This document shows positions 1 through 63,871 of a stretch of DNA of 63,871 bases, piece after piece (positions within the stretch are counted from its first letter, which is position 1; every line of letters starts with the position of its first letter). Origin of the DNA: Tannerella sp. (GTDB lineage Bacteria > Bacteroidota > Bacteroidia > Bacteroidales > Tannerellaceae); the NCBI RefSeq assembly GCF_030528505.1, contig NZ_JAUMYS010000006.1:1-63871 (forward strand). The letters are read 5' to 3'. The translations under genes were made by a program, and so were the position numbers. The notes under the pieces are model-generated. The model was not told where the DNA came from, did not search any database, and saw nothing but the letters and a program-made list of their open reading frames with translations.

Positions 1-78
1 GATTTGTCTCCCACAAATTGTTTTTAACAAATCAGAGCTGTGATTTATTCCCCGGCAAATCGATTTCAGATACGACTT

Positions 79-804
79 TTACTCAGCTGTTCCGATTCCT
101 TTTCGCACCTCCTTGATCCATTTTTCGTTTACCCATTTAAAGATAAGATGTTTAAATATGATTTTCTCATCTTTCAGACCGGCCTCTTCGAACATGGATT
201 CGTAACTCATATCGAACGGAATGCTTCCGATGCGCATTTCGATCGAGGTGCCTTTACGCGGAAGTACGTATTGAAAAACAATCCGGTTTTCGAATAAATC
301 CTGAAGGATGTTCTTCTCCTTTTCGTCGAGATGGGACATTTCGAAGAAGTCGTCGAGTTGCACGTTGTAAATATCCGGACCATAATACAAGTCTTCGGTC
401 AGGTTACCGTTTTCGTATAGATAGAAGCGGACGTCTCCGTGTCCTTCATCTTTGTTGACGGCAACGAGTTTGCGTCCGTCTTTGAGATTCCAGTAACAGA
501 TTTCGTATTTGTAACCTTCCGGAAAATAATAGAATGCGGAGAGATACCCGTTTCGTTCGTCACACAGCTCGATATAGGCGTAAGTACCGTCATAATTTTC
601 GACTTCCGTATTCGGCCGTTGACCGATGGTTTGAAGCATTTCTTTCCGCTTTTCGAGCGTAAAATCCGGATGTTCGAACGCGTTGTCGGGCAGCATCAGA
701 AAAATATCTTTGATGTTTGTTTTGCTGTTCGCCTGTTTGTTGTTCTGCGCCGATGCGCCGACGGCGGATAAGACGCACAGTAAAATACACAGTATTCGTT
801 TCAT
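79..804 (-). CDS. Exported hypothetical protein, last gene of the nine-gene envelope operon
   Basis: A 241-residue protein with a clear Sec signal peptide (MKRILCILLCVLSAVGASAQ, cleavage after about residue 19). The mature part is soluble-looking, rich in Tyr, Glu and Lys, and has no membrane segment or motif I recognise. It is probably periplasmic or surface exposed. It lies 80 bases after the preceding lipoprotein gene on the same strand, which fits co-transcription with the genes up to 8.2 kb. It is the last gene visible; the operon could continue to the left of the window. No function is assigned. Confidence 0.8.
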   Translation of the reverse strand: MKRILCILLCVLSAVGASAQNNKQANSKTNIKDIFLMLPDNAFEHPDFTLEKRKEMLQTIGQRPNTEVENYDGTYAYIELCDERNGYLSAFYYFPEGYKYEICYWNLKDGRKLVAVNKDEGHGDVRFYLYENGNLTEDLYYGPDIYNVQLDDFFEMSHLDEKEKNILQDLFENRIVFQYVLPRKGTSIEMRIGSIPFDMSYESMFEEAGLKDEKIIFKHLIFKWVNEKWIKEVRKGIGTAE

Positions 805-884
805 CTGTTTCTTAATGTTTAAAGCATGAATAGAGATATCGGGGGGAGAGTTTTCGTTGCGTTACGACTACTCCCGATATACCT

Positions 885-1592
885 TTACTCGATGTATCCC
901 CATTTGTATTCGTTCAGCGGAACGGCTTTCCGCTCTTTAATCTTGACTTGTACTTTTTGATGCGCCATCAGCGTAAGTCCGTTAAACAAATATTCCTTAC
1001 TTTTCTTCTTGGCTTCCTCCAAATCGCTGTTTTGCAATTCGGCCGGCACGTGATTACGATTCTCCCACGCGGCTTTTTCTTCGTTCCAAGAGACTTGAGG
1101 GAAAGCATCGTCGTATCGATAGAAAGCGAACTGATGATCGTTTTCGATGACGATTCCCTGGTCTGCAAACGATTCTACTGCGAGCAACTTCTCGCCCGTA
1201 ATCAGATCGTATACCCACAGGGTGCGTATGGTTCCCGTGCCTTCGCTGGCCACTACCGCATCACCTACGACGCCCTCGAAAGCAAGAACCGTCCCTTCGA
1301 TCTTAAACCGTTTGCATGCCGTGTTTTTAGGTTGCATGTACAGGGTGTTATACACGCCATCGTCCGTTGAGACGATTTCTCCTTCGACAATGCGCACCTT
1401 GTCGTTTTCAAATACAATTTTCTCTTCGGGTTTGAGTGCAGGCAATTCGAGGGTTTGTTCGACCGATGCTACCCGTGTACTGTCGGCCGCTCCGTCCGAC
1501 GTCGTTGCTCCCGTGTGCTTACAACTTATCAGCAAGACGGCCCCTACCGCCATGCTCCAATTTAACATTCGCTGTTTCATTTTTCTTTTCAT
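885..1592 (-). CDS. Putative lipoprotein of unknown function
   Basis: A 235-residue protein with a lipoprotein signal: a basic N-terminus, a hydrophobic stretch and lipobox LLISC with Cys25 as the likely lipidated residue. A start at the internal Met5 is equally possible and leaves the signal intact. Just after the signal is a Ser/Thr-rich linker, then a globular part without a recognised domain. It sits in the envelope operon with gaps of 80 to 85 bases on each side. Its role is unknown; inner- or outer-membrane attachment is inferred only from the lipobox. Confidence 0.8.
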   Translation of the reverse strand: MKRKMKQRMLNWSMAVGAVLLISCKHTGATTSDGAADSTRVASVEQTLELPALKPEEKIVFENDKVRIVEGEIVSTDDGVYNTLYMQPKNTACKRFKIEGTVLAFEGVVGDAVVASEGTGTIRTLWVYDLITGEKLLAVESFADQGIVIENDHQFAFYRYDDAFPQVSWNEEKAAWENRNHVPAELQNSDLEEAKKKSKEYLFNGLTLMAHQKVQVKIKERKAVPLNEYKWGYIE

Positions 1593-1677
1593 ATTAAAAG
1601 CTAAGAGTCGGGAGGTTGCGAATGTTTTTATGATGCAGTGCTTCTATTCGCTATCCTCCCCGACCCGATTTATTCGA

Positions 1678-3174
1678 TTATTTTTTCTCCGGTGTTTGCG
1701 CTCCGTAGCCTTTCACGGCGCCAAATAAATTACGCGCTTTTTCCCAAGGGTATTTATTGGCAAACATGCTGACGCGCGTCGTGCTCGTACCTTGCTGGTT
1801 GAGTCCGAGAAAACGGTTCAGTTGGTTGGCCGACGAGTTCGCGTCGTAGTTCTCGGAAGTCGATATTTTCAATTCGGTGAAACCTTTCAGATACGGAGCA
1901 TCTATGGCCGAAATAAACGACTGATCAAACGGCATCTCTTTATTTCCTTCGTATTTCGGCCCGATTTCTTCGGCTTCTTCGATACGCGACGCCGGTACAT
2001 TGATCGGTACCGAACTGTCGCAGATTTCAAGGTCGTACTTGTTCCCAAGGAAATAATTGTTATACAAATTGCTTTGCTTCAGTTTTTCGTATTCTTTTTT
2101 ATTTTCATATCGGCAACGTTCCACCCCGCACCGGGCATTGAACGCGAAGATATTATTGTACACGTTGATGGTACGAATACCGTTCATAAAACGGAAACCT
2201 TGTCCCATCGTTTCAAACTCTTTCGTGATCGGCCACGAAAAGAGTACGGTGTTATGATGGAAATCGAGTGAGATTTCGTTTTCTCTGCCGGCAGCCAGCG
2301 TTCCCCATATTTCGCAGGCGGCATAACGGTTGGCCACGAACACGTTATTGCTGACTTCGATATGCCCGGCTCCCATTCCTCCTTGCAGCCCGAAGTAACG
2401 ACAGTTCACAAACACGCAGTTCGTTATTTTCACTTTCCCTTCGACGGTTAAGTGCAACGCGCGCCAGTCGGCTTTCGATATTCCGACCGCATTTCCGGCT
2501 TGCGCGTCGGGGTGAACCAACATCCCCGTCAGCACTTCTTTGTTGGGAGTACCCGTTCTGGGATCATTCACGTCGGGCTTGTAGTATTGGATGAACTCCC
2601 CGCCATCGAACGTGAATCCGTCGACCACGACTTCGCCGGCCGGACGTTTATCGCCGTAAGCGCGGCGAGCCGTAATATGAAACAAAGCCGAACCGATGCT
2701 GCGCGGCGATTTTTCGTTAGGCTGAATTTTGGTGATGTATTTGAGCGGGTCGCGCTCGGAAAAATCCAACGAATAACCTCCGTAGAATTTCAAAAACTTC
2801 CCGTCATCGGCGCCGTTTCCGAATCGGCCGCATTCAATATACCCTCTGTCCATATTGCCCAAGTAATTGCCTTCCGCCACCAGAATGGTAGCCCCTTCTT
2901 CGGCAAGGTCGATCGCTTTTTGCAAATCTTTCAAAGGCGTATCTTTACTGAGTCCGTCGGCACGTACACTGCCGTTAGGACTCACATAGTAGGTTTTCCC
3001 TGACGAGACCGTGGCCTTTGCCATTGTGCCTCTCTCTCCTCCTCTGTCGGCCGTTCTGCCGGCATCTCGGTTCATGGCCGCCTTTCTTCCCAGACGGTCC
3101 AAAACTTGTGCTTGAGCGGGTATTGCTATTCCCAACAAAAGCACCACGACGAAATAATACATGTTCTTCTTCAT
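1678..3174 (-). CDS. Exported right-handed parallel beta-helix protein
   Basis: A 498-residue protein with signal peptide MKKNMYYFVVVLLLGIAIPAQAQ. From about residue 60 it reads TYYVSPNGSVRADG...SKDTPLKDLQKAIDLAEEGATILVAEGNY, the usual opening of DUF1565/PbH1 beta-helix proteins. Repeated short strands with N/V/F patterns (VKITNCVFVNCRYFGLQGG, IEVSNNVFVANRYAA, DFHHNTVLF, INVYNNIFAFNAR) are typical helix coils. Such folds often bind or cleave polysaccharides, but no catalytic signature of a lyase or hydrolase is visible, so an adhesin or binding role is as likely. It belongs to the envelope operon, 85 bases before the next lipoprotein gene. Confidence 0.85.
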   Translation of the reverse strand: MKKNMYYFVVVLLLGIAIPAQAQVLDRLGRKAAMNRDAGRTADRGGERGTMAKATVSSGKTYYVSPNGSVRADGLSKDTPLKDLQKAIDLAEEGATILVAEGNYLGNMDRGYIECGRFGNGADDGKFLKFYGGYSLDFSERDPLKYITKIQPNEKSPRSIGSALFHITARRAYGDKRPAGEVVVDGFTFDGGEFIQYYKPDVNDPRTGTPNKEVLTGMLVHPDAQAGNAVGISKADWRALHLTVEGKVKITNCVFVNCRYFGLQGGMGAGHIEVSNNVFVANRYAACEIWGTLAAGRENEISLDFHHNTVLFSWPITKEFETMGQGFRFMNGIRTINVYNNIFAFNARCGVERCRYENKKEYEKLKQSNLYNNYFLGNKYDLEICDSSVPINVPASRIEEAEEIGPKYEGNKEMPFDQSFISAIDAPYLKGFTELKISTSENYDANSSANQLNRFLGLNQQGTSTTRVSMFANKYPWEKARNLFGAVKGYGAQTPEKK

Positions 3175-3253
3175 CTTGATTGTTTTTTAAAAGGTTTTTA
3201 TTCTTTTTATTTTCATGACATGCTTGCGTAAACAGTACATCATGATGGATTCG

Positions 3254-4165
3254 TTATTTATTGTATTCACGCATCAACGGATCGTCCGACTTGAACTGTG
3301 CGTTGTTTACCTTTTCCCGAACAGCGTATATATCCTTGTAATTCTTTTCAGCCGACGCGATGTTGATCAACCTCGTTGTCGGACTGTCGGGAAAAGCTTT
3401 GCTGAAACGCATCCATTCCGCTTGCAAATCGGGATCGAGCTTCCCTGTTTCGTCAGCGATAGGCGTATTATCCGTACCCGTTACATAAGCGCTTTGAAGA
3501 AATTGATAATCTTCCGCAAGTACTTTGAAAAAGCCGATATGATCGGGATATGTCTTCGCGTATGCTTCGTATCGGGCAATCAGGTCGCCCAATTCTCGCC
3601 AAGTAACGAGTAAAGCCGCATCGGTAACGACATTTTCAGCATCTCTCAGTAATTGCCAATACTCCTGATAGGATACCGGCAATTGCTTGAGATAGTTTTC
3701 GAAAAGAGCCGCGCTCGGTTCAATCGAAACGATGCCTTCGCCCATTTCCTTAAATTCCAGACCGACTTCCATGTACCGTTTTTCTTTTTGTTTGACGGAA
3801 TCGTGCGGTTCGATGCGATCACCATTCTCATTCATCCGATATTCATAGTAATGTTCCAGATAATCGGATTCTTTTTCGTTCAGATTCTCCAATTCCACAT
3901 AGACGAACGTGCTGAAATCATTGAAAAAGCCTCCTTTTTCGTCGTCTGTGGCATATTTGAATTTCAAGTCGGTAATCTGTCGGTGCAGACCGATACGCTC
4001 CAACTCATTATCCGAAGCAATCAGTTTTTTTTCGAGACTATCTATAAGAGTAGCCTCTTGATTGACGATGTTTTCGGTATTTTCTTCCGCTTGTTTTGGC
4101 CGGGAAGCGTTGTTGCAAGAAACCCACAGAAACGCTCCCGCCAACAAATACATCATTGTTTTCAT
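3254..4165 (-). CDS. Putative lipoprotein of unknown function
   Basis: A 303-residue protein with lipobox LWVSC (Cys17) after MKTMMYLLAGAF. The mature protein is highly charged and looks mostly helical, with Glu/Lys-rich stretches such as ENTENIVNQEATLIDSLEKK, so a helical, perhaps coiled-coil or repeat-like, architecture is likely. No family is recognised. It lies 13 bases downstream of the beta-propeller lipoprotein gene (4179-5195), the tightest spacing in this operon, so the two are very probably translated from one transcript and may act together in the envelope. Confidence 0.8.
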   Translation of the reverse strand: MKTMMYLLAGAFLWVSCNNASRPKQAEENTENIVNQEATLIDSLEKKLIASDNELERIGLHRQITDLKFKYATDDEKGGFFNDFSTFVYVELENLNEKESDYLEHYYEYRMNENGDRIEPHDSVKQKEKRYMEVGLEFKEMGEGIVSIEPSAALFENYLKQLPVSYQEYWQLLRDAENVVTDAALLVTWRELGDLIARYEAYAKTYPDHIGFFKVLAEDYQFLQSAYVTGTDNTPIADETGKLDPDLQAEWMRFSKAFPDSPTTRLINIASAEKNYKDIYAVREKVNNAQFKSDDPLMREYNK

Positions 4166-4178
4166 CTTCTTGTTCTCC

Positions 4179-5195
4179 TTATTTTACAGGCTGTTTCACG
4201 TCGAAACTCTTTATGCCGATCATAAGATCGATCGGGCTGTTTCCGTCGGAATCCGTGATGTAGAGCACCTTGACTCCGATATTTTCGTCTTCGCTTTCTT
4301 CGTCGTTGGAAAAGACGAGCTGATTGCCGGCCCATTGCGGTGGAAAGTATTGTCCCGCGCCGTCTTCACCCAGCCTTTGCTGATGTTTACCGTCCGCATC
4401 GGCCATACAGAGCGGGCCATGCGCCAAATCGCCAAACGAATTAATCGCGACAAATGCAACTTTTGACCCGTCGGGCGAAACAGTCTGTTTGAAATAATCG
4501 ACTTCGGTTGCGCCGTAATCTTCTCCCATCGCTTTCAGGTTCAATTGATCGGTCAGACAGATACGGTTTCCGTTGCGCAGGTAAAACAAGTGTTCATTTT
4601 CCGTTACGAAACGGTCGTCCGCTTCCTGATAGAGCTCGCCGAAGCGTTTGCGGGCCTCTTCCGAGTCACTCGTCGTTGTCAGGCTGTTGTCTGCAATTGT
4701 ATAAATATGATACGTTCCGAAGTCATATCCATCCCAACTGAAATCGCTGCGGATAAGCAGTTTTCCGTTCTGATATTCCAGCAAACTGTTGTCGCCGTAC
4801 GTTTCGGTTATACATTTGTCTTTCGCGATATTCAGACTCAAAAGGTCTTGGAGTTGTACTCCGGCGTCGGAGAATACGGCTTTGCGAAGCCACAACATTC
4901 CATCGCGTACTACGGTATAATATATGGTACGTCCGTCGGGATCGAATTTGAGATTAAAAACCTCTTCGGTCTCTTCGGTGAAAGGCACCCGATCATCCGC
5001 TTCCACATTGTAAAAATAGACTTGGCCGTCTTTCTGATACGCCACGATATGGGCCTTCTCGAAGCCGGCATACTGATGCGTTTCGATGATTTTCGAGTCT
5101 CCCGAAGCATCGGTCTGCTTGCTTTTGGCCGGGTTGCATGCCGTCAAAAGGCATAATATCGTTAAAAAGATCATTTGCATATGTGTTGTTTTCAT
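4179..5195 (-). CDS. Lipoprotein with TolB-like (PD40) beta-propeller repeats
   Basis: A 338-residue lipoprotein: lipobox LLTAC with Cys20. The mature part carries propeller-like blades of the WD40-like/PD40 type found in TolB, for example EEVFNLKFDPDGRTIYYTV and KQTVSPDGSKVAFVAINSFG, the latter followed by a Gly/Asp-rich turn and a strand ending in VLYITDSDGN. Such propellers usually bind partner proteins or peptides. No peptidase domain is fused to it. It is in the envelope operon, 35 bases after an exported 162-residue protein gene and 13 bases before another lipoprotein gene. Confidence 0.8.
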   Translation of the reverse strand: MKTTHMQMIFLTILCLLTACNPAKSKQTDASGDSKIIETHQYAGFEKAHIVAYQKDGQVYFYNVEADDRVPFTEETEEVFNLKFDPDGRTIYYTVVRDGMLWLRKAVFSDAGVQLQDLLSLNIAKDKCITETYGDNSLLEYQNGKLLIRSDFSWDGYDFGTYHIYTIADNSLTTTSDSEEARKRFGELYQEADDRFVTENEHLFYLRNGNRICLTDQLNLKAMGEDYGATEVDYFKQTVSPDGSKVAFVAINSFGDLAHGPLCMADADGKHQQRLGEDGAGQYFPPQWAGNQLVFSNDEESEDENIGVKVLYITDSDGNSPIDLMIGIKSFDVKQPVK

Positions 5196-5230
5196 TGTTT
5201 CTTTTCTATTTATTATTCTATTTGTTCTTC

Positions 5231-5719
5231 TTAATCTGCGAATTGCTGTAAGGAACTTTTAAAGGCGATGTATTGCTTTTTGTAGCGCTCGTACGCCTTC
5301 TGATTTTTATACTTGATCCCGACAACCCATACCGTGTTTTCCATTTCGTTGCGAATTTCCTGATAGCTGCGTACGTAGCTGCCGTCTTTGGCGCTAATCG
5401 TCCAATGGGTAACGGTCTGGTTCGCGGTCTTTTTCACCTGTCTGTTTCCTTCTTTTTCATTCGACCGAAGAGCGATGTCGGTGGGTTCGCCTCCCCACTG
5501 GGGTGAGAAGATATAAAATTCGACTTCACCGTCGGGAGAGGTGAAGAACGCGCTGTCGAACTGATTATCTTCGCCGCTTGCGGACACCATCGATCCTTGT
5601 GCGATGAAGTCGGACGGATATTTCACTTCAAACCATGCCCCTGTAAAAGTCCGGTCTTGTGCCGACAAATGCAGGAAGAATAGCGCAGCAACGGCTGTAC
5701 ATAAAACTTTTCTTATCAT
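5231..5719 (-). CDS. Small exported protein of unknown function
   Basis: A 162-residue protein with signal peptide MIRKVLCTAVAALFFLHLSAQ. The mature domain of about 140 residues begins GAWFEVKYPSDFIAQGS and contains alternating strands (VEFYIFSPQWGG, VTHWTISAKDGSY) and a C-terminal amphipathic helix ending in YIAFKSSLQQF. This pattern resembles small PsbP/DUF1795-like alpha/beta sandwich proteins, but that is only a resemblance. It is a member of the envelope operon with 31- and 35-base gaps to its neighbours. Confidence 0.75.
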   Translation of the reverse strand: MIRKVLCTAVAALFFLHLSAQDRTFTGAWFEVKYPSDFIAQGSMVSASGEDNQFDSAFFTSPDGEVEFYIFSPQWGGEPTDIALRSNEKEGNRQVKKTANQTVTHWTISAKDGSYVRSYQEIRNEMENTVWVVGIKYKNQKAYERYKKQYIAFKSSLQQFAD

Positions 5720-5750
5720 CTTGTTTTCTTTTACTTCCGTTGTTAACCCG

Positions 5751-6488
5751 TCAATCTAACCCCTTAAACGGATGATCGAAACCAATCGCTCGCACCCGCG
5801 AATAGATGCTGGAACACTCGCTTACGATAAAGTACTTGCCTTCGCTCGATTCTTTCGGGTCTTTGGTCTTTACCAATGCGATCGGATCGGGTCTTTCTTT
5901 TCCTTTTGTCAGTACTAAGAGTTTGACGATCGGGGCCTGATAATCGTTCGAATGACTGTATCCTCGTCCATCGTCCACGGTCACTTCGACCGTGTAGGGT
6001 TTGGTCGGGCTGTAACCGTTTTCGGGGGTAGCCCCTTTCAGATAAGCGGCCATCTGGTAAGGACGTGAAGAATTATCGTTGTTGAACAGGAGTTTCAGCT
6101 GTCTGACCGCGCTGCTTTTTTCACCCGAATTCGTATTCGTACTGTTCAGATTAATACATTCCATCCCTATCCTTTGATTGCGGCGAAACATTTCATAGGC
6201 CATAATCTGCAAGGCCACGGCTCCGTGCGGTTCCGTACCGATTTTTTCACGCGCTTGCTTAAACTCTTCGACCGAAGCCGGAAAGTGGTTGAACGTAACC
6301 GAACCTTTTTGCCCTTTGACCAGCTTCTGATGATCGATCGTTCCCTCTATCTTTACATCGAGCTCGGGCAGATTCTTCGGTTTCTCCCCTCCCGGCTCAT
6401 TTTTATCGCATGCTCCCAATGAGAGCAACATCACACTTGCTACTGCAAGTAGACATTCATTCAATCGGTTTAATACATTTCGTTTCAT
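5751..6488 (-). CDS. Putative lipoprotein of unknown function
   Basis: A lipoprotein of about 245 residues from the start chosen here (MKRNVLNRLNECLL). A longer start at 6515 adds nine Asn/Tyr-rich residues and would put charged and polar residues ahead of the signal, so I prefer the internal Met. The lipobox is LSLGAC with Cys27. The mature part starts with DKNEPGGEKPKNLPELDVKI, a typical flexible linker, followed by a domain of strands (LPELDVKIEGTIDHQKLVKG) and a conserved-looking PYTVEVTVDDGRGYSH segment. No family is recognised. It is an operon member between the beta-flower gene and the 162-residue exported protein. Confidence 0.75.
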   Translation of the reverse strand: MKRNVLNRLNECLLAVASVMLLSLGACDKNEPGGEKPKNLPELDVKIEGTIDHQKLVKGQKGSVTFNHFPASVEEFKQAREKIGTEPHGAVALQIMAYEMFRRNQRIGMECINLNSTNTNSGEKSSAVRQLKLLFNNDNSSRPYQMAAYLKGATPENGYSPTKPYTVEVTVDDGRGYSHSNDYQAPIVKLLVLTKGKERPDPIALVKTKDPKESSEGKYFIVSECSSIYSRVRAIGFDHPFKGLD

Positions 6489-6586
6489 TTCTTTGTAGTT
6501 ATTATAGTTATACATCTATTATAATACATCATCGTGTATCATTTTGTTTTGTTGTTTTTTCGGTTCGGAACCCCACAAGAACAGGT

Positions 6587-7012
6587 TCAGAAGTCGAAAA
6601 AGAAGAAAGCAACGGCCGCCCATTCTTTTTTTACTCCCGATGCTTTGCCGATGCTGGCATTGTTGCTGTTACGTACCGTACCGTCGGCATCGATCTTACC
6701 AAGATACTTGTTGCTGCAATCACGCACAGTACCATCGGAATGGATTCGTCCGATTTCCGCGTGACTGCGATCGCGTACGATACCGTCGGAAGAGATGGTA
6801 CCGATTTGCTTGTTACTGCGGTCGCAAATCGTACCGTCGGATTTGATTCTCCCCACTTCCGCATGGCTTCGATTGCGAATCGTTCCATCGGAGCTAATAC
6901 TTCCGATCTGTTCGTTGTTATTGCTACGCAGCACTTGTGCGCGGGTTTGTTGCGGCATTGTAATCCATGCCATCAGGCATGCCGCAAGGATATACATCAC
7001 ATTCTTCATCAT
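6587..7012 (-). CDS. Exported beta-flower repeat protein (copy 1)
   Basis: A 141-residue protein with signal peptide ending MPQQTRAQ, then five near-perfect 17-residue repeats of the form [IVL]GxIxSDGT[IV]RxRS (first repeat IGSISSDGTIRNRSHAE), closed by IGKASGVKKEWAAVAFFFFDF. Five short repeats per chain suit the 'five-fold beta-flower' fold described for Bacteroidetes proteins; the name is from memory. A close paralogue lies at 48948-49370 with the same repeat count and the same C-terminus. It is the second gene of the envelope operon, 52 bases after the TPM-domain gene. The extremely hydrophobic, Phe-rich C-terminal tail is unusual for a secreted protein and may mediate assembly or membrane contact. 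The function is unknown. Confidence 0.85.
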   Translation of the reverse strand: MMKNVMYILAACLMAWITMPQQTRAQVLRSNNNEQIGSISSDGTIRNRSHAEVGRIKSDGTICDRSNKQIGTISSDGIVRDRSHAEIGRIHSDGTVRDCSNKYLGKIDADGTVRNSNNASIGKASGVKKEWAAVAFFFFDF

Positions 7013-7064
7013 TAATTTGTTTTATCAGTTATTCATAACACATAGCCTGCTCTTTTTTTCTCGT

Positions 7065-8231
7065 TCAGAAGCGTGTGGACGCACCACCACCGCCGCTACG
7101 GCCTCCTCCCCACGAGCCTCCCCCGTCGTTGTCACTGTTTCTGCCTCCGCTTCTCATCTGTTGAATTACGTTTTGCGTCAACATAGCGAATTCTGTTACA
7201 TCGTCCTTCAACGTTTCTTTCATCCGGAAGCCACATTTTTTACAGACGAAACGCCAATGTTGTGTTCTCATGTTTTTACTTTCAACCATCTCATAATCTA
7301 CGTAAAACTCTTTCCGGAGATTCTTAAATGCTCCTATCGCACGACACGACGGACACGGTACACTGCAAGTCAGACGACGGCGAAACAGCAGTTTGAATAA
7401 TACGAATAAAGGCAGTAAGATGAGTCCCGGAAAGCAAAAGATTGCGATAATCCCTATCACATAAAACGATGTCTTCCGCGCGACGACGCTTCTTCCCACT
7501 CTGCCGCTACGAGCAAACTTAAATTCGTCGTACGAGATAGCGAAAAACAAGATGGCCGATACGACAATGGCCAATATCACAAGAATGCCGTTGATTCCCT
7601 CGTCTCCCTCGTCCGTGTTTTTCTCCTTCATGGTAGAGAGGGCATTGTTCTTCGGTCGGTTACTCATAACGCGTCGCACTTCCTTCACGCCCGCGAGTAA
7701 TCCTTCTCCAAAAGCCTGCTGACGAAAGAGAGGCATCATATGGCGAGTCTGAATCTCTTTACATACAGCATCGGTTAATTCATTTTCAAGTCCATGCCCC
7801 GTTTCGAACACAATTTCACGTTCTCCTTCGTCCGTAAGCAATACCATCAATAACCCCCGGTTCGTTTGCTTGTCGCCGATGCCCCATGTGTTGAATAATT
7901 CGTTGGTGAATCTACGAGTCGAATCATACCGATCACGGTCAATGGCAGGCAGCACGACTATCGCCACCTCTATATGGAGCGAATCACGCAATCCGGCCAA
8001 TAAACGGTTCAGTTGAGCTTGTTCGCGGGAACGAATGATATTCTCCGGGTCACTGACATACTGCTTTCCATCATACAGCTGTACGTTGGGGACATCGCCC
8101 GTACGGTAACGTTTTTGCGCAGCCGATGGAGTGATAATGCCCCAAAGCAACATCGTTAGCATTCCTACCTTTATATATAACAGTCTATCCGTTCGCTCCT
8201 TTTCATATATCATATCTTCATCCATAATCAC
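7065..8231 (-). CDS. TPM-domain (YgcG-like) membrane protein
   Basis: A 388-residue protein. After a signal-like segment (MLTMLLWGIITPSAAQ) comes a TPM domain: VSDPENIIRSREQAQLNRLLAGL, then IEVAIVVLPAI, WGIGDKQTNRGLLMVLLTDEGEREIVFETGHGLE, all hallmarks of the TPM_phosphatase family. Two hydrophobic segments follow (about residues 215-235 and 255-285), then a cytoplasmic region with CxxC pairs (SVPCPSCRAI, FVCKKCGFRM) that may be a zinc ribbon. The tail is GGGSWGGGRSGGGGASTRF, the Gly/Ser-rich end common in YgcG proteins. It is the first gene of the envelope operon. Family members have been linked to photosystem repair or envelope stress; its job here is unknown. The start could also be Met7 (8213). 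Confidence 0.85.
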   Translation of the reverse strand: MIMDEDMIYEKERTDRLLYIKVGMLTMLLWGIITPSAAQKRYRTGDVPNVQLYDGKQYVSDPENIIRSREQAQLNRLLAGLRDSLHIEVAIVVLPAIDRDRYDSTRRFTNELFNTWGIGDKQTNRGLLMVLLTDEGEREIVFETGHGLENELTDAVCKEIQTRHMMPLFRQQAFGEGLLAGVKEVRRVMSNRPKNNALSTMKEKNTDEGDEGINGILVILAIVVSAILFFAISYDEFKFARSGRVGRSVVARKTSFYVIGIIAIFCFPGLILLPLFVLFKLLFRRRLTCSVPCPSCRAIGAFKNLRKEFYVDYEMVESKNMRTQHWRFVCKKCGFRMKETLKDDVTEFAMLTQNVIQQMRSGGRNSDNDGGGSWGGGRSGGGGASTRF

Positions 8232-8286
8232 CTCAATAATAAATCATTTTAATAGTCATTCCGATGCAAATATTTATTATGCGCAG

Positions 8287-8336
8287 CAAAGGTCGGAAGA
8301 AAAATAAATTTGGTCAATGAGTAAATTACTCAATTT
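8287..8336 (-). promoter_or_regulatory. Promoter/operator of the nine-gene envelope operon
   Basis: The palindrome TGAGTAAATTACTCA (8318-8332) lies inside a 25-base block, 8312-8336, that recurs letter for letter on the other strand at 48790-48814. On the minus strand a TTTGC box (8290 downwards) follows with the palindrome edge 28 bases from the first T, exactly as at the second site. The -7 box here lacks the TA of TAnnTTTG. The first start codon of the operon is 56 bases further on. A dyad centred near -42 would suit an activator of the Crp/Fnr type, but the regulator is unknown. Confidence 0.65.
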
Positions 8337-8350
8337 TGCGTGTGCGCTTC

Positions 8351-8380
8351 TTTTTCCGGGAATTTTTTATTCCCGAAAAA
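8351..8380. other. Hairpin between divergent operons
   Basis: TTTTTCCGGGAAT (8351-8363) pairs with ATTCCCGAAAAA (8369-8380), with one bulged C and a five-base T loop. It is flanked by T and A runs, so it could stop transcription in both directions or insulate the two divergent transcription units. It lies between the palindromic operator and the GH30 gene. Confidence 0.5.
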
Positions 8381-8383
8381 ACG

Positions 8384-8411
8384 TTGTATTCGTTTTTTGT
8401 ATCTATATTTA
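8384..8411 (+). promoter_or_regulatory. Possible promoter of the GH30-GH2 pair
   Basis: TATATTTA at 8404-8411 differs from TAnnTTTG only in the last base; a TTG lies at 8384-8386, 17 bases upstream. The GH30 start follows 21 bases later. This is the only candidate seen ahead of the gene and is weak. Confidence 0.35.
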
Positions 8412-8432
8412 CGCAATATTTAAGTAGATCAT

Positions 8433-9887
8433 ATGAAAAAAATATATCGATGGATATGCGGGGCATTCCTCGCAGGGATGTGCGGTTGCGAATTTCAATC
8501 GGTGGAAACGGTTGATCTCTTCACGACAACAGCCGACCGTACGAAGGAGTTCGCTTATGAAATCACTTCGTATCATGAAGAAGATTTGAACGATACGGAT
8601 TTGCTTATTACACTGGATACGGCTGTCCGTTACCAAACGATGGATGGCTTCGGGGCTGCCATTACAGGTTCGACCGCTTATAACTTGATGCGCATGACCC
8701 CGGAAGACCGATCGGCTTTCCTCTATGAGACATTTTCTCCCGACAAAATGGGATTCAGCTATGTACGCGTTTCGATCGGCTGTTCAGATTTTTCGTTGAG
8801 CGAATATACGTGTTGTGATAAGAAAGGCATTGAACATTTTTCGCTGACAGCCGAAGAAACGATGTACGTCATTCCCATCCTGAAAGAAATTCTGCGAATC
8901 AATCCGTCGTTAAAAGTGATGGGATCACCGTGGACTTGTCCGCATTGGATGAAAATCTCCGACCTGAAAACGAAGCGAGTATTCCGTTCATGGACAGGCG
9001 GGCACCTCAATCCACTGTATTACGGCGATTATGCTACATATTTCGTGAAATGGATACAGGCATTTGAAAAAGAAGGTGTCGCGATCTATGCCGTTACGCC
9101 TCAAAACGAACCGTTGAACCGGAAGAATTCGGCATCGCTGTTTATGGGATGGCAAGAGCAACTTGCTTTCGTAAAAACGGCGCTCGGCCCGAAGTTCAAA
9201 GCAGCCGGCCTGAAAACAAAAATCTATGTTTTCGATCACAACTACGACTACGATCGAATGGAAGATCAGCAGGACTATCCGTTGCATCTATATGCCGATG
9301 CCGAAGCGGCGTCATACATTGCCGGAGCAGCGTATCATAACTATTCGGGCGATAAAACCGAACTGAACCGCATCCACACGGCTTATCCCGATAAAGAGCT
9401 CGTATTTACCGAAGCGTCCATCGGTGGATGGAATGACGGGCACAATTTAAGGATTCGTCTGCTCGAAGATATGCGCGAAATCGGACTCGGAACGGTGAAT
9501 AGCCATAGCAAAGGAGTCATCGTATGGAACCTGATGCTTGACAACGGACAAGGGCCTAATCGTGAAGGAGGCTGTCAAAACTGTTACGGGGCGGTAGATA
9601 TCGATACGATGGATTATAAAACAATCACTCGCAACTCGCATTATTTCGTGATTGCACATTTGGCATCGGTCGTGAAGCCCGGAGCTGTACGTATCCGAAG
9701 CGACGGTCAATTGCCGGTCGGTGTTACGGCCAGCGCATTCCTGAATCCGAACGGAAGTTGTGCATTCGTCGCAATGAATGAGGCTTCAACGCCCCATACC
9801 TTTTTTGTCGCGGAGGGAGAACGATTAATCCGCTGTCACTTGCCGGCACGCTCGGTAGTCTCCTATCGGTGGAACGATAAACCATAA
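8433..9887 (+). CDS. GH30 family glycoside hydrolase lipoprotein
   Basis: A 484-residue GH30 enzyme. The N-terminus carries lipobox AGMCGC with Cys17 or Cys19, so it is probably exposed on a membrane surface. The family core starts at YQTMDGFGAAITGS. The acid/base Glu226 is in TPQNEP and the nucleophile Glu327 in LVFTEASIGGW. The ending HFVIAHLASVVKPGAVRI and the C-terminal beta-sandwich are normal for the family. Activities in GH30 include glucosylceramidase and, in Bacteroidetes subfamily 3, endo-beta-1,6-glucanase; the sequence resembles the latter, but the substrate is inference. The GH2 gene starts 21 bases downstream, so the two are probably co-transcribed and act on the same glycan. 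Confidence 0.9.
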   Translation: MKKIYRWICGAFLAGMCGCEFQSVETVDLFTTTADRTKEFAYEITSYHEEDLNDTDLLITLDTAVRYQTMDGFGAAITGSTAYNLMRMTPEDRSAFLYETFSPDKMGFSYVRVSIGCSDFSLSEYTCCDKKGIEHFSLTAEETMYVIPILKEILRINPSLKVMGSPWTCPHWMKISDLKTKRVFRSWTGGHLNPLYYGDYATYFVKWIQAFEKEGVAIYAVTPQNEPLNRKNSASLFMGWQEQLAFVKTALGPKFKAAGLKTKIYVFDHNYDYDRMEDQQDYPLHLYADAEAASYIAGAAYHNYSGDKTELNRIHTAYPDKELVFTEASIGGWNDGHNLRIRLLEDMREIGLGTVNSHSKGVIVWNLMLDNGQGPNREGGCQNCYGAVDIDTMDYKTITRNSHYFVIAHLASVVKPGAVRIRSDGQLPVGVTASAFLNPNGSCAFVAMNEASTPHTFFVAEGERLIRCHLPARSVVSYRWNDKP

Positions 9888-9908
9888 AATAAATATAGAA
9901 GCAGTAAG

Positions 9909-12419
9909 ATGAAACGAAAATGGATAGCAGGTCTTATGACCGGATGTATGGCACTGAGTATGGCGACAGCACAGGTGCGAACAGAAACATTATTGGAAAA
10001 GAACTGGCGGTTTACGCGAACGAACGAGGCTCGATCGGCCGAACCGGGTTTCGACGACAGCCGATGGCAGCAGGTCATTGTGCCGCACGACTGGGCGATT
10101 TACGGTCCGTTCAGCATCCATCACGACAAGCAGGAGGTGGCCATCACGCAGGATGGTCAGAAAGAAGCGATGGAACATGCCGGACGGACGGGAGGATTGC
10201 CTTTTATCGGGGTAGGCTGGTACCGTACGACGTTTAAACTCCCTGCATCCGCGCAGAAGCAACGTGTCCTTCTCCTTTTCGACGGTGCGATGAGCAACGC
10301 ACGCGTTTATGTAAACGGTCATGAAGTCGGATACTGGCCATACGGTTATAACTCATTCTATTTCGATGTTACGGACAAGGTGAACCGTGAGGGCGGCAAT
10401 ACGCTGGCCGTACGGCTTGAAAACAAGCCGGAGTCGTCGCGCTGGTATCCGGGCGCAGGCCTTTACCGCAATGTACGTCTGATTACGGTCCATGACGTGC
10501 ATTTTCCACTATGGGGCACACAGATTATGACCCCTGTGGTGCGCAAACAAAATGCAAAAGTCGTATTCCGCACGCAACTGGCTTATCCTGCCACGACACG
10601 TGGCGAGCTGCGTCTGGAAACGGAAGTCCGCACGCCCGATGGACGGGAACTCGGAGTTGTTTCGTCGAAAATCGACACGTCCCTGCTGGTAGACGGATGT
10701 ACGGAAACTTCGCTGTGGATCACCGATCCATCGCTCTGGACGCCCGAAACGCCATCGCTCTATACGGCGGTAACGCGACTTTATGTGGATAACGAACTGA
10801 AAGACGAACAGACCAACCGATTCGGCATCCGCTCGCTCGAAATCCGCCCGAACGACGGTTTCTACTTGAACGGAGTGAAAACATACTTTCGAGGCGTATG
10901 CAACCATCACGATTTGGGACCGTTGGGAGCAGCAGTCAACGACGCAGCGATCCGCCGACAGATACGTATTCTCAAAGACATGGGTTGCAATGCCATCCGC
11001 ACATCGCACAATATGCCGGCACCCGAACTGATCGAGGCCTGCGACGAGATGGGGATGATGGTCATGGTCGAGAGCTTCGACGAATGGAAGACGCCCAAGT
11101 GCCGTAACGGATATAACCTTTTCCACGACGAATGGATGGAAAAAGATTTGGTGAATCTGGTGCGCCGTTACCGTAACCATCCGAGCGTCGTGATGTGGTG
11201 TGTCGGTAACGAGGTACCTGATCAGGTAGCGCCCGGCGGAGTCTATCTTGCCCGCAGGATGCAGGATATCTGTCATCGGGAAGACCCTACCCGCACGGTA
11301 ACGGCGGGGATGGATCAAGGATCAGCCATCATCAATAATAATTTTGCCGCTACGTTCGATGTCGTAGGCATGAATTATCGCCTGAAGGCCTACGATGAAG
11401 CCTACGAAAAACTGCCCCAGCAAATCCTGCTGGGTAGCGAAACGGCCTCGACCGTCAGCTCGCGCGGGGTCTATAAATTCCCGGTCGAGCGCAAGGCGAT
11501 GGCCCGTTACGAAGATCATCAGAGCAGCAGTTACGATGTGGAGCATTGCAACTGGTCAAGCCTCCCGGAAGACGACTTTATACAGCACGAAGATCGTCCC
11601 TACTGCATCGGCGAATTTGTATGGACCGGATTCGATTACCTCGGCGAACCGACCCCCTACTACAGCGACTGGCCTAACCACAGCTCACTGTTCGGAATCA
11701 TCGATTTGGCCGGTATTCCCAAAGACCGTTATTACCTCTATCGCAGCCATTGGAACAAGCAAGAGGAAACGTTGCATATCCTTCCGCATTGGACATGGCC
11801 GGGACGTGAGGGAGAAGTCACTCCGGTTTTCGTTTACACGAATTATCCGTCGGCCGAGTTGTTTATCAACGGAGTCAGTCAAGGGAAACGTTCGAAAGAC
11901 ATGACCGTAACGCAGGAGAACAGCAATACTCCGGAAGACGCCGCTTCGTTCACTCGCCAGAAGCGTTATCGGCTGATGTGGATGGATACGAAATACGAGC
12001 CGGGCACCGTAAAAGTGGTGGCTTATGACCACAATGGCCAGGCTGTTGCCGAAAAGGAGATTCACACGGCAGGCGCTCCCCATCGCATCGAACTCTCGGC
12101 CGACCGCACATCGCTGAGAGCCGATGGCAAAGACCTCTCATTCATCACGGTAAGAGTTGTCGATAAGGACGGTAACTTATGCCCCGAAGCCGATAAAATG
12201 ATTCGTTTTAAGGTGAAGGGGGCAGGTTCGTACCGTGCGGCAGCCAACGGCGATGTGACTTGCTTACAACCGTTTCATCTGCCCGAAATGCCTCTCTTCA
12301 AAGGCATGTTGACGGCCATTGTACAGTCGGGAGAGAAAGCGGGAACGATTACGTTCGAAGCATCGGCCAAAGGGATAAAAGGAGCGGTATTACGCTTGGA
12401 GAGTCATCCGAGCGAATAA
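9909..12419 (+). CDS. GH2 family beta-galactosidase-like enzyme
   Basis: An 836-residue exported GH2 enzyme with signal peptide MKRKWIAGLMTGCMALSMATAQ. Order of domains: sugar-binding sandwich (GVGWYRTTFKLP..., to about 190), immunoglobulin-like domain (to about 310), TIM barrel with acid/base Glu435 in MWCVGNEVPD and nucleophile Glu511 in LLGSETAS. C-terminal to the barrel are a DUF4982-like domain and an Ig-like domain (SADRTSLRADGKDLSFITV, about 735-800). This architecture is common among Bacteroidetes beta-galactosidases and related exo-enzymes. It follows the GH30 gene by 21 bases. Its stop overlaps the convergent TPR gene by 16 bases. Confidence 0.9.
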   Translation: MKRKWIAGLMTGCMALSMATAQVRTETLLEKNWRFTRTNEARSAEPGFDDSRWQQVIVPHDWAIYGPFSIHHDKQEVAITQDGQKEAMEHAGRTGGLPFIGVGWYRTTFKLPASAQKQRVLLLFDGAMSNARVYVNGHEVGYWPYGYNSFYFDVTDKVNREGGNTLAVRLENKPESSRWYPGAGLYRNVRLITVHDVHFPLWGTQIMTPVVRKQNAKVVFRTQLAYPATTRGELRLETEVRTPDGRELGVVSSKIDTSLLVDGCTETSLWITDPSLWTPETPSLYTAVTRLYVDNELKDEQTNRFGIRSLEIRPNDGFYLNGVKTYFRGVCNHHDLGPLGAAVNDAAIRRQIRILKDMGCNAIRTSHNMPAPELIEACDEMGMMVMVESFDEWKTPKCRNGYNLFHDEWMEKDLVNLVRRYRNHPSVVMWCVGNEVPDQVAPGGVYLARRMQDICHREDPTRTVTAGMDQGSAIINNNFAATFDVVGMNYRLKAYDEAYEKLPQQILLGSETASTVSSRGVYKFPVERKAMARYEDHQSSSYDVEHCNWSSLPEDDFIQHEDRPYCIGEFVWTGFDYLGEPTPYYSDWPNHSSLFGIIDLAGIPKDRYYLYRSHWNKQEETLHILPHWTWPGREGEVTPVFVYTNYPSAELFINGVSQGKRSKDMTVTQENSNTPEDAASFTRQKRYRLMWMDTKYEPGTVKVVAYDHNGQAVAEKEIHTAGAPHRIELSADRTSLRADGKDLSFITVRVVDKDGNLCPEADKMIRFKVKGAGSYRAAANGDVTCLQPFHLPEMPLFKGMLTAIVQSGEKAGTITFEASAKGIKGAVLRLESHPSE

Positions 12420-14548
12420 CGCAATTGATCCATCAATAAAGGCATTTCCGACGTTTTGATACCGGCGCGTATCAAGTCGGGAATGTCTTCTTTAAATAAC
12501 TCCTGAAAGGCCTTAAAATCGCCGGCGGCATGAACAGATTGTTTATATAGTTCGAGAGCTCCTTTCATGTTCTGCACCGCCCATTCCGTATGTCCGGCAT
12601 TGAGAAAATCCTGCGCCTGAGGTTGTTGATGATCAATGATTTTCCGGTAATAAGTGCGTGCCTGATCATATTTCCCGATCAGGAACGAGCACCATGCGAT
12701 GGCACGTTGCGCTTTGCTATTCTCGGGACTGATATAATCTACCTTGAAATAATATTTCAACGCTTCGTGATAGTTTTTCTGCTCCAAATAACAATGTCCG
12801 ATATTCATCAGGATGGAAAGGTTGTCCGGTTCACGTTGGTCGTAGCGAAGGAAGAACTTCAAGGCTTCTTCGGGCTGTTTCAAGGTACGGTAGCACCCGG
12901 CAATCCGGCGGATCAGCCATTGGCTTTCCGGATTCAGCATCTCCGACCGCAGGTAGTCGCGAAGCGCTCCTTGTATGTCGCCGGTCATCTGCCGGCAATA
13001 TCCCGATTTCTGATACAGCATTTCATCATCGCTTGCACCTTGTTCGAGCAAGGAATCGTAAATCGTCAGAGCATCGTCGAAATATCCTTTTCGAAGGTAA
13101 AATTCGGCGATTTGCGATAACGTTTCGGCATCCGAAACGTAGGGTTTCAACAGGGCGAGATGATGAAAATCGAGTTTTTCGTTGAAGATGTCGTCGAAAT
13201 CGGAATGTCGGGGATACAGTTTGTAGAAACGATAAAGGTTCTGAATATACAAGCCAATGATATTCTCGGTTTTCGTAAGTCTGTTTTTCAACTCTTGGGT
13301 CTGCTGTTCGTTCATCTGGCTAATCTGGCTATCAAGCTGATGAAGGATTACTTTTCGATGCGATTCGGGTATTTGCAGCAGACTGAAGTAAAGCGAATAT
13401 TTATCGGAGTCGCACATAAACGACGCCTGCAATAGCGTGTCGAGTGTCCCCACACCGGTATTCACTTCGTCTTTCAGCGCGGAATGTTCGGTCGAAAACG
13501 GCAGAAACCAGTGGGCGATCTCCCGAAAGAATGGAAAATGTTTGAGATGAATGAATGTTGAGTGCATCACATCAACGCCTTCTTCCTGCATTTCGGTATA
13601 TTCTTCGAGCCATTTCGAGAGTTTGTCGCTTTTCCATTCCGGATTCATCCCATCGCCCGAAAGCTCCGTGATGAGATCGGACCATGAAGTTCCGGGGGTG
13701 ATTTTAGGTCGCAGCCTCATCATCTCCGGAATAATTTCTTCCTGCAGTTTATGTGAGACTTTCTCCGTTTCGCGCGTGAGGATAAAGCGGAGAATAATCG
13801 TTAGGAGGAGTCGTTTGAAATCAGGCGCTTCGGCCAACAGTCCGAGCCGACGGCCGATCTCCGGATAGAACGCTGTGCGCCGGCGATAAGTGTACAGCGT
13901 CAAACAGATGGCAATCAAAGCACGGATACGAATGGTTTCGTCGGATGTAGATGAAGCCGCATCGAACAGCAGCAGAAGTTTTTCCTTGTCGAACGAATGT
14001 TGCAGGCCGAGCAGGAGCGCCGAAACGATCTGATTTCCGGCAGCCGACGGATAGTGAGGATCGGTGAATGCCTCCCGGATAGCAACAACAATCTCCTGCG
14101 AGAGAAAGGCTGTTGTCCAGAGATGTACGAACAGCCGGTTTACGGACGCCTCGTATGCTTCCGTTTCTCCGGCTTCGGCATAGAAGAGCGTTTGTTTAAG
14201 CAGGGTACCGGTCTCGACGGGCTGAAGCATCAGCGTACGACGGGCGGCATAATAAGCCGCAGGAGAAATATCTGCCAAAAGTTCATGTCGCAGTCGATCT
14301 GTCACCTCGTATGTTTGCGTCCGGATACCTGCGTAAATCTGTTCCTGCATAGGGTCTCCCGAACCTTCTATATAATAAAGAAGCATGTATTGATACGTCT
14401 CCTGCAATTCGTCGAGTTTGTTTTGATAAGTATACGTCTGTGAACCGGCAATCAGCCCTTGAAGCGTGTCAAAGGCTGTTTTGAGCGCTCCCCGATCGAG
14501 CGCCTCCGTCGTGCGTGCACAAGCGGTCTGTATTTCTTGTATTGTCAT
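12404..14548 (-). CDS. TPR-repeat protein
   Basis: A protein of 714 residues from the start [20 protein letters not shown]. An upstream Met at 14635 is unlikely because it would place the -7 box TACCTTTG (14584 to 14577) inside the gene. No signal peptide or membrane segment is seen, so it is probably cytoplasmic. The N-terminal two thirds are helical without clear repeats; the last 250 residues carry five or six TPR units ([85 protein letters not shown]). TPRs bind protein partners; which one is unknown. It is divergent to lepA, with the two promoters 30 bases apart. Confidence 0.85.
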
Positions 14549-14576
14549 CTGTTTTCTGAAAGAGCAAAAGGCATGC

Positions 14577-14613
14577 CAAAGGTATGAAAATTTTCCTGAA
14601 ATTCGTATCTTTG
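14577..14613. promoter_or_regulatory. Divergent promoters of the TPR gene and lepA
   Basis: Plus strand: TATCTTTG at 14606-14613, 24 bases before the lepA ATG. Minus strand: TACCTTTG read from 14584 down to 14577, 29 bases before the TPR ATG at 14548. Both match TAnnTTTG exactly. They support the shorter starts chosen for both genes. Confidence 0.7.
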
Positions 14614-14636
14614 CCGGCAAAACGGAATTTGACACA

Positions 14637-16424
14637 ATGAATCATATACGCAATTTTTGCATCATCGCCCATATCGATCATGGGAAAAGTACGTTGGCCG
14701 ACCGCCTGCTCGAATACACGAAGACGGTCGCCGCAAAAGACATGCAGTCGCAAGTGCTCGATAACATGGATTTGGAGCGCGAACGAGGCATTACGATCAA
14801 GAGCCACGCGATCCAGATGGAATATGAATATAAGGGAGAGAAATATGTACTGAACCTGATCGATACACCGGGACACGTCGATTTCTCGTACGAAGTATCG
14901 CGTTCGATCGCGGCCTGCGAGGGGGCTCTGCTCATCGTCGACGCGGCACAGGGTATTCAAGCTCAGACGATTTCGAACCTCTATATGGCCATCGAGAACG
15001 ATCTCGAAATTATTCCCGTGATCAATAAGATTGACCTTCCGAGTGCGATGCCCGAAGAGATCGAAGATCAGATCGTCGAACTGATCGGCTGTCCGCGAGA
15101 CTCGATTCTTCGCGCCAGCGGTAAAACGGGCGACGGCGTATACAATATCCTCAACGCCATTGTGGAGCGCGTTCCCCCTCCTTCGGGCGATCCGGAGGCG
15201 CCGCTTCAGTGCCTGATTTTCGACTCGGTGTTCAACTCGTTTCGCGGAATCATCGCTTATTTCAAGGTCGTGAACGGTACGATCCGTCAGGGCGACCATG
15301 TGAAGTTTATCGCTACCGGCAAAGAATACGACGCTGACGAAGTAGGTGTGCTGAAACTCGAAATGAGTCCCCGCAAAGAAGTACGCACAGGCGATGTGGG
15401 ATATATCATTTCGGGCATCAAAACGTCGAAAGAGGTAAAAGTCGGAGACACGATTACACACGTCAAACGCCCTGCTGCCGAAGCCATCGCCGGGTTCGAG
15501 GAGGTGAAACCGATGGTTTTTGCCGGCGTATATCCGATTGCGCCCGAAGATTTTGAAAATCTGCGTACCTCGCTCGAAAAATTACAGTTGAACGATGCTT
15601 CTCTGACGTTTCAGCCCGAAAGCTCGGTGGCACTGGGCTTCGGCTTCCGATGCGGATTCCTCGGACTGCTGCACATGGAAATCATTCAGGAGCGTTTGGA
15701 TCGCGAGTTCGACATGGATGTGATTACGACCGTGCCGAACGTATCGTATAAAGTGTACGACAAAAAAGGAAACTGTACCGAGGTGCATAACCCCGGCGGT
15801 TTGCCCGACCCGACACAGATCGACCATATCGAGGAACCGTTTATCCGCGCTTCCATCATCACACAGACGACGTATATCGGACCGATTATGACACTTTGCC
15901 TCGGTAAGCGCGGCATCCTCATCAAGCAGGATTACATTACCGGCAACCGAATCGAGCTTTTCTACGACCTCCCGCTGGGCGAGATCGTGATCGACTTTTA
16001 CGACAAACTCAAGAGCGTTTCGAAAGGGTACGCGTCGTTCGACTACCATCTGCACGATTACCGGCCGGGCAAACTCGTCAAACTCGATATTTTACTAAAC
16101 GGCGAGCCGGTCGATGCCCTTTCCACTCTCACCCATTTCGACAACAGCGTGACCTTCGGACGTCGCATGTGCGAAAAGCTCAAAGAATTGATTCCGCGAC
16201 AGCAGTTCGACATTGCCATACAAGCGGCCATCGGGGCAAAAATCATTGCCCGCGAAACGATAAAGGCCGTCCGCAAAGACGTGACAGCCAAATGTTACGG
16301 TGGTGACGTCTCGCGTAAACGCAAACTGCTTGAAAAACAAAAAGAAGGAAAGAAGCGTATGAAACAGATCGGTACGGTCGAAGTGCCGCAGAAAGCGTTC
16401 CTTGCCGTCTTGAAGTTGGAATAG
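14637..16424 (+). CDS. lepA: Elongation factor 4 (LepA), ribosome back-translocase
   Basis: A 595-residue translational GTPase starting [21 protein letters not shown]-loop AHIDHGKST is at residues 11-19; the switch II DTPGH and the NKID motif follow. Length and the C-terminal region ([26 protein letters not shown]) are typical of LepA/EF4, which back-translocates stalled ribosomes and aids ribosome assembly. The longer in-frame start at 14466 is rejected because it lies upstream of the promoter and adds 57 residues unlike any LepA. No partner gene follows within 900 bases. Confidence 0.97.
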
Positions 16425-16465
16425 CAACCCAACCATTATCCATCTAACCATAACACAAAAAAAAA

Positions 16466-16545
16466 ACGCTCTATCAGAAAAAAAAACTTTGTATATGATA
16501 TTTTTTATATCTTTGTCATCAAATATATGAAATGATAAAGAGCGT
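16466..16545. repeat. Inverted repeats bracketing a promoter-like sequence
   Basis: ACGCTCTATCA at 16466-16476 is matched in reverse by TGATAAAGAGCGT at 16533-16545 (two bases longer). Between them lie TTTG (16488-16491) and TATCTTTG (16508-16515), a good Bacteroidetes -7 box on the plus strand with a somewhat short spacing of 16. Bacteroidetes invert promoters flanked by inverted repeats to switch surface structures, and this arrangement fits that, though the arms are short and imperfect. Confidence 0.4.
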
Positions 16546-16681
16546 CAATCGCATAGAAATAAGACATGAAAAAAGAGAGAATACATTTCAATATTCTGAT
16601 TTATAGCGCTTTGATAAATATTCATTCTCGTTGCATGCTCTCCTCCGGAGGAAAGAAAGAGAACCTGCCGGCCTCGATCTG

Positions 16682-16691
16682 CCCCCCCCCC
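16682..16691. repeat. Homopolymer run of ten C
   Basis: G followed by ten C at 16681-16691. A short open frame from ATG 16566 reads through it and stops at 16702. With nine C it would run on for about 240 codons, to about 17291. The run could vary by slippage or alter spacing in the SusC leader, but whether anything is translated is doubtful. Confidence 0.5.
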
Positions 16692-16916
16692 GTTTACATT
16701 ATTTAACAAAAACATCTTTAGATGCGACTGCCTTTTCGTGTGGCAGAGCGTTGGAACATGGAATGGTTGCGTTGCGACGCCCCGAAGATTCGTGCGCCCC
16801 GACGCAAATCCGGTTGAAAACAACGCGGCATTGGCCGGATGCCAAAAAACATCGGGTGAAGCGCGGCCGATTTCAGGCCCTGCGAGCCAACGTTCCGTTG
16901 CCTTCCACCGATCTTT

Positions 16917-17145
16917 CGTTCCTTCCTACCGAAGTTCGGTTGAACGCAACGAAACTTTTTGGCGATCGCGCGCAAGTTCCGTTCTTTCCCCCGATGTTTC
17001 GGGGAGATTGCCCCGAAGAGCCGGAACATCGCCCCGAACTCCGGGGGAGACCAACGAAACTTGCGTGGAAAAGAACGAATCTTTTTCAAGCATCCCCCAA
17101 ACACGCGTTCCTTCCAACCGAAGTTCCGTTGAACGCAACGGAACT
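16917..17145. repeat. Degenerate palindromic repeats upstream of SusC
   Basis: A 40-base unit at 16917-16956 recurs at 17106-17145 with three differences. The second copy contains a perfect hairpin: GTTCCGTTG (17123-17131), loop AACG, CAACGGAAC (17136-17144). Shorter relatives of GTTCCGTTG occur at about 16891 and 17185. The GC-rich tract lacks stop codons in several frames. I see no transposase; it looks like a repeat family or RNA structure. Confidence 0.6.
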
Positions 17146-17413
17146 CTCGTGCGATTATACGGACGCACGGTTGGTGGGAACGAATGTTCCGTTGCACCAA
17201 CGAACCTTTCGGGAAAATACGTCTTTTTATTTGCTAACCTCCCTGTATTACAGATGGATAATATCGGTCGTACAGGCATAAAAACATGAATATGATGGCA
17301 GAGATGATCTGGCAAAAAAACATCCGGATGCCGAAAGCCAAACAACCATATCATTAAGGATTGAACGAATGAAGAATGAGACATAAAAAATTAACTGTTA
17401 AACATTTTAAGAC

Positions 17414-20400
17414 ATGAGACAAAAAATCTTTTTACTAATGGCCTTCCTCCTGATAGGAGCAGGGTCTGTGATGGCTCAGACACAGGTGCAGGGCACCGTG
17501 GTCGACGAGCAGGGAGAACCGGTGACGGGAGCATCGATCGTACTCAAAACCGACCGATCGAAAGGAACAATTTCCGACATCGATGGTAAGTTTAGCCTTT
17601 CGGTACCGAATGGATCGACGTTAGTCTTTTCGTTCGTGGGTTTCAAAACGCAGGAGGTTTTGGCACAGCCGAATATGAAGATCACCCTGATGGGCGATAC
17701 CGAAACCTTAGACGAAGTCATTGTTGTGGCTTACGGTACGGCCAAAAAATCCGCTTTTACGGGCTCGGCATCTAAAGTCGATGCAGCCTCTTTGCGTGAA
17801 TCGGCGGCGATATCTCCTATCAGTGCGCTGCAAGGAAAAGCTGCCGGTGTAACCATCTCGGAAAGTTACGGGCAACCCGGCTCGATGCCAACGATACGTA
17901 TCCGGGGAGTAGGCTCCATTACCGGAAATCGTAATCCTCTATATGTCATAGACGGTATCCCGGTATTGGCAGGTGACGTAACATCGGTCCAGACTTCAGC
18001 CTCCGTACTGAACCTGATCAACCCCGAAGATATTGAATCGCAAACCATTCTGAAAGATGCTGCCGCAACGGCCCTCTACGGTTCACGCGGAGCCAACGGT
18101 GTGGTGCTGATTACAACAAAATCGGGGCGGAAAGGAAAAACGCATATCGCGTTTACGGCAGAATACGGAACAAGCGATTTCGCGACTCCGCATGCATTAG
18201 ATTATATGGATGCCGGACAATACGCACAGTATACATGGGAGTCACTGAAAAACAAATACCTCTATGACAGAAAAGCCATGCCGGAACAGGCCAAAGCAGA
18301 TACTTACGAAAGTTTGCTGCCCGAAGCCGAACGTTATGCCTACCGGAATCTTGCTGCCGCAAGCGGACTGTATCATCCGGACGACCCGTTTGACGGAACA
18401 TTCAATTATAAAAACATGACGCCCGAACAGCAGAAAATGTTTATCACCAACCCACGCATCGTCAATTGGAAAGATGCCATTTTCAAGACGGGAGCCGTGC
18501 AGAAATATGACTTATCGCTGAATGGAGGAGGAGACAAGACCACGTATTATGTCTCGTTCGGATACCTCAAAAACGATGGACTGGTACAGGGAAGTGTCTT
18601 TGAACGTTTCTCCGGATCCCTCTCGTTGAATCTCAAACTCCACGACCGAGTACTCTTGAAAATGAGCGAGAAACTAAGCCGTGCAAGACAAGACGGTGCC
18701 TTGTCAGACGGTAATTATTATGCCAACCCCATGTTTGCATACTACGGAGTAAATCCATCGGCCCCGGTAACCTTACCGGATGGATCGTATAATAACCTCG
18801 CCGGATTCAGCAACAAATTCCCCAACCCGATTCTCAATCAACAGATGAACGAAAGAATCAATAAAACGATGCGCTCCCTGACCCATATCGGGCTGGAAAT
18901 AACTCTTACTGATTGGTTGAAATTCACATCGACGAATGGGATTGATTTTATTTTTTCCGACGACCGCCGTGTAATTGACCCCAGAAGCAACGACGGATTG
19001 AAAGAGCAGGGACATCTGTTGCGATACAAACGTGATATCTGGGATATGACAACATCCAACCTGCTTGTGTTCGACAAAGGATTCGGAAAACATCATGCCA
19101 ATATCCTTGCCGGCATGGAATATAAAAACTACACATCGAACAGAATAGGAGCCAGTACAAAAACATTCGGCACATACAAGTTGATGTATCTCTCGAACGG
19201 AGCCGTCAAAGACGACATCTCTGAAACGATCGGCGACGACAAACTGATTTCATATCTGTCGAAAATCGACTATAATTATGATCAGAAATACTTCGGCTCT
19301 CTTTCGTGGCGGCGCGACGGCAGTTCGAGGCTTTCGCCGGACACACGATGGGGAGATTTCTTCTCTACTTCGGCCGCCTGGGTTCTTTCGGAAGAGCACT
19401 TCATGAAACCCATTCAGTGGTTGGATATGCTCAAGTTGAAACTTTCGTACGGTACGACCGGAAATTTACCAACAGATTATTACAGCACGTTAGGACTCTA
19501 TTCCATTTCTGAAAAGTATCTGGGCAAACCGGCTTTTCAATTGTCTCAGATTGAAAATAACACATTAGAATGGGAAAAATCTTACACCTGGAACGGAGGA
19601 TTCGATTTCAGAATCTTCGATCGTTTCTCCGGAACGCTTGAGTTCTACAAAAAAAATACCAAAGGATTAATCAATAACTCTCCTCTCTGGTGGAGTACCG
19701 GATTTGAAACGTATACCGAAAACCGGGGAGAGCTTGAAAATAAGGGGATCGAGTTGGAATTTAATTCCGTCAACATCGAAGCAAACGATTTCAAATGGAG
19801 CACACAGTTTAATGTAACTCATTATACTTCGAAAATCAAAAAACTAGATAAACCGATCGATAACTTTCCTTACTTCTACGGAGAAGGAGACGATATGTAT
19901 ACATTCAAACTCAGAGAATGGGCCGGCGTGAACCCGCAGACAGGACAGCCGCAATGGTACAAGAACAAGGAAATCAAAGATGCCAACGGCAACGTAACAG
20001 GAATTGACCGTTCCCTTACCAACAAAGCTTCCGAAGCGGAAAAAGTAAACGTAGGAACAGGAATCCCTGATTTTATGGGAGGTTTGACCAATCGATTCGA
20101 ATATAAAGGATTTGATCTCTCCTTCCTCTTCATCTTCAAAAAAGGCGGTAAACTGTATGATCCAAAATCATTCAACCATACCGACGGAAGAACGATCGGA
20201 GAGTATAACATACGCAAAGACTCTTACGGCAAACACTGGCAAAAGCCCGGAGATAATGCCGAATATTCACGCCTGATTTACGGATCACCCGATCAGGGAT
20301 GGAACAACAGTAACAGACGTCTGATCGATGGTAGCTTTATTAAACTCAAAAATATCACCTTCGGATATAACTTACCCAGGAAATGGCTGGCCAAGGCCTC

Positions 20401-20563
20401 TCTTTCGAATGTTCGGCTGTATTTTAATGCCACAGACATCTTTACGCTCTTTAAAAAGAATTATATTGACCCTGAAGTTCCCCAAAGCGGTTACGGATTC
20501 GACTATACGAATGAGTTTCCACCTTTGCGTTCTTTCAGATTTGGAATTAATATTAACTTATAA
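17414..20563 (+). CDS. SusC/RagA-type TonB-linked outer membrane receptor
   Basis: A 1049-residue outer membrane receptor. Signal peptide MRQKIFLLMAFLLIGAGSVMAQ; carboxypeptidase-D regulatory-like domain from VQGTVVDEQGEPVTGASIVL to SFVGFKTQEV (about 24-85); plug with LDEVIVVAYGTAKKSAFTGS and IRIRGVGSITGNRNPLYVIDG; then a 22-strand barrel ending FRFGININL. It would import an oligomeric ligand with its SusD partner, powered by TonB. SusD follows after 12 bases. No glycosidase, sensor or anti-sigma gene is adjacent, so the substrate is open; GH30 and GH2 at 8.4-12.4 kb are the nearest enzymes. Confidence 0.95.
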   Translation: MRQKIFLLMAFLLIGAGSVMAQTQVQGTVVDEQGEPVTGASIVLKTDRSKGTISDIDGKFSLSVPNGSTLVFSFVGFKTQEVLAQPNMKITLMGDTETLDEVIVVAYGTAKKSAFTGSASKVDAASLRESAAISPISALQGKAAGVTISESYGQPGSMPTIRIRGVGSITGNRNPLYVIDGIPVLAGDVTSVQTSASVLNLINPEDIESQTILKDAAATALYGSRGANGVVLITTKSGRKGKTHIAFTAEYGTSDFATPHALDYMDAGQYAQYTWESLKNKYLYDRKAMPEQAKADTYESLLPEAERYAYRNLAAASGLYHPDDPFDGTFNYKNMTPEQQKMFITNPRIVNWKDAIFKTGAVQKYDLSLNGGGDKTTYYVSFGYLKNDGLVQGSVFERFSGSLSLNLKLHDRVLLKMSEKLSRARQDGALSDGNYYANPMFAYYGVNPSAPVTLPDGSYNNLAGFSNKFPNPILNQQMNERINKTMRSLTHIGLEITLTDWLKFTSTNGIDFIFSDDRRVIDPRSNDGLKEQGHLLRYKRDIWDMTTSNLLVFDKGFGKHHANILAGMEYKNYTSNRIGASTKTFGTYKLMYLSNGAVKDDISETIGDDKLISYLSKIDYNYDQKYFGSLSWRRDGSSRLSPDTRWGDFFSTSAAWVLSEEHFMKPIQWLDMLKLKLSYGTTGNLPTDYYSTLGLYSISEKYLGKPAFQLSQIENNTLEWEKSYTWNGGFDFRIFDRFSGTLEFYKKNTKGLINNSPLWWSTGFETYTENRGELENKGIELEFNSVNIEANDFKWSTQFNVTHYTSKIKKLDKPIDNFPYFYGEGDDMYTFKLREWAGVNPQTGQPQWYKNKEIKDANGNVTGIDRSLTNKASEAEKVNVGTGIPDFMGGLTNRFEYKGFDLSFLFIFKKGGKLYDPKSFNHTDGRTIGEYNIRKDSYGKHWQKPGDNAEYSRLIYGSPDQGWNNSNRRLIDGSFIKLKNITFGYNLPRKWLAKASLSNVRLYFNATDIFTLFKKNYIDPEVPQSGYGFDYTNEFPPLRSFRFGININL

Positions 20564-20575
20564 ACTTAATCAGAT

Positions 20576-22036
20576 ATGAAAAAGATAATGTATTTCATTT
20601 CATTGCTGCTGTTTTTCTCCGCATGCAAAGATTCGGAATTAAATATAAACCCATCCAACTCGTTGGACAGCAGATCGGCCATCACAACCGTTGACGATCT
20701 GAATGCAGCAGTTTTAGGCGCATATAACCGAATGACGGTCAACACCTACTATGACGGACAGTATCTGACTGCAGGCGATATGTTAGGTGATGATGCGCTG
20801 TCACCTTATTCGGGAAGCGGTTGGTTAGATACCTACTCCGATTACTCATGGACAAAGATCGCTTGTCCGACGAGTCTCTATAAGCATATTTATAAACTGA
20901 TTGCTCACATGAATGATGTTCTGGAAAGAAGTAAAAATCTTCAAGAATCTCCGGCAAAAACCAAACTGATAGCCGAGATAAAAGCACTGCGTGCGATGGT
21001 ACATTTTGATCTGTCCAAACTGTACGGTCCTCTTCCGGTCAATCTGGGAAAAGGGAAGATCAAGGCTGATGCCCTATGTATTCCCATTATGGATGGCCCA
21101 AAGCCGATCAAAGAGTCAGAATCCATGCTACGCCAACCGGTAACCAAAGTCTATGAATTTATCATCAAAGAATTGGAAAACGCATTACCCGATCTGGAAA
21201 CCGGAAAAACAAACGGTCGGTTGGGCCAAGATGGAGCAACGGCTGTGCTGGCTCGCGCCTATTTATACATGGGCAATTATGAGAAGGCATTCGAATACGC
21301 TGATAAACTCATCAAAAACAAAGCATATCGCTTGATTCCAAGGACGGAGTATGTGAAGAGTTGGAAAACAGCATATACATCCGAGGCAATTTTCGAACTC
21401 GATGTTACACAGGAAGATAACAACGGTATCGCTTCTATCGGTTATTATGCCTTAGCAGACGGAACACAAGGATATAAAGATATCTCTTCAAGCCCTCATT
21501 TCGATGAGCTGAAAGCACAAGATCAGGAAGATGAACGATTCAAGCTATTTGTTTGGTATGAGGATAATAAAGGATCCGGATTCTTCCCGACGCCTAAATA
21601 TCCGGGTAGAGAGATGTATGCAGTCAACAATATCAAAGTCTATCGTCTGTCCGAAATATATCTGATTGCTGCCGAAGCGCTGCTGAAACTCGGAAGAGGC
21701 AGTGAAGCCGCAATATTACTCAACTCGTTGAGAAAAGAACGGACAACAACCGATCCGGAAAAGTATACCGCTGCATTAACTATCGATGATATTTTATATG
21801 AGAGAAGATTGGAACTTTTCGCAGAAGGACACAGAGCATGGGACTTGTGGAGAAATCAAAAACCGGTCGTGAGATGGCGTAATGCTGATGAAAAAGATAA
21901 ATATAAATTTCGTAAAGACCGATCGGAAGGAGTTATCGAATTTGATTATTTCAAAAACATCCTGCCCATTCACGAAGAACAACTCTTTCTGTTGCCCGAT
22001 AATCTGAGAGACCAGCAACAGAATCCGGGATACTAA
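20576..22036 (+). CDS. SusD/RagB-type surface lipoprotein
   Basis: A 486-residue lipoprotein: lipobox LLLFFSAC, Cys17. The SusD fold is shown by DSELNINPSN...ITTVDDLNAAVLGAYNRM, TPR-like helical pairs (LAEIKALRAMVHFDLSKLYGPLPV, GATAVLARAYLYMGNYEKAFEYADKLI) and the C-terminal signature LNSLRKERTT...LYERRLELFAEGHRAWDLWR. It caps the SusC barrel and binds the ligand at the cell surface. It follows SusC by 12 bases and ends just before a strong terminator. Confidence 0.95.
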   Translation: MKKIMYFISLLLFFSACKDSELNINPSNSLDSRSAITTVDDLNAAVLGAYNRMTVNTYYDGQYLTAGDMLGDDALSPYSGSGWLDTYSDYSWTKIACPTSLYKHIYKLIAHMNDVLERSKNLQESPAKTKLIAEIKALRAMVHFDLSKLYGPLPVNLGKGKIKADALCIPIMDGPKPIKESESMLRQPVTKVYEFIIKELENALPDLETGKTNGRLGQDGATAVLARAYLYMGNYEKAFEYADKLIKNKAYRLIPRTEYVKSWKTAYTSEAIFELDVTQEDNNGIASIGYYALADGTQGYKDISSSPHFDELKAQDQEDERFKLFVWYEDNKGSGFFPTPKYPGREMYAVNNIKVYRLSEIYLIAAEALLKLGRGSEAAILLNSLRKERTTTDPEKYTAALTIDDILYERRLELFAEGHRAWDLWRNQKPVVRWRNADEKDKYKFRKDRSEGVIEFDYFKNILPIHEEQLFLLPDNLRDQQQNPGY

Positions 22037-22057
22037 AAAAAAGAATAATACTTTATC

Positions 22058-22099
22058 AAGAGGGTGTGTCAAAATGCAATGTTTGGGCACACCCTCTTT
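22058..22099 (+). terminator. Intrinsic terminator after SusD
   Basis: AAGAGGGTGTG (22058-22068) pairs perfectly with CACACCCTCTT (22088-22098), with a loop of 19 bases and a short T run. It also forms the left end of the intergenic repeat described next. Confidence 0.75.
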
Positions 22100-22218
22100 A
22101 GGTGTGTAAGAATGGGTAAAAAGCAAGGCGCTAAGGATGAGGGTGAGGGAGCATACTAAGGTATGTGACCGAGCTCTCATTCCGCAAGCAACGAAGCAGT
22201 TTGCCCGTTATGACACAC
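22064..22218. repeat. 155-base intergenic repeat with terminal inverted repeats
   Basis: The segment begins GTGTGTCA (22064-22071) and ends TGACACAC (22211-22218), an exact inverted pair, extended by A/T-rich bases inside. Inside is GAGCATACTAAGGTATGTGA, with ATAC/GTAT self-complementarity and a nearby GAGCTC. No open frame. It lies between convergent SusD and mltF. Similar tailed palindromic elements are common in Bacteroidales intergenic regions, as I recall, but I cannot name the family. Confidence 0.55.
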
Positions 22219-22248
22219 AGCCTTCTATTCGTATCGGAAGAGGTACGA

Positions 22249-23655
22249 TCAGCGGTTCTCAAGGCTTTCTGTTTCTTTCCGGTAGTATTCGTAGCGGTTC
22301 AGCACATCGGAGACATAATTATACGTCTCCGTACCGCGCAGATAACCGAATTTGCAGACCGAATCGGTATAATACTGCGCTTCGGCTTTGAGGCGGATAA
22401 ACTCGGCCACGTTGTCGTTCCACACGTTCGGGTTACGTCCGTACTTCTGCGCCAATCTTTGCGCATCGTAAATATGTCCGATTCCGGCATTGTAAGAAGC
22501 CAGCGTCAGTTTGATACGTTCGAGCGAGTCGAGCGAGACAAATCCCTTACCAAAACGGCGCAGGCATTCAATCGCAGCCTGTACGTTCTTTTCCGGATTT
22601 TGCATCTCTCCTGCGTCAAATCCCAGCCCGCGCGCCGTAGCCGGCATGATGCCCATCAGTCCCTCGGCGCCGCTCCAAGCCACAACCTGAGGCTGAAAAC
22701 GAGACTCCTGATACGCAATGGATGCCAGCAAACGCCAGTCCCATCCCAATCGGCCGGCATAACGCTTGAACAGATCGTCATACGGAGAGATTTGTCCGTT
22801 TGCTATCTTCGGCATACCGATCAGCGTCGGTGAAACTTTCGAAAGTTCAAAGTAACGTTTGATAGCCGACTGATAAGAGCTTTTCCCGGTTATGTTCGAC
22901 GCCCACGCATGAATAGCCTTAGCCAGTTTCGGACAGTTCTTGCGCACCGCCCACGAAGAGCGCTGTTTAAAACTGATTGCCAGATTGATATTAATATTTC
23001 GGTAATACGTCCGATTCAGTCTGGCCACATCGTCTTCACACACCGTGTAATCGATCTGGCCTTTTGCCACCATCTCGATCAAATCTTCCGACGAGATCGT
23101 GTCTTTATCGATATGGACAATGCGGATTCCTCCTCCCAACTCGCTGTTGAGGTTCTCGAGTCGCTCTTGATAACGTCGATACGGTTTTATACAGACCTCT
23201 TTCCCGATGAGTTGCGTCACATCGGTCAACACCGTATCTCCACGTCCGGCGCGCTGGACGATAACCAGATTCGATTGCCGTTCATAGCCGCAAAAAAGCA
23301 TCTGCTCTTTTAACTTATTGTCGATGGTAATCGGATAAGCCGCAACATCGGCCTCGCCCGACTGCAACATCTCCATCAGGCGGGTAATGTTTTCGGCCAC
23401 CTTCATATTCAAACGCAATCCGTTCTGGCGGGCGAAGTCGGCGATGAGATCGTACTCATACCCCATCGCCTGCATCTTATATTGGAAATACGACGTAGAA
23501 CTGTTAAGCGTCACAGCCGTTATCTCCCCCTTCTCTTTGATGGAAGGCCAATCGGATGAAGTCTCTTCACTCTGAGAACGGTTCCCTCCGCTGTAGCATC
23601 CGCACAGCAACAGAAGCAAAGACACAAGCGGGAAAACAAATGTATTTCTATACAT
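22249..23655 (-). CDS. mltF: Membrane-bound lytic murein transglycosylase F-like lipoprotein
   Basis: A 468-residue lipoprotein (lipobox LLLLCGC, Cys18 or Cys20). Residues 45-270 form a periplasmic solute-binding-like domain (ITAVTLNSSTSYFQYKMQAMGYEYDLI); residues 290-460 form the lytic transglycosylase domain with catalytic Glu317 in ASIAYQESRFQP and the GLMGIMPATA and NAGIGHIYDA motifs. MltF cleaves the MurNAc-GlcNAc bond of peptidoglycan with formation of 1,6-anhydro ends. It is 27 bases after rlmD on the same strand, so the two may share a transcript. Confidence 0.9.
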   Translation of the reverse strand: MYRNTFVFPLVSLLLLLCGCYSGGNRSQSEETSSDWPSIKEKGEITAVTLNSSTSYFQYKMQAMGYEYDLIADFARQNGLRLNMKVAENITRLMEMLQSGEADVAAYPITIDNKLKEQMLFCGYERQSNLVIVQRAGRGDTVLTDVTQLIGKEVCIKPYRRYQERLENLNSELGGGIRIVHIDKDTISSEDLIEMVAKGQIDYTVCEDDVARLNRTYYRNININLAISFKQRSSWAVRKNCPKLAKAIHAWASNITGKSSYQSAIKRYFELSKVSPTLIGMPKIANGQISPYDDLFKRYAGRLGWDWRLLASIAYQESRFQPQVVAWSGAEGLMGIMPATARGLGFDAGEMQNPEKNVQAAIECLRRFGKGFVSLDSLERIKLTLASYNAGIGHIYDAQRLAQKYGRNPNVWNDNVAEFIRLKAEAQYYTDSVCKFGYLRGTETYNYVSDVLNRYEYYRKETESLENR

Positions 23656-23682
23656 TATATAGTATGGTATTACATCGTAACT

Positions 23683-25104
23683 CTATCGGTCATTCTTTTT
23701 ACGAAGCAAGGCTACGTTTTCGACATGATGCGTATGCGGAAACATATCGACCGGCTGAATTTTTACCACCTCATAACGGATACTCATCCGCTCCATGTCT
23801 CGTGCCTGCGTAGCCGGATTACAACTCACATAGACGATTTTTTCGGGCGATGCCGCCAGAATCGTATCAATCACGTCGTTGTGCATACCCATGCGTGGGG
23901 GGTCGGTGATGATTACGTCCGGCCGGCCATGTTCTTCGATAAAAGCCGTCGTGAGCAAATCTTTCATATCTCCGGCAAAGAACGCGACATTGTCGATGCC
24001 GTTCAGTTGCGCGTTTACTTTCGCATCCTCGATTGCCTCGGGCACATATTCGATACCTACTACCTTGCGGGCTTTCCGGGCAACGAAGTTGGCGATTGTC
24101 CCGGTACCGGTGTAAAGATCGTAAACCGTTTCGTTGCCGCTCAATCCGGCGAACTCGCGCGTTACATCATACAGCCGGTAAGCCTGCTCGCTGTTTGTTT
24201 GATAGAATGATTTGGGTCCCACCTTGAACTGCAAATCCTCCATCCGCTCAATCAAATGATCTTTCCCACGATATAACTCGATATCCAAGTCGGTCAGCGT
24301 ATCGTTCCGTTTCCCGTTGATGACATACATCAGCGACGTAATTTCCGGTATTTGCTCCAGCAGATGCTCCAACAAGGCTTCGCGTAGCGCCTTATCTTCT
24401 CTGAAGAAAGCCAGAACGACCATCAGCTCACCGGTCGAGGCGGTACGTATCATCAACGTGCGCACAAAGCCTTCCTGATTTTTCAAGTCGAAGAAAGAAT
24501 AACCCTCGTGCGTCAGACAGAAATTTTTCACGCATAGCCGAATCCGATTCGACACATCGTCCTGCAACCAGCAACGCCGGATATCGAGCACCTTATCGAA
24601 CATGCCCGGAATATGGAACCCCAGCGCGTTCATCTCCGTATATTCGATACCGGAGGCCACTTCCTGTTCGGTCAGCCAGCGCTTGTTCGAAAATGTAAAC
24701 TCCAGCTTGTTACGGTAATGCGTCGTGCGCTCCGAACCGAGAATCGGCAACACCTCTCCGATCGGTACCTTGCCGATTCGCGTCAGCGTATCCGTAACTT
24801 GTTTTTGCTTATAGCGCAACTGTTCTTCGTAAGGCAGATGCTGCCATTTGCAGCCTCCGCATACCCCGAAATGTTCGCAGAAAGGAGTTGCCCGCTTCTC
24901 ACTGTACTTGTGGAATGCGATAACATTCCCTTCGGCATAATGACTTCGTTTGCGGGTCAAACGGATATCTACCACATCACCCGGTGCCGCCCACGGCACA
25001 AAAACAACCATTTCACTCACTTTGGCAATCGCTTTGCCTTCGGCCGCAACATCCGTGATTTCTACCTCTTCCAGTATCGGGAAGGGTTTCTTTTTTCGTG
25101 TCAA
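23683..25104 (-). CDS. rlmD: 23S rRNA uracil-5-methyltransferase, RlmD type
   Basis: A 473-residue SAM-dependent RNA methyltransferase. An N-terminal TRAM domain (about 10-60) is followed by an iron-sulfur cluster motif with Cys76, Cys82, Cys85 and probably Cys178. The SAM-binding motif is VYDLYTGTGTIANF (about 327-340), the catalytic nucleophile Cys428 lies in VYVSCNP, and DPPRMG precedes it. Family members methylate U1939 of 23S rRNA; specificity for that position is inferred. It has a promoter on the minus strand at 25134-25167. Confidence 0.92.
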   Translation of the reverse strand: MTRKKKPFPILEEVEITDVAAEGKAIAKVSEMVVFVPWAAPGDVVDIRLTRKRSHYAEGNVIAFHKYSEKRATPFCEHFGVCGGCKWQHLPYEEQLRYKQKQVTDTLTRIGKVPIGEVLPILGSERTTHYRNKLEFTFSNKRWLTEQEVASGIEYTEMNALGFHIPGMFDKVLDIRRCWLQDDVSNRIRLCVKNFCLTHEGYSFFDLKNQEGFVRTLMIRTASTGELMVVLAFFREDKALREALLEHLLEQIPEITSLMYVINGKRNDTLTDLDIELYRGKDHLIERMEDLQFKVGPKSFYQTNSEQAYRLYDVTREFAGLSGNETVYDLYTGTGTIANFVARKARKVVGIEYVPEAIEDAKVNAQLNGIDNVAFFAGDMKDLLTTAFIEEHGRPDVIITDPPRMGMHNDVIDTILAASPEKIVYVSCNPATQARDMERMSIRYEVVKIQPVDMFPHTHHVENVALLRKKNDR

Positions 25105-25133
25105 ATCTGTGAATAATTAAAAAATTCGCCACG

Positions 25134-25236
25134 CAAATATAAAAACTAACTTCCGGATAGAATCAAAAATAGTTTTAAAACATAAAAATACCTTCGCGGT
25201 TTATTTGGAAATCAGCGATCAAAATAGCTATATTTG
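25134..25236. promoter_or_regulatory. Divergent promoters of rlmD and ppdK
   Basis: Minus strand: TATATTTG read from 25141 to 25134 with a TTTG (25167 to 25164) 22 bases upstream. Plus strand: TTTG 25204-25207 and TATATTTG 25229-25236, separated by 21 bases. Both are textbook Bacteroidetes primary sigma promoters. Confidence 0.75.
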
Positions 25237-25278
25237 CACTGTCGAGATTTCTATGACTTATCATAATTCAACAAATAT

Positions 25279-27999
25279 ATGGAAATAAAGAGAGTTTACA
25301 CCTTTGGCAACGGAAAAGCCGAAGGGCGGGCAGATATGCGGAATCTGCTGGGTGGAAAAGGAGCCAACTTGGCAGAAATGAACCTGATCGGAGTGCCTGT
25401 TCCTCCGGGATTTACCATTACAACCGATGTCTGCAACGAGTATTATAAAATCGGAAAAGAAAAAGTGGTAGCCTTACTGCAAGACGAAGTGAAAAATGCG
25501 GTAGCCTACGTCGAATCATTGATGCATTCCAAGTTCGGAGACGTAGAAAACCCTCTGCTCGTTTCGGTACGTTCGGGAGCCCGCGCTTCGATGCCCGGAA
25601 TGATGGATACCATCCTGAATCTGGGACTCAACGACGAAGTCGTCGAAGGACTGGCGCGTAAGACGAACAATCCCCGCTTTGCCTGGGACTCGTATCGCCG
25701 CTTTGTCCAGATGTACGGAGACGTAGTTTTGGGGATGAAGCCCGAAAATAAGGAAGATATCGATCCGTTCGAGGAAATCATCGAAGAGGCAAAGAAAGCC
25801 AAGGGCGTTACGCTCGATAACGAACTGGATGTAGACGACCTGAAAGAGCTGGTAACGAAATTCAAAGCTGCCGTCAAGAAACAAACCGGTCGTGACTTCC
25901 CGACATCTGCTTATGAACAGCTGTGGGGAGCCATCTGCTCCGTCTTCAACTCGTGGATGAACGAACGCGCCATTTTGTATCGTAAGATGGAAGGCATCCC
26001 GGCCGAATGGGGAACGGCAGTCAATGTACAGGCCATGGTGTTCGGCAACATGGGCGAGACCTCGGCAACCGGTGTTTGCTTCTCGCGCGACGCAGGCAGC
26101 GGCGAAGATTTGTTCAACGGCGAATACCTGATCAATGCGCAAGGCGAAGACGTGGTGGCCGGTATCCGCACCCCGCAACAGATCACGAAAATCGGTTCGC
26201 AACGCTGGGCGGAACTGGCCGGTGTGCCTGAAGCACTCAGAGCAGCGGAGTACCCTTCGATGGAAGAAGCCATGCCCGAAATATACAAAGAACTGGACGC
26301 GATTCAGACGAAGCTCGAAGATCATTACCGCGACATGCAGGATATGGAATTTACCGTACAAGACGGCAAGCTCTGGTTCCTGCAAACCCGTAACGGAAAA
26401 CGTACCGGTGCGGCGATGGTTAAGATTGCCATGGACCTGCTACGTCAAGGCATGATCGATGAAAAAACGGCTTTGAAACGGATCGATGCGAACAAACTGG
26501 ATGAGCTGCTTCACCCCGTATTCGATAAAGAAGCGTTGAAAAAGGCCAAAGTGCTGACACGCGGACTTCCCGCCTCGCCGGGAGCAGCTACGGGACAGAT
26601 CGTATTCTTCGCAGATGATGCGGCGAAATGGTACGACGAAGGGCATAAAATCGTGCTTGTACGTATCGAGACATCGCCCGAAGATTTAGCGGGTATGGCC
26701 GTGGCCGAAGGTATCCTGACCGCTCGCGGAGGAATGACCTCGCATGCCGCTGTCGTAGCCCGTGGCATGGGAAAATGCTGCGTATCGGGTGCAGGAGCAT
26801 TGAATATCGATTATAAAAATCGCACAGTCGAAATAGACGGAACAGTACTGAAGGAAGGCGATTATATCTCCATCAACGGTACAACGGGCGAAGTGTATAA
26901 AGATGAAGTGTGTACGCAAGCCGCCGAACTGCTCGACGACTTCGCAGAACTCATGAAGCTGGCGGACAAATATACTCACCTCAAAGTGCGTACAAACGCC
27001 GATACACCGCACGACGCGGAAGTGGCACGCGGATTCGGAGCCGTAGGTATCGGATTGTGCCGTACGGAACACATGTTCTTCGAAGGCGATAAAATCAAAG
27101 CCATGCGCGAAATGATTCTCTCCGAGAACGCCGAAGGACGAAAGAAAGCGTTGGCGAAAATCCTGCCCTATCAGCAGGCCGACTTCAAAGGAATCTTCAA
27201 AGCCATGGCCGGCTATCCCGTCACGGTTCGTCTGCTCGATCCTCCGTTGCACGAATTTGTACCTCACGATCCGAAAGGTCAGAAAGAACTGGCCGATGCA
27301 ATGGGCGTAAGCGTAGAATACATCCGGCAACGGGTAGATGCTCTGCACGAACAGAATCCGATGCTCGGACATCGCGGGTGCCGCTTGGGGAATACGTATC
27401 CCGAAATTACACAGATGCAGACACGCGCAATCCTCGGAGCTGCGCTCGAACTTAAAAAGGAAGGTATCTCGACTTATCCCGAAATTATGGTCCCGCTGAC
27501 CGGTATCGTATACGAATTTAAAGAGCAGGAAGAAGTGATTCGGGCCGAAGCGGAAGCGCTCTTTGCCGAAAAAGGAGATAAAATTGACTTTAAAGTCGGT
27601 ACGATGATCGAAGTACCGCGCGCTGCTTTGACAGCAAATAAGATCGCTTCGAAGGCCGAATTCTTCTCGTTCGGAACGAATGACCTGACTCAAATGACGT
27701 TTGGCTATTCACGCGACGATATCGCCTCCTTCCTTCCGATTTATCTGGAAAAGAAAATTCTGAAGGTAGACCCATTCCAAGTGCTTGACCAGAATGGAGT
27801 CGGACAGTTGATTCGCATGGCCACGGAAAAAGGCCGTGCCGTACGTCCGGAATTGAAGTGCGGCATCTGCGGCGAACACGGAGGAGAACCTTCGTCCGTA
27901 AAATTCTGCCATCAGGTAGGATTAGACTACGTCAGCTGCTCGCCTTTCCGCGTACCGATCGCACGTATTGCGGCTGCGCAAGCTGCTATTGAAGGATAA
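25279..27999 (+). CDS. ppdK: Pyruvate, phosphate dikinase
   Basis: A 906-residue enzyme that interconverts pyruvate, ATP and phosphate with phosphoenolpyruvate, AMP and pyrophosphate. N-terminal nucleotide-binding domain (LLGGKGANLAEMNLIGVPVPPGFTIT); central phosphohistidine domain with His489 in GGMTSHAAVVARGMGK; C-terminal PEP/pyruvate barrel with Cys864 in CGICGEHGGEPSSV. Size and order match the family. It functions in central carbon metabolism, probably in PEP formation or ATP-saving glycolysis. It is monocistronic: its own promoter at 25204 and a terminator at 28035. Confidence 0.97.
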   Translation: MEIKRVYTFGNGKAEGRADMRNLLGGKGANLAEMNLIGVPVPPGFTITTDVCNEYYKIGKEKVVALLQDEVKNAVAYVESLMHSKFGDVENPLLVSVRSGARASMPGMMDTILNLGLNDEVVEGLARKTNNPRFAWDSYRRFVQMYGDVVLGMKPENKEDIDPFEEIIEEAKKAKGVTLDNELDVDDLKELVTKFKAAVKKQTGRDFPTSAYEQLWGAICSVFNSWMNERAILYRKMEGIPAEWGTAVNVQAMVFGNMGETSATGVCFSRDAGSGEDLFNGEYLINAQGEDVVAGIRTPQQITKIGSQRWAELAGVPEALRAAEYPSMEEAMPEIYKELDAIQTKLEDHYRDMQDMEFTVQDGKLWFLQTRNGKRTGAAMVKIAMDLLRQGMIDEKTALKRIDANKLDELLHPVFDKEALKKAKVLTRGLPASPGAATGQIVFFADDAAKWYDEGHKIVLVRIETSPEDLAGMAVAEGILTARGGMTSHAAVVARGMGKCCVSGAGALNIDYKNRTVEIDGTVLKEGDYISINGTTGEVYKDEVCTQAAELLDDFAELMKLADKYTHLKVRTNADTPHDAEVARGFGAVGIGLCRTEHMFFEGDKIKAMREMILSENAEGRKKALAKILPYQQADFKGIFKAMAGYPVTVRLLDPPLHEFVPHDPKGQKELADAMGVSVEYIRQRVDALHEQNPMLGHRGCRLGNTYPEITQMQTRAILGAALELKKEGISTYPEIMVPLTGIVYEFKEQEEVIRAEAEALFAEKGDKIDFKVGTMIEVPRAALTANKIASKAEFFSFGTNDLTQMTFGYSRDDIASFLPIYLEKKILKVDPFQVLDQNGVGQLIRMATEKGRAVRPELKCGICGEHGGEPSSVKFCHQVGLDYVSCSPFRVPIARIAAAQAAIEG

Positions 28000-28034
28000 T
28001 ACGGACCGTTGTCCATCCCTGAAAAAAGAAAAAG

Positions 28035-28077
28035 GAGCGTGTCAGATAAACATCGAATGCTGACATGCTCTTTTTTT
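28035..28077 (+). terminator. Intrinsic terminator after ppdK
   Basis: GAGCGTGTCAG (28035-28045) pairs with CTGACATGCTC (28060-28070) with one G.U-type mismatch, followed by seven T. It separates ppdK from the signalling island. Confidence 0.85.
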
Positions 28078-28085
28078 ATGTTTTC

Positions 28086-28117
28086 TTTGGACAGGTATTA
28101 AAAAAAGTCTACTTTTG
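28086..28117 (+). promoter_or_regulatory. Promoter of the LytTR-FHA pair
   Basis: TTTG at 28086-28089, 20 bases, TACTTTTG at 28110-28117. Matches TAnnTTTG and spacing; the LytTR start codon is 37 bases downstream. Confidence 0.75.
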
Positions 28118-28154
28118 CTCCTCAATAATTGACTATACCTGCTAAATAAAAAGG

Positions 28155-28544
28155 ATGGATCGGTATTTGATAATAAAAACGAGAGATGAATTATTGCGCA
28201 TACGCATCAGCAACATACTTTATCTCGAAGCAGATCGGAATTATACGAAACTGCTATTGACGGAAGGCATTCAGTTTACATTTGCAATCAATATCGGAAA
28301 AATCGAAGGCATGTTGGATACGCAAGCCTCAGACTCCAGAGCACAGCTCGTTCGAGTCGGCAAAAGCTATATCATCAATAAAAATTATATTTTGCAAATT
28401 AACTTACCGAAACAAAAATTGCTGCTGCTCGTACCCGGCTCAAAACCTCGCGAACTAATTGTACCCAGAGAACCGTTAAAATCGCTAAAAGAGAGTCTGG
28501 AACAGGATGCACTAATCACAACAAAAAGTAAAGACACACGATGA
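28155..28544 (+). CDS. Stand-alone LytTR DNA-binding protein
   Basis: A 129-residue protein that is almost entirely a LytTR domain: RDELLRIRISNILYLEADRNYTKLLLTEG, FAINIGKIEGML, VRVGKSYIINKNYILQI, all typical of the LytTR fold. There is no receiver domain, so no His-kinase input; activity may be controlled by partners or phosphorylation. It has its own promoter 37 bases upstream and overlaps the following FHA gene by four bases (ATGA), which couples their translation. It is the likely regulator of the island that follows. Confidence 0.85.
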   Translation: MDRYLIIKTRDELLRIRISNILYLEADRNYTKLLLTEGIQFTFAINIGKIEGMLDTQASDSRAQLVRVGKSYIINKNYILQINLPKQKLLLLVPGSKPRELIVPREPLKSLKESLEQDALITTKSKDTR

Positions 28545-29194
28545 TCATCCGGATCGGTAAAGCAAACGACAATGACTTTGTAGTAGACGATGTACACGTC
28601 AGCCGGTATCACGCACGGTTGATGCGCGATGAAAACGGCCATCTTTTTATTGAAGACATAGACTCCGCGAACGGCACCTATGTCAATGGAGACCGTGTCA
28701 TCAAGAAAAAAGTGACGCCTTCTGATGTCATTACGCTCGGCGATCATTATGTTCTCGATATCATGGCCGTATTGAAATCGGACAACGATTACAGCGAAGA
28801 ATTTGCCGCCTTAAAGCCCGTCTATGAAAGATATGTCAAAGAAAAAATACGAATCCAGTCAACGAATCAGTTCAAAACACGTATTTTCCAATCCCTGCCT
28901 TTTGCTTTTGTCGGGGTGGCAGGACTCATTATCGGCGTCCTTGGGAAACATCATCAAGGCGTCTTTATCGGCAGTTTGACACTGGCTATATGTGCACCCA
29001 CTTTGGGTATTTACCTTGGAGCCAGACAGTCCGCTAAAATCCCGGCTTTGATGCAACGCCTATCCAATCAATTCAAAATCGATTACGTCTGCCCTAAATG
29101 CGGGACGTTTCTGGGCGAAATTCCCTGGGAATCTTTAGCCAATAAAAAGAGATGCTCCGTCGGCTCATGTCGTGCGAAATGGGTGAAAAAATAG
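28541..29194 (+). CDS. FHA-domain membrane protein with zinc-ribbon tail
   Basis: A 217-residue protein. The FHA domain occupies residues 1-75: IIRIGKANDNDFVV (the Arg/Gly phosphothreonine pocket), VSRYHARLMRDENG (Ser-Arg-His), SANGTYVNG. Two hydrophobic helices follow at about residues 110-155 (FVGVAGLIIGVLG and FIGSLTLAICAPTLGIYL). The C-terminus has a C4 zinc ribbon, YVCPKCGTFLGEI...CSVGSCRAKW. FHA domains bind phosphothreonine peptides, so a kinase substrate is the likely ligand. It starts within the stop of the LytTR gene. Confidence 0.85.
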   Translation: MIIRIGKANDNDFVVDDVHVSRYHARLMRDENGHLFIEDIDSANGTYVNGDRVIKKKVTPSDVITLGDHYVLDIMAVLKSDNDYSEEFAALKPVYERYVKEKIRIQSTNQFKTRIFQSLPFAFVGVAGLIIGVLGKHHQGVFIGSLTLAICAPTLGIYLGARQSAKIPALMQRLSNQFKIDYVCPKCGTFLGEIPWESLANKKRCSVGSCRAKWVKK

Positions 29195-29205
29195 AATGAT
29201 AAATG

Positions 29206-29221
29206 CAAAACAATAGTTTTG
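29206..29221 (+). other. Small hairpin after the first FHA gene
   Basis: CAAAAC (29206-29211) AATA GTTTTG (29216-29221), without a T run. It may attenuate read-through into the next promoter unit. Confidence 0.3.
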
Positions 29222-29285
29222 TACAATAATCTCGTTGCTTCGTACGTTAATGGGAAAGGATGAAATCACATCAGATTTTAATACG

Positions 29286-29293
29286 TATCTTTG
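29286..29293 (+). promoter_or_regulatory. Promoter of the acidic protein-FHA-PP2C unit
   Basis: TATCTTTG at 29286-29293, an exact TAnnTTTG match, 32 bases before the start of the 73-residue acidic protein. No clear -33 TTTG. Confidence 0.6.
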
Positions 29294-29325
29294 TGACAGA
29301 ATAACAAATAAAAAACAGAAAAGAG

Positions 29326-29547
29326 ATGGATAATGAACATACATTCGTAACGATAGACAACGACGTCAATGAAGTCTTGTTGATCGACGTCAATGAAACA
29401 CCCGCGAGTGATTTCGTAATGGTGGATGAAGTGTTGGACGACACGGACTTCATCACGCTTTCCGACGATGTGGAAATCGCATCTGACGACGACATCATCG
29501 ACATCACTTCGGGAATGGATGACGCAGACGTTTCAATCATTTTATGA
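29326..29547 (+). CDS. Very acidic 73-residue protein without Lys or Arg
   Basis: The 73 residues contain 18 Asp and 5 Glu, a single His and no Lys or Arg. Thr/Ser residues sit in acidic contexts (VDEVLDDTDFITL, VEIASDDDIIDIT). It has no signal peptide or membrane segment. It follows its own promoter by 32 bases and overlaps the next FHA gene by four bases (ATGA), so it is translated together with it. I do not recognise a family. By context it could be a substrate for the kinase and a ligand for the FHA proteins, or a decoy/DNA-mimic; this is inference. Confidence 0.8.
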   Translation: MDNEHTFVTIDNDVNEVLLIDVNETPASDFVMVDEVLDDTDFITLSDDVEIASDDDIIDITSGMDDADVSIIL

Positions 29548-30050
29548 TTCCGGTCAAATGCCCGCATTGTAAAGTCGGTTTAAAAGTTGATGAAACAAAA
29601 ATTCCCGAAGGAATTGCTTCATTTAAATGCCCGAAATGCCGGCAGGATGTTCCGGTTTCGTATTTAAAAAACGAACAGCCGGCCGACTCCGAAACCGTTT
29701 TGATCCGGCCCATCCGAAAAGGATGTGGCCGGTTAATTGTAGTTGCCAATCCGGACACCTTGGAACAAACGTTTCCTTTGCGTGAAGGAATCTTTATCGC
29801 AGGACGCAAAGCGTCTGTGTCGGAAGCGACGATCCGTATCGAAACCGGCGATAAAGAAATGAGCCGCAATCATATGCGGATAGAAGTAAAAAAAGACAAT
29901 CGGGGAAACTACATCCATATGCTCTCCGATTACCAGAGCAAGAATCATACGCAATATAACGGCAGATGTTTAGATAAAGGTGAAGTAGTTGTGCTGAAAG
30001 ATAACGACGAAATCAAAATCGGACATACGCTCGTTCGCTTTAAGGAATAA
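29544..30050 (+). CDS. Zinc-ribbon plus FHA-domain cytoplasmic protein
   Basis: A 168-residue protein. Residues 1-35 form a zinc ribbon: VKCPHCKVGL...FKCPKCRQDV. Residues 75-165 form an FHA domain: FIAGRKASVSEATIRI, EMSRNHMRIEV, SDYQSKNHTQYNG, DNDEIKIGHTLVRF. The Ser-Arg-Asn-His motif and the GxxxS/T strand are normal. No membrane segment. It overlaps the acidic protein gene by four bases and is 20 bases before the PP2C gene. Confidence 0.85.
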   Translation: MIPVKCPHCKVGLKVDETKIPEGIASFKCPKCRQDVPVSYLKNEQPADSETVLIRPIRKGCGRLIVVANPDTLEQTFPLREGIFIAGRKASVSEATIRIETGDKEMSRNHMRIEVKKDNRGNYIHMLSDYQSKNHTQYNGRCLDKGEVVVLKDNDEIKIGHTLVRFKE

Positions 30051-30070
30051 CTCATCTTTCTTTTAACGCC

Positions 30071-30844
30071 ATGAATATAACGCTCGGAATGCCCTACGCC
30101 ATTTGTGAAAAAGGAAGAAGACCGAACAACGAAGATGCGATCTTTCCCTCCTCCTCTCAAACGATCGAACGTTCACAGAGGCTCTTTGTCGTATGCGATG
30201 GTGTTGGCGGTGCCGAAAAAGGCGAGATCGCCAGTTCGCTGGCATGTGAATCTTTTCAAATTTTCTTTTCCACTTTTATGGAAGAAGATGACACAGAAAA
30301 TCTGATTCGCAAAGCTGTCCGATATACCGAAGTGCGTTTCGAAGAATACATCTCGACCCATCCCGAAGCAGAGGGAATGGCCACCACACTCACGATGCTT
30401 TACTTTGGCGACGAAGGAGTTACGTCCGCACATATCGGTGACAGTCGGATTTATCAGTTCCGAAACGGAAAGGCTGTTTTTCAGACGGAAGACCATTCAC
30501 TCGTCAATTTCTGGGTAAAGACAGGTAAAATCACCCAAGAAGAAGCCTTGCGTCATCCTCAGAAAAACATCATCACCCGAGCGATCACAGGCACAGCCAA
30601 TCCGACCGAAGCAGACATCACATTTCTGACGGATATTCAGCCGGACGATTGTTTTCTCATGTGTACGGATGGAGTGACCGAATGTCTGTCGGACAACACA
30701 CTATCTTCTCTTTTCAGCAGACCTTTCATGCCTGAAAGGGTAAAAGATTCCCTTGTAGAAGCATGTGATGAAAAAGCTCATGACAATTATTCTTTCTACC
30801 TTTTGCCTGTCTTAAAAGTGCAAAATTCATCGAGTTACAAGTAA
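30071..30844 (+). CDS. PP2C-type Ser/Thr protein phosphatase
   Basis: A 257-residue PPM/PP2C phosphatase. Motifs: GRRPNNEDAIF (Asp ligand), FVVCDGVGGAEKGEIAS (metal-binding Asp and GG), GMATTLTMLYFGDEGVTSAHIGDSRIYQFR, EDHSLVN, FLMCTDGVTECL (Asp) and the C-terminal DNYSFYLLPV. All metal ligands of the core are present. It removes phosphate from Ser/Thr and should reverse the kinase encoded 73 bases downstream. No transmembrane segment. It ends the acidic protein-FHA-PP2C transcription unit. Confidence 0.93.
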   Translation: MNITLGMPYAICEKGRRPNNEDAIFPSSSQTIERSQRLFVVCDGVGGAEKGEIASSLACESFQIFFSTFMEEDDTENLIRKAVRYTEVRFEEYISTHPEAEGMATTLTMLYFGDEGVTSAHIGDSRIYQFRNGKAVFQTEDHSLVNFWVKTGKITQEEALRHPQKNIITRAITGTANPTEADITFLTDIQPDDCFLMCTDGVTECLSDNTLSSLFSRPFMPERVKDSLVEACDEKAHDNYSFYLLPVLKVQNSSSYK

Positions 30845-30881
30845 TTTATCCTACCTTTTTTATTCTTTCGTTAAAAAAATG

Positions 30882-30889
30882 TATCTTTG
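30882..30889 (+). promoter_or_regulatory. Promoter of the kinase operon
   Basis: TATCTTTG at 30882-30889, matching TAnnTTTG, 28 bases before the kinase start; no clear TTTG upstream. Confidence 0.6.
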
Positions 30890-30917
30890 TTGCGAAATCT
30901 GATTACTGTAAGTAATT

Positions 30918-32792
30918 ATGAATTTGCCGAACGGATATTGTTTGCAAAATGGCAAGTATTGTCTAACGAAAGTCATCGGCCAGGGAGGATTCGGAATCAC
31001 CTATTTGGGCGAGTGGAACACTGAGGTCAAAGGTGAACTCGGAGCGGTAGAAACAACCGTGCCCATTTGTATTAAAGAATACTTCTTTAAAGACTATTGC
31101 TTTAGAGATGAGACGACATTCGAAGTCAAAGTACATTCCGGAACCGGTAAAATCCTTTTTGATAAGTTCAAAGAGCGACAAATCGAAGAAGCCAAAATTC
31201 TTTCCGAAGTCCATCATCCGTATATCGTCAATGTGTTGGAAGTGTTTGAAGAGAACAACACGGCCTATATCGCGATGGAGCATATATCCGGCTGTTCATT
31301 GAAATCCATGTTGAGCGAGCAGACCGTGTTGCCGGAATCGAAAGTGCTCAAGTACGTCGCACAAATCGGGAAGGCGTTGGAGTTTGTACATCAGAAAAAT
31401 ATCCTGCACCTCGATATCAAGCCCAACAATATCTTAATCGACAAGAACGACAATGCCCGATTGATCGATTTTGGCGTCAGTAAGCGTTACGATCTCGAAG
31501 AACAGGAGGCATGCACAACGACGCTTACGCTATCAAAAGGATTTGCGTCGATCGAACAGTACGACGATGAGGGTACGGTGAATTTCTCCCCCTGTCCGGA
31601 TGTTTATTCCTTGGGGGCAACCATGTATAATCTGCTGACCGGCGTAATCCCGGTCGAATCGATTTTAAGGGCGACAAAGCCTTTGATTCATCCTTCGGAA
31701 CTAAATAAACAGCTCTCTCCGAAAACGGAAGCCGTCGTGCTGAAAGCGATGCAAGTGAATCCGAAAGATCGCTATCAGTCGATAAAAGAAATGATGGATG
31801 CTTTGGATATCCCACCATCGATCGAAAACAAAGAAAACATAAGCTTTCCGAAAAAGAAGGAGTACGAAGCAGAACCATCTGTCGATGAGAATGAAAATAC
31901 CCAGTTGATCGCAACTTCTCGCAAGACTGGATCGACTGACAATGAAGAAACTGTATCTATCCCTTCGAAAACGAAGCCATCCAAACAACGGCGTACAAAA
32001 AGTAAACGACGGATTTTGTTACCTTTGTTAATTTTTGCGTTCGCCGGTGTAGGTTGGGCTGTATCATACTTGTTCAGTTCGAACGATAAAAGCACAACGC
32101 TTATCAACAACAGGTTAGTGGCTGATGCCTCGATACAACAAGGCGAACCGATCATTCCGACCGATCTCCAACCTCAGACGGAAATGCCATCGACGGAACC
32201 ATCTCCGTCCGAAGCGACAAATGAAATCCATAAAGAGGAGCGAACGGAGAAAAAAGAAGGAAACGAAACGGCTCTTCCGGTAAAGAAAGAAGCGAAACCG
32301 GAGAAAACGACGACAAGCAAAGAATCGGATAAGAAGGCATCTGAAGAAGCGTCAAAAACAAAGAAAACGGAAGAAGAGGCCGAACGGATGAATGCGAATT
32401 ATGCGGCATTGTTGGCGTCCGGGAAAATGAAAATGGATCAAGGTCATTATGTTGAGGCAAAAGCTGACTTTACAAAAGCCAAAGAAATAAAGGTTACCGA
32501 AGACGTCGTTCGTTTATCGTTAGCTTGTGAGGAGAAAATAGAAGAAAAAAATATCGCCGCTCGGATCGCGTTGTATGAACCGGGAATGACTTTTGGCAAC
32601 TACACGATTGTCCGGAAGAAACAAAACGGACGTTATGGGGCAATTGATGCCAAAGGAATCGAACGTATCCAATGCATTTACCTGAGTGTGGGACGGTCGG
32701 AAAGCGGGCGGGCTTTTGAGCGCGAAGACCATCTGTACGATATTTATAACTCAAACGGAGTCTTGGTCGGGAGAGGACTTACGACCTACTAA
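30918..32792 (+). CDS. Membrane-anchored Ser/Thr protein kinase
   Basis: A 624-residue Hanks-type kinase. N-terminal catalytic domain (about 13-297): GQGGFGITYL loop, Lys53 in CIKEY, HLDIKPNN (Asp166, Asn171), DFG Asp184, and the SIEQYDDEG activation-segment end. The residue before the catalytic Asp is Leu, so it is a non-RD kinase. Next a Ser/Thr/Lys-rich linker, a single transmembrane helix at about 366-386 (LLPLLIFAFAGVGWAVSYLF), a Glu/Lys-rich stretch and a TPR-like pair (NYAALLASGKMKMDQGHYVEAKADFTKAKEI). The last 60 residues are in the periplasm. The operon continues with two envelope proteins (gaps 18 and 14), so it may sense or control envelope components. Confidence 0.93.
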   Translation: MNLPNGYCLQNGKYCLTKVIGQGGFGITYLGEWNTEVKGELGAVETTVPICIKEYFFKDYCFRDETTFEVKVHSGTGKILFDKFKERQIEEAKILSEVHHPYIVNVLEVFEENNTAYIAMEHISGCSLKSMLSEQTVLPESKVLKYVAQIGKALEFVHQKNILHLDIKPNNILIDKNDNARLIDFGVSKRYDLEEQEACTTTLTLSKGFASIEQYDDEGTVNFSPCPDVYSLGATMYNLLTGVIPVESILRATKPLIHPSELNKQLSPKTEAVVLKAMQVNPKDRYQSIKEMMDALDIPPSIENKENISFPKKKEYEAEPSVDENENTQLIATSRKTGSTDNEETVSIPSKTKPSKQRRTKSKRRILLPLLIFAFAGVGWAVSYLFSSNDKSTTLINNRLVADASIQQGEPIIPTDLQPQTEMPSTEPSPSEATNEIHKEERTEKKEGNETALPVKKEAKPEKTTTSKESDKKASEEASKTKKTEEEAERMNANYAALLASGKMKMDQGHYVEAKADFTKAKEIKVTEDVVRLSLACEEKIEEKNIAARIALYEPGMTFGNYTIVRKKQNGRYGAIDAKGIERIQCIYLSVGRSESGRAFEREDHLYDIYNSNGVLVGRGLTTY

Positions 32793-32810
32793 TAACAAAG
32801 AGAAAGATAC

Positions 32811-33749
32811 ATGAAAATATGGATGTGGATGATATTCGGATGTTTACTGCTACCCTCCTATGCCGGAGCACAGCGACAGACCGAATATAACCGTAGAGGA
32901 GACGAAGCGATGAAACGCAACGATTATCGAGACGCGAAAATGTGGTACGAAGAAGGCGTTTCATACTGTGACCAGTACAGTATCCATCAACTTACCGAAA
33001 TATGGCTGAAAGATGAAACGATGCATGTTTCGATGCGTACGGTAATGAGCAAATGCTTGAACTGCCTCAATGAATACGCAACGGAACGAGACACATCAGC
33101 TATCCAGAAATTAATCCTCTATTATACGCAAGGGATAGGCACCTCTGAGAACCGGACGACTGCCGGCTATTGGCGCAAACAGCTCGAAGATATACGCCGT
33201 TCCAACGCGCCTCCCCCTACCCTTCCGAAGAAACCCAGAGAACCGATGCGTTTCTTTGCCGGGTATGATTTTTCTTTGTTGGCTCCATACGGTATTCGGG
33301 TCGGTGGAGTAAACAACCGAATTGGTTGGTATGTGAAACTGCATTCCAACCTTTCTTTCCAAGGGCATAACGAAGAATGTCGTGTCGATGGAAATCGGTT
33401 CGTGATTGAAAACATGCAGCAATATTACGGTCCGACAGGAAGAACGAAAGCGAATGTGATGATGGGATCGGCCGGTATTATGTTGAAGACCGTAGAGAAT
33501 TTGTACACGTCTTTGGGAGCAGGGTATTGGCAACGAAATGTATTGCGAGAATACGAAATCGTAAACGATGAAGGCATCATGCAGTCAACCGGATGGGCGA
33601 AAGACCGCGACGGCTCGAAAAAAGGACTTAAAATAGACTTGGATGTCACCTACTTTTTAAAAAACAAGCGCTTCTATGTTTCGGGCGGATGCAGTAGTTT
33701 TAACTTCAGGTACTTCTATCCGAATGCGGGAGTCGGCATGGTTTTCTAA
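32811..33749 (+). CDS. Exported protein with TPR-like start and outer-membrane-like barrel
   Basis: A 312-residue protein with signal peptide MKIWMWMIFGCLLLPSYAGAQ. Residues 22-70 look TPR-like (RRGDEAMKRNDYRDAKMWYEEGVSYC). The second half alternates amphipathic strands with aromatic ends (MRFFAGYDFSLLAPYGIRVGG, GWYVKLHSNLSF, YTSLGAGYWQRNV, VSGGCSSFNFRYFYPNAGVGMVF), which suggests an eight-strand outer membrane barrel. It follows the kinase gene by 18 bases and precedes the large lipoprotein gene by 14. The same TPR-plus-barrel plan in a kinase operon suggests an output or sensor in the outer membrane; not recognised as a family. Confidence 0.8.
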   Translation: MKIWMWMIFGCLLLPSYAGAQRQTEYNRRGDEAMKRNDYRDAKMWYEEGVSYCDQYSIHQLTEIWLKDETMHVSMRTVMSKCLNCLNEYATERDTSAIQKLILYYTQGIGTSENRTTAGYWRKQLEDIRRSNAPPPTLPKKPREPMRFFAGYDFSLLAPYGIRVGGVNNRIGWYVKLHSNLSFQGHNEECRVDGNRFVIENMQQYYGPTGRTKANVMMGSAGIMLKTVENLYTSLGAGYWQRNVLREYEIVNDEGIMQSTGWAKDRDGSKKGLKIDLDVTYFLKNKRFYVSGGCSSFNFRYFYPNAGVGMVF

Positions 33750-33763
33750 AAAATGAACACACA

Positions 33764-35917
33764 ATGAGACAGACTAAATACTACATCTTTCTGATCGTTT
33801 TTTCTTGCGGATTATTTTACGGATGCTTTGACGATCCGAAGGTAGAACCGGGAATACAAAACGCTAAAATCCCCCAGTTGGGAACAACCGTAAAAATAGC
33901 GCGCACAGCTTCCACCATCACATTGACCACCTCGGTCGAAAAGGCGAACGGCGCAGCTGTGGAAGAGCGCGGATTATGCTGGTCGAAAAAAAACAATCCA
34001 ACCGTTCGCCCCGACAGTGCGCAGGCTTTCGGAAAGGGACTGGGTGAATTTAGCGGCACGATCGAAAACTTATCGAGTAACACAACATATTATATCCGGC
34101 CTTATGCCAAAAACCTGAAAGGGATTGCCTACGGAGAAGAAAGTAAGGTCTCGACTAATACAGGATTAGGATCGGTTCGTACGTTTGTGCTGATAGACAG
34201 TGTACGTGCCAAAACAGCCCTATCCGGAGGAAAAATAGAATTGCACGGCGAAGGAGCTGTGCTGGCTCGTGGAGTGTATTATTCGACATCGACCTCGATG
34301 CTTCCGAAAGATTCGGTTCTAAGTACGATGGATACCGATTCATTCATCTGCCGGATCACCGGTCTGAGAGCATCTACAAAGTATTACGTTCAGGCTTTTG
34401 TACGAAATCGATTTGGCTATTATGTTGTGTCCGGCCCTCTTCGGACCTTCCTGACAGGAGACGGTTTGCCGACGGTTTCGCCCGTAACGATTCTAAAAAG
34501 AGGCTATACGACAGCCACTTTCTCTGCCACGGTGGTAAAAGAAGGGGATGCCCCCGTCATTCAGCGCGGTTTCTGCTGGAGCACAAAGAAAAATCCCACC
34601 CTTGAAAATGCGTCGTATGATGATAAATGTGGTGTGGGAGCCGGCACGTTCAAGATAGAATGCGAAAACCTGATCTCGCGACAGAAATATTACGTGCGAG
34701 CTTTTGCGCGGAATAAAGAATTCGGCATTTCATACAGCGAACAAGATTCGTTCATCACGAAGAGCAATATCCCCACTGTCACTACGGCAGAGTTGAAAAA
34801 CATCTCGAAAGGATCGGTTACAGTTGGCGGAAAGGTTGAGGAAGCGGGACAAAGTGCCGTGAAATCGTGCGGTATCTGCTGGTCTGCTACCGTCTCGAAT
34901 CCGACCCTGACGAATGCCGAAGTATTAGAGATTGAGCCGAATGCGGAAGGCGTTTTCAGTAATCAAATTATCGGTCTGAAAGGAGGAGTAACGTACTATT
35001 TCCGAGCTTATGCCACGAATAACGAAGGAACTTCATACGGAGAGGTCAAAGTCAGAACGATGCCCAAAGTCTTCAAAGGAAATTTAAAAACGTTTCAAGG
35101 TGCTCCTCGTATCCAAAATTCTCCGGCATATTTCTCTATCAAAGATTGGGGATATATTCTCGGAGGAGATATTGGGCCTCAATATACGGCTGAACTTCAT
35201 TATTATAACGCTGCTGCAGACGAATGGAGAGCGATGCTGCCACATCCGGAAGGCCCGGTCAAATGGCAGACAGCCGTCGTGCACGACAGATCAGCCTTTA
35301 TTTTCGGGGGAATGGCTGCCGATCGTAAAGCGAGAAACGATTTTTATCAATATAACTCGTGGAGTAATACCTGGTATGACAGATCGACGGCCACAAGACC
35401 GGATTCCTCGTATCTCTCGGTGGGCTTTGCTTTGAACGACAGCATCTGTTACGTAGGTGGTCGCAAAGACACAGTGAAAAACGAGGTGTGGATGTACGAG
35501 GTCTCGGCCAATACATGGAAACGGCAGCCCGATTTTCCTGTCCAACAATACGGAGGTATAGCCGTAACGATCGGGAATACGGCTTATGTCGGACTCGGTA
35601 AAAACGGAAGCGGCGTCTTCAATAAAGGATTGTGGAAAACAACGAATGCCGCTTTATGGACACGAGAAACAACCTGTACGATTTCGACCGAGGGCATTTT
35701 GGCCGGTGTGGCACATAATAATCGAATCTACATGATTGACGAAGCATATTATATCCTCGAATATAATCCGTCTACGATGATATGGACGAAGAAATCGCAA
35801 CTTCCACCTCAAGCAAGAGGCATTCATTGCATGTTTGTCATGAACGATCTGATCTACATCGGTCTTTCTCCGACGTCTACGACCATGATTTCTTATGATC
35901 CGACATGGGATAATTGA
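33764..35917 (+). CDS. Lipoprotein with four FN3-like repeats and a Kelch-type propeller
   Basis: A 717-residue lipoprotein (lipobox LFYGC, Cys21). Residues 40-425 hold four repeats of about 95 residues, each with a [GC]xCWS signature (EERGLCWSKKNNPT, QRGFCWSTKKNPT, KSCGICWS) and ending with TTYYIRPYAKNLKG, KYYVRAFARN or TYYFRAYATN, an FN3-like pattern. Residues 430-717 form a Kelch/galactose-oxidase-like propeller with blades such as AFIFGGMAADRKARNDFYQYN, ICYVGGRKDTVKNEVWMYEV. Such modules bind glycans or proteins at the cell surface. It is the last gene of the kinase operon and ends before a terminator. Confidence 0.85.
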   Translation: MRQTKYYIFLIVFSCGLFYGCFDDPKVEPGIQNAKIPQLGTTVKIARTASTITLTTSVEKANGAAVEERGLCWSKKNNPTVRPDSAQAFGKGLGEFSGTIENLSSNTTYYIRPYAKNLKGIAYGEESKVSTNTGLGSVRTFVLIDSVRAKTALSGGKIELHGEGAVLARGVYYSTSTSMLPKDSVLSTMDTDSFICRITGLRASTKYYVQAFVRNRFGYYVVSGPLRTFLTGDGLPTVSPVTILKRGYTTATFSATVVKEGDAPVIQRGFCWSTKKNPTLENASYDDKCGVGAGTFKIECENLISRQKYYVRAFARNKEFGISYSEQDSFITKSNIPTVTTAELKNISKGSVTVGGKVEEAGQSAVKSCGICWSATVSNPTLTNAEVLEIEPNAEGVFSNQIIGLKGGVTYYFRAYATNNEGTSYGEVKVRTMPKVFKGNLKTFQGAPRIQNSPAYFSIKDWGYILGGDIGPQYTAELHYYNAAADEWRAMLPHPEGPVKWQTAVVHDRSAFIFGGMAADRKARNDFYQYNSWSNTWYDRSTATRPDSSYLSVGFALNDSICYVGGRKDTVKNEVWMYEVSANTWKRQPDFPVQQYGGIAVTIGNTAYVGLGKNGSGVFNKGLWKTTNAALWTRETTCTISTEGILAGVAHNNRIYMIDEAYYILEYNPSTMIWTKKSQLPPQARGIHCMFVMNDLIYIGLSPTSTTMISYDPTWDN

Positions 35918-35986
35918 AGGTAGAAGTATTTGCCATAGCTAATTCGGCTTCCTTTTCTTTTTCGGGATATTTTTTCGTTTGTTTCA

Positions 35987-36014
35987 CTTTTCATAGATAG
36001 GAAAGGCTTTTTTT
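35987..36014 (+). terminator. Terminator after the kinase operon
   Basis: CTTTTC (35987-35992), loop of seven, GGAAAG (36000-36005), followed by GCTTTTTTT. A closely similar stretch is found at 41967-42005. Confidence 0.6.
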
Positions 36015-36073
36015 ACTTCGCTATGAATAAAGCCATTAAACGAGCTTTTCTGATCGGAAGCAATGAGTACCCT

Positions 36074-36149
36074 TACTAATACCCCGTTAGTAACGTTACT
36101 AATGCATCGTTAGTAGTAGTACTAATACCTCGTTAGTAACAGTACTAAC
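36074..36149. repeat. 23-base palindromic tandem repeat
   Basis: Three 23-base units starting at 36074, 36097 and 36120, plus seven bases of a fourth. Each contains TACTAAT and CGTTAGTA, and between units 1 and 2 the perfect palindrome TTAGTAACGTTACTAA arises. It lies between convergent genes. Confidence 0.8.
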
Positions 36150-36221
36150 GCGCCCCCACCGGAAAGCGAAACGATACACTTGTTTTTATAGCCAATGACG
36201 CAAAAGTGTATTTCATCTCTT

Positions 36222-38834
36222 TCAGAAGCGGAAAAATACACTGAACAGGACATTACGCGGTCGAATAACGTACGACTTGCTGATGGCCGAAAGCTCGTTG
36301 TAGACGGTGTATGCGTATGTTTCGCGGTCGAAGATGTTTTTTACGAGCAGATTCAACTCCCATCCTTTGGGCAAACTGCAAGTCAACGTGGCATCGGCCA
36401 GAAAGAGATGTTTCGACACGTCTCTGGTGATCTCGTTGTAATAATGCTCTCCGACGAGTTGCAGACGCCATCTTTTTCCGGGCGTAACATGGCAGGAAAA
36501 CGATTGCCACAGGTTACTGTACGACGACTCTGCCGCCGAGTTTTTCATCCGTAACCGGTAATGCGAGAAAGAAAGTTCGTAGGCTACGTTGCACCACGTT
36601 GCGAAACGGCTGGTGATCTTAGGGGTGATCTGCCAGTCTTTCGTCGTGTAAGGCAGTTCTTTCCCCTGTTGCGAGCGGGCACCGTTAAATACGACGAATG
36701 ACGTGCGAACGGATACGATACCGTTTATCGGCGCGATACCTTTGCTGACGCTTCCGTCGAGCATCCATGTGTCGGAGCGGTAATCCTTGCGCACGAACGT
36801 ATTCAGCAGGTATGCGCCATGAAAATAGCGGTTGGAAAGATAAGGATTGTAACTCCAAGAGCGTGCGACATCCGCACTCGCAAAGAAGGCTTTCAGCGGC
36901 TGACGATAGTGGATGCCGAAATGTACCGTCCGGCTGTTTCCGCTCGTATAGTCGATCCATCCTCTTGTCAGATGACGATAATTGTTCAGGATCAGGCCTT
37001 CGTAGAAAAACTGCTCCGGAAGCGCGCTTTGCGCATATCGCCCCGAAAGAGAAGCCGACAGTCTCGACGTGAAGTGATAGCGCATGTATAGACGAGGCGA
37101 GAGAAAAAACTTCTCCCGATTATGCTTTCTGTCCGTCAGGTTATCCGTATAACGATACGGGACGAACGAAGCAGGCATATCGCATTTCGCCTCAAAACCG
37201 TTTTGCCGGAACTCGACTTCGGGCGAAACATAGAGGTTCATATAACGCATCGAGACATCGTTTTTCATTTGCCCGAGGGTGTCGGAAACACCCGTAAGTT
37301 CACCCGTCAATGAGCGGATCACTCCTACTATCCCTAATTTCATGGAGAGAGTCAGAGGCCTGACATAAAAAGACAAGGCGGTATTTGTGTTCGTGTAAAA
37401 AGCCGATGCTTCAAGATGCTGATGTTGAGTTCCGTTTGTTCTTACGACACTGAGATGCTGGGGTTTCGTTTGATACAAGTTATACGAATTCACCGTGTAA
37501 GCCCGTTTGCCATGACGTTTAATGATTTCCAGATCGTTCGAGAATTGGCGGTGCGGGATCGTGGCCGTTTGTCTGTTGGGAAATGTGCCTGCGACTCCCA
37601 TGTCCGTATCGTCCCAGCGCAAGTCGGTAAGGAGTCGGTTCTTGAAATAATATCCGGAGGTATTGGCCGTAAGCGTCAGCTGTCCGGAGAGTCGATGCTG
37701 CTTCTCCGTCGCGTGTTCGATTGCTTCGGTCACGATGGTCGAATCTTCGAGAAAGTGCGAGGTGCGAGTTTCGTTGTCCGAAGTCAATCGATTGTTGAGA
37801 TACGTGATCTGCGCCATCAGATCGTAATGTTTCCCGAGCGACCACAAGTTGTTGGTGTTGAACTGATGCGTCTTATTGAAACGGCTTCGGTCGCTGTCGA
37901 TTTCGCGGAGATAATCGGGCTTGACCGAAAGATAATCACGCAACCGATAGCTCTTCCCGAACGGTGTAAGAATATCGTCGATAGTGAACAGGCTCGTCTC
38001 GCTAACAAGGTCGACGCCCGTATTATTCGATTTGAAGGTATTGAGCGTCTGCGATTTCTTTTTGAAGCGCATCAACGCCACCTCGGCGTGCCAAAGAAAC
38101 GGACTGAACCCGGCGCCCGCCTTGGCCGTCCCGACCCATCGGGCTTTGGCATCTTCTTTCAGGCGAATATTGATGGCCGGATTCTGTGAGAACGAAAGGT
38201 CTTCGAGCGCTTTAATCGGCTGATGATTCTCCATAACCTCCACGCTTCCCACATCTTTCTGGTGGATGTTGTTCGTGGCGATGCCGTACAGTCCGCCGAG
38301 CATATCTTTCCCTTCGATGTAAAACTTATTAATCGATACCCCGTTGTATTTGATCGCACCGCTTTTTTCGACTTCGATTCCGGGCATTTTCTTCAACACA
38401 TCGGCCAGACTCCGGTCCTGAACGTCGGCGAAGTTGGAGACGATATACGTTACCGTATCGCCACGCTGGTGAATGCTTGGCGCTTTGACAAGGACTTCTT
38501 TCAACGGTGTCGCTTTCTCCGTCATCGCCGCGTCGTAGAATTTGCGTCCGGCTTCGAGCGGAAAAATTAACGGAGCGTATCCCATCATCGAGAAGTGCAA
38601 TACATGACTCGCGGGAAGCGCTTTGATCGAAAGTTCAAACATCCCTTCCGTCGATGTCTGTGTAAACTTCACTACCTTATTTTCGCCTGCCGGACGGATA
38701 GTTACCAATACCCCCGCAAGTGGCTGGCCGGAAGCCTTGTCGGTAACCTTCCCCGACAACACCGTCAGGGACTGGGCTGTCAGCCCACCGCTCATCAGAA
38801 ACAACACGGTTGACAAAAGGATGACTCGTTTCAT
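36222..38834 (-). CDS. TonB-dependent receptor of the GLPGLI cluster
   Basis: An 870-residue outer membrane protein: signal peptide MKRVILLSTVLFLMSGGLTAQ, a carboxypeptidase-regulatory-like domain (VLSGKVTDKASGQPLAGVLVTIRP, about 24-110), a plug (TYIVSNFADVQDRSLADVLKKMPGIEVEKSG...VMENHQPIKALEDLSF) and a C-terminal barrel ending SYVIRPRNVLFSVFFRF. It resembles the outer membrane beta-barrel family OMP_b-brl_3 rather than SusC, and there is no SusD partner. It is 33 bases after a GLPGLI gene and ends the GLPGLI operon (41430 to 36222). By analogy it could transport or export a peptide. Confidence 0.88.
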   Translation of the reverse strand: MKRVILLSTVLFLMSGGLTAQSLTVLSGKVTDKASGQPLAGVLVTIRPAGENKVVKFTQTSTEGMFELSIKALPASHVLHFSMMGYAPLIFPLEAGRKFYDAAMTEKATPLKEVLVKAPSIHQRGDTVTYIVSNFADVQDRSLADVLKKMPGIEVEKSGAIKYNGVSINKFYIEGKDMLGGLYGIATNNIHQKDVGSVEVMENHQPIKALEDLSFSQNPAINIRLKEDAKARWVGTAKAGAGFSPFLWHAEVALMRFKKKSQTLNTFKSNNTGVDLVSETSLFTIDDILTPFGKSYRLRDYLSVKPDYLREIDSDRSRFNKTHQFNTNNLWSLGKHYDLMAQITYLNNRLTSDNETRTSHFLEDSTIVTEAIEHATEKQHRLSGQLTLTANTSGYYFKNRLLTDLRWDDTDMGVAGTFPNRQTATIPHRQFSNDLEIIKRHGKRAYTVNSYNLYQTKPQHLSVVRTNGTQHQHLEASAFYTNTNTALSFYVRPLTLSMKLGIVGVIRSLTGELTGVSDTLGQMKNDVSMRYMNLYVSPEVEFRQNGFEAKCDMPASFVPYRYTDNLTDRKHNREKFFLSPRLYMRYHFTSRLSASLSGRYAQSALPEQFFYEGLILNNYRHLTRGWIDYTSGNSRTVHFGIHYRQPLKAFFASADVARSWSYNPYLSNRYFHGAYLLNTFVRKDYRSDTWMLDGSVSKGIAPINGIVSVRTSFVVFNGARSQQGKELPYTTKDWQITPKITSRFATWCNVAYELSFSHYRLRMKNSAAESSYSNLWQSFSCHVTPGKRWRLQLVGEHYYNEITRDVSKHLFLADATLTCSLPKGWELNLLVKNIFDRETYAYTVYNELSAISKSYVIRPRNVLFSVFFRF

Positions 38835-38867
38835 GTTTTTCGTCCAAATTAGTCGGGTAGGTACTAC

Positions 38868-39719
38868 CTATTTATAGTCGCGCTCGATCAGATCACGGTA
38901 TACGGGTTTATCTTCTCCCATCGACAAACCATATTCGGCACTCATTAGGCTACCCGAATGGTTCAAATCAAAAAACTTTGCCTTCTGAAATTCTTTTCTT
39001 TGCACAGATTTGTAGACAGCCTTTTCGTTTAAAGGCAATGAGAAAACGATGGGTTCGTCCGCTGTTTTTTCGATCCCCATCATCGTAAAATGATATTGAT
39101 AGCCTCGGTCATACACTTCCAGGATCAGCCCCGGCAAGCCGCCGAACTTCCAAGGCCCGTCGCTGATGGGAATATCCGGAGTGAACCATGCTGTCCAATG
39201 TCGTCCGCGAAAGTCGCATTCGGCTTGCTGGCAAACATAGCCTAACACTTCTTTTGTGCTGTCTGTCATCTGCCACGGTTGGGCGTTCAATGTGTCTTTA
39301 TACGACACCCAATCTCCCCGTATGACATCTGTAACCGTTATTTCCTTTTCGGGATAGTTCTTGTACACGATTGTTCTGGAACGGCTATGCGAAAAACTAT
39401 TCATAAAGCGTGTACGGTTCCGATGCTTCTTCCAATCTTCCAACGCTTTGTTAAACATCTGTTTCCACTTTTCTTGCCCTTCGGGAGAACTTTTTAATGA
39501 GTCGTTCTGAAAGGTATAATAGCTGTACCATTTCGAGTTATTTTTCCCGATTTGGAGAATAAATAGGTCTTCAAATACAGCGATATCCAGCGTGTCTTTT
39601 AAATACGTATGACGATACTGACATTTCAGAAAAGCGTCGTCCAACACTTTTTCCGTTCGCTGTGCAAACGCGTATCCAACAAACAGTAATCCTAACAAGC
39701 AGCAACCCATTTTTTTCAT
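38868..39719 (-). CDS. GLPGLI family protein (intact copy A)
   Basis: A 283-residue exported protein with signal peptide MKKMGCCLLGLLFVGYAFAQ. Family core: CxxxCDFRGRHWTAWFTPDIPISDGPWKFGGLPGLILEVYDRGYQY with GLPGLI at 194-199 and two conserved Cys (163 and 168) that may form a disulfide. Its C-terminus is IERDYK. GLPGLI (TIGR01200) is a Bacteroidetes-wide family of unknown function, named after this motif. It lies 14 bases after copy B and 33 before the TonB receptor. Confidence 0.92.
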   Translation of the reverse strand: MKKMGCCLLGLLFVGYAFAQRTEKVLDDAFLKCQYRHTYLKDTLDIAVFEDLFILQIGKNNSKWYSYYTFQNDSLKSSPEGQEKWKQMFNKALEDWKKHRNRTRFMNSFSHSRSRTIVYKNYPEKEITVTDVIRGDWVSYKDTLNAQPWQMTDSTKEVLGYVCQQAECDFRGRHWTAWFTPDIPISDGPWKFGGLPGLILEVYDRGYQYHFTMMGIEKTADEPIVFSLPLNEKAVYKSVQRKEFQKAKFFDLNHSGSLMSAEYGLSMGEDKPVYRDLIERDYK

Positions 39720-39733
39720 ATCCTTCGCTTTTT

Positions 39734-40594
39734 TTATTGATAATCACGTTCTTTAAAATCGTAGAAAAGCCTCCTTGGCTCACGTTGCACATACGTTGAT
39801 TTCAGCCCTTTTTGCATAATTTCTTGGATAAGCTCGATCTCATTCACGGGCTTTCCGGAGATAAAGGCGCGTTGGGATTGAAGAAATCTTTTACGGTCTG
39901 TTCGGAGAAACGCTGTTTCTTCAAAATTGTAAAACGTTACCGGCCGGAGGTTGTGCTTATCGATTCGTACAGCCATGTAATGATAATCATCGTTCCGGTC
40001 GTATGCTTCCAAAATAAGTCCCGGAAGACCACCTAATTTCCAAGGACCACTGCTAACAGGAAGATCCGCCGTAAACCAAGCGATCCAATGCCGTCCGCGA
40101 AAATTGCATGCAGCCATTCGACACGGATACCCCAGTATGTGCTTGACTGAATCCTTAACCGTCCATTGCAGCGGGAGGTATTCGTCATCGTACTTGTATC
40201 CGATCACGAACCGACGACTTGTTACAGTGATTTTGCCGGTCGGATAGTTCGTATAGAGATAATCGTAAGTAGTCCTTATTTGTGGCCTTTTCGAATGATC
40301 CCGCATACGAAGAGCCTCTAATGTCAGCTCCTCGGCCTTTTCCCGCCCTTGAGGGTCGTTCCAAAGCGAATCATGATAAAATGTATGATAACTGAAAAAC
40401 TGATTAACGTTTTCCCCGATCCTCAGAATCATTGAATCAGTCTCCATCTTATTTTTCCTGAGGGTATCCTGCTGCATCGTGTGCCGGTAATGCACTTCCA
40501 ATACTGCTGGTTCAAGAAGTTGTTCCTTTTGGGAAAACAAAACTGATGGAAAAAGCATGAACAAAATAAAAAAGAAACACTTCATACAAATCAT
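39734..40594 (-). CDS. GLPGLI family protein (intact copy B)
   Basis: A 286-residue exported protein, signal peptide about MICMKCFFFILFMLFPSVLFSQ, with a start 4 bases inside the preceding gene (ATGA). The family core is GYPCRMAACNFRGRHWIAWF...GPWKLGGLPGLILEAYD, GLPGLI at 189-194, with the conserved Cys pair. The N-terminal domain (VLEVHYRHTMQQDTL) resembles the other copies but is divergent. A degraded partial copy of its 5' end lies at 42221-42308, evidence of a past duplication. Confidence 0.92.
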   Translation of the reverse strand: MICMKCFFFILFMLFPSVLFSQKEQLLEPAVLEVHYRHTMQQDTLRKNKMETDSMILRIGENVNQFFSYHTFYHDSLWNDPQGREKAEELTLEALRMRDHSKRPQIRTTYDYLYTNYPTGKITVTSRRFVIGYKYDDEYLPLQWTVKDSVKHILGYPCRMAACNFRGRHWIAWFTADLPVSSGPWKLGGLPGLILEAYDRNDDYHYMAVRIDKHNLRPVTFYNFEETAFLRTDRKRFLQSQRAFISGKPVNEIELIQEIMQKGLKSTYVQREPRRLFYDFKERDYQ

Positions 40595-41430
40595 TTATAG
40601 TCGCGCTCCATTAGATCATATCGCATGATGTTTGCCGGTTCGCCATTACTCAGGTCAATTCCCGTTTCCATTTGGATATAACCGTTCATATCCATCAGAT
40701 AACGCTTCTTGGCCTTTAGAAAGTCAATGCGGTTTGTTTGCTCGAACTTCTTACTGCTACCATATGTCTGACTGAAAACGATTGGCTCGTTATCGACCTG
40801 CTGTAAACCGACGATGGTAAAATGATATTGATGTCCCCGATCATACACTTCCATAATGAGTCCCGGCAAGCCGCCAAACTTCCAGGGGCCATCACTGACA
40901 GGAATATCCGGAGTGAACCATGCCGTCCAGTGTCGTCCGCGAAAATAACATACGGCTTGTTGACATGCATAGTCAAGGATCGTTTTTGTGCTGTCTGTCA
41001 TTTGCCACTCCTGTGCATGCAGTTTGTCTTCGTACATATAATCTTGTAATGACAATCCGTCGGTAACAGTCATCTTGCCTTGCGGATAATTTTTGTAAAC
41101 GTAGGTTTCCATTCGTTTGTAGGGAAAGTTTGTGGCTTTAATACCATCTTTTTCAATTGCCTTAGTAAATAATTCGCGCCAAACTTTTCGTCCATCAGGA
41201 GTGGAACGTAACGAATCACTCTGAAAAGTATAGTAACTAAAACATTTCGAAACTACCCCTCCGATTTGAAGATCGATTAAATCATCTCTAACTTCATTCT
41301 TTATCGTATCAAATTTCCATGTATACCTGTATTGGCATTTCAAGACACAATCATCTAATACTTGTGAATTTATCTCTATACTTAATGTTGTAAGCAAAAA
41401 AACAGTAATGCCAAGAATTATCAGTTTCAT
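40591..41430 (-). CDS. GLPGLI family protein (intact copy C)
   Basis: A 279-residue protein starting MKLIILGITVFLLTTLSIEINSQ; the TTG codon 15 bases upstream is an unlikely start. Core CQQAVCYFRGRHWTAWFTPDIPVSDGPWKFGGLPGLIMEVYDRG; C-terminus MERDYK. Its last 160 residues are almost identical to those of the disrupted copy at 42311-43345, while the N-terminal halves differ, a mosaic pattern typical of gene conversion. It heads the operon of three GLPGLI genes and the TonB receptor, overlapping copy B by four bases. Confidence 0.92.
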   Translation of the reverse strand: MKLIILGITVFLLTTLSIEINSQVLDDCVLKCQYRYTWKFDTIKNEVRDDLIDLQIGGVVSKCFSYYTFQSDSLRSTPDGRKVWRELFTKAIEKDGIKATNFPYKRMETYVYKNYPQGKMTVTDGLSLQDYMYEDKLHAQEWQMTDSTKTILDYACQQAVCYFRGRHWTAWFTPDIPVSDGPWKFGGLPGLIMEVYDRGHQYHFTIVGLQQVDNEPIVFSQTYGSSKKFEQTNRIDFLKAKKRYLMDMNGYIQMETGIDLSNGEPANIMRYDLMERDYK

Positions 41431-41496
41431 GATAAGTGTAATCAATTTAATTTATTGCAAACATTTAAATTCCTGTGTTTTTAATAGCGAATTTTC

Positions 41497-41529
41497 AAAA
41501 AAGGCGTGAGGGAGAACTCACGCCTTTTT
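41497..41529. terminator. Strong bidirectional terminator after the double-glycine peptide
   Basis: AAAAAGGCGTGAG, six-base loop, CTCACGCCTTTTT: a perfect 13-base stem with A run and T run on its sides. On the minus strand it closes the peptide gene, whose stop is 3 bases before; it isolates the peptide from the GLPGLI operon. Confidence 0.9.
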
Positions 41530-41531
41530 AA

Positions 41532-41696
41532 TTATCTGCAATGTGCAGCCCAAGCATTAGTTGCTGCTTCTCTTTGATGGTTATTCCATGTTGACCAATT
41601 GCTGTCAATGAGCATGTTTAATGTTCCACAATACTCTTCAACAGAAATACCACCTTTAATCTCGCTCATTTCCTGTAAATTTAATTCTTCTAACAT
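41532..41696 (-). CDS. 54-residue double-glycine leader peptide (putative secreted peptide precursor)
   Basis: Found by reading the minus strand between two GLPGLI genes. The product starts MLEELNLQEMSEIKGG, the leader pattern (LxxxEMxxIxGG) of Bacteroidales natural-product and bacteriocin-type precursors cleaved by C39-peptidase ABC exporters. The 38-residue core has Cys23 and Cys53, three Trp and is close to neutral. Its stop is three bases before a perfect terminator, so it is its own short transcript, a plan typical of highly expressed peptides. No exporter, radical-SAM enzyme or immunity gene is in the window. The GLPGLI and TonB proteins around it may be its partners. Possible roles: bacteriocin, signal or structural peptide; none is proven. 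Confidence 0.75.
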   Translation of the reverse strand: MLEELNLQEMSEIKGGISVEEYCGTLNMLIDSNWSTWNNHQREAATNAWAAHCR

Positions 41697-41891
41697 AATG
41701 GTAAAATTTTAATTTTCTTTTCTACTCGTTTCGCTTTTCGAAATCCGCGTCTCTTGTTTCATACAGCTTTCCGAAGAGATTTTATCAGAATCCGTCTCCG
41801 GTAGAGAATTTGCTGCACTGCCTTTCTCACTACTCAGCTTCGTTTGGGGCAACTTCAGTGTGATATGCTTTACATCCCGATCACGTCGGGT

Positions 41892-41921
41892 TTGCATATT
41901 GCTTGTTTCAACTATCTTTGC
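41892..41921 (+). promoter_or_regulatory. Plus-strand promoter of a possible small RNA
   Basis: TTTG at 41892-41895 (18 bases) TATCTTTG at 41914-41921. Reads away from the peptide gene, towards the terminator at 41979-42005. Confidence 0.6.
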
Positions 41922-41927
41922 AGCGCC

Positions 41928-42006
41928 TTTTCTTGCTTGTTGGTGATACATCGTGTAAGCTGTTTCTCGTTTGTTTCGCTTTCCTGGCGAGGGAAGGCTT
42001 TTTTAT
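41928..42006 (+). ncRNA. Candidate small RNA, about 78 nt
   Basis: Begins about seven bases after the promoter and ends in an intrinsic terminator: GCTTTCCT (41979-41986), loop GGCGA, GGGAAGGC (41992-41999), TTTTTT; two of eight pairs are G.U. No start codon with a sensible frame. The end resembles the terminator at 35987-36014, at the far end of the GLPGLI cluster. The exact ends are inferred. Confidence 0.5.
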
Positions 42007-42108
42007 TTGAAGTGGTAATTCTGAGCTACCAGCTTCATTATATGTTCTATGTTTCTATATAATATTCTTTTTTTATGCAAAGCTATACGATTTCTTCTTT
42101 ACAGGCAT

Positions 42109-42160
42109 TACACAAAAGTGTAATTTTTTCGTATTTGGTCAAAAATTACACTTTTGTGTA
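42109..42160. repeat. Perfect 20-base inverted repeat
   Basis: Arms 42109-42128 and 42141-42160 are exactly complementary; loop of 12. Each arm contains ACAC-N4-GTGT, itself a dyad. It may form a cruciform or bind a regulator. A related ACACTT...AAGTGT pair is at 36170-36211. Confidence 0.75.
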
Positions 42161-42220
42161 TTAAATAGATATGCATACGGTTTCTTTTTTTATCTTTCCC
42201 CTAAAAAGGCTTCTCTCGAT

Positions 42221-42308
42221 TTTTCCTTCCCCCTTGAGGGTCTTTCCAATGGGAAAACAAAACAGATGGAAAGAGTATAAACAAAATAAAAAAGAGAAAT
42301 TTCATACA
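42221..42308 (-). pseudogene. Remnant of a GLPGLI gene 5' end
   Basis: The segment matches copy B: 42221-42249 resembles 40335-40364 and 42249-42308 resembles 40529-40588, with the intervening 164 bases deleted. It lies next to the copy C-like gene at 42311 as copy B does to copy C, so the two-gene unit was duplicated and the second gene lost. Confidence 0.7.
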
Positions 42309-42310
42309 AA

Positions 42311-43345
42311 TCATTTATAATCAAGCTCTATTAAATCATATCGCATGATGTTTGCCGGTTCGCCATTGCTCAGGTCAATTCCCGTTTCCATTTGGATATA
42401 GCCGTTCATATCCATCAGATAACGCTTCTTGGCCTTTAGAAAGTCAATGCGGTTTGTTTGCTCGAACTTCTTACTGCTACCATATGTCTGACTGAAAACG
42501 ATTGGCTCGTTATCGACCTGCTGTAAACCGACGATGGTAAAATGATATTGATGTCCCCGATCATACACTTCCATAATGAGTCCCGGCAAGCCGCCAAACT
42601 TCCAGGGGCCATCACTGACAGGAATATCCGGAGTGAACCATGCCGTCCAGTGTCGTCCGCGAAAATAACATACGGCTTGTTGACATGCATAGTCAAGGAT
42701 CGTTTTTGTGCTGTCTGTCATTTGCCACTCCTGTGCATGCAGTTTGTCTTCGTACATATAATCTTGTAATGACAATCCGTCGGTAACAGTCATCTTTCCT
42801 TGCGGATAGTTTTTGTAAACATAGGTTTTCATTCGTTTATGCGGATAATTACCTTTCATAAAATCCCCATTTTTCATTGCCTTATTAATCATTCCACCGA
42901 TAATTTTATCACTATTTGGCAGGGCAGACAAGGAATCAACCTGATTACTATAATAACTCAAGCATTTGGAAACGGTTCTTCCTATTTGCAATATTAATAA
43001 ACCCGGATTCCGCATTGAGTTATTTTTCTTAGTATAAAATCAATTTCAAATACACTTATAATATGTTGATATATAAGTTTTTAAACAATGTTTTTTTGAA
43101 AAAATCTCTAACGCTACGCATTAGAAAAATATATGTATTATGTTTTATTAATCAGGTAGTTATAGTTGTTTTTTATTCTATTGCGTAATCTGGGATAAAT
43201 CGTCTTTCGTCTTGCCTCTCAACGTATCCTTTATTTGGATTAATTGATAATGACAACGAAGATAAGCCTGATCCAGTTCTTTTTCTTGAGCAGAACCCGA
43301 TATAAAAGAGCAGAACAATACAATGCAGATAAATATATTTTTCAT
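42311..43345 (-). pseudogene. GLPGLI gene copy D, split by a MITE-like insertion
   Basis: The first part (43345-43196) encodes MKNIFICIVLFCSFISGSAQ... up to KDD; the second (43001 down to 42311) encodes the rest, including GLPGLI and YDLIELDYK. A 194-base insert (43002-43195) stands between them. Removing it together with one TAAA copy joins the frame to DDLLILQIGRTVSKC, which matches copy C (DDLIDLQIGGVVSKC), giving a 278-residue protein. The 3' 480 bases are nearly identical to copy C. In its present form translation ends shortly after the insertion boundary. Confidence 0.85.
43002..43195. mobile_element. MITE-like element, 194 bases
   Basis: Flanked by TAAA at 42998-43001 and 43196-43199 (direct target repeat). 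Ends are imperfect inverted repeats: the left begins CCCGGATTCCGCATTGAG; the right, read inwards, TCCCAGATTACGCAATAGA (12 to 13 of 15 matching in the core). AT-rich inside with no open frame. A mobilising transposase is not in the window. Confidence 0.7.
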
Positions 43346-43443
43346 AGATATGGTATGTATAATGACATTCAATTAAGTTACAATCCATCTCGTTTTTCAC
43401 TGAAAAGGTCGCCTCATTAGAATTTGCATGAGTTAAGCAAGGG

Positions 43444-44286
43444 TTAATCTTTATAATCCAACTCGATATAATCATAATGTTTTGCCTTCGGATAGCTGTT
43501 TGAAGAGAGTCCGACTCTTGCCATTTCACTTTCTGTTATGCTCTCCACTGTTTTCCCCATTTTAGACTTTATAAATTCCTTACGTTCGATCTTTTGAACC
43601 GTTCGTGGAATATTTATTTCAATATCTTCTTCAACTTTTTGAAAACCTGTCAATTCGAAACTGTATTGCTTTTTCGTATCATGTATTTTTGTTATGAGTC
43701 CGGGTAAACCATAAAACTTCCACGGCCCTTCACTGATCGGTATTTCCAACGTAAACCAGGCAATCCAATCTCTTCCCCTGTAATGACACGTTGCCTTTTG
43801 AGATACATATCCCAAAATCGTTGTCGTATCATGTTGTATCTCCCAATTTTGAGGATGTAGCTCATCTGTATATACAAATGAATAAATGCTGATGTTATCT
43901 TTTACCCGGATTTCATTTTTCCCGTAATCTTTATATAAATCCGACGCAAAAGCCCCATGATGAAAGGGATTGTTGCGCACATGGGAAATATCCCCCGTGC
44001 TTCTCATTGCCTCAATACTCTCTTTCACAGAGGAGTTAAATAATTTCCTGTATAAATCGGGAGCATGAGTTTTAAGGGAATCAAGATAAAACTTTTGATA
44101 CGTAAAACCTTTCGTTATTTTATCTCCGATTTGAACAACATAGATTTACGGTCTGAAATATTCGAAAGCAAGGGTATCCTGTAAAACTTCTAACCGATAT
44201 GCACATTTATATCGCGATCTCTCTTGTGCATATCCTGTTTGAACCAGAAAAAGAAAAGCAATAATAAAAAATCTAAAAACGTTCAT
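43444..44286 (-). pseudogene. GLPGLI gene copy E, one in-frame stop
   Basis: The reading frame runs from ATG 44286 (MNVFRFFIIAFLFLVQTGYAQ, a signal peptide) to DYIELDYKD without a frameshift, but a TAA at 44148-44146 interrupts it after 46 codons (…FEYFRP stop). Downstream, ILGYVSQKATCHYRGRDWIAWF...GLPGLITKIHD is intact. A single base change would restore a 280-residue protein. One of the conserved Cys is Ser (GYVSQKATC), so the Cys pair is also lost, consistent with relaxed constraint. Confidence 0.85.
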
Positions 44287-44343
44287 AACATATCGTATTT
44301 GAAAATAAAACCCTGCCTTTTATCATCTCTATCGTTATTGATC

Positions 44344-44375
44344 ACAAAGCAATAATGTTTATTTTTTATATACAA
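44344..44375 (-). promoter_or_regulatory. Possible promoter ahead of GLPGLI copy E
   Basis: On the minus strand TTTG (44375 to 44372), 20 bases, TTGCTTTG (44351 to 44344), one mismatch to TAnnTTTG. 58 bases before the start codon at 44286. It could drive the whole GLPGLI region. Confidence 0.4.
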
Positions 44376-44513
44376 ATTCTTTTTATTGAAAAATGTATTT
44401 TTTTTCTTTCAGACTTCTCCCCCAAGCATTCATTAACTTCTGCCTACCAATAAACAATTTAATAATTAACCAATTAAGCATCTTTCATTTCTTTAAAACA
44501 TCATCATCCCCTA

Positions 44514-44543
44514 TTTGTTTTTATCGGAAATAGTCTATCTTTG
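44514..44543 (+). promoter_or_regulatory. Promoter of the carbamoyltransferase gene
   Basis: TTTG 44514-44517, 18 bases, TATCTTTG 44536-44543; the start codon is 41 bases later. Confidence 0.7.
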
Positions 44544-44584
44544 CAAAACAAGCAAACAGTAAAACAACAAAAACACGAATCAAG

Positions 44585-45535
44585 ATGAATTTTACGAAAG
44601 TGGAAGATATCGGCGATGTCCGTCAAGCGGTAAAAGAAGCCTTAGAGCTTAAGAAAGACCGTTTTCAATATCACGAATTGGGCAAAAACAAAACAGCTTT
44701 GCTGATTTTTTTCAATAACAGTCTGCGTACCCGATTAAGTACGCAAAAGGCAGCCACGAATCTGGGTATGAACGTCATTGTGCTTGATGTTAATCAGGGA
44801 GCGTGGCGACTGGAAACCGAACGGGGAGTCGTGATGGATGGTGACAAGAGCGAACATTTACTGGAATCCATTCCCGTAATGGGGTGTTATTGCGACATCA
44901 TCGGAGTACGCTCGTTTGCGCGTTTTGAAAGTAAGGAAGACGATTACAGCGAAAAAATCCTCCATCAATTTATTCGCTATTCAGGCCGACCAGTTTTCAG
45001 TATGGAAGCGGCCACGCGGCATCCTTTACAAAGTTTTGCCGACCTGATCACGATCGAAGAATATAAACGTAGGGAACGTCCGAAAATCGTGCTGACATGG
45101 ACACCGCATCCGCGCGCATTACCGCAAGCTGTGCCCAATAGCTTTGCCGAATGGATCAACGCCGCCGGATATGAGCTTGTCATTACGCATCCCGAAGGTT
45201 ATGAGCTCGATCCTCAGTTTGTTGGTCCTGCGCGTATAGAGCATAACCAGCGCAAAGCGTTCGAAGGAGCCGATTTTATCTACGCTAAAAATTGGGCGGC
45301 GTATCACGATCCCCACTACGGTCAAGTGCTTAGTACCGATCGTTCATGGACGGTCGATACTGAAAAAATGGCGCTAACCGACAATGCATTTTTTATGCAC
45401 TGTCTGCCTGTACGACGTAATTTGATTGTGACTGACGAAGTGATTGAAAGCCCACAAAGTTTGGTCATCCCCGAAGCGGCCAACCGTGAGATATCGGCGC
45501 AGATTGTCCTCAAGCGTATGCTGCAAGACTTATAG
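44585..45535 (+). CDS. argF: N-succinylornithine carbamoyltransferase (ArgF' type)
   Basis: A 316-residue transcarbamylase. The carbamoyl-phosphate motif is SLRTR (46-50) and the loop HCLPVRRN is at about 270; both are as in the Bacteroides SOTCase/AOTCase group rather than ornithine transcarbamylase. In that group a residue in KxEH (Pro90 in the B. fragilis enzyme, as I recall) selects N-succinyl over N-acetyl ornithine. Here it is Ser89, which in engineered enzymes still favours succinylornithine, again from memory. It acts in arginine biosynthesis. Own promoter; no other arg gene nearby. Confidence 0.92.
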   Translation: MNFTKVEDIGDVRQAVKEALELKKDRFQYHELGKNKTALLIFFNNSLRTRLSTQKAATNLGMNVIVLDVNQGAWRLETERGVVMDGDKSEHLLESIPVMGCYCDIIGVRSFARFESKEDDYSEKILHQFIRYSGRPVFSMEAATRHPLQSFADLITIEEYKRRERPKIVLTWTPHPRALPQAVPNSFAEWINAAGYELVITHPEGYELDPQFVGPARIEHNQRKAFEGADFIYAKNWAAYHDPHYGQVLSTDRSWTVDTEKMALTDNAFFMHCLPVRRNLIVTDEVIESPQSLVIPEAANREISAQIVLKRMLQDL

Positions 45536-45542
45536 CTCGATA

Positions 45543-45860
45543 TCAGGCCTGTCCCGGCGTACCGATAGGCGGAATCAGGTTGCTGAAAGCATCCGTATTT
45601 GTGCTACCACCGTTTTGCTGCTGCTCTTCAAACTTGCGAATGTTTTCCTGCAAGGCATAAAGCAGACGCTGAGCATTGTCGGGAGTGAGAATAATACGGC
45701 TTTTGACCTTCGCCTTGGGAGCTCCCGGCACAATCTGGATGAAGTCGAGAATAAACTCTGACGAAGAATGCGCAATGATTGCCAGATTAGCGTACGTACC
45801 TTGTGCAATATCATCGGTAATTTCTACTTGTATTTCATTAGAAGTCGGAGAATTTTCCAT
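45543..45860 (-). CDS. DUF3467 protein
   Basis: A 105-residue cytoplasmic protein starting MENSPTSNEIQVEITDDIAQG. The upstream in-frame Met codons are rejected because the minus-strand promoter TACTTTTG (45893 to 45886) lies inside that extension. The sequence YANLAIIAHSSSEFILDFIQIVPGAPKAKVKSRIILTPDNAQRLLYAL is typical of DUF3467, a small family found near RNA-polymerase and ribosomal genes in Bacteroidetes; function unknown. It converges on argF with only seven bases between. Confidence 0.85.
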   Translation of the reverse strand: MENSPTSNEIQVEITDDIAQGTYANLAIIAHSSSEFILDFIQIVPGAPKAKVKSRIILTPDNAQRLLYALQENIRKFEEQQQNGGSTNTDAFSNLIPPIGTPGQA

Positions 45861-45885
45861 CACGAATTTTGCTTTGATTACGGGA

Positions 45886-45933
45886 CAAAAGTACATACAA
45901 TTTTGCAGGAAAGAAAAATATTGCATAGATTTG
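45886..45933. promoter_or_regulatory. Divergent promoters of DUF3467 and DUF4831 genes
   Basis: Minus strand TACTTTTG (45893 to 45886). Plus strand TTTG 45902-45905, 20 bases, TAGATTTG 45926-45933. The two -7 boxes are about 32 bases apart. Confidence 0.75.
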
Positions 45934-45962
45934 TGCGATTATTTTCAAAAAAAGGATAAAAA

Positions 45963-47036
45963 ATGAGAATCAATCTATTAGTCGCCAGCATGTTGCTCGG
46001 ATCGTTCGTCGCGATGTCGCAGACACGGGTCGAGAAAAAGGTGGCCATGAAAAGCAACGGATACGGAGTGACTTACTCGCTTCCCAAAACGTCGCTTATC
46101 GTGACTGCCGAAGTAACGAAAGTAACCTGCAAGGCCGGCCCCTACTATAAATATGCAGAAAAATATTTGGGCGTAAAAGACGCCGTTACAAACGACCATA
46201 TATATTATGAATTGGGGAAAATCTATTTAGAAAACAAAGGTGTCCCCGACGAAGAAAACACGTATACGGTCGAATTTAAATCGAAGACGGTGGCACCGTA
46301 TGTTTATCTCACGGAAGATGGACTGATGTGCTCGATCAATGCCGATTATACCCCTGCCGACCCGTCATCGCTGGAGACGATCAAACGTGAGGCACAAGCC
46401 GCAGAAACGAGCGACGTAACGGCGTTGATGACGGAAGAACTGCTTATGGCCGGATCAGTTACCCGTCAGGCGGAAGTCGCCGCCAAGCAAATTTATCGAC
46501 TGCGCGAAAGTAAAATGGATATTGTTTCGGGAGAGGCCGACAACATGCCTCCCGACGGTGAAGCCATGAAGCTTGTACTGCAGCAACTCACTGATCAGGA
46601 GCAGGCGTTGACGACACTTTTTACCGGTCGGCGACAACGTAAAACGACTTTTCATGAAGTACGAATCATCCCTCAGGACGATATGGAAAACGAAGTATTG
46701 TTTCGTTTTTCCGAAAAGCTAGGCGTGTTGGATGCCGATGATTTGGGCGGACAGCCCGTTTACCTGAGTCTGCACGCGACGGATCGCGCTCCGGAGCTCG
46801 ACCCGAAAGAAGCCGAAAAGAAAGAAAAGATGATGAAAGGCATCGTATATAATGTACCGGGGAAAGCGCGTGTCGAGATTGAAACGGGCACGAAAAAACT
46901 CTATCGGGGAGAGGTACAAATTGTACAGTTCGGCACCCGCGAAGGACTGGCACCCGTTATGTTTGAAGACAAAAAAGCTCCCGTCAAAGTACTTTTCTAT
47001 CCCGAAACCGGAGCAATTAAACAGATTATTCAATAA
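45963..47036 (+). CDS. DUF4831 family exported protein
   Basis: A 357-residue protein with signal peptide MRINLLVASMLLGSFVAMSQ. The segment YGVTYSLPKTSLIVTAEVTKVTCKAGPYYKYAEKYLG is the signature of DUF4831, a Bacteroidetes family of unknown function. Towards the end are KARVEIETGTKKLYRGEVQIVQFG and PVKVLFYPETGAIKQI. No Cys lipobox; a periplasmic or surface location is inferred. Own promoter 30 bases upstream; the POT transporter gene follows after 58 bases. Confidence 0.88.
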   Translation: MRINLLVASMLLGSFVAMSQTRVEKKVAMKSNGYGVTYSLPKTSLIVTAEVTKVTCKAGPYYKYAEKYLGVKDAVTNDHIYYELGKIYLENKGVPDEENTYTVEFKSKTVAPYVYLTEDGLMCSINADYTPADPSSLETIKREAQAAETSDVTALMTEELLMAGSVTRQAEVAAKQIYRLRESKMDIVSGEADNMPPDGEAMKLVLQQLTDQEQALTTLFTGRRQRKTTFHEVRIIPQDDMENEVLFRFSEKLGVLDADDLGGQPVYLSLHATDRAPELDPKEAEKKEKMMKGIVYNVPGKARVEIETGTKKLYRGEVQIVQFGTREGLAPVMFEDKKAPVKVLFYPETGAIKQIIQ

Positions 47037-47094
47037 AGTCAACTGAATGTAATAATGTATAATGTATAACTATTTTAAATTAAAGTAATTGTTT

Positions 47095-48630
47095 ATGATT
47101 TTCAAGAATCACCCGAAAGGACTGATCGGGGCAGCCCTCTCTAATATGGGCGAACGCTTCGGTTTCTACATCATGATGGCAATTCTGGCTCTCTTCCTTG
47201 TGAGCAAATTCGGTCTCGAAAAAACAGAAGCCACCACTATCTATGCTACTTTTTATGCGCTGATTTATCTTTTGGCCTTGGCCGGAGGGTACATTGCTGA
47301 CAAAACGAAGAAGTACAAGGGAACCATCTTTGCCGGTCTTATGCTCATGACTCTCGGCTACGCGATGATCGCTATCCCTACACCTACACCGGTGCCTAAT
47401 TTTGCGCTTTATCTGACGCTTACCTGTATTGGCTTGTTTGTTATAGCCTTTGGTAATGGCCTATTCAAGGGCAATCTGCAGGCTGTGGTGGGGCAGATGT
47501 ATGATGACCCTCGTTATTCCGACAAGCGTGATACCGGATTCCAAATCTTCTATATGTTCATCAATGTTGGAGCCCTTTTTGCTCCGATGATTGCAACAGG
47601 TATCCGTAATGGTTGGGTTCAAAGTCATGGATTCGAATATGACCCGGACCTACCTGCCCTTTGTCATAAGCTCATCAATGGTACCATTACTCCCGAAGCG
47701 ATGGAGACATTCAAACGCATTGCAGGAGAGGTAAGTGGTGGAACTGTAACGGACTTCTCTGCCTTTGCAAACGAATATCTCAATATCTTTAACACCGGAT
47801 TCCATTATGCGTTTGCTGCAGCAATCGTTGCAATGCTTATCTCTATTGCTATTTACATTGCCAATAAGAAGAAACTTCCCGACCCCAGCAAGAAAGCAGC
47901 AGCTACCGCAGAAGCCAAAGCGGAAATCCAAATGAGCAGCACGGAAATACGTCAGCGCATCTATGCTCTCTTTGCTGTATTCGCAGTAGTTATCTTCTTC
48001 TGGTTCTCATTCCATCAGAATGGTGTTACGCTTACATTCTTTGCAAATGACTACACGGATTTGAGTATGATCGATATCAATTTGGGATTCACTCGAATCA
48101 AAGGTGCCGAAATCTTCCAGTCATTCAATCCGTTCTTCGTTGTATTCCTGACGCCTATCATCATCGGTATTTTCGGATGGCTGCGCTCTAAAGGTATCGA
48201 ACCTTCTACTCCGAAGAAAATTGCTATCGGTATGGGAATCGCTGCATTGGCTTTTGTGATTATGTCCATCGGTTCAATAGGTTTGCCTACTTCTGCCGAG
48301 CGTGAGGCTTTAGGCGGACTTACGAACGCACAGCGCGTTACACCTTTCTTGCTAATCGGAACTTATCTGATCCTTACCATTGCAGAATTGTTCATCAGTC
48401 CTCTCGGATTATCATTCGTGTCAAAAGTAGCACCTCCTCACCTTCAAGCTGTGATGCAGGGCTGCTGGTTGGGAGCTACTGCTTTGGGCAATCAGCTTCT
48501 CATTATCGGTACGATTATGTATGAGAACATTCCTATCTGGGCTACTTGGGCTGTATTTGTGGTAGCATGTATCATCTCCATGTTTACGATGTTGGCCATG
48601 GTTAAATGGCTTGAGCGGGTGGCTAAATAA
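47095..48630 (+). CDS. POT/PTR family peptide transporter
   Basis: A 511-residue MFS protein (proton-dependent oligopeptide transporter) with 12 or more membrane helices. Motif GERFGFYIMMAILALFLVSKF corresponds to ExxERFxYY in TM1; FVIAFGNGLFKGNLQAVVGQMY and FQIFYMFINVGALFAPM are further family signatures. I start at the ATG at 47095; a TTG six bases upstream is less likely. Imports di- and tripeptides by proton symport. Codon choice (more GCT, ATC, ACT) differs slightly from its neighbours, as in highly expressed genes. Confidence 0.9.
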   Translation: MIFKNHPKGLIGAALSNMGERFGFYIMMAILALFLVSKFGLEKTEATTIYATFYALIYLLALAGGYIADKTKKYKGTIFAGLMLMTLGYAMIAIPTPTPVPNFALYLTLTCIGLFVIAFGNGLFKGNLQAVVGQMYDDPRYSDKRDTGFQIFYMFINVGALFAPMIATGIRNGWVQSHGFEYDPDLPALCHKLINGTITPEAMETFKRIAGEVSGGTVTDFSAFANEYLNIFNTGFHYAFAAAIVAMLISIAIYIANKKKLPDPSKKAAATAEAKAEIQMSSTEIRQRIYALFAVFAVVIFFWFSFHQNGVTLTFFANDYTDLSMIDINLGFTRIKGAEIFQSFNPFFVVFLTPIIIGIFGWLRSKGIEPSTPKKIAIGMGIAALAFVIMSIGSIGLPTSAEREALGGLTNAQRVTPFLLIGTYLILTIAELFISPLGLSFVSKVAPPHLQAVMQGCWLGATALGNQLLIIGTIMYENIPIWATWAVFVVACIISMFTMLAMVKWLERVAK

Positions 48631-48692
48631 GAAAGACAACCTCGATCAAGGAAAAACAACATACTCCTGCAAATTTAAGGAGTAAAAAAGAG

Positions 48693-48727
48693 CTGCCTCA
48701 CCCACATTGGGTTTGAGGCAGTTTTTT
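48693..48727 (+). terminator. Terminator after the POT transporter
   Basis: CTGCCTCA (48693-48700) and TGAGGCAG (48714-48721) form a perfect stem, followed by six T. Confidence 0.85.
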
Positions 48728-48770
48728 ATGTTTTATCTCCCCTTTTTCCTTCTTTACTAATTGTGAAAAT

Positions 48771-48839
48771 TGAGTAATTTACTCATACCAAATTGAGTAA
48801 TTTACTCATTGACCGAACATCTTTTACCACTTAACTTTG
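48771..48839 (+). promoter_or_regulatory. Tandem palindromic operator and promoter of beta-flower copy 2
   Basis: Two copies of TGAGTAATTTACTCA at 48771-48785 and 48794-48808; the second lies in a 25-base block (48790-48814) identical to the one before the nine-gene operon. TAACTTTG at 48832-48839 is the -7 box; the first T of TTTG is 28 bases from the palindrome edge, the same as at 8318-8290. The 5' leader to the start codon is about 100 bases. Confidence 0.7.
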
Positions 48840-48947
48840 CATCGTTTATATTGGCAATTTGTTTAGGGGGGCTTTAGTATAAAAAGAGATGGCTAAACAA
48901 ATTTCAAGCAATTAATTGAGTAATAAATATCTTTAATGTAAAAAGAC

Positions 48948-49370
48948 ATGAAAAAAATGATGTACATCCTTGCGGCGTGCCTGATGGCATGGATTGCAAT
49001 GCCGCAACAAACAAGTGCGCAGACGCTGCGCGGCAACAGTAATCAGCAGATCGGCAGCATCAGCTCCGACGGCGTGATTCGCAACAAGAGCAATTCGCAG
49101 GTAGGCAAAATCGAATCAAACGGTACGATCCGCGACCGTAACAATGCGCAGATCGGAAAGATTGAATCGGACGGGACGATCCGCAATGCCAGCAACTCGA
49201 AGGTTGGTAAGGTTGAGTCAGACGGCACCGTGCGTGACGGTAACAACACACAGATCGGTAAAATCGAGTCTGACGGTACGGTGCGTAACAAGAACAATTC
49301 GAGCATCGGCCGGGCTTCAGGAGTAAAAAAAGAATGGGCGGCTGTTGCCTTCTTTTTCTTCGATCTGTAA
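48948..49370 (+). CDS. Exported beta-flower repeat protein (copy 2)
   Basis: A 140-residue paralogue of the protein at 6587-7012. Signal peptide MKKMMYILAACLMAWIAMPQQTSAQ, five 17-residue repeats ([IV]GKIESDGTIRxxxN), and the shared closing GRASGVKKEWAAVAFFFFDL. Repeats are more regular than in copy 1. It is alone in its transcription unit, with the same palindromic operator as the nine-gene operon. Likely a secreted or surface protein made under the same condition; function unknown. Confidence 0.87.
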   Translation: MKKMMYILAACLMAWIAMPQQTSAQTLRGNSNQQIGSISSDGVIRNKSNSQVGKIESNGTIRDRNNAQIGKIESDGTIRNASNSKVGKVESDGTVRDGNNTQIGKIESDGTVRNKNNSSIGRASGVKKEWAAVAFFFFDL

Positions 49371-49388
49371 AACACACAGACGCTAAAT

Positions 49389-49432
49389 GAAAAAAGACGG
49401 TGTATCAACATGGAAGTATGGGTACACCGTCT
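49389..49432 (-). terminator. Terminator of the AraC gene
   Basis: AGACGGTGTA (49395-49404) and TACACCGTCT (49423-49432) form a perfect stem; on the minus strand it is followed by a run of T (49394 downwards). It may also serve the beta-flower gene on the other strand. Confidence 0.75.
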
Positions 49433-49468
49433 AATCTTATTCTTTCGGATCGTGGAAGGTTCGTGTAA

Positions 49469-50407
49469 TTAAACATGTATCGCTCCTTGCCTGCGGAAGG
49501 CAATAGGTGAAATGCCTTCGTGCTTTTTGAAAAATTTCCCAAAAGTAGACTGATCGGGAAAATACAGCTCGTCGGCCACCTGCTGCACGCTTACGCGAGG
49601 CGCTTTGAGCAGGATTTTGGCTTCGAGCATCAAAGCCTCTTGAATCCACTGACTGGCGGATTTCCCGCTTTGCTCTCTGAGGATAAGCGAAAGATACTGC
49701 GAAGTGATACACAACCTGTCGGCATAGAACGATACTTCGTGTTGTTCTTTACAATGCGTGGACAGGAGGTGCAGAAAGTCGGCAAATAGTTCTTCTTTAC
49801 GGCTCAATGTGGGAGATTGCATCGTTTCCCGCTTATCCAGATACATATTGCCCAGCTCCATCAGAAACAAATGCAATGCCGTATTGACCATGCCTTGATA
49901 AAAAAAATGCGCAGGTTGTCTGATTTTCTCACAAAGAAAGTCCAGGCTCTTTTCCAGCAGCCGAAATTTATCGGGATCAAACTCCCTCAACGGATATTTT
50001 TTCATCTGCATATACGAAATCAATGCCGACGGATGCTTTTCTTTCGATTGCGAGAGCGTGTCCAGATACGATGTCGAGATCATGAGCAGCCATGCCTTCA
50101 GATCCGGGCTGATATATTTCATCTGCGTGATATGAGTAGGCAGAATAACCATCAGTCCGTAATCTGAAACACGGTAATTCGCGTAATCGACCTGCAACTC
50201 CATACGACCGCTCGTAACGCCGATAAAAAGGAGCGCATCCATGCGTGAAGGAGCCCTGAGATAATGCTGGTAAATCCGTCCCGTCGTATCGTTGCGAGTA
50301 GCATAATTCTGATCGTAATGCATGACCATGATATCGTTTTGGAAAATATCGGACGAAACGGCGATATTATTTAACCTTCTTACGGTATCTTCAAATAAAC
50401 GAGGCAT
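49469..50407 (-). CDS. AraC-family transcriptional regulator
   Basis: A 312-residue regulator. The C-terminal 95 residues have two helix-turn-helix motifs: HEVSFYADRLCITSQYLSLILREQSGKSASQWIQEALMLEAK and VSVQQVADELYFPDQSTFGKFFKKHEGISPIAFRR. The N-terminal 200 residues form a sensing domain without a recognised ligand fold. It is divergent to the TolC-adaptor-RND operon, whose first start is 213 bases away, so control of that operon is the obvious inference, perhaps through the inverted pair at 50490-50562. Confidence 0.93.
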   Translation of the reverse strand: MPRLFEDTVRRLNNIAVSSDIFQNDIMVMHYDQNYATRNDTTGRIYQHYLRAPSRMDALLFIGVTSGRMELQVDYANYRVSDYGLMVILPTHITQMKYISPDLKAWLLMISTSYLDTLSQSKEKHPSALISYMQMKKYPLREFDPDKFRLLEKSLDFLCEKIRQPAHFFYQGMVNTALHLFLMELGNMYLDKRETMQSPTLSRKEELFADFLHLLSTHCKEQHEVSFYADRLCITSQYLSLILREQSGKSASQWIQEALMLEAKILLKAPRVSVQQVADELYFPDQSTFGKFFKKHEGISPIAFRRQGAIHV

Positions 50408-50489
50408 CTGTTCTTTTTTTAAGAAATGAAAGCGAAGATAATACCTTTTTCGTATATTTTGTTTTTTTACCCATATTTTTTCTGCTTTC

Positions 50490-50576
50490 CTGTCATTTAG
50501 CGTTCAAAATATTCGATATTGACTAATTTTCTAACAGATTATCCCTTTTTCATTTATGACAGAACCACTACTTTTG
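50490..50576 (+). promoter_or_regulatory. Promoter and possible operator of the RND efflux operon
   Basis: TACTTTTG at 50569-50576 is a TAnnTTTG box, 44 bases before the TolC start. Upstream, CTGTCAT (50490-50496) and ATGACAG (50556-50562) are an inverted pair spaced 59 bases apart and could bind the AraC regulator as a loop. Confidence 0.5.
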
Positions 50577-50620
50577 TCACCAGTATTTATGGAATTTGTC
50601 TTTATTACTAAACACGAAAT

Positions 50621-52099
50621 ATGATGATAAAAAACATGAGATATCTCTTCCTGTCGCTGTTATTCGGAGGTTTCGGTCTTCCGGCAGAGGCACAGAGCAG
50701 TTTTCCGCAGGAGTGTCTCGACACGCTCAGGATCAGGCTCGATCAAGCGATTGAAATTGCATTGAGCGAAAATCCCACGGTCAAAGTGGCCGGGCAGGAA
50801 ATCGAGAAAAAGCAATACGCCCGCAAAGAGATGATTGCACAATTATTTCCGCAGGTATCCGGGTCGGCCGGCTATACCCGCACGCTCAAAAAGCAAGTGA
50901 TGTACATGGGCGGAGGCGATGACGATGGCGGCGGATTTGCAGCCATGCTGATGGAGCCGATCGTAGGATTGACCAAACCGCTCTACGACAAGTTGGGTCT
51001 GGAGATGCCGCAACTTCCCAAAGGAGGAGGCAGACGTTCCAACGAGGGGATCGAGGTTGGGTTGAGCAACAACTGGTCGGGAGGATTTAGCCTCGCGTTG
51101 CCGGTCTTCGCCCCCACCCTCTATAAATCGATTCAGCTTTCGGCTATCGATGTGGAGTTGGCGGCCGAAAAAGCAAGAGCCTCGCGGCAGGACATGGTGA
51201 ATCAGGTGTCGAAGGCCTACTTTCAGCTGCTATTGGCGCAAGACTCGTACGAGGTATTGAAGCAAAGTTACAAGCAGGCGCAGGACAATTTGGAGAATGT
51301 GACGAACAAATTCAGACAAGGATTCGTATCCGAATACGACAAAATACGCGCCGAAGTGCAGGTAAGGAACCTCAATCCCGGCCTGATTCAGGCACGAAAT
51401 GCCGTGACCTCGACCAATCTCCAGTTAAAGGTACTGATGGGTGTTGACGCCGAATGTCAGATTGCTGTGCTGGGCAAACTGTCGGATTACGAAGTTGATC
51501 TGTATGGTGACTATATGCATATCGATACGGCACAATTGGCCGGAAACACTTCGCTCAGACAGATGGATTTACAAACCCGCATGCTAAAGAAAACGTACGA
51601 GATGGATAAGGCAGCGTTCCTGCCCAACGTTTCCCTCTCCGCCATCTATCAGTGGACGGCGATGAACGAAGACTTCAGATTCCGGGACTATCGGTGGAAT
51701 CCTTACAGCACAGTCGGAGTGACCGTTTCGGTCCCCCTTTTCACGGGCGGTCGGAGACTCTACAAAATGAAGCAGACAAAAATTCAACTGAATCAGATGA
51801 ACTGGAACCGGACGAATCTTCGCAGGAATCTGAATATGCAAGCCAGAAGTTATCTGAACAACATGCAGCAGTCGGTCGAGCAGCTGGCTTCGAACAAGGA
51901 GAATGTGAATCAGGCGATGAAAGGCCGCAGTATTGCACAGAAGCGCTACGACGTAGGCAAAGGCACCATCCTTGAACTGAACGACTCGGAGCTGGCGCTG
52001 ACACAATCGAAGCTGACCTACACGCAGTCGATCTACAATTACCTCGTGGCCAAGACAGACCTCGATCTGATATTGGGAAAAGAAGCAGAAATCAAGTAA
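50621..52099 (+). CDS. TolC-family outer membrane efflux protein
   Basis: A 492-residue outer membrane factor. Signal peptide ends FGGFGLPAEAQ. Long heptad-like helices of the two OEP repeats are visible: IRLDQAIEIALSENPTVKVAGQEIEKKQYARKEM, and DMVNQVSKAYFQLLLAQDSYEVLKQSYKQAQDNLENVTNKFRQGFVSEYDKIRAEVQ. Trimers would span outer membrane and periplasm. First gene of the tripartite efflux operon; the adaptor follows after 22 bases. Confidence 0.93.
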   Translation: MMIKNMRYLFLSLLFGGFGLPAEAQSSFPQECLDTLRIRLDQAIEIALSENPTVKVAGQEIEKKQYARKEMIAQLFPQVSGSAGYTRTLKKQVMYMGGGDDDGGGFAAMLMEPIVGLTKPLYDKLGLEMPQLPKGGGRRSNEGIEVGLSNNWSGGFSLALPVFAPTLYKSIQLSAIDVELAAEKARASRQDMVNQVSKAYFQLLLAQDSYEVLKQSYKQAQDNLENVTNKFRQGFVSEYDKIRAEVQVRNLNPGLIQARNAVTSTNLQLKVLMGVDAECQIAVLGKLSDYEVDLYGDYMHIDTAQLAGNTSLRQMDLQTRMLKKTYEMDKAAFLPNVSLSAIYQWTAMNEDFRFRDYRWNPYSTVGVTVSVPLFTGGRRLYKMKQTKIQLNQMNWNRTNLRRNLNMQARSYLNNMQQSVEQLASNKENVNQAMKGRSIAQKRYDVGKGTILELNDSELALTQSKLTYTQSIYNYLVAKTDLDLILGKEAEIK

Positions 52100-52121
52100 A
52101 AACATAAAAAAAGAGATATCA

Positions 52122-53138
52122 ATGAAAAAGAGATATGCATTTGCGGCGCTTTGCGCCATAGGATGGTTGAGCGCTTGCTCCGGCGGACAAAAAGCACAGG
52201 AGGTGAAAGACGAAAAGCCGAAAGTGAAACTCGCTTCGGTCACAACGCGTCCGGTAGACCAGATACAGGAATATACGGCTACTGTCGAGGCGTATGCGAC
52301 AAACAACATTGCTCCCGCTTCGCCCGTGCGGATCGAGAAGATTTACGTCGAAGTGGGCGACCGGGTCGGCAAAGGACAGAAGCTGGTACAGATGGACGCC
52401 TCGGGGTTGAAGCAGTTGAAGCTGCAATTAGACAACCAGACGACCGAGTTTACGCGTATCGACGAACTGTATAAAATAGGCGGAGTGTCGAAATCGGAGT
52501 GGGAAGCCTCGAAGATGACGCTCGAAATGCGTCAAACGTCGTACAAAAACATGCTCGAAAACACGGCACTCGTAAGTCCGATCAGCGGCGTAGTAACGGC
52601 TCGCAATTATGACAGTGGCGACATGTATGGCGGAGGGATACCGGTAGTGACCGTCGAGCAGATCATGCCCGTCAAGCTGCTGATCAACGTTTCGGAGAGT
52701 TATTTCACACGGATTGCGAAAAACTCGACTGTCAGCGTGAAATTCGATGTGTACGGAGAGGAAGAGTTTGAAGGAAAAGTACACCTGCTCTATCCGACCA
52801 TCGACCCAACCACACGTACGTTTGTCGTTGAAATACGGCTCGACAATCGCGACATGCGCGTGCGTCCCGGCATGTTCGCCCGCGTAACGCTCAACTTCGG
52901 TACGGCCGATCACGTCATCATTCCCGACAAGGCCATCATCAAGCAGCCCGGTTCGGGCGAACGGTACGTCTACGTCTATCAGGACAGTGTCGTTTACCGG
53001 AAGGTCGTTCAGCTCGGCCGCCGCATGAACGACGAGTACGAAATCATATCGGGTGTCGACAGCGATGCCCGGGTAGTAATTAGCGGTCAGTATCATTCGT
53101 CTGTCAAAGACAGCGCCCGAGTGGAGGTCGTGCAGTAA
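52122..53138 (+). CDS. RND efflux periplasmic adaptor lipoprotein
   Basis: A 338-residue membrane-fusion protein. Lipobox WLSACSGG with Cys20. Barrel-sandwich hybrid (TATVEAYATNNIAPASPVRIEKIYVEVGDRVGKGQKLVQMDAS), a short helical hairpin, LVSPISGVVTARNYDSGDMYGGG, then beta-barrel and membrane-proximal domains. It links the pump to the TolC-type channel. The RND gene starts 67 bases later. Confidence 0.93.
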   Translation: MKKRYAFAALCAIGWLSACSGGQKAQEVKDEKPKVKLASVTTRPVDQIQEYTATVEAYATNNIAPASPVRIEKIYVEVGDRVGKGQKLVQMDASGLKQLKLQLDNQTTEFTRIDELYKIGGVSKSEWEASKMTLEMRQTSYKNMLENTALVSPISGVVTARNYDSGDMYGGGIPVVTVEQIMPVKLLINVSESYFTRIAKNSTVSVKFDVYGEEEFEGKVHLLYPTIDPTTRTFVVEIRLDNRDMRVRPGMFARVTLNFGTADHVIIPDKAIIKQPGSGERYVYVYQDSVVYRKVVQLGRRMNDEYEIISGVDSDARVVISGQYHSSVKDSARVEVVQ

Positions 53139-53205
53139 AACTATTATTTAATGTGCCGGCACGGGAAATGAATTTACCGGTCGGCAACCCCAAAAAACAA
53201 GTATT

Positions 53206-56200
53206 ATGAGTCTATACGAAGGAGCGGTCAAAAGGCCGATAATGACTTTTCTTTGCTTTGTGGCGATTGTGATTTTCGGGTTATTCTCTCTGTCCCGATT
53301 GCCGGTCGATCTGTATCCGGACATCGAGACGAACCAAATCATGGTGATAACGGCCTACCCCGGCGCCAGCGCGTCGGATATCGAGAATAACGTCTCGCGT
53401 CCGCTGGAAAGCGTGCTGAATACGATCGGCAACCTGAAGCACATCACTTCCCGTTCGTCGGAGAACATGTCGTTCATCCAGCTCGAATTCGAATACGGTC
53501 ACGATATCGATGTACTCACGAACGACGTGCGCGACAAGCTCGATCTGATCAGTTCGCGCCTGCCCGACAACGTCGAAACGCCGGTGATCTTCAAGTTCAG
53601 TTCGGACATGATTCCGATTCTCATCCTTTCGGTACAAGCCGAAGAGAGTCAGCCGGCGCTTCACAAAATTCTCGACGACGGCGTTTCCAATCCGCTGGCG
53701 CGTATTCCCGGCGTCGGCACCGTGTCGGTTACGGGTGCGCCCAAGCGAGAAATACAAGTCTATTGCGACCCGAACAAACTGGAGGCCTATCATCTGACGA
53801 TCGAGACGATCAGCGCAGCTATCGGCGCCGAAAATCGGAGTATACCGGGAGGAAGTTTCGATATCGGGAACGAGACGTATGCCTTGCGCGTAGAAGGCGA
53901 GTTCAAGGATACCCGACAGATGGAAAACATTGTCGTCGGTTCGCGCAATGGCGCCAATGTCTACCTGCGCGATGTAGCGCGTGTGATTGATACGGTAGAG
54001 GAGCGCGCGCAGGAATCGTATGCCAACGACAAGCGCGGCGGAATGATTATTGTGCAGAAGCAGGCCGGCGCGAACACCGTCGATATTGCCCGCAAAATAT
54101 TAGAGAAGCTACCCGAACTGCAGAAAAACCTGCCTTCGGATGTGAAGCTCGGCATCATTTGGGACTCGTCCGAGAACATTCTCCAAACCATCGAAAGCCT
54201 AACGCAAACGGTGCTATTCGCGCTACTCTTCGTGGTGCTCGTCATCTTCCTGTTCTTGGGACGCTGGCGCGCGACGCTGATCATTTCCGTAGCTATTCCG
54301 TTCTCGTTGATCGCATCGTTTATTTATCTCGGCATTACCGGTAACTCGATCAACATTATTTCGCTTTCGTCGCTCTCTATCGCCATCGGGATGGTGGTAG
54401 ACGATGCTATCGTGGTGCTCGAAAACGTCACGACGCATATCGAGCGAGGCTCGGCGCCGAATCAGGCGGCTGTGCACGGAACGAACGAGGTCGCGATCTC
54501 CGTCGTGGCTTCTACGCTCACGATGATTGCCGTATTCTTCCCCTTGACGATGGTTACGGGCATGACCGGCGTATTGTTCAAACAGTTGGGTTGGATGATG
54601 TGTACGATCATGGTCGTATCGACCGTTGCGGCATTGACGCTCACGCCGATGCTCTGTTCGCGGGTGCTGCGTCTGCAAAAGAAGCCGTCGAAGCTGTTCC
54701 GTACGCTTTACCATCCCATACAGCAGGTGCTCGACAAGCTCGATGTGCAGTACGCCCGGATGCTCGGATGGGCGGTACGCCACCGCAAGACGATGGTGCT
54801 GTCGTGCGTCGCATTCTTCGCGCTCAGCATGATTTTTGCCGGGAACATTCCTTCGGAGTTTTTCCCGATGCAGGACAACGGCTACATCACCACTTCGTTC
54901 GAGCTGCCCGTGGGCACGCGTAAGGAAGTAGCCCGCGAGCTGGGAGCGAAACTGTCGGAAGAGTGGCGGAAAAAATACCCGGAGATACAGGTATGCAGCT
55001 ATTCGGCAGGGCAAGCCGACTCGGAGAATACGTTTGCGGCGATGCGAAACAACGGCTCACATATCATTTCGTTCAGCATCAGTTTGTCGAACGCTGAGGA
55101 CCGTGACCGGTCAATGGCCGAGATCGCCGACGGCATGCGCGAAGATCTGAAAGCTTATCCCGAATTTACGAAGACACGCATCACCCCCGGCGGAGACGGT
55201 GGCGGTATGGGCGGACAGTCGACGGCCGACTTCGAGATTTACGGCTACGATCTGGCGGCGACCGACCGCATTGCCGCGGAGTTAAAGGCTAAACTGCTCA
55301 AGCTCGACGGCGTGTCCGAAGTCAACATCAGTCGTGGCGACTACTTACCCGAATATCAGGTCGACTTCGACCGGGAGAAGCTGGCCATGCACGGCCTCAA
55401 CCTCTCCACAGCCGGAACTTTCCTGCGTAACCGCGTCTACGGCTCCATCGCTTCGCGTTATCGCGAAGACGGCGACGAGTCGAACATCGTCGTGCGCTAT
55501 GCCCCCGAATTCCGCACCGATCTGGACGACATCGAGAACATTCTGATCTACAATAATCAGGGGAAAGCCGTCCGTATCCGCGACGTCGGCACGGTCGTCG
55601 AGCGATTCGCACCGCCGGCCATCGAGCGCAAAGACCGCGAGCGTATCGTCACCGTCTCGGCCATCCCATCGGGAGCGGCGCTCGGTACCGTGGTAGCCGA
55701 AGGGAAAAAGATCATCGAAGGGATGGAGATTCCGCCCAACATCAAAGTACAGGCGGCCGGTACGTTCGAAGATCAGGCGGAGGCCTTTACCGACCTCGGA
55801 ATCCTCGCGCTGATGATCATCCTGCTTGTGTTTATCGTGATGGCGGCTCAGTTCGAATCGCTCACCTACCCGTTCATCATCATGTTTTCCGTGCCTTTTG
55901 CCGTAAGCGGCGTACTGATGGCCTTATTCCTGACGCGTACCACGCTGAGCGTGATGAGTCTGTTGGGAGCGATTATGCTGATCGGAATCGTGGTAAAGAA
56001 CGGGATCGTACTGATCGACTACATCATCCTGTGCCGCGAGCGCGGACTGTCGGTGATCAACTCCGTGATTACTTCGGGCAAGAGCCGTCTGCGTCCTGTG
56101 CTGATGACGACGATGACGACGATTCTCGGAATGATGCCGATGGCCATCGGATCGGGACAAGGCTCCGAGATGTGGCGACCGATGGGGATCGCCGTAATCG

Positions 56201-56364
56201 GCGGGTTGGCCGTCTCGACCGTGTTGACGCTGCTGCTCGTGCCGGTGCTTTACTGTTCGTTTGCCGGCATCGGGGTAAAACGCCAACGCCGCAAGCTGCG
56301 CAGATCGCGCGAGTTGGACGCGTATTATCAGGAGCGAAAAGACCGGATTATTAAAACCAAGTAA
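53206..56364 (+). CDS. RND family efflux pump permease
   Basis: A 1052-residue inner membrane transporter of the HAE1 type. TM1 is FLCFVAIVIFGLFSL; two large periplasmic loops and twelve transmembrane helices follow. The proton-relay Asp pair is in AIGMVVDDAIVVLENV (TM4). Repeats of the core are seen at SVPFAVSGVLMALFLTRTTLSVMSLLGAIMLIGIVVKNGIVLIDY. Gene order TolC-adaptor-RND is typical of Bacteroidetes. Substrate unknown: drugs, bile or detergents are possible. Confidence 0.96.
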   Translation: MSLYEGAVKRPIMTFLCFVAIVIFGLFSLSRLPVDLYPDIETNQIMVITAYPGASASDIENNVSRPLESVLNTIGNLKHITSRSSENMSFIQLEFEYGHDIDVLTNDVRDKLDLISSRLPDNVETPVIFKFSSDMIPILILSVQAEESQPALHKILDDGVSNPLARIPGVGTVSVTGAPKREIQVYCDPNKLEAYHLTIETISAAIGAENRSIPGGSFDIGNETYALRVEGEFKDTRQMENIVVGSRNGANVYLRDVARVIDTVEERAQESYANDKRGGMIIVQKQAGANTVDIARKILEKLPELQKNLPSDVKLGIIWDSSENILQTIESLTQTVLFALLFVVLVIFLFLGRWRATLIISVAIPFSLIASFIYLGITGNSINIISLSSLSIAIGMVVDDAIVVLENVTTHIERGSAPNQAAVHGTNEVAISVVASTLTMIAVFFPLTMVTGMTGVLFKQLGWMMCTIMVVSTVAALTLTPMLCSRVLRLQKKPSKLFRTLYHPIQQVLDKLDVQYARMLGWAVRHRKTMVLSCVAFFALSMIFAGNIPSEFFPMQDNGYITTSFELPVGTRKEVARELGAKLSEEWRKKYPEIQVCSYSAGQADSENTFAAMRNNGSHIISFSISLSNAEDRDRSMAEIADGMREDLKAYPEFTKTRITPGGDGGGMGGQSTADFEIYGYDLAATDRIAAELKAKLLKLDGVSEVNISRGDYLPEYQVDFDREKLAMHGLNLSTAGTFLRNRVYGSIASRYREDGDESNIVVRYAPEFRTDLDDIENILIYNNQGKAVRIRDVGTVVERFAPPAIERKDRERIVTVSAIPSGAALGTVVAEGKKIIEGMEIPPNIKVQAAGTFEDQAEAFTDLGILALMIILLVFIVMAAQFESLTYPFIIMFSVPFAVSGVLMALFLTRTTLSVMSLLGAIMLIGIVVKNGIVLIDYIILCRERGLSVINSVITSGKSRLRPVLMTTMTTILGMMPMAIGSGQGSEMWRPMGIAVIGGLAVSTVLTLLLVPVLYCSFAGIGVKRQRRKLRRSRELDAYYQERKDRIIKTK

Positions 56365-56376
56365 ACAAGAAAACGT

Positions 56377-56670
56377 ATGAAATCGGTATTGATAACATTC
56401 GATCAGGCGCATTACGAGCAAATCATCGCCGTGCTTAACCGGCTCAACTGCCGGGGTTATACACGCATTGAGCAAGTACAGGGGCGAGGTTCGGACAAGG
56501 GCGATCCGCATTTGGGGTCGCACGCGTGGCCGGCCATGAATTCGACTATTCTCTCGGTAGTCGACGACGACAGGGTCAGTCCGCTGCTTGAAGCGCTGCG
56601 CGCGCTGGACCACCATTCGCCGCAGCTCGGCTTGCGCGCCTTCGTGTGGCACGTAGAGCAAACGATCTGA
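56377..56670 (+). CDS. PII-like small protein at the end of the RND operon
   Basis: A 97-residue protein, 12 bases after the RND gene. MKSVLITFDQAHYEQIIAVLNRLNCRGYTRIEQVQG, then STILSVVDDDRVSPLLEALRAL and LGLRAFVWHVEQTI: a ferredoxin-like beta-alpha-beta pattern as in PII, CutA and DUF3240 proteins found beside RND pumps. It is likely cytoplasmic and may sense a ligand or bind the pump. No membrane segment or signal. Family assignment is by fold pattern only. Confidence 0.75.
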   Translation: MKSVLITFDQAHYEQIIAVLNRLNCRGYTRIEQVQGRGSDKGDPHLGSHAWPAMNSTILSVVDDDRVSPLLEALRALDHHSPQLGLRAFVWHVEQTI

Positions 56671-56796
56671 CGAACGCTCGCCGTCAGTCCCGGCAAAAAC
56701 TTGTCGCCTGCACGAGGGGTTTCTACCTTTGGCGCATACGTCGGGAAGCCGGAGATAAAGATAAGAGAGGTCGTGACAACAGCGGCCTCTCTTCTT

Positions 56797-57327
56797 TTAC
56801 GTATAATCGGTCAGTACGGGATGGTAGACGCGGCAGAAGTCACTGACGGCCGTTTCCGTCACGGTCGTGGGGTACGTCATAAGCAGCAGGGGGACCGGGC
56901 GGCTTCCTTCGGTATAAGGCGGCTGCATATAGGAATGCGGGTTCAGCACAAACTCCAACCTTTGGTAAAAACCGACGCGCCGGCGTTTCATCTCGTCGGT
57001 CGGAGGTTCTACTTCGAGCCATACGGGAATGTCGGACTCGGCGACGAAAGTTTCGAGCACCTGCTTTCCGTAGCCTTTGCCGCGCAGTCCGGGTAACGTG
57101 GCCAGATGCTCGACGTAGCGCACGTCGCCGAAATGCCACCACAGCAAGATCCCCACGAAAGTATCCCGGTCGGTGACGACTTCGAAACGATAGGCGGCAC
57201 GTTGCATTACCTTGCTTTGCGGGTGCGGCGTCCGCCGCTCGTCGGGCGGGAAGGCGCTTTCGTACAATTCCCACGCGCGACTGAAAAGCGGATGCCCCAT
57301 ATCGGTTATACGAGTACGTGTTATCAT
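56797..57327 (-). CDS. GNAT family N-acetyltransferase
   Basis: A 176-residue acetyltransferase. The acetyl-CoA binding motif is VRYVEHLATLPGLRGKGYGKQVLETFVAE (the Q/RxxGxG/A pattern RGKGYG). N-terminal ALWELYESAFPPDERRTP and a C-terminal FYQRLEFV are typical. Substrate unknown. It lies 126 bases from the convergent PII-like gene and 40 bases downstream of the long PurF-like gene on the same strand. Confidence 0.88.
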   Translation of the reverse strand: MITRTRITDMGHPLFSRAWELYESAFPPDERRTPHPQSKVMQRAAYRFEVVTDRDTFVGILLWWHFGDVRYVEHLATLPGLRGKGYGKQVLETFVAESDIPVWLEVEPPTDEMKRRRVGFYQRLEFVLNPHSYMQPPYTEGSRPVPLLLMTYPTTVTETAVSDFCRVYHPVLTDYT

Positions 57328-57367
57328 TGCGAGAGCCTCCCGTTCCTATACATTATATATATAGCTG

Positions 57368-59269
57368 TCAGATGATCCTTCGGCCGCGTTTCAGATAGGT
57401 CTGCTCCACGTAGTGGATAAAGGCCTGATTAACCATGCGCGTGCCGCCCGGCGTGGGGTAGTCGCCCGAAAAATACCAGTCGCCCGGATGATCGGGGCAT
57501 GCTTCGTGCAGTCCGTCGAGGGTCTGGAAAACGATTTCGATGCCGGCTTGGATATCTTTCCCGCTGAGCATCTGCGCCATCTTGTCCGAGATATCTTCAT
57601 CGGTGAAAGGAGCGTAGATATCTTTTACACAGTTGACGATCGAGCCTTCGGGTTGTCCCTGTTGCTGTTTGGCCTTGTTGTACGTATCGATGATGACGTG
57701 CTCCATGCCCCGGCAGATGAGCAGCTCGATGGCCATGCGGAAGGCGATGAATTCGCCCATGCTCGACATATCGATGCCGTAGTAGTCGGGGTATCGGATC
57801 TGCGGCGAAGAGGAGACGACGACGATCTTCTTGGGATGCAGGCGGTCGAGGATGCTGACGATGCTCTGCTTGAGGGTTGTTCCGCGTACGATACTGTCGT
57901 CGATGATCACGAGATTATCGACGTGGGGCGTGATGCTGCCGTAGGTAATGTCGTAGACGTGGGCGGCCAGGTCGTTGCGGGTATTTCCTTCGGCGATGAA
58001 GGTACGCAGTTTGATGTCTTTGAGGATTACCTTCTCGCTGCGGATACGTTGCGCGAAGATTTTCCGTATTTCTTCCTCGCTCAGCGACGCGCATTTTCCG
58101 GAAAGTTGTTCGGAGATGAGCCGGTCGAGGTATTTTTGCAGTCCTTCCATCATGCCGTAGTAAGCCATCTCGGCGGTGTTGGGGATGTAGGAAAAGACGG
58201 TGTGTTCGATGTCGTAGTCTACCTTTTTGAGGATGGAGTCGACGAGGTTTTCGCCGAGCCGTTTGCGCTCGCGGTAGATATCCTTGTCGCTGCCGCGCGA
58301 GAAGTAGATACGTTCGAACGAGCATGCGCTCAGCGGCTTCCGGTCGAGGAGCTGCATGGTTCGCATCTCGCCTTTTCGGTTCACCATCAGCGCTTCGCCG
58401 CGTTGCAGTTCTTTGACGTCGTCGGCCTGTACATTCATCACGGTCTGTATGACGGGACGCTCCGAGGCGGTGACGATGATTTCGTCGTCGGCATAGTAGA
58501 AGGCGGTACGGATGCCCCACGGATCGCGGATGGTGAACGATTCGCCGCTACCGGTCACGCCACAGATCACGTAGCCGCCGTCCCACGTCGAAGCGGCTTT
58601 CCCGAGTACATTCGACAAGTCGATATTTTCTTCGATGGCGCGGGTGATTTCAACGCCCTGCATGCCTTCGGCCTCGTATTTGCGGAAGAGGTGTTCGGCC
58701 TCTCGGTCGAGCAGGTGTCCGAGTTGCTCAAGGATGAAGTACGTGTCGGCATATTGCCGGGGGTGCTGGCCGGTGGCGGTAATTTCTTTGAAGATGGAGT
58801 GCACGTTCGTCATGTTGAAGTTTCCGCACAGGGCGAGGTTGCGCGCGCGCCAGTTGTTGCGACGCAGAAACGGGTGGATGTACGACAGACCCGATTTGCC
58901 GGTGGTGCTGTATCGGAGATGCCCCATATACAACTCGGCGGCGAAAGGCAGATTGGCTTGCGCGAATTGCGGATCGTTGAGTTGCTCGGCGGGTATTCCC
59001 TTGTAATGGCGATGCACCGTGTCGAAAATCTCGGTGATGGCATCGGTGCCGACCGCACGTTCGCGAAACATGTATTCTTCGCCGGGAGATGCCTCGAACT
59101 TGACGCAGGCGAAGCCCGCACCGTCCTGTCCGCGGTTATGCTGTTTCTCCATCAGGAGATAGAGTTTGTTGAGCGCATACATCCATGTGCCGTATTTGCG
59201 GTGATAGTATTCGAGCGGCTTGAGCAGCCGTATCATCGCTACGCCGCACTCGTGTTTTAATGTTTCCAT
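57368..59269 (-). CDS. purF: Long PurF-like glutamine amidotransferase/phosphoribosyltransferase
   Basis: A 633-residue class II amidotransferase with an Ntn domain and a PRTase domain. METLKHECGVAM puts the nucleophilic Cys at residue 8, so a seven-residue propeptide is expected. Further marks: HNRGQDGAGFACVKF, HLRYSTTGKSG, and the PRPP loop LVIIDDSIVRGTTLKQSIV. It is longer than the usual 470-residue PurF, with an insert of helices and a C-terminal domain of about 90 residues. Bacteroidetes carry this long form, annotated amidophosphoribosyltransferase; whether it makes phosphoribosylamine is not certain. Promoter TACCTTTG at 59308-59301 (minus). Confidence 0.88.
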   Translation of the reverse strand: METLKHECGVAMIRLLKPLEYYHRKYGTWMYALNKLYLLMEKQHNRGQDGAGFACVKFEASPGEEYMFRERAVGTDAITEIFDTVHRHYKGIPAEQLNDPQFAQANLPFAAELYMGHLRYSTTGKSGLSYIHPFLRRNNWRARNLALCGNFNMTNVHSIFKEITATGQHPRQYADTYFILEQLGHLLDREAEHLFRKYEAEGMQGVEITRAIEENIDLSNVLGKAASTWDGGYVICGVTGSGESFTIRDPWGIRTAFYYADDEIIVTASERPVIQTVMNVQADDVKELQRGEALMVNRKGEMRTMQLLDRKPLSACSFERIYFSRGSDKDIYRERKRLGENLVDSILKKVDYDIEHTVFSYIPNTAEMAYYGMMEGLQKYLDRLISEQLSGKCASLSEEEIRKIFAQRIRSEKVILKDIKLRTFIAEGNTRNDLAAHVYDITYGSITPHVDNLVIIDDSIVRGTTLKQSIVSILDRLHPKKIVVVSSSPQIRYPDYYGIDMSSMGEFIAFRMAIELLICRGMEHVIIDTYNKAKQQQGQPEGSIVNCVKDIYAPFTDEDISDKMAQMLSGKDIQAGIEIVFQTLDGLHEACPDHPGDWYFSGDYPTPGGTRMVNQAFIHYVEQTYLKRGRRII

Positions 59270-59300
59270 TCTTTTACTGATCGTTTGTTGAAATTCGGCG

Positions 59301-59308
59301 CAAAGGTA
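59301..59308 (-). promoter_or_regulatory. Promoter of the PurF-like gene
   Basis: On the minus strand TACCTTTG (59308 to 59301), 32 bases before the start; no clear TTTG upstream. Confidence 0.6.
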
Positions 59309-59360
59309 GTGATTTGAATTGTTATTTGTTTACGATGCATCGCGTAAAATATATTATGGC

Positions 59361-59583
59361 TGCTCTTACGAACGCAAATCGCGCAAGCAACGCAAAGAAT
59401 AAATGACGAATTACAAATTACGAATTACGAACGCAAATTGCGCAAATAATCACAAATAATCGCAAATGAGACTTGTAAAACTTGTGGTAAAACCCGAAGG
59501 CTGTCTGCTCTTACGAACGCAAATCGCGCAAGCAACGCAAAGAAATAAATGACGAATTACAAATTACGAATTACGAACGCAAA
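59361..59583. repeat. Two direct copies of a 77-base intergenic repeat
   Basis: Copy 1 at 59361-59437, copy 2 at 59506-59583, with one single-base insertion. Each contains TGCTCTTACGAACGCAAAT and GACGAATTACAAATTACGAA. A degenerate third partial match (GCAAATTGCGCAAATAATCG) lies between the copies. Purpose unknown; probably an intergenic repeat family. Confidence 0.8.
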
Positions 59584-59916
59584 GAGATGCGAATGAAATT
59601 TTTTATGTGATGTTGAACACCGGATGTATGGAGATGCGACGTAAAGACGCAATGAATCGTGTCTCCGACATAACCATTAACCATTGACCATTAACAATTA
59701 ATTTATGCCGAATGCTAACTAAACTTGTGAAACTTGTGGTTATGCCCTTCGGGTGTTGAGTTGTTGAGATGTTGAGGCGTTACGATGTTTGTTGGCTGAA
59801 TGCTGACGGCTGACAGCTAACTATTACCGACTGCTAAACCAAAAATATCGAAACAACTAAACTTATGCAATGCGCGCACTTGGCCATTCACAATTAAAAC
59901 AGATCTTTATAACGTG

Positions 59917-59958
59917 AAAGGGCTGCCACGGAAAATCGCGTTTCCAAGACAGCCCTTT
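59917..59958. terminator. Hairpin downstream of the DUF4870 gene
   Basis: AAAGGGCTG (59917-59925) pairs with CAGCCCTTT (59950-59958); an inner GGAAA/TTTCC pair (59930-59945) lies in the loop. Good stem, but no T run on the minus strand. Confidence 0.55.
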
Positions 59959-59980
59959 CTTTGTTTGTGATGAAATATGC

Positions 59981-60319
59981 TTACTGAATAAGTCTGAATT
60001 TACCGACCAACGGAAGCTCTTTCATTTCACCCTTAGCAGCATTGACAATCCCGATAATGGCAAAAATAAGGATTACAAAGTTCAGGAGGCTGATAAAGCC
60101 GAAAAAAGGAGATACGAATGACAACACCATGGATGCTAACCAAATCAGGAATCCGACGATACAAAGAATAAGTCCTTGGTTCGTATGAAAGCGTGCGAAA
60201 CGCGATTCCTTAGCGGCAAACAACGGGATAAAAACCAAAAGTCCTAAATAAGCAAGGATAGCCATTACTTTGTTAGCCTGTACATCCTGCGGATCTGCGG
60301 TAAAGTTTTCTTGTGACAT
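59981..60319 (-). CDS. DUF4870-like membrane protein
   Basis: A 112-residue protein with three hydrophobic segments: VMAILAYLGLLVFIPLF, GLILCIVGFLIWLASMVLSFVSPFFGFISLLNFVILIFAIIGIV, and a short polar loop with FARFHTNQG between them, the signature of DUF4870/Tic20-like proteins. No signal peptide is needed. Function unknown. The promoter is TATCTTTG on the minus strand at 60395-60388. Confidence 0.85.
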   Translation of the reverse strand: MSQENFTADPQDVQANKVMAILAYLGLLVFIPLFAAKESRFARFHTNQGLILCIVGFLIWLASMVLSFVSPFFGFISLLNFVILIFAIIGIVNAAKGEMKELPLVGKFRLIQ

Positions 60320-60387
60320 AATGAAATAATTTTTTTAAGTTAGTACTATTTAAATATAGATATAATGTTCTCCCATCGGAATTTTTG

Positions 60388-60395
60388 CAAAGATA
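60388..60395 (-). promoter_or_regulatory. Promoter of the DUF4870 gene
   Basis: On the minus strand TATCTTTG (60395 to 60388), 69 bases before the start codon at 60319. Confidence 0.6.
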
Positions 60396-60520
60396 CAAAC
60401 CTTTTCAAAATCCTGTAAAAAATTCCGTTATTTTTTCATCTATTTTGTTCGTATTTATTTTCTCGTCTCAGCAGACAAAGGGAAAATGCGGATTCCGTAA
60501 AACGGCACCAAAAAAATTTA

Positions 60521-60528
60521 TACCTTTG
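60521..60528 (+). promoter_or_regulatory. Promoter of the M24-alkaline phosphatase operon
   Basis: TACCTTTG at 60521-60528, exact TAnnTTTG, 27 bases before the ATG at 60555. Confidence 0.7.
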
Positions 60529-60554
60529 CGGTCGATGATTTCTAAAACCAAGCA

Positions 60555-61733
60555 ATGATGACAGAAAGCACATTAGCCGACGATCTCTTGATCAGGCGTA
60601 AGAAGGTACGGGACGCGCTCGTTCGAGCGGGGATGGAAGGTATCTTACTGGCTTCGGACGTAAACATTTATTACATGACCGGGCGCATCTTCAACGGCTA
60701 TTTCTTTTTATCGGCCGAGGGGGAAGCGCGATGTTTCGTAAGGCGTCCGACCGATTTTACCGGCGAGCAGGTTACATTTATCCGTCGGCCTGACGACCTG
60801 ACGGCCTATTTCAAAGCGCAGGGACGTCCGCTCCCGCGAAGACTGATGCTCGAAGCCGACGGACTTTCCTACAACGACTACACACGCTTGGCGACGCTCT
60901 TCTCTCCTGCCGAAACCGGCAACGCGTCCACTCTGATGCGCGCCGTAAGGATGGTGAAGACGCCTTGGGAGCTGGAGCAGATGCGCTACTCGGCCGAGCG
61001 ACACGCGGCCACCTACGCCGAGATTCCCTCGTGCTTCCGCGCCGGAATGACCGATCTGGAATTACAGGCAGAGATTGAACGCCGGATGCGGCTCAACGGC
61101 TCCATCGGACTGTTCCGCGCTTACGGACCGAATATGAGCATTTTTATGGGAAGCGTGCTGGCCGGAACGAATGCCGCCGCCTCTTCGCCCTACGATTTCG
61201 CGCTCGGCGGAGCGGGACAGACAGCCATTTGTCCCATTGGCGCCAACGGTACGCCGCTGACCGACGGCACAGCCATTCTGGTCGACATGGCCGGAAACTA
61301 TACGCCCTACCAGACGGATATGTCGCGGGTATTTGCCGTTGGCCGACTGCCCGATAAGGCATACCGCGCGCATCAGACGGCGCTCGACATACAGGCGGCC
61401 GTAGAAGCGACCGCCCGGGCCGGAACGGCCTGCGCCGAGCTGTATGAGTTAGCCTGCTCGATGGCAGAGAAAGCCGGATTGGCCGACTGTTTCATGGGCA
61501 CGCGCCAACAAGCCAAGTTTGTCGGTCATGGTATCGGACTCGAAATCAACGAACCGCCCGTGCTGACGCCGCGCTCGAAAGAAGTGCTGGAGCCGGACAT
61601 GGTCTTTGCCTTCGAACCGAAGTTCGTAATCGAAGGTTCGGGAGCCGTAGGCATTGAAAACAGTTTCCGCGTCACGACGGAAGGACTCGAAAAATTAACT
61701 CGATTTGAGGAACAAATAATTCCATTAACATGA
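60555..61733 (+). CDS. M24 family metallopeptidase (Xaa-Pro aminopeptidase-like)
   Basis: A 392-residue two-domain enzyme. A creatinase/prolidase-like N-terminal domain (RRKKVRDALVRAGMEGILLASDVNIYYMTGR) is followed by the pita-bread fold. Ligands are visible in VDMAGNYTPYQTDMSRVF (two Asp), GHGIGLEINEPPVL (His), FEPKFV (Glu) and GIENSFRVT (Glu). It cleaves dipeptides or short peptides, probably with an Xaa-Pro bond. No signal peptide, so cytoplasmic. It overlaps the alkaline phosphatase gene by four bases. Confidence 0.9.
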   Translation: MMTESTLADDLLIRRKKVRDALVRAGMEGILLASDVNIYYMTGRIFNGYFFLSAEGEARCFVRRPTDFTGEQVTFIRRPDDLTAYFKAQGRPLPRRLMLEADGLSYNDYTRLATLFSPAETGNASTLMRAVRMVKTPWELEQMRYSAERHAATYAEIPSCFRAGMTDLELQAEIERRMRLNGSIGLFRAYGPNMSIFMGSVLAGTNAAASSPYDFALGGAGQTAICPIGANGTPLTDGTAILVDMAGNYTPYQTDMSRVFAVGRLPDKAYRAHQTALDIQAAVEATARAGTACAELYELACSMAEKAGLADCFMGTRQQAKFVGHGIGLEINEPPVLTPRSKEVLEPDMVFAFEPKFVIEGSGAVGIENSFRVTTEGLEKLTRFEEQIIPLT

Positions 61734-63421
61734 TGAAAAAAACAGTATTTTTAGTTTTGCTGGCATGCCTCGCATGGCAGGCCCGCGCTACGGAACCGGA
61801 GCAGGTAAAACCGGTTAAAAACCTGATTGTCCTGATCCCTGACGGAACGTCGCTGGCTACCGTCTCGACCGCCCGCTGGTATCAGTGGTACATGAACCCC
61901 GACATGCCCAAACTGGCTATCGACCCGTACATCTGCGGTACGGTGCTCACGCACTCGTCGAACGCTCCCATCGGCGACTCGGCGCCGACAACCTCGTGCT
62001 ATATGACCGGTCACCCCAGTCGCACGGGTTTTGTGGCTACGTATCCGCCGCACGACCCGGAAAACGACATTTATCCGATGGACCCCAAACGCGCCTATCA
62101 GCCCATGACTACGCTGCTGGAAGCCATGAAACTCGTACAGCGCAAGGCTACGGGGCTGGTCTTCACCTGCGAATTTCCGCACGCTACGCCGGCCGACTGC
62201 TCGGCACACAGCTACAGCCGCGGACGCTACGAATGGATCGCTCCGCAAATGGTGCATAACGATATCGACGTAGTCATCGGCGGAGGCGTATCGCTGCTCG
62301 ACGAAGCCGGCGAGGCTTACCTGAAAGCGAACGGATACAACGTGTACCGCAACAACCTCGAAGGAATGCGCGGCGACAACTCGAACAAAATGTGGGCGCT
62401 GTTCGGCGAGCGCGATATGGCGTACGACATCGACCGCGACCCGGCGCAGCAACCGTCCATCGAAGAGATGACGAAAAAAGCGCTGGACAAACTCTCGAAG
62501 AACGAAAACGGCTTCTTCCTGATGGTGGAAGGAAGTAAAGTAGACTGGGCGGCGCACGGCAACGACCCGGTGGGCATGCTGACCGACTATCTGGCTTTCG
62601 ACAAGGCCTGCCGCGTAGCGCTCGATTTCGCGCGTAGCGACGGCAATACGCTCGTCGTAGTCGTATCCGACCACGGAAACAGCGGATTCAGCCTCGGACG
62701 CCGTGATTGCAAAGGTTACGACAAACTCACGAAAGACCAGCTGTTCGCAGCCGTTACGCAAATCAAACTCTCGGCCGACGGATTCGCCAAGAAACTGAAC
62801 GAACAGCCGTCATCGGCCGTGCAGGACATCTTCCGCCAGTACGCGGGCTTTGAACTGACCGACGAAGAGCTGCAAACGCTCTACCATTGCAAAGGCTACA
62901 AGAACAGTCCGATTCCCGAAAACGAGCGCAGCGAAAAAGAAGGGCTCGCGTCGCTCTACAGCGGTTCGCTCAACGGATTCGTCGCCAAGCTGATTACCTC
63001 GAAAACCTGCTTCGGCTTCACGACCAACGGACATACGGGCGAAGAAGTGCTTCTGGCCGCTTATCATCCGGCAGGTACGCTGCCCATGGGCATGCGTACC
63101 AACATCGAGCTGAACCATTACATGGCCGCCGCATTGGGATTGACGGGTAAACTCGACGAGCTGACCGATGCCAACTTCGCGCCGCATACCGAAGTGCTGA
63201 AAGGCTATACGTATACCGTACTGCCTCCGGCCACCGAAAAAGGTACGCCCACGCTGGTGGTGAAAAACAAAAAGAAACAACTCACCATCACGCCCTACAC
63301 GAACATCGTGAAGCTGGGCAAGAAAGGAAAAGAAGAAGCACGGCTGCGGACGGTGATCGTCTACGTCGACAAGAACGAGACGTTCTACCTGCCTCGCACC
63401 ATTACCGACTATTTGAAATAA
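61730..63421 (+). CDS. Alkaline phosphatase
   Basis: A 563-residue exported metalloenzyme. Signal peptide MMKKTVFLVLLACLAWQARA. Metal motif LIVLIPDGTSLATVS, nucleophile Ser84 in GDSAPTTSCYMTG, then EGSKVDWAAHGND and VVVVSDHGNSG and GHTGEEV for the remaining Zn and Mg ligands. It hydrolyses phosphate monoesters in the periplasm. Length is within the Bacteroidetes range, with an added C-terminal beta domain (about 480-563). It starts within the stop codon of the M24 gene (ATGA) and ends before a strong terminator. Confidence 0.93.
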   Translation: MMKKTVFLVLLACLAWQARATEPEQVKPVKNLIVLIPDGTSLATVSTARWYQWYMNPDMPKLAIDPYICGTVLTHSSNAPIGDSAPTTSCYMTGHPSRTGFVATYPPHDPENDIYPMDPKRAYQPMTTLLEAMKLVQRKATGLVFTCEFPHATPADCSAHSYSRGRYEWIAPQMVHNDIDVVIGGGVSLLDEAGEAYLKANGYNVYRNNLEGMRGDNSNKMWALFGERDMAYDIDRDPAQQPSIEEMTKKALDKLSKNENGFFLMVEGSKVDWAAHGNDPVGMLTDYLAFDKACRVALDFARSDGNTLVVVVSDHGNSGFSLGRRDCKGYDKLTKDQLFAAVTQIKLSADGFAKKLNEQPSSAVQDIFRQYAGFELTDEELQTLYHCKGYKNSPIPENERSEKEGLASLYSGSLNGFVAKLITSKTCFGFTTNGHTGEEVLLAAYHPAGTLPMGMRTNIELNHYMAAALGLTGKLDELTDANFAPHTEVLKGYTYTVLPPATEKGTPTLVVKNKKKQLTITPYTNIVKLGKKGKEEARLRTVIVYVDKNETFYLPRTITDYLK

Positions 63422-63440
63422 AGAATCTGTTTTCCCTTTC

Positions 63441-63476
63441 AACCGGAGAGCGTTACGATGCTCTCCGGTTTTTTTT
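63441..63476 (+). terminator. Terminator after alkaline phosphatase
   Basis: AACCGGAGAG (63441-63450) and CTCTCCGGTT (63461-63470) form a perfect ten-base stem, followed by six T. Confidence 0.9.
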
Positions 63477-63833
63477 GTCTCCACCTGCATTTTTTTTCGC
63501 TTTTTCTTGCATTTTCCGTTTTTAATGTTTATATTTGAGGCGTTCATCATTTAGACCGATACGACAATGATACGCGACCTCCTTTTATACAACGGATTAA
63601 AGTGGATTCTATCCGCCCTTGCCGCTGACGGTACGGGGCTGGCAAGGGAAGCACGCGTATGCCGACGGAAGGAATCTCTTCCTTCATACACACCGTACTC
63701 GCCGGAATAATGAACCGGCAACATGCGCTCTTTGCTATCGGAGTCCGGGCCTTTCGGGAGGGAATTGCAACGTTACATCGCGGTAAAGAAAACCGGCTTT
63801 CCGAATCGGGAAACGCGGGCGTGTTCGGAAGCG

Positions 63834-63869
63834 ACCTGAGTTTCTGCCACGGAAACCTCAGTTTCTGCC
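63834..63869. repeat. Short direct repeat at the window edge
   Basis: ACCTGAGTTTCTGCC (63834-63848) and ACCTCAGTTTCTGCC (63855-63869), 21 bases apart, differing by one base. It may be the start of a longer tandem array outside the window. Confidence 0.6.
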
Positions 63870-63871
63870 GC

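Follow-up and report, generated by a model that had tools for sequence, protein, structure and literature searches.

The stretch of DNA analysed in this work (63,871 nucleotides, hereafter the window) contains, at positions 41532-41696 of the minus strand, a real open reading frame (ORF) with a double-glycine (GG) leader and a terminator behind it. Across the order, GG precursors associate with GLPGLI genes and an outer-membrane neighbour, an association which is real but restricted to a minority of cases. In our judgement, the chances are about even that the window peptide is a genuine orphan GG precursor, exported in trans and placed beside a GLPGLI module that acts as its extracytoplasmic partner; the peptide would then be expressed, cleaved and exported, and would come into contact with the GLPGLI proteins of the window. 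From a sequence-only reading of this region, which had proposed a secreted-peptide system, the GG precursor, a possible in-trans exporter and an association at the level of the order are retained, but general enrichment and conservation of the peptide are not.

Results

A double-glycine precursor with its own terminator

The precursor has the 54 residues originally read from the DNA, divided into a 16-residue leader (MLEELNLQEMSEIKGG, 41649-41696) and a 38-residue core (41535-41648), followed by the stop codon (41532-41534). Its leader, with L at -12, E at -8, M at -7, I at -4 and G at both -2 and -1, fits the GG-leader pattern. Using a strict leader pattern, composed after inspecting the window leader and two others, this ORF is the sole match in the 63.9 kb window, and 0.02 such ORFs are expected per shuffled window (100 first-order Markov shuffles), which we count in favour of a genuine precursor. 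The terminator that had been assigned to the gene is also borne out, as a hairpin with a 13-bp stem (41498-41529, minus strand; -19.2 kcal/mol, z -7.1), which was equalled in none of 200 shuffles and is absent from the listing of a consensus scan of the window. The core has two cysteines, a charge (K+R minus D+E) of -2 and a mean hydropathy of -0.59. The peptide gave no match in NCBIfam (TIGR04149 included) at E up to 1, which counts against the main explanation, and a search of the window for the TIGR04148 radical-SAM maturase, at E up to 1e-6, found none.

A duplicated and partly broken GLPGLI array

The host is a Tannerella near T. forsythia. Immediately downstream of the precursor, and on the same (minus) strand, lies an intact GLPGLI gene (gene C, 40591-41445, starting at TTG 41445 or ATG 41430; TIGR01200 191.8 bits), followed by the also intact genes D (39734-40594; 186.5 bits) and E (38868-39719; 202.7 bits, cut-off 50). 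Farther upstream, again on the minus strand, are gene B (42311-43372), interrupted and present as the pieces 43178-43372 and 42311-43015, and gene A (43444-44286), which has an in-frame TAA at 44146-44148. The description of the precursor as lying among GLPGLI genes is accurate in that it adjoins gene C, although genes A and B are broken and three copies are intact. All five products match TIGR01200 (GLPGLI) at 158-203 bits, against a curated cut-off of 50 and with two of the five coming from the broken genes, and four of them are also over the Pfam cut-off for PF22252 (PNGase F-II N-terminal domain). The gene E product matches PDB entries 4r4x/4r4z weakly (E 0.025) and its AlphaFold model is poor (mean pLDDT 50.8).

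Genes B and C have in common a 395-nt run free of mismatches (42402-42796 and 40682-41076), and adjoining gene B there is a remnant (42250-42310, minus strand) resembling the start of gene D (89% over 61 nt against 40530-40590). An assembly artefact seems an unlikely source of the duplication, because this remnant is just 89% alike. Between the remnant and the precursor lies an intergenic repeat element (42076-42191, with a 52-nt inverted repeat at 42109-42160), which is 95% identical over 116 nt to positions 848-963 of the genome's own contig C100 and has likenesses of 52-60 nt in genomes G022, G024 and G030. Neither Rfam families nor tRNAs were found in the window, and promoter matches, 21 against 19.1, showed no excess.

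The cluster ends with a gene (36222-38834, minus strand) for an 870-residue outer-membrane-type protein with an N-terminal CarboxypepD_reg domain, according to Pfam matches. It had been named a TonB-type receptor; CarboxypepD_reg is over the Pfam cut-off, but Plug falls below it (14.9 against 23.9 bits) and no barrel domain matches. Relatives of this protein occur at 27 of 28 Tannerella GLPGLI loci and at 36 of 40 GLPGLI loci of the order, compared with none of 19 control loci.

Conservation of the peptide, its 5' stretch and candidate exporters

The prediction that relatives would conserve the peptide failed at the species level. No homologue was found in the species genomes (19 pattern stretches, none confirmed), a search of 61 genomes at E 0.1 returned the self-match only, and a search of 41 Tannerella genomes returned the peptide itself plus four weak matches (E 0.16-0.58); viral contigs gave four pattern stretches, none confirmed, and plasmids no homologue. 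Additionally, genome G030 has an orthologous GLPGLI array without the peptide and without a C39 match at threshold. Both the missing homologues and this array count against the main explanation.

A stretch upstream of the precursor (41706-41760, minus strand), separated from its start codon by 9 nt, is common to the window and to the genome's radical-SAM peptide locus on contig C22: it is 100% identical over 55 nt to C22:15643-15697, with further copies at C22:9491-9553 (86% over 61 nt) and in G026 (93% over 69 nt), and a weaker likeness extends further upstream. Its 30-nt core has four exact copies in the 41 Tannerella genomes (the window, two on C22 and one in G026). Two of the other three precede GG precursors, both at loci where a radical-SAM gene accompanies a C39 exporter, and the second C22 copy of the stretch precedes a broken unit. 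Since the stretch is common to the C22 locus, the precursor is probably a recombined cassette.

The suggestion that a C39 exporter, missing from the cluster, is supplied elsewhere is compatible with the genome, which has two C39 exporter matches (contigs C12 and C22, off the window's contig), each with GG peptides nearby; supply from either is possible. The C12 system comprises the exporter with HlyD-like and TolC-like proteins. Over its tail, the window leader is identical at 9 of 13 positions to a leader of the C12 system and to two from T. forsythia, which counts for the main explanation.

GLPGLI genes and GG precursors in the genus and in the order

Within the genus, the occurrence of GG peptides follows that of C39 exporters rather than of GLPGLI genes (40 of 42 C39 places were covered, all but G010:C98 and G001:C5). 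Strict GG ORFs were found at one in 28 GLPGLI loci (42 places), namely the window's own, which counts against the main explanation and on which a genus-wide enrichment was rejected. For the other rows in the 21-row set of the window GLPGLI genes, no GG ORF was found upstream.

At the level of the order, 8 of 46 TIGR04149 places, spread over five families and 5 of 35 genomes, have a GLPGLI gene no more than 351 bp away, which counts for the main explanation. The related outer-membrane protein is present in all eight and, at the search threshold, in none of the 38 others. The rate expected by chance is roughly 0.0005 per place, based on 75 GLPGLI places in 148 genomes and an assumed mean genome of 3.6 Mb. 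Given that four related precursors had been chosen by eye, the association was tested in reverse, with the curated TIGR04149 model. Omitting in addition the three genomes from which the hypothesis had arisen left 3 of 41 places (p 1.7e-6, from a binomial test treating places as independent) and 2 of 32 genomes (p ~2.5e-4). Where a TIGR04149 cluster has a GLPGLI gene, this directly follows the precursor, and in three full clusters (L149, L152 and L261) it stands between precursor and maturase. In other clusters, beta-propeller, PDZ or aspartyl-protease proteins occupy the place after the precursor. The 38 TIGR04149 places without GLPGLI count against the main explanation.

Starting from GLPGLI, TIGR04149-type precursors were found at 5 of 40 further loci of the order (7 of 67 non-own GLPGLI places, two in G071 and one each in G072, G118, G122, G181 and G186, were left out). 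The leader scan of these 40 loci gave 3 strict and 6 loose matches (0.0 and 3.0 expected), against 0 and 2 at 19 control loci (0.33 and 2.67 expected); taken alone, this is weak evidence for an association, and two of the three strict matches (L154 and L176) look like chance. A profile of five GLPGLI-locus precursors found 28 places, including the five seeds, with GLPGLI within 1.5 kb in 3 of the 23 others, two of these three belonging to one array. In the GLPGLI tree, the window rows lie apart from 12 of the 13 precursor-associated rows, again counting against the main explanation. The proposed enrichment of GG precursors near GLPGLI genes thus stands as a minority association in the order (8 of 46 places), but not as a general one (1 in 28 Tannerella loci).

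Discussion

In the explanation that we prefer, recombination probably brought the peptide cassette in, along with the 5' stretch common to the C22 locus, and a C39 exporter (C12 or C22) would cleave the precursor after Gly16 and export it in trans. The better candidate would be the C12 system, favoured because of its leader likeness. Elsewhere in the order, a minority of such GLPGLI and outer-membrane-protein modules is coupled to GG precursors, the precursor being followed by GLPGLI, then by the radical-SAM maturase, pseudo-rSAM and the C39 exporter. GLPGLI may be a secreted partner which encounters the peptide once this has passed the inner membrane, for escort, processing or self-protection. 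With a confidence somewhat below even, we extend this to GLPGLI proteins as dedicated extracytoplasmic partners of GG peptides, encoded directly after the precursor and working with a fixed outer-membrane companion; the window would then be an independent pairing of this module with an unrelated peptide exported in trans.

Appreciable, if clearly below even, is the probability that the cassette (5' stretch, precursor and terminator) recombined by chance into a decaying duplicated array, its GLPGLI neighbours being irrelevant, in which case the peptide may still use the C12 or C22 exporter. The repeat element, the shared 5' stretch and the duplicated and broken GLPGLI copies surrounding the precursor all point this way, as do the orthologous array of G030, the single GG ORF in 28 Tannerella loci and the position of the window genes in a different GLPGLI branch. 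Against it, the window matches the recurrent arrangement, with the precursor directly upstream of an intact same-strand GLPGLI gene and an outer-membrane gene in the cluster.

It is unlikely that the peptide is a class II bacteriocin resembling the bacteroidetocins (class IIf). According to the accessible text of PMC6671954, these have leaders of 15-16 residues, bacteroidetocins A and B are 42 residues long, with four cysteines and net charges of +2 and +6, and their region encodes a C39 exporter, a membrane protein and a thiol oxidoreductase. The 16-residue leader and the small core with its cysteines are in line with this family; compared by description, however, the core has two cysteines rather than four, 38 residues rather than 42, a charge of -2 and a hydropathy of -0.59, and by eye no ORF beside the precursor reads as a C39 exporter, membrane protein or thiol oxidoreductase. 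Still more improbable is a chance ORF or dead precursor, as might be argued from the failure to find a homologue, the broken adjoining GLPGLI copies and the broken unit that follows the 5' stretch in its second copy on C22, but which is at odds with the 0.02 such ORFs expected per shuffled window, the strong terminator and a 5' stretch that stops 9 nt short of the start codon and precedes different ORFs.

Comparison with known systems

The Pfam entry for GLPGLI (PF09697) reads 'unknown function', the accessible text of PMC9603813 gives none, and a literature search outside subscription papers and preprints returned nothing for GLPGLI with bacteriocin or for PF09697. One known protein with which the GLPGLI products share a match is PNGase F-II: its N-terminal domain is matched by four of the five, and a glycanase domain by none. 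Tannerella C39 loci (the genome's own C12 and T. forsythia L102) encode GG peptides of class II type with a leader tail 9/13 identical to that of the window; the window core, in contrast, is hydrophilic (-0.59, against 0.37, 0.85 and 1.35 for the three C12 cores) and has no exporter beside it.

The GG-Bacteroidales radical-SAM clusters (TIGR04149/TIGR04148/TIGR04150) are like the window in their GG leader, C39 export and precursor directly before a secreted-type gene, and differ in that the window peptide has no TIGR04149 match and its cluster no maturase or exporter. The finding bears on the variable gene that directly follows GG precursors, which in one Bacteroides cluster is a lipoprotein, according to the accessible text of a survey (PMC4573289), and in some of the radical-SAM clusters is GLPGLI. 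The presence of GLPGLI members in these radical-SAM/C39 peptide clusters leads to a concrete hypothesis on their function, for which L149, L152 and L261 offer complete clusters.

Organization of the peptide locus

The window corresponds to contig C47 of a genome assembled into 113 contigs (2.9 Mb). This genome shares 90.8% identity with T. forsythia genome G026 across a common stretch of 5.2 kb, so the host is a Tannerella closely related to T. forsythia but distinct from it. Read 5' to 3' on the minus strand, region 36222-44286 holds GLPGLI gene A (43444-44286), with a nonsense codon, the interrupted GLPGLI gene B (42311-43372), a remnant resembling the start of gene D and a repeat element; next come a shared 5' stretch (41706-41760), the 54-residue double-glycine (GG) precursor (41532-41696), its terminator, GLPGLI genes C (40591-41445), D (39734-40594) and E (38868-39719), and the gene for an 870-residue outer-membrane-type protein (36222-38834). 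Gene B is split by about 190 nt (43015-43200) without likeness to GLPGLI. The intergenic repeat (42076-42191), with a 52-nt inverted repeat, has a second copy on the genome's own contig C100 and shorter forms in three other Tannerella genomes. ORFs at 28541-32792 look, by eye, like FHA-domain proteins, a PP2C phosphatase and a Ser/Thr kinase.

The sequence-only reading described a GG precursor with its own terminator, and this description holds: a strict leader pattern, composed after this leader and two others were known, matches once in the whole window against 0.02 times per window in shuffles, and the terminator behind the precursor has a z of -7.1. The best evidence that the peptide gene is real is the DNA upstream of it. 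A 30-nt core of the shared 5' stretch has four exact copies among 41 Tannerella genomes (one in the window, two on contig C22 of the same genome and one in G026), and a 24-nt core is also present in NZ_JUET01000101.1 (Tannerella forsythia ATCC 43037). The copies at C22:9491 and in G026 each run into a different GG precursor, at loci where a C39 exporter and a radical-SAM gene are also present. Behind the second C22 copy, which lies at the end of its contig, are an ORF of 19 codons and a fragment with a SPASM domain. Because the copies are 86-100% alike but the ORFs that follow are unrelated, stretch and ORF together suggest an exchangeable cassette. Between the C22 locus (L033) and a T. forsythia locus (L036, on C100), the flanks and the C39 exporter are conserved, whereas the two loci carry different precursor, radical-SAM and barrel genes; on C22 there are additional barrel genes and another unit, which is broken.

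Exporters elsewhere in the genome

That an exporter could be supplied from elsewhere is supported by two C39 matches in the same genome (the domain is matched in 16 of 41 Tannerella genomes): a C39 ABC exporter on C22, with a radical-SAM/SPASM enzyme and barrel proteins, and another on C12, with HlyD-like and TolC-like proteins, three GG ORFs and a two-component pair. Over its final 13 residues the leader shares nine identities with one leader from C12 and with two from T. forsythia, and either exporter may be the one that handles this peptide. Histidine kinase and response regulator genes lie near GG-peptide clusters at L101:10538-12564, L143:149-2366 and L150:7964-10451, the Pfam check covering the C12 pair (L101).

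Association of GLPGLI genes with peptide precursors

Within the genus, two findings weigh against tying the peptide to its array. First, GG ORFs are not enriched near GLPGLI genes: the 28 GLPGLI loci, which take in all 42 places and span 404.7 kb, contain one strict GG ORF, the window's own (0.33 expected), and 28 such ORFs, in 14 loci, occur among 38 C39 loci that span 435.6 kb and take in 40 of 42 places (0.67 expected). Second, genome G030 has an orthologous cluster without the peptide, its four GLPGLI genes and outer-membrane gene tightly packed, and no C39 match at the search threshold. In Tannerella G002, a GLPGLI gene, an outer-membrane gene and a TIGR04150-like pseudo-rSAM (two ORFs) stand in succession (L100:491-4887, minus strand), a trace, inside the genus, of the association with peptide clusters; a precursor was looked for at this locus and none was found.

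In the order, GLPGLI matches occur in 35 of 148 genomes, at 75 places, and we sampled 40 loci (60 of the 67 places outside the host genome) with 19 control stretches. Precursors of the TIGR04149 model stand beside GLPGLI genes in five loci (L143, L148, L149, L150, L152), with two precursor-GLPGLI pairs in L150. L149 and L152 are full clusters of outer-membrane protein, precursor, GLPGLI, TIGR04148 maturase, TIGR04150 pseudo-rSAM and C39 exporter (families assigned by model match in L149, by likeness in L152), and a third cluster (G210, L261) has GLPGLI between precursor and maturase. In L143 of G097, a TIGR04149-type precursor above the model cut-off continues, with no intervening stop codon, into a GLPGLI gene (9781-10761, minus strand), an apparent in-frame fusion inside a GLPGLI array, where a second precursor is degenerate. 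A GG-like ORF precedes 12 of 105 GLPGLI ORFs, where shuffles give 1.45, and seven of the 12 convince by eye; the 105 come from 69 loci, of which one, L212, was originally found via a precursor.

The TIGR04149 search gave 46 places, all examined; they lie in 35 of the 393 genomes searched from the order, 30 of these genomes being above cut-off. At eight (6 loci, 5 genomes, 5 families) GLPGLI lies within 351 bp, always with the related outer-membrane protein; no GLPGLI occurs within 5 kb of the remaining 38, or up to the contig end if nearer. With the chance of GLPGLI lying within 1.5 kb of a place put at about 0.0005, the binomial tail comes to 1.9e-18 when places are counted and to about 6e-11 when genomes are. 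If the genomes from which the idea came (G087, G155, G165) are left out, 3 of 41 places remain (tail 1.7e-6), in 2 of 32 genomes (tail 2.5e-4).

The gene 3' of the precursor was viewed at 44 of the 46 places, and nine were chosen for Pfam: four show matches to a 6-bladed beta-propeller family, three to PDZ domains and one to an aspartyl protease, and one is without match. Most of the nine look secreted or lipid-anchored from their N-termini, by eye; the remaining places have other gene kinds in the slot, or none assignable. GLPGLI is therefore one of several proteins occupying the slot behind the precursor. Since L258, L259 and L262 each carry two units of precursor plus propeller or PDZ protein, one-to-one pairing is not peculiar to GLPGLI.

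Phylogeny and proposed mechanism

A tree of 87 GLPGLI domains groups 12 of the 13 rows that come from precursor-bearing loci in a single 16-row set (97/92), with the G210 row outside it. The window's five rows are in a 21-row set (94/87), where a GG ORF is upstream of no other row. This separate branch is the main weakness of the proposed link, and the window's pairing, if it works, would have had an independent origin. That the peptide landed in the GLPGLI array by chance is a serious, if somewhat doubtful, explanation; a precursor with GLPGLI partner we hold to be about an even prospect, and as these readings overlap, their probabilities do not sum to one.

The analysis establishes the peptide gene with its leader, terminator and shared 5' stretch, the exporters at other sites in the genome and the association across the order. 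Under the partner reading, the peptide gene would be transcribed, and the precursor cut after Gly16, exported and handled by GLPGLI and its outer-membrane neighbor. The GLPGLI proteins begin with signal-peptide-like sequence (by eye), and for four of the five products the PNGase F-II N-terminal domain is a match above cut-off; GLPGLI would then encounter the peptide only once exported. Candidate roles for GLPGLI are escort, processing, sensing and immunity.

Comparison with known systems

Bacteroidales RiPP clusters with PCAT, rSAM, pseudo-rSAM, MFP and OMP have been described, in an account reporting that no immunity protein was detected (PMC10352776), and bacteroidetocins have an account of their own (PMC6671954). 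Another paper outlines a TIGR04149 precursor with a lipoprotein and two radical-SAM proteins behind it (PMC4573289), and the PhoP-regulated genes of Riemerella include GLPGLI genes (PMC9603813).
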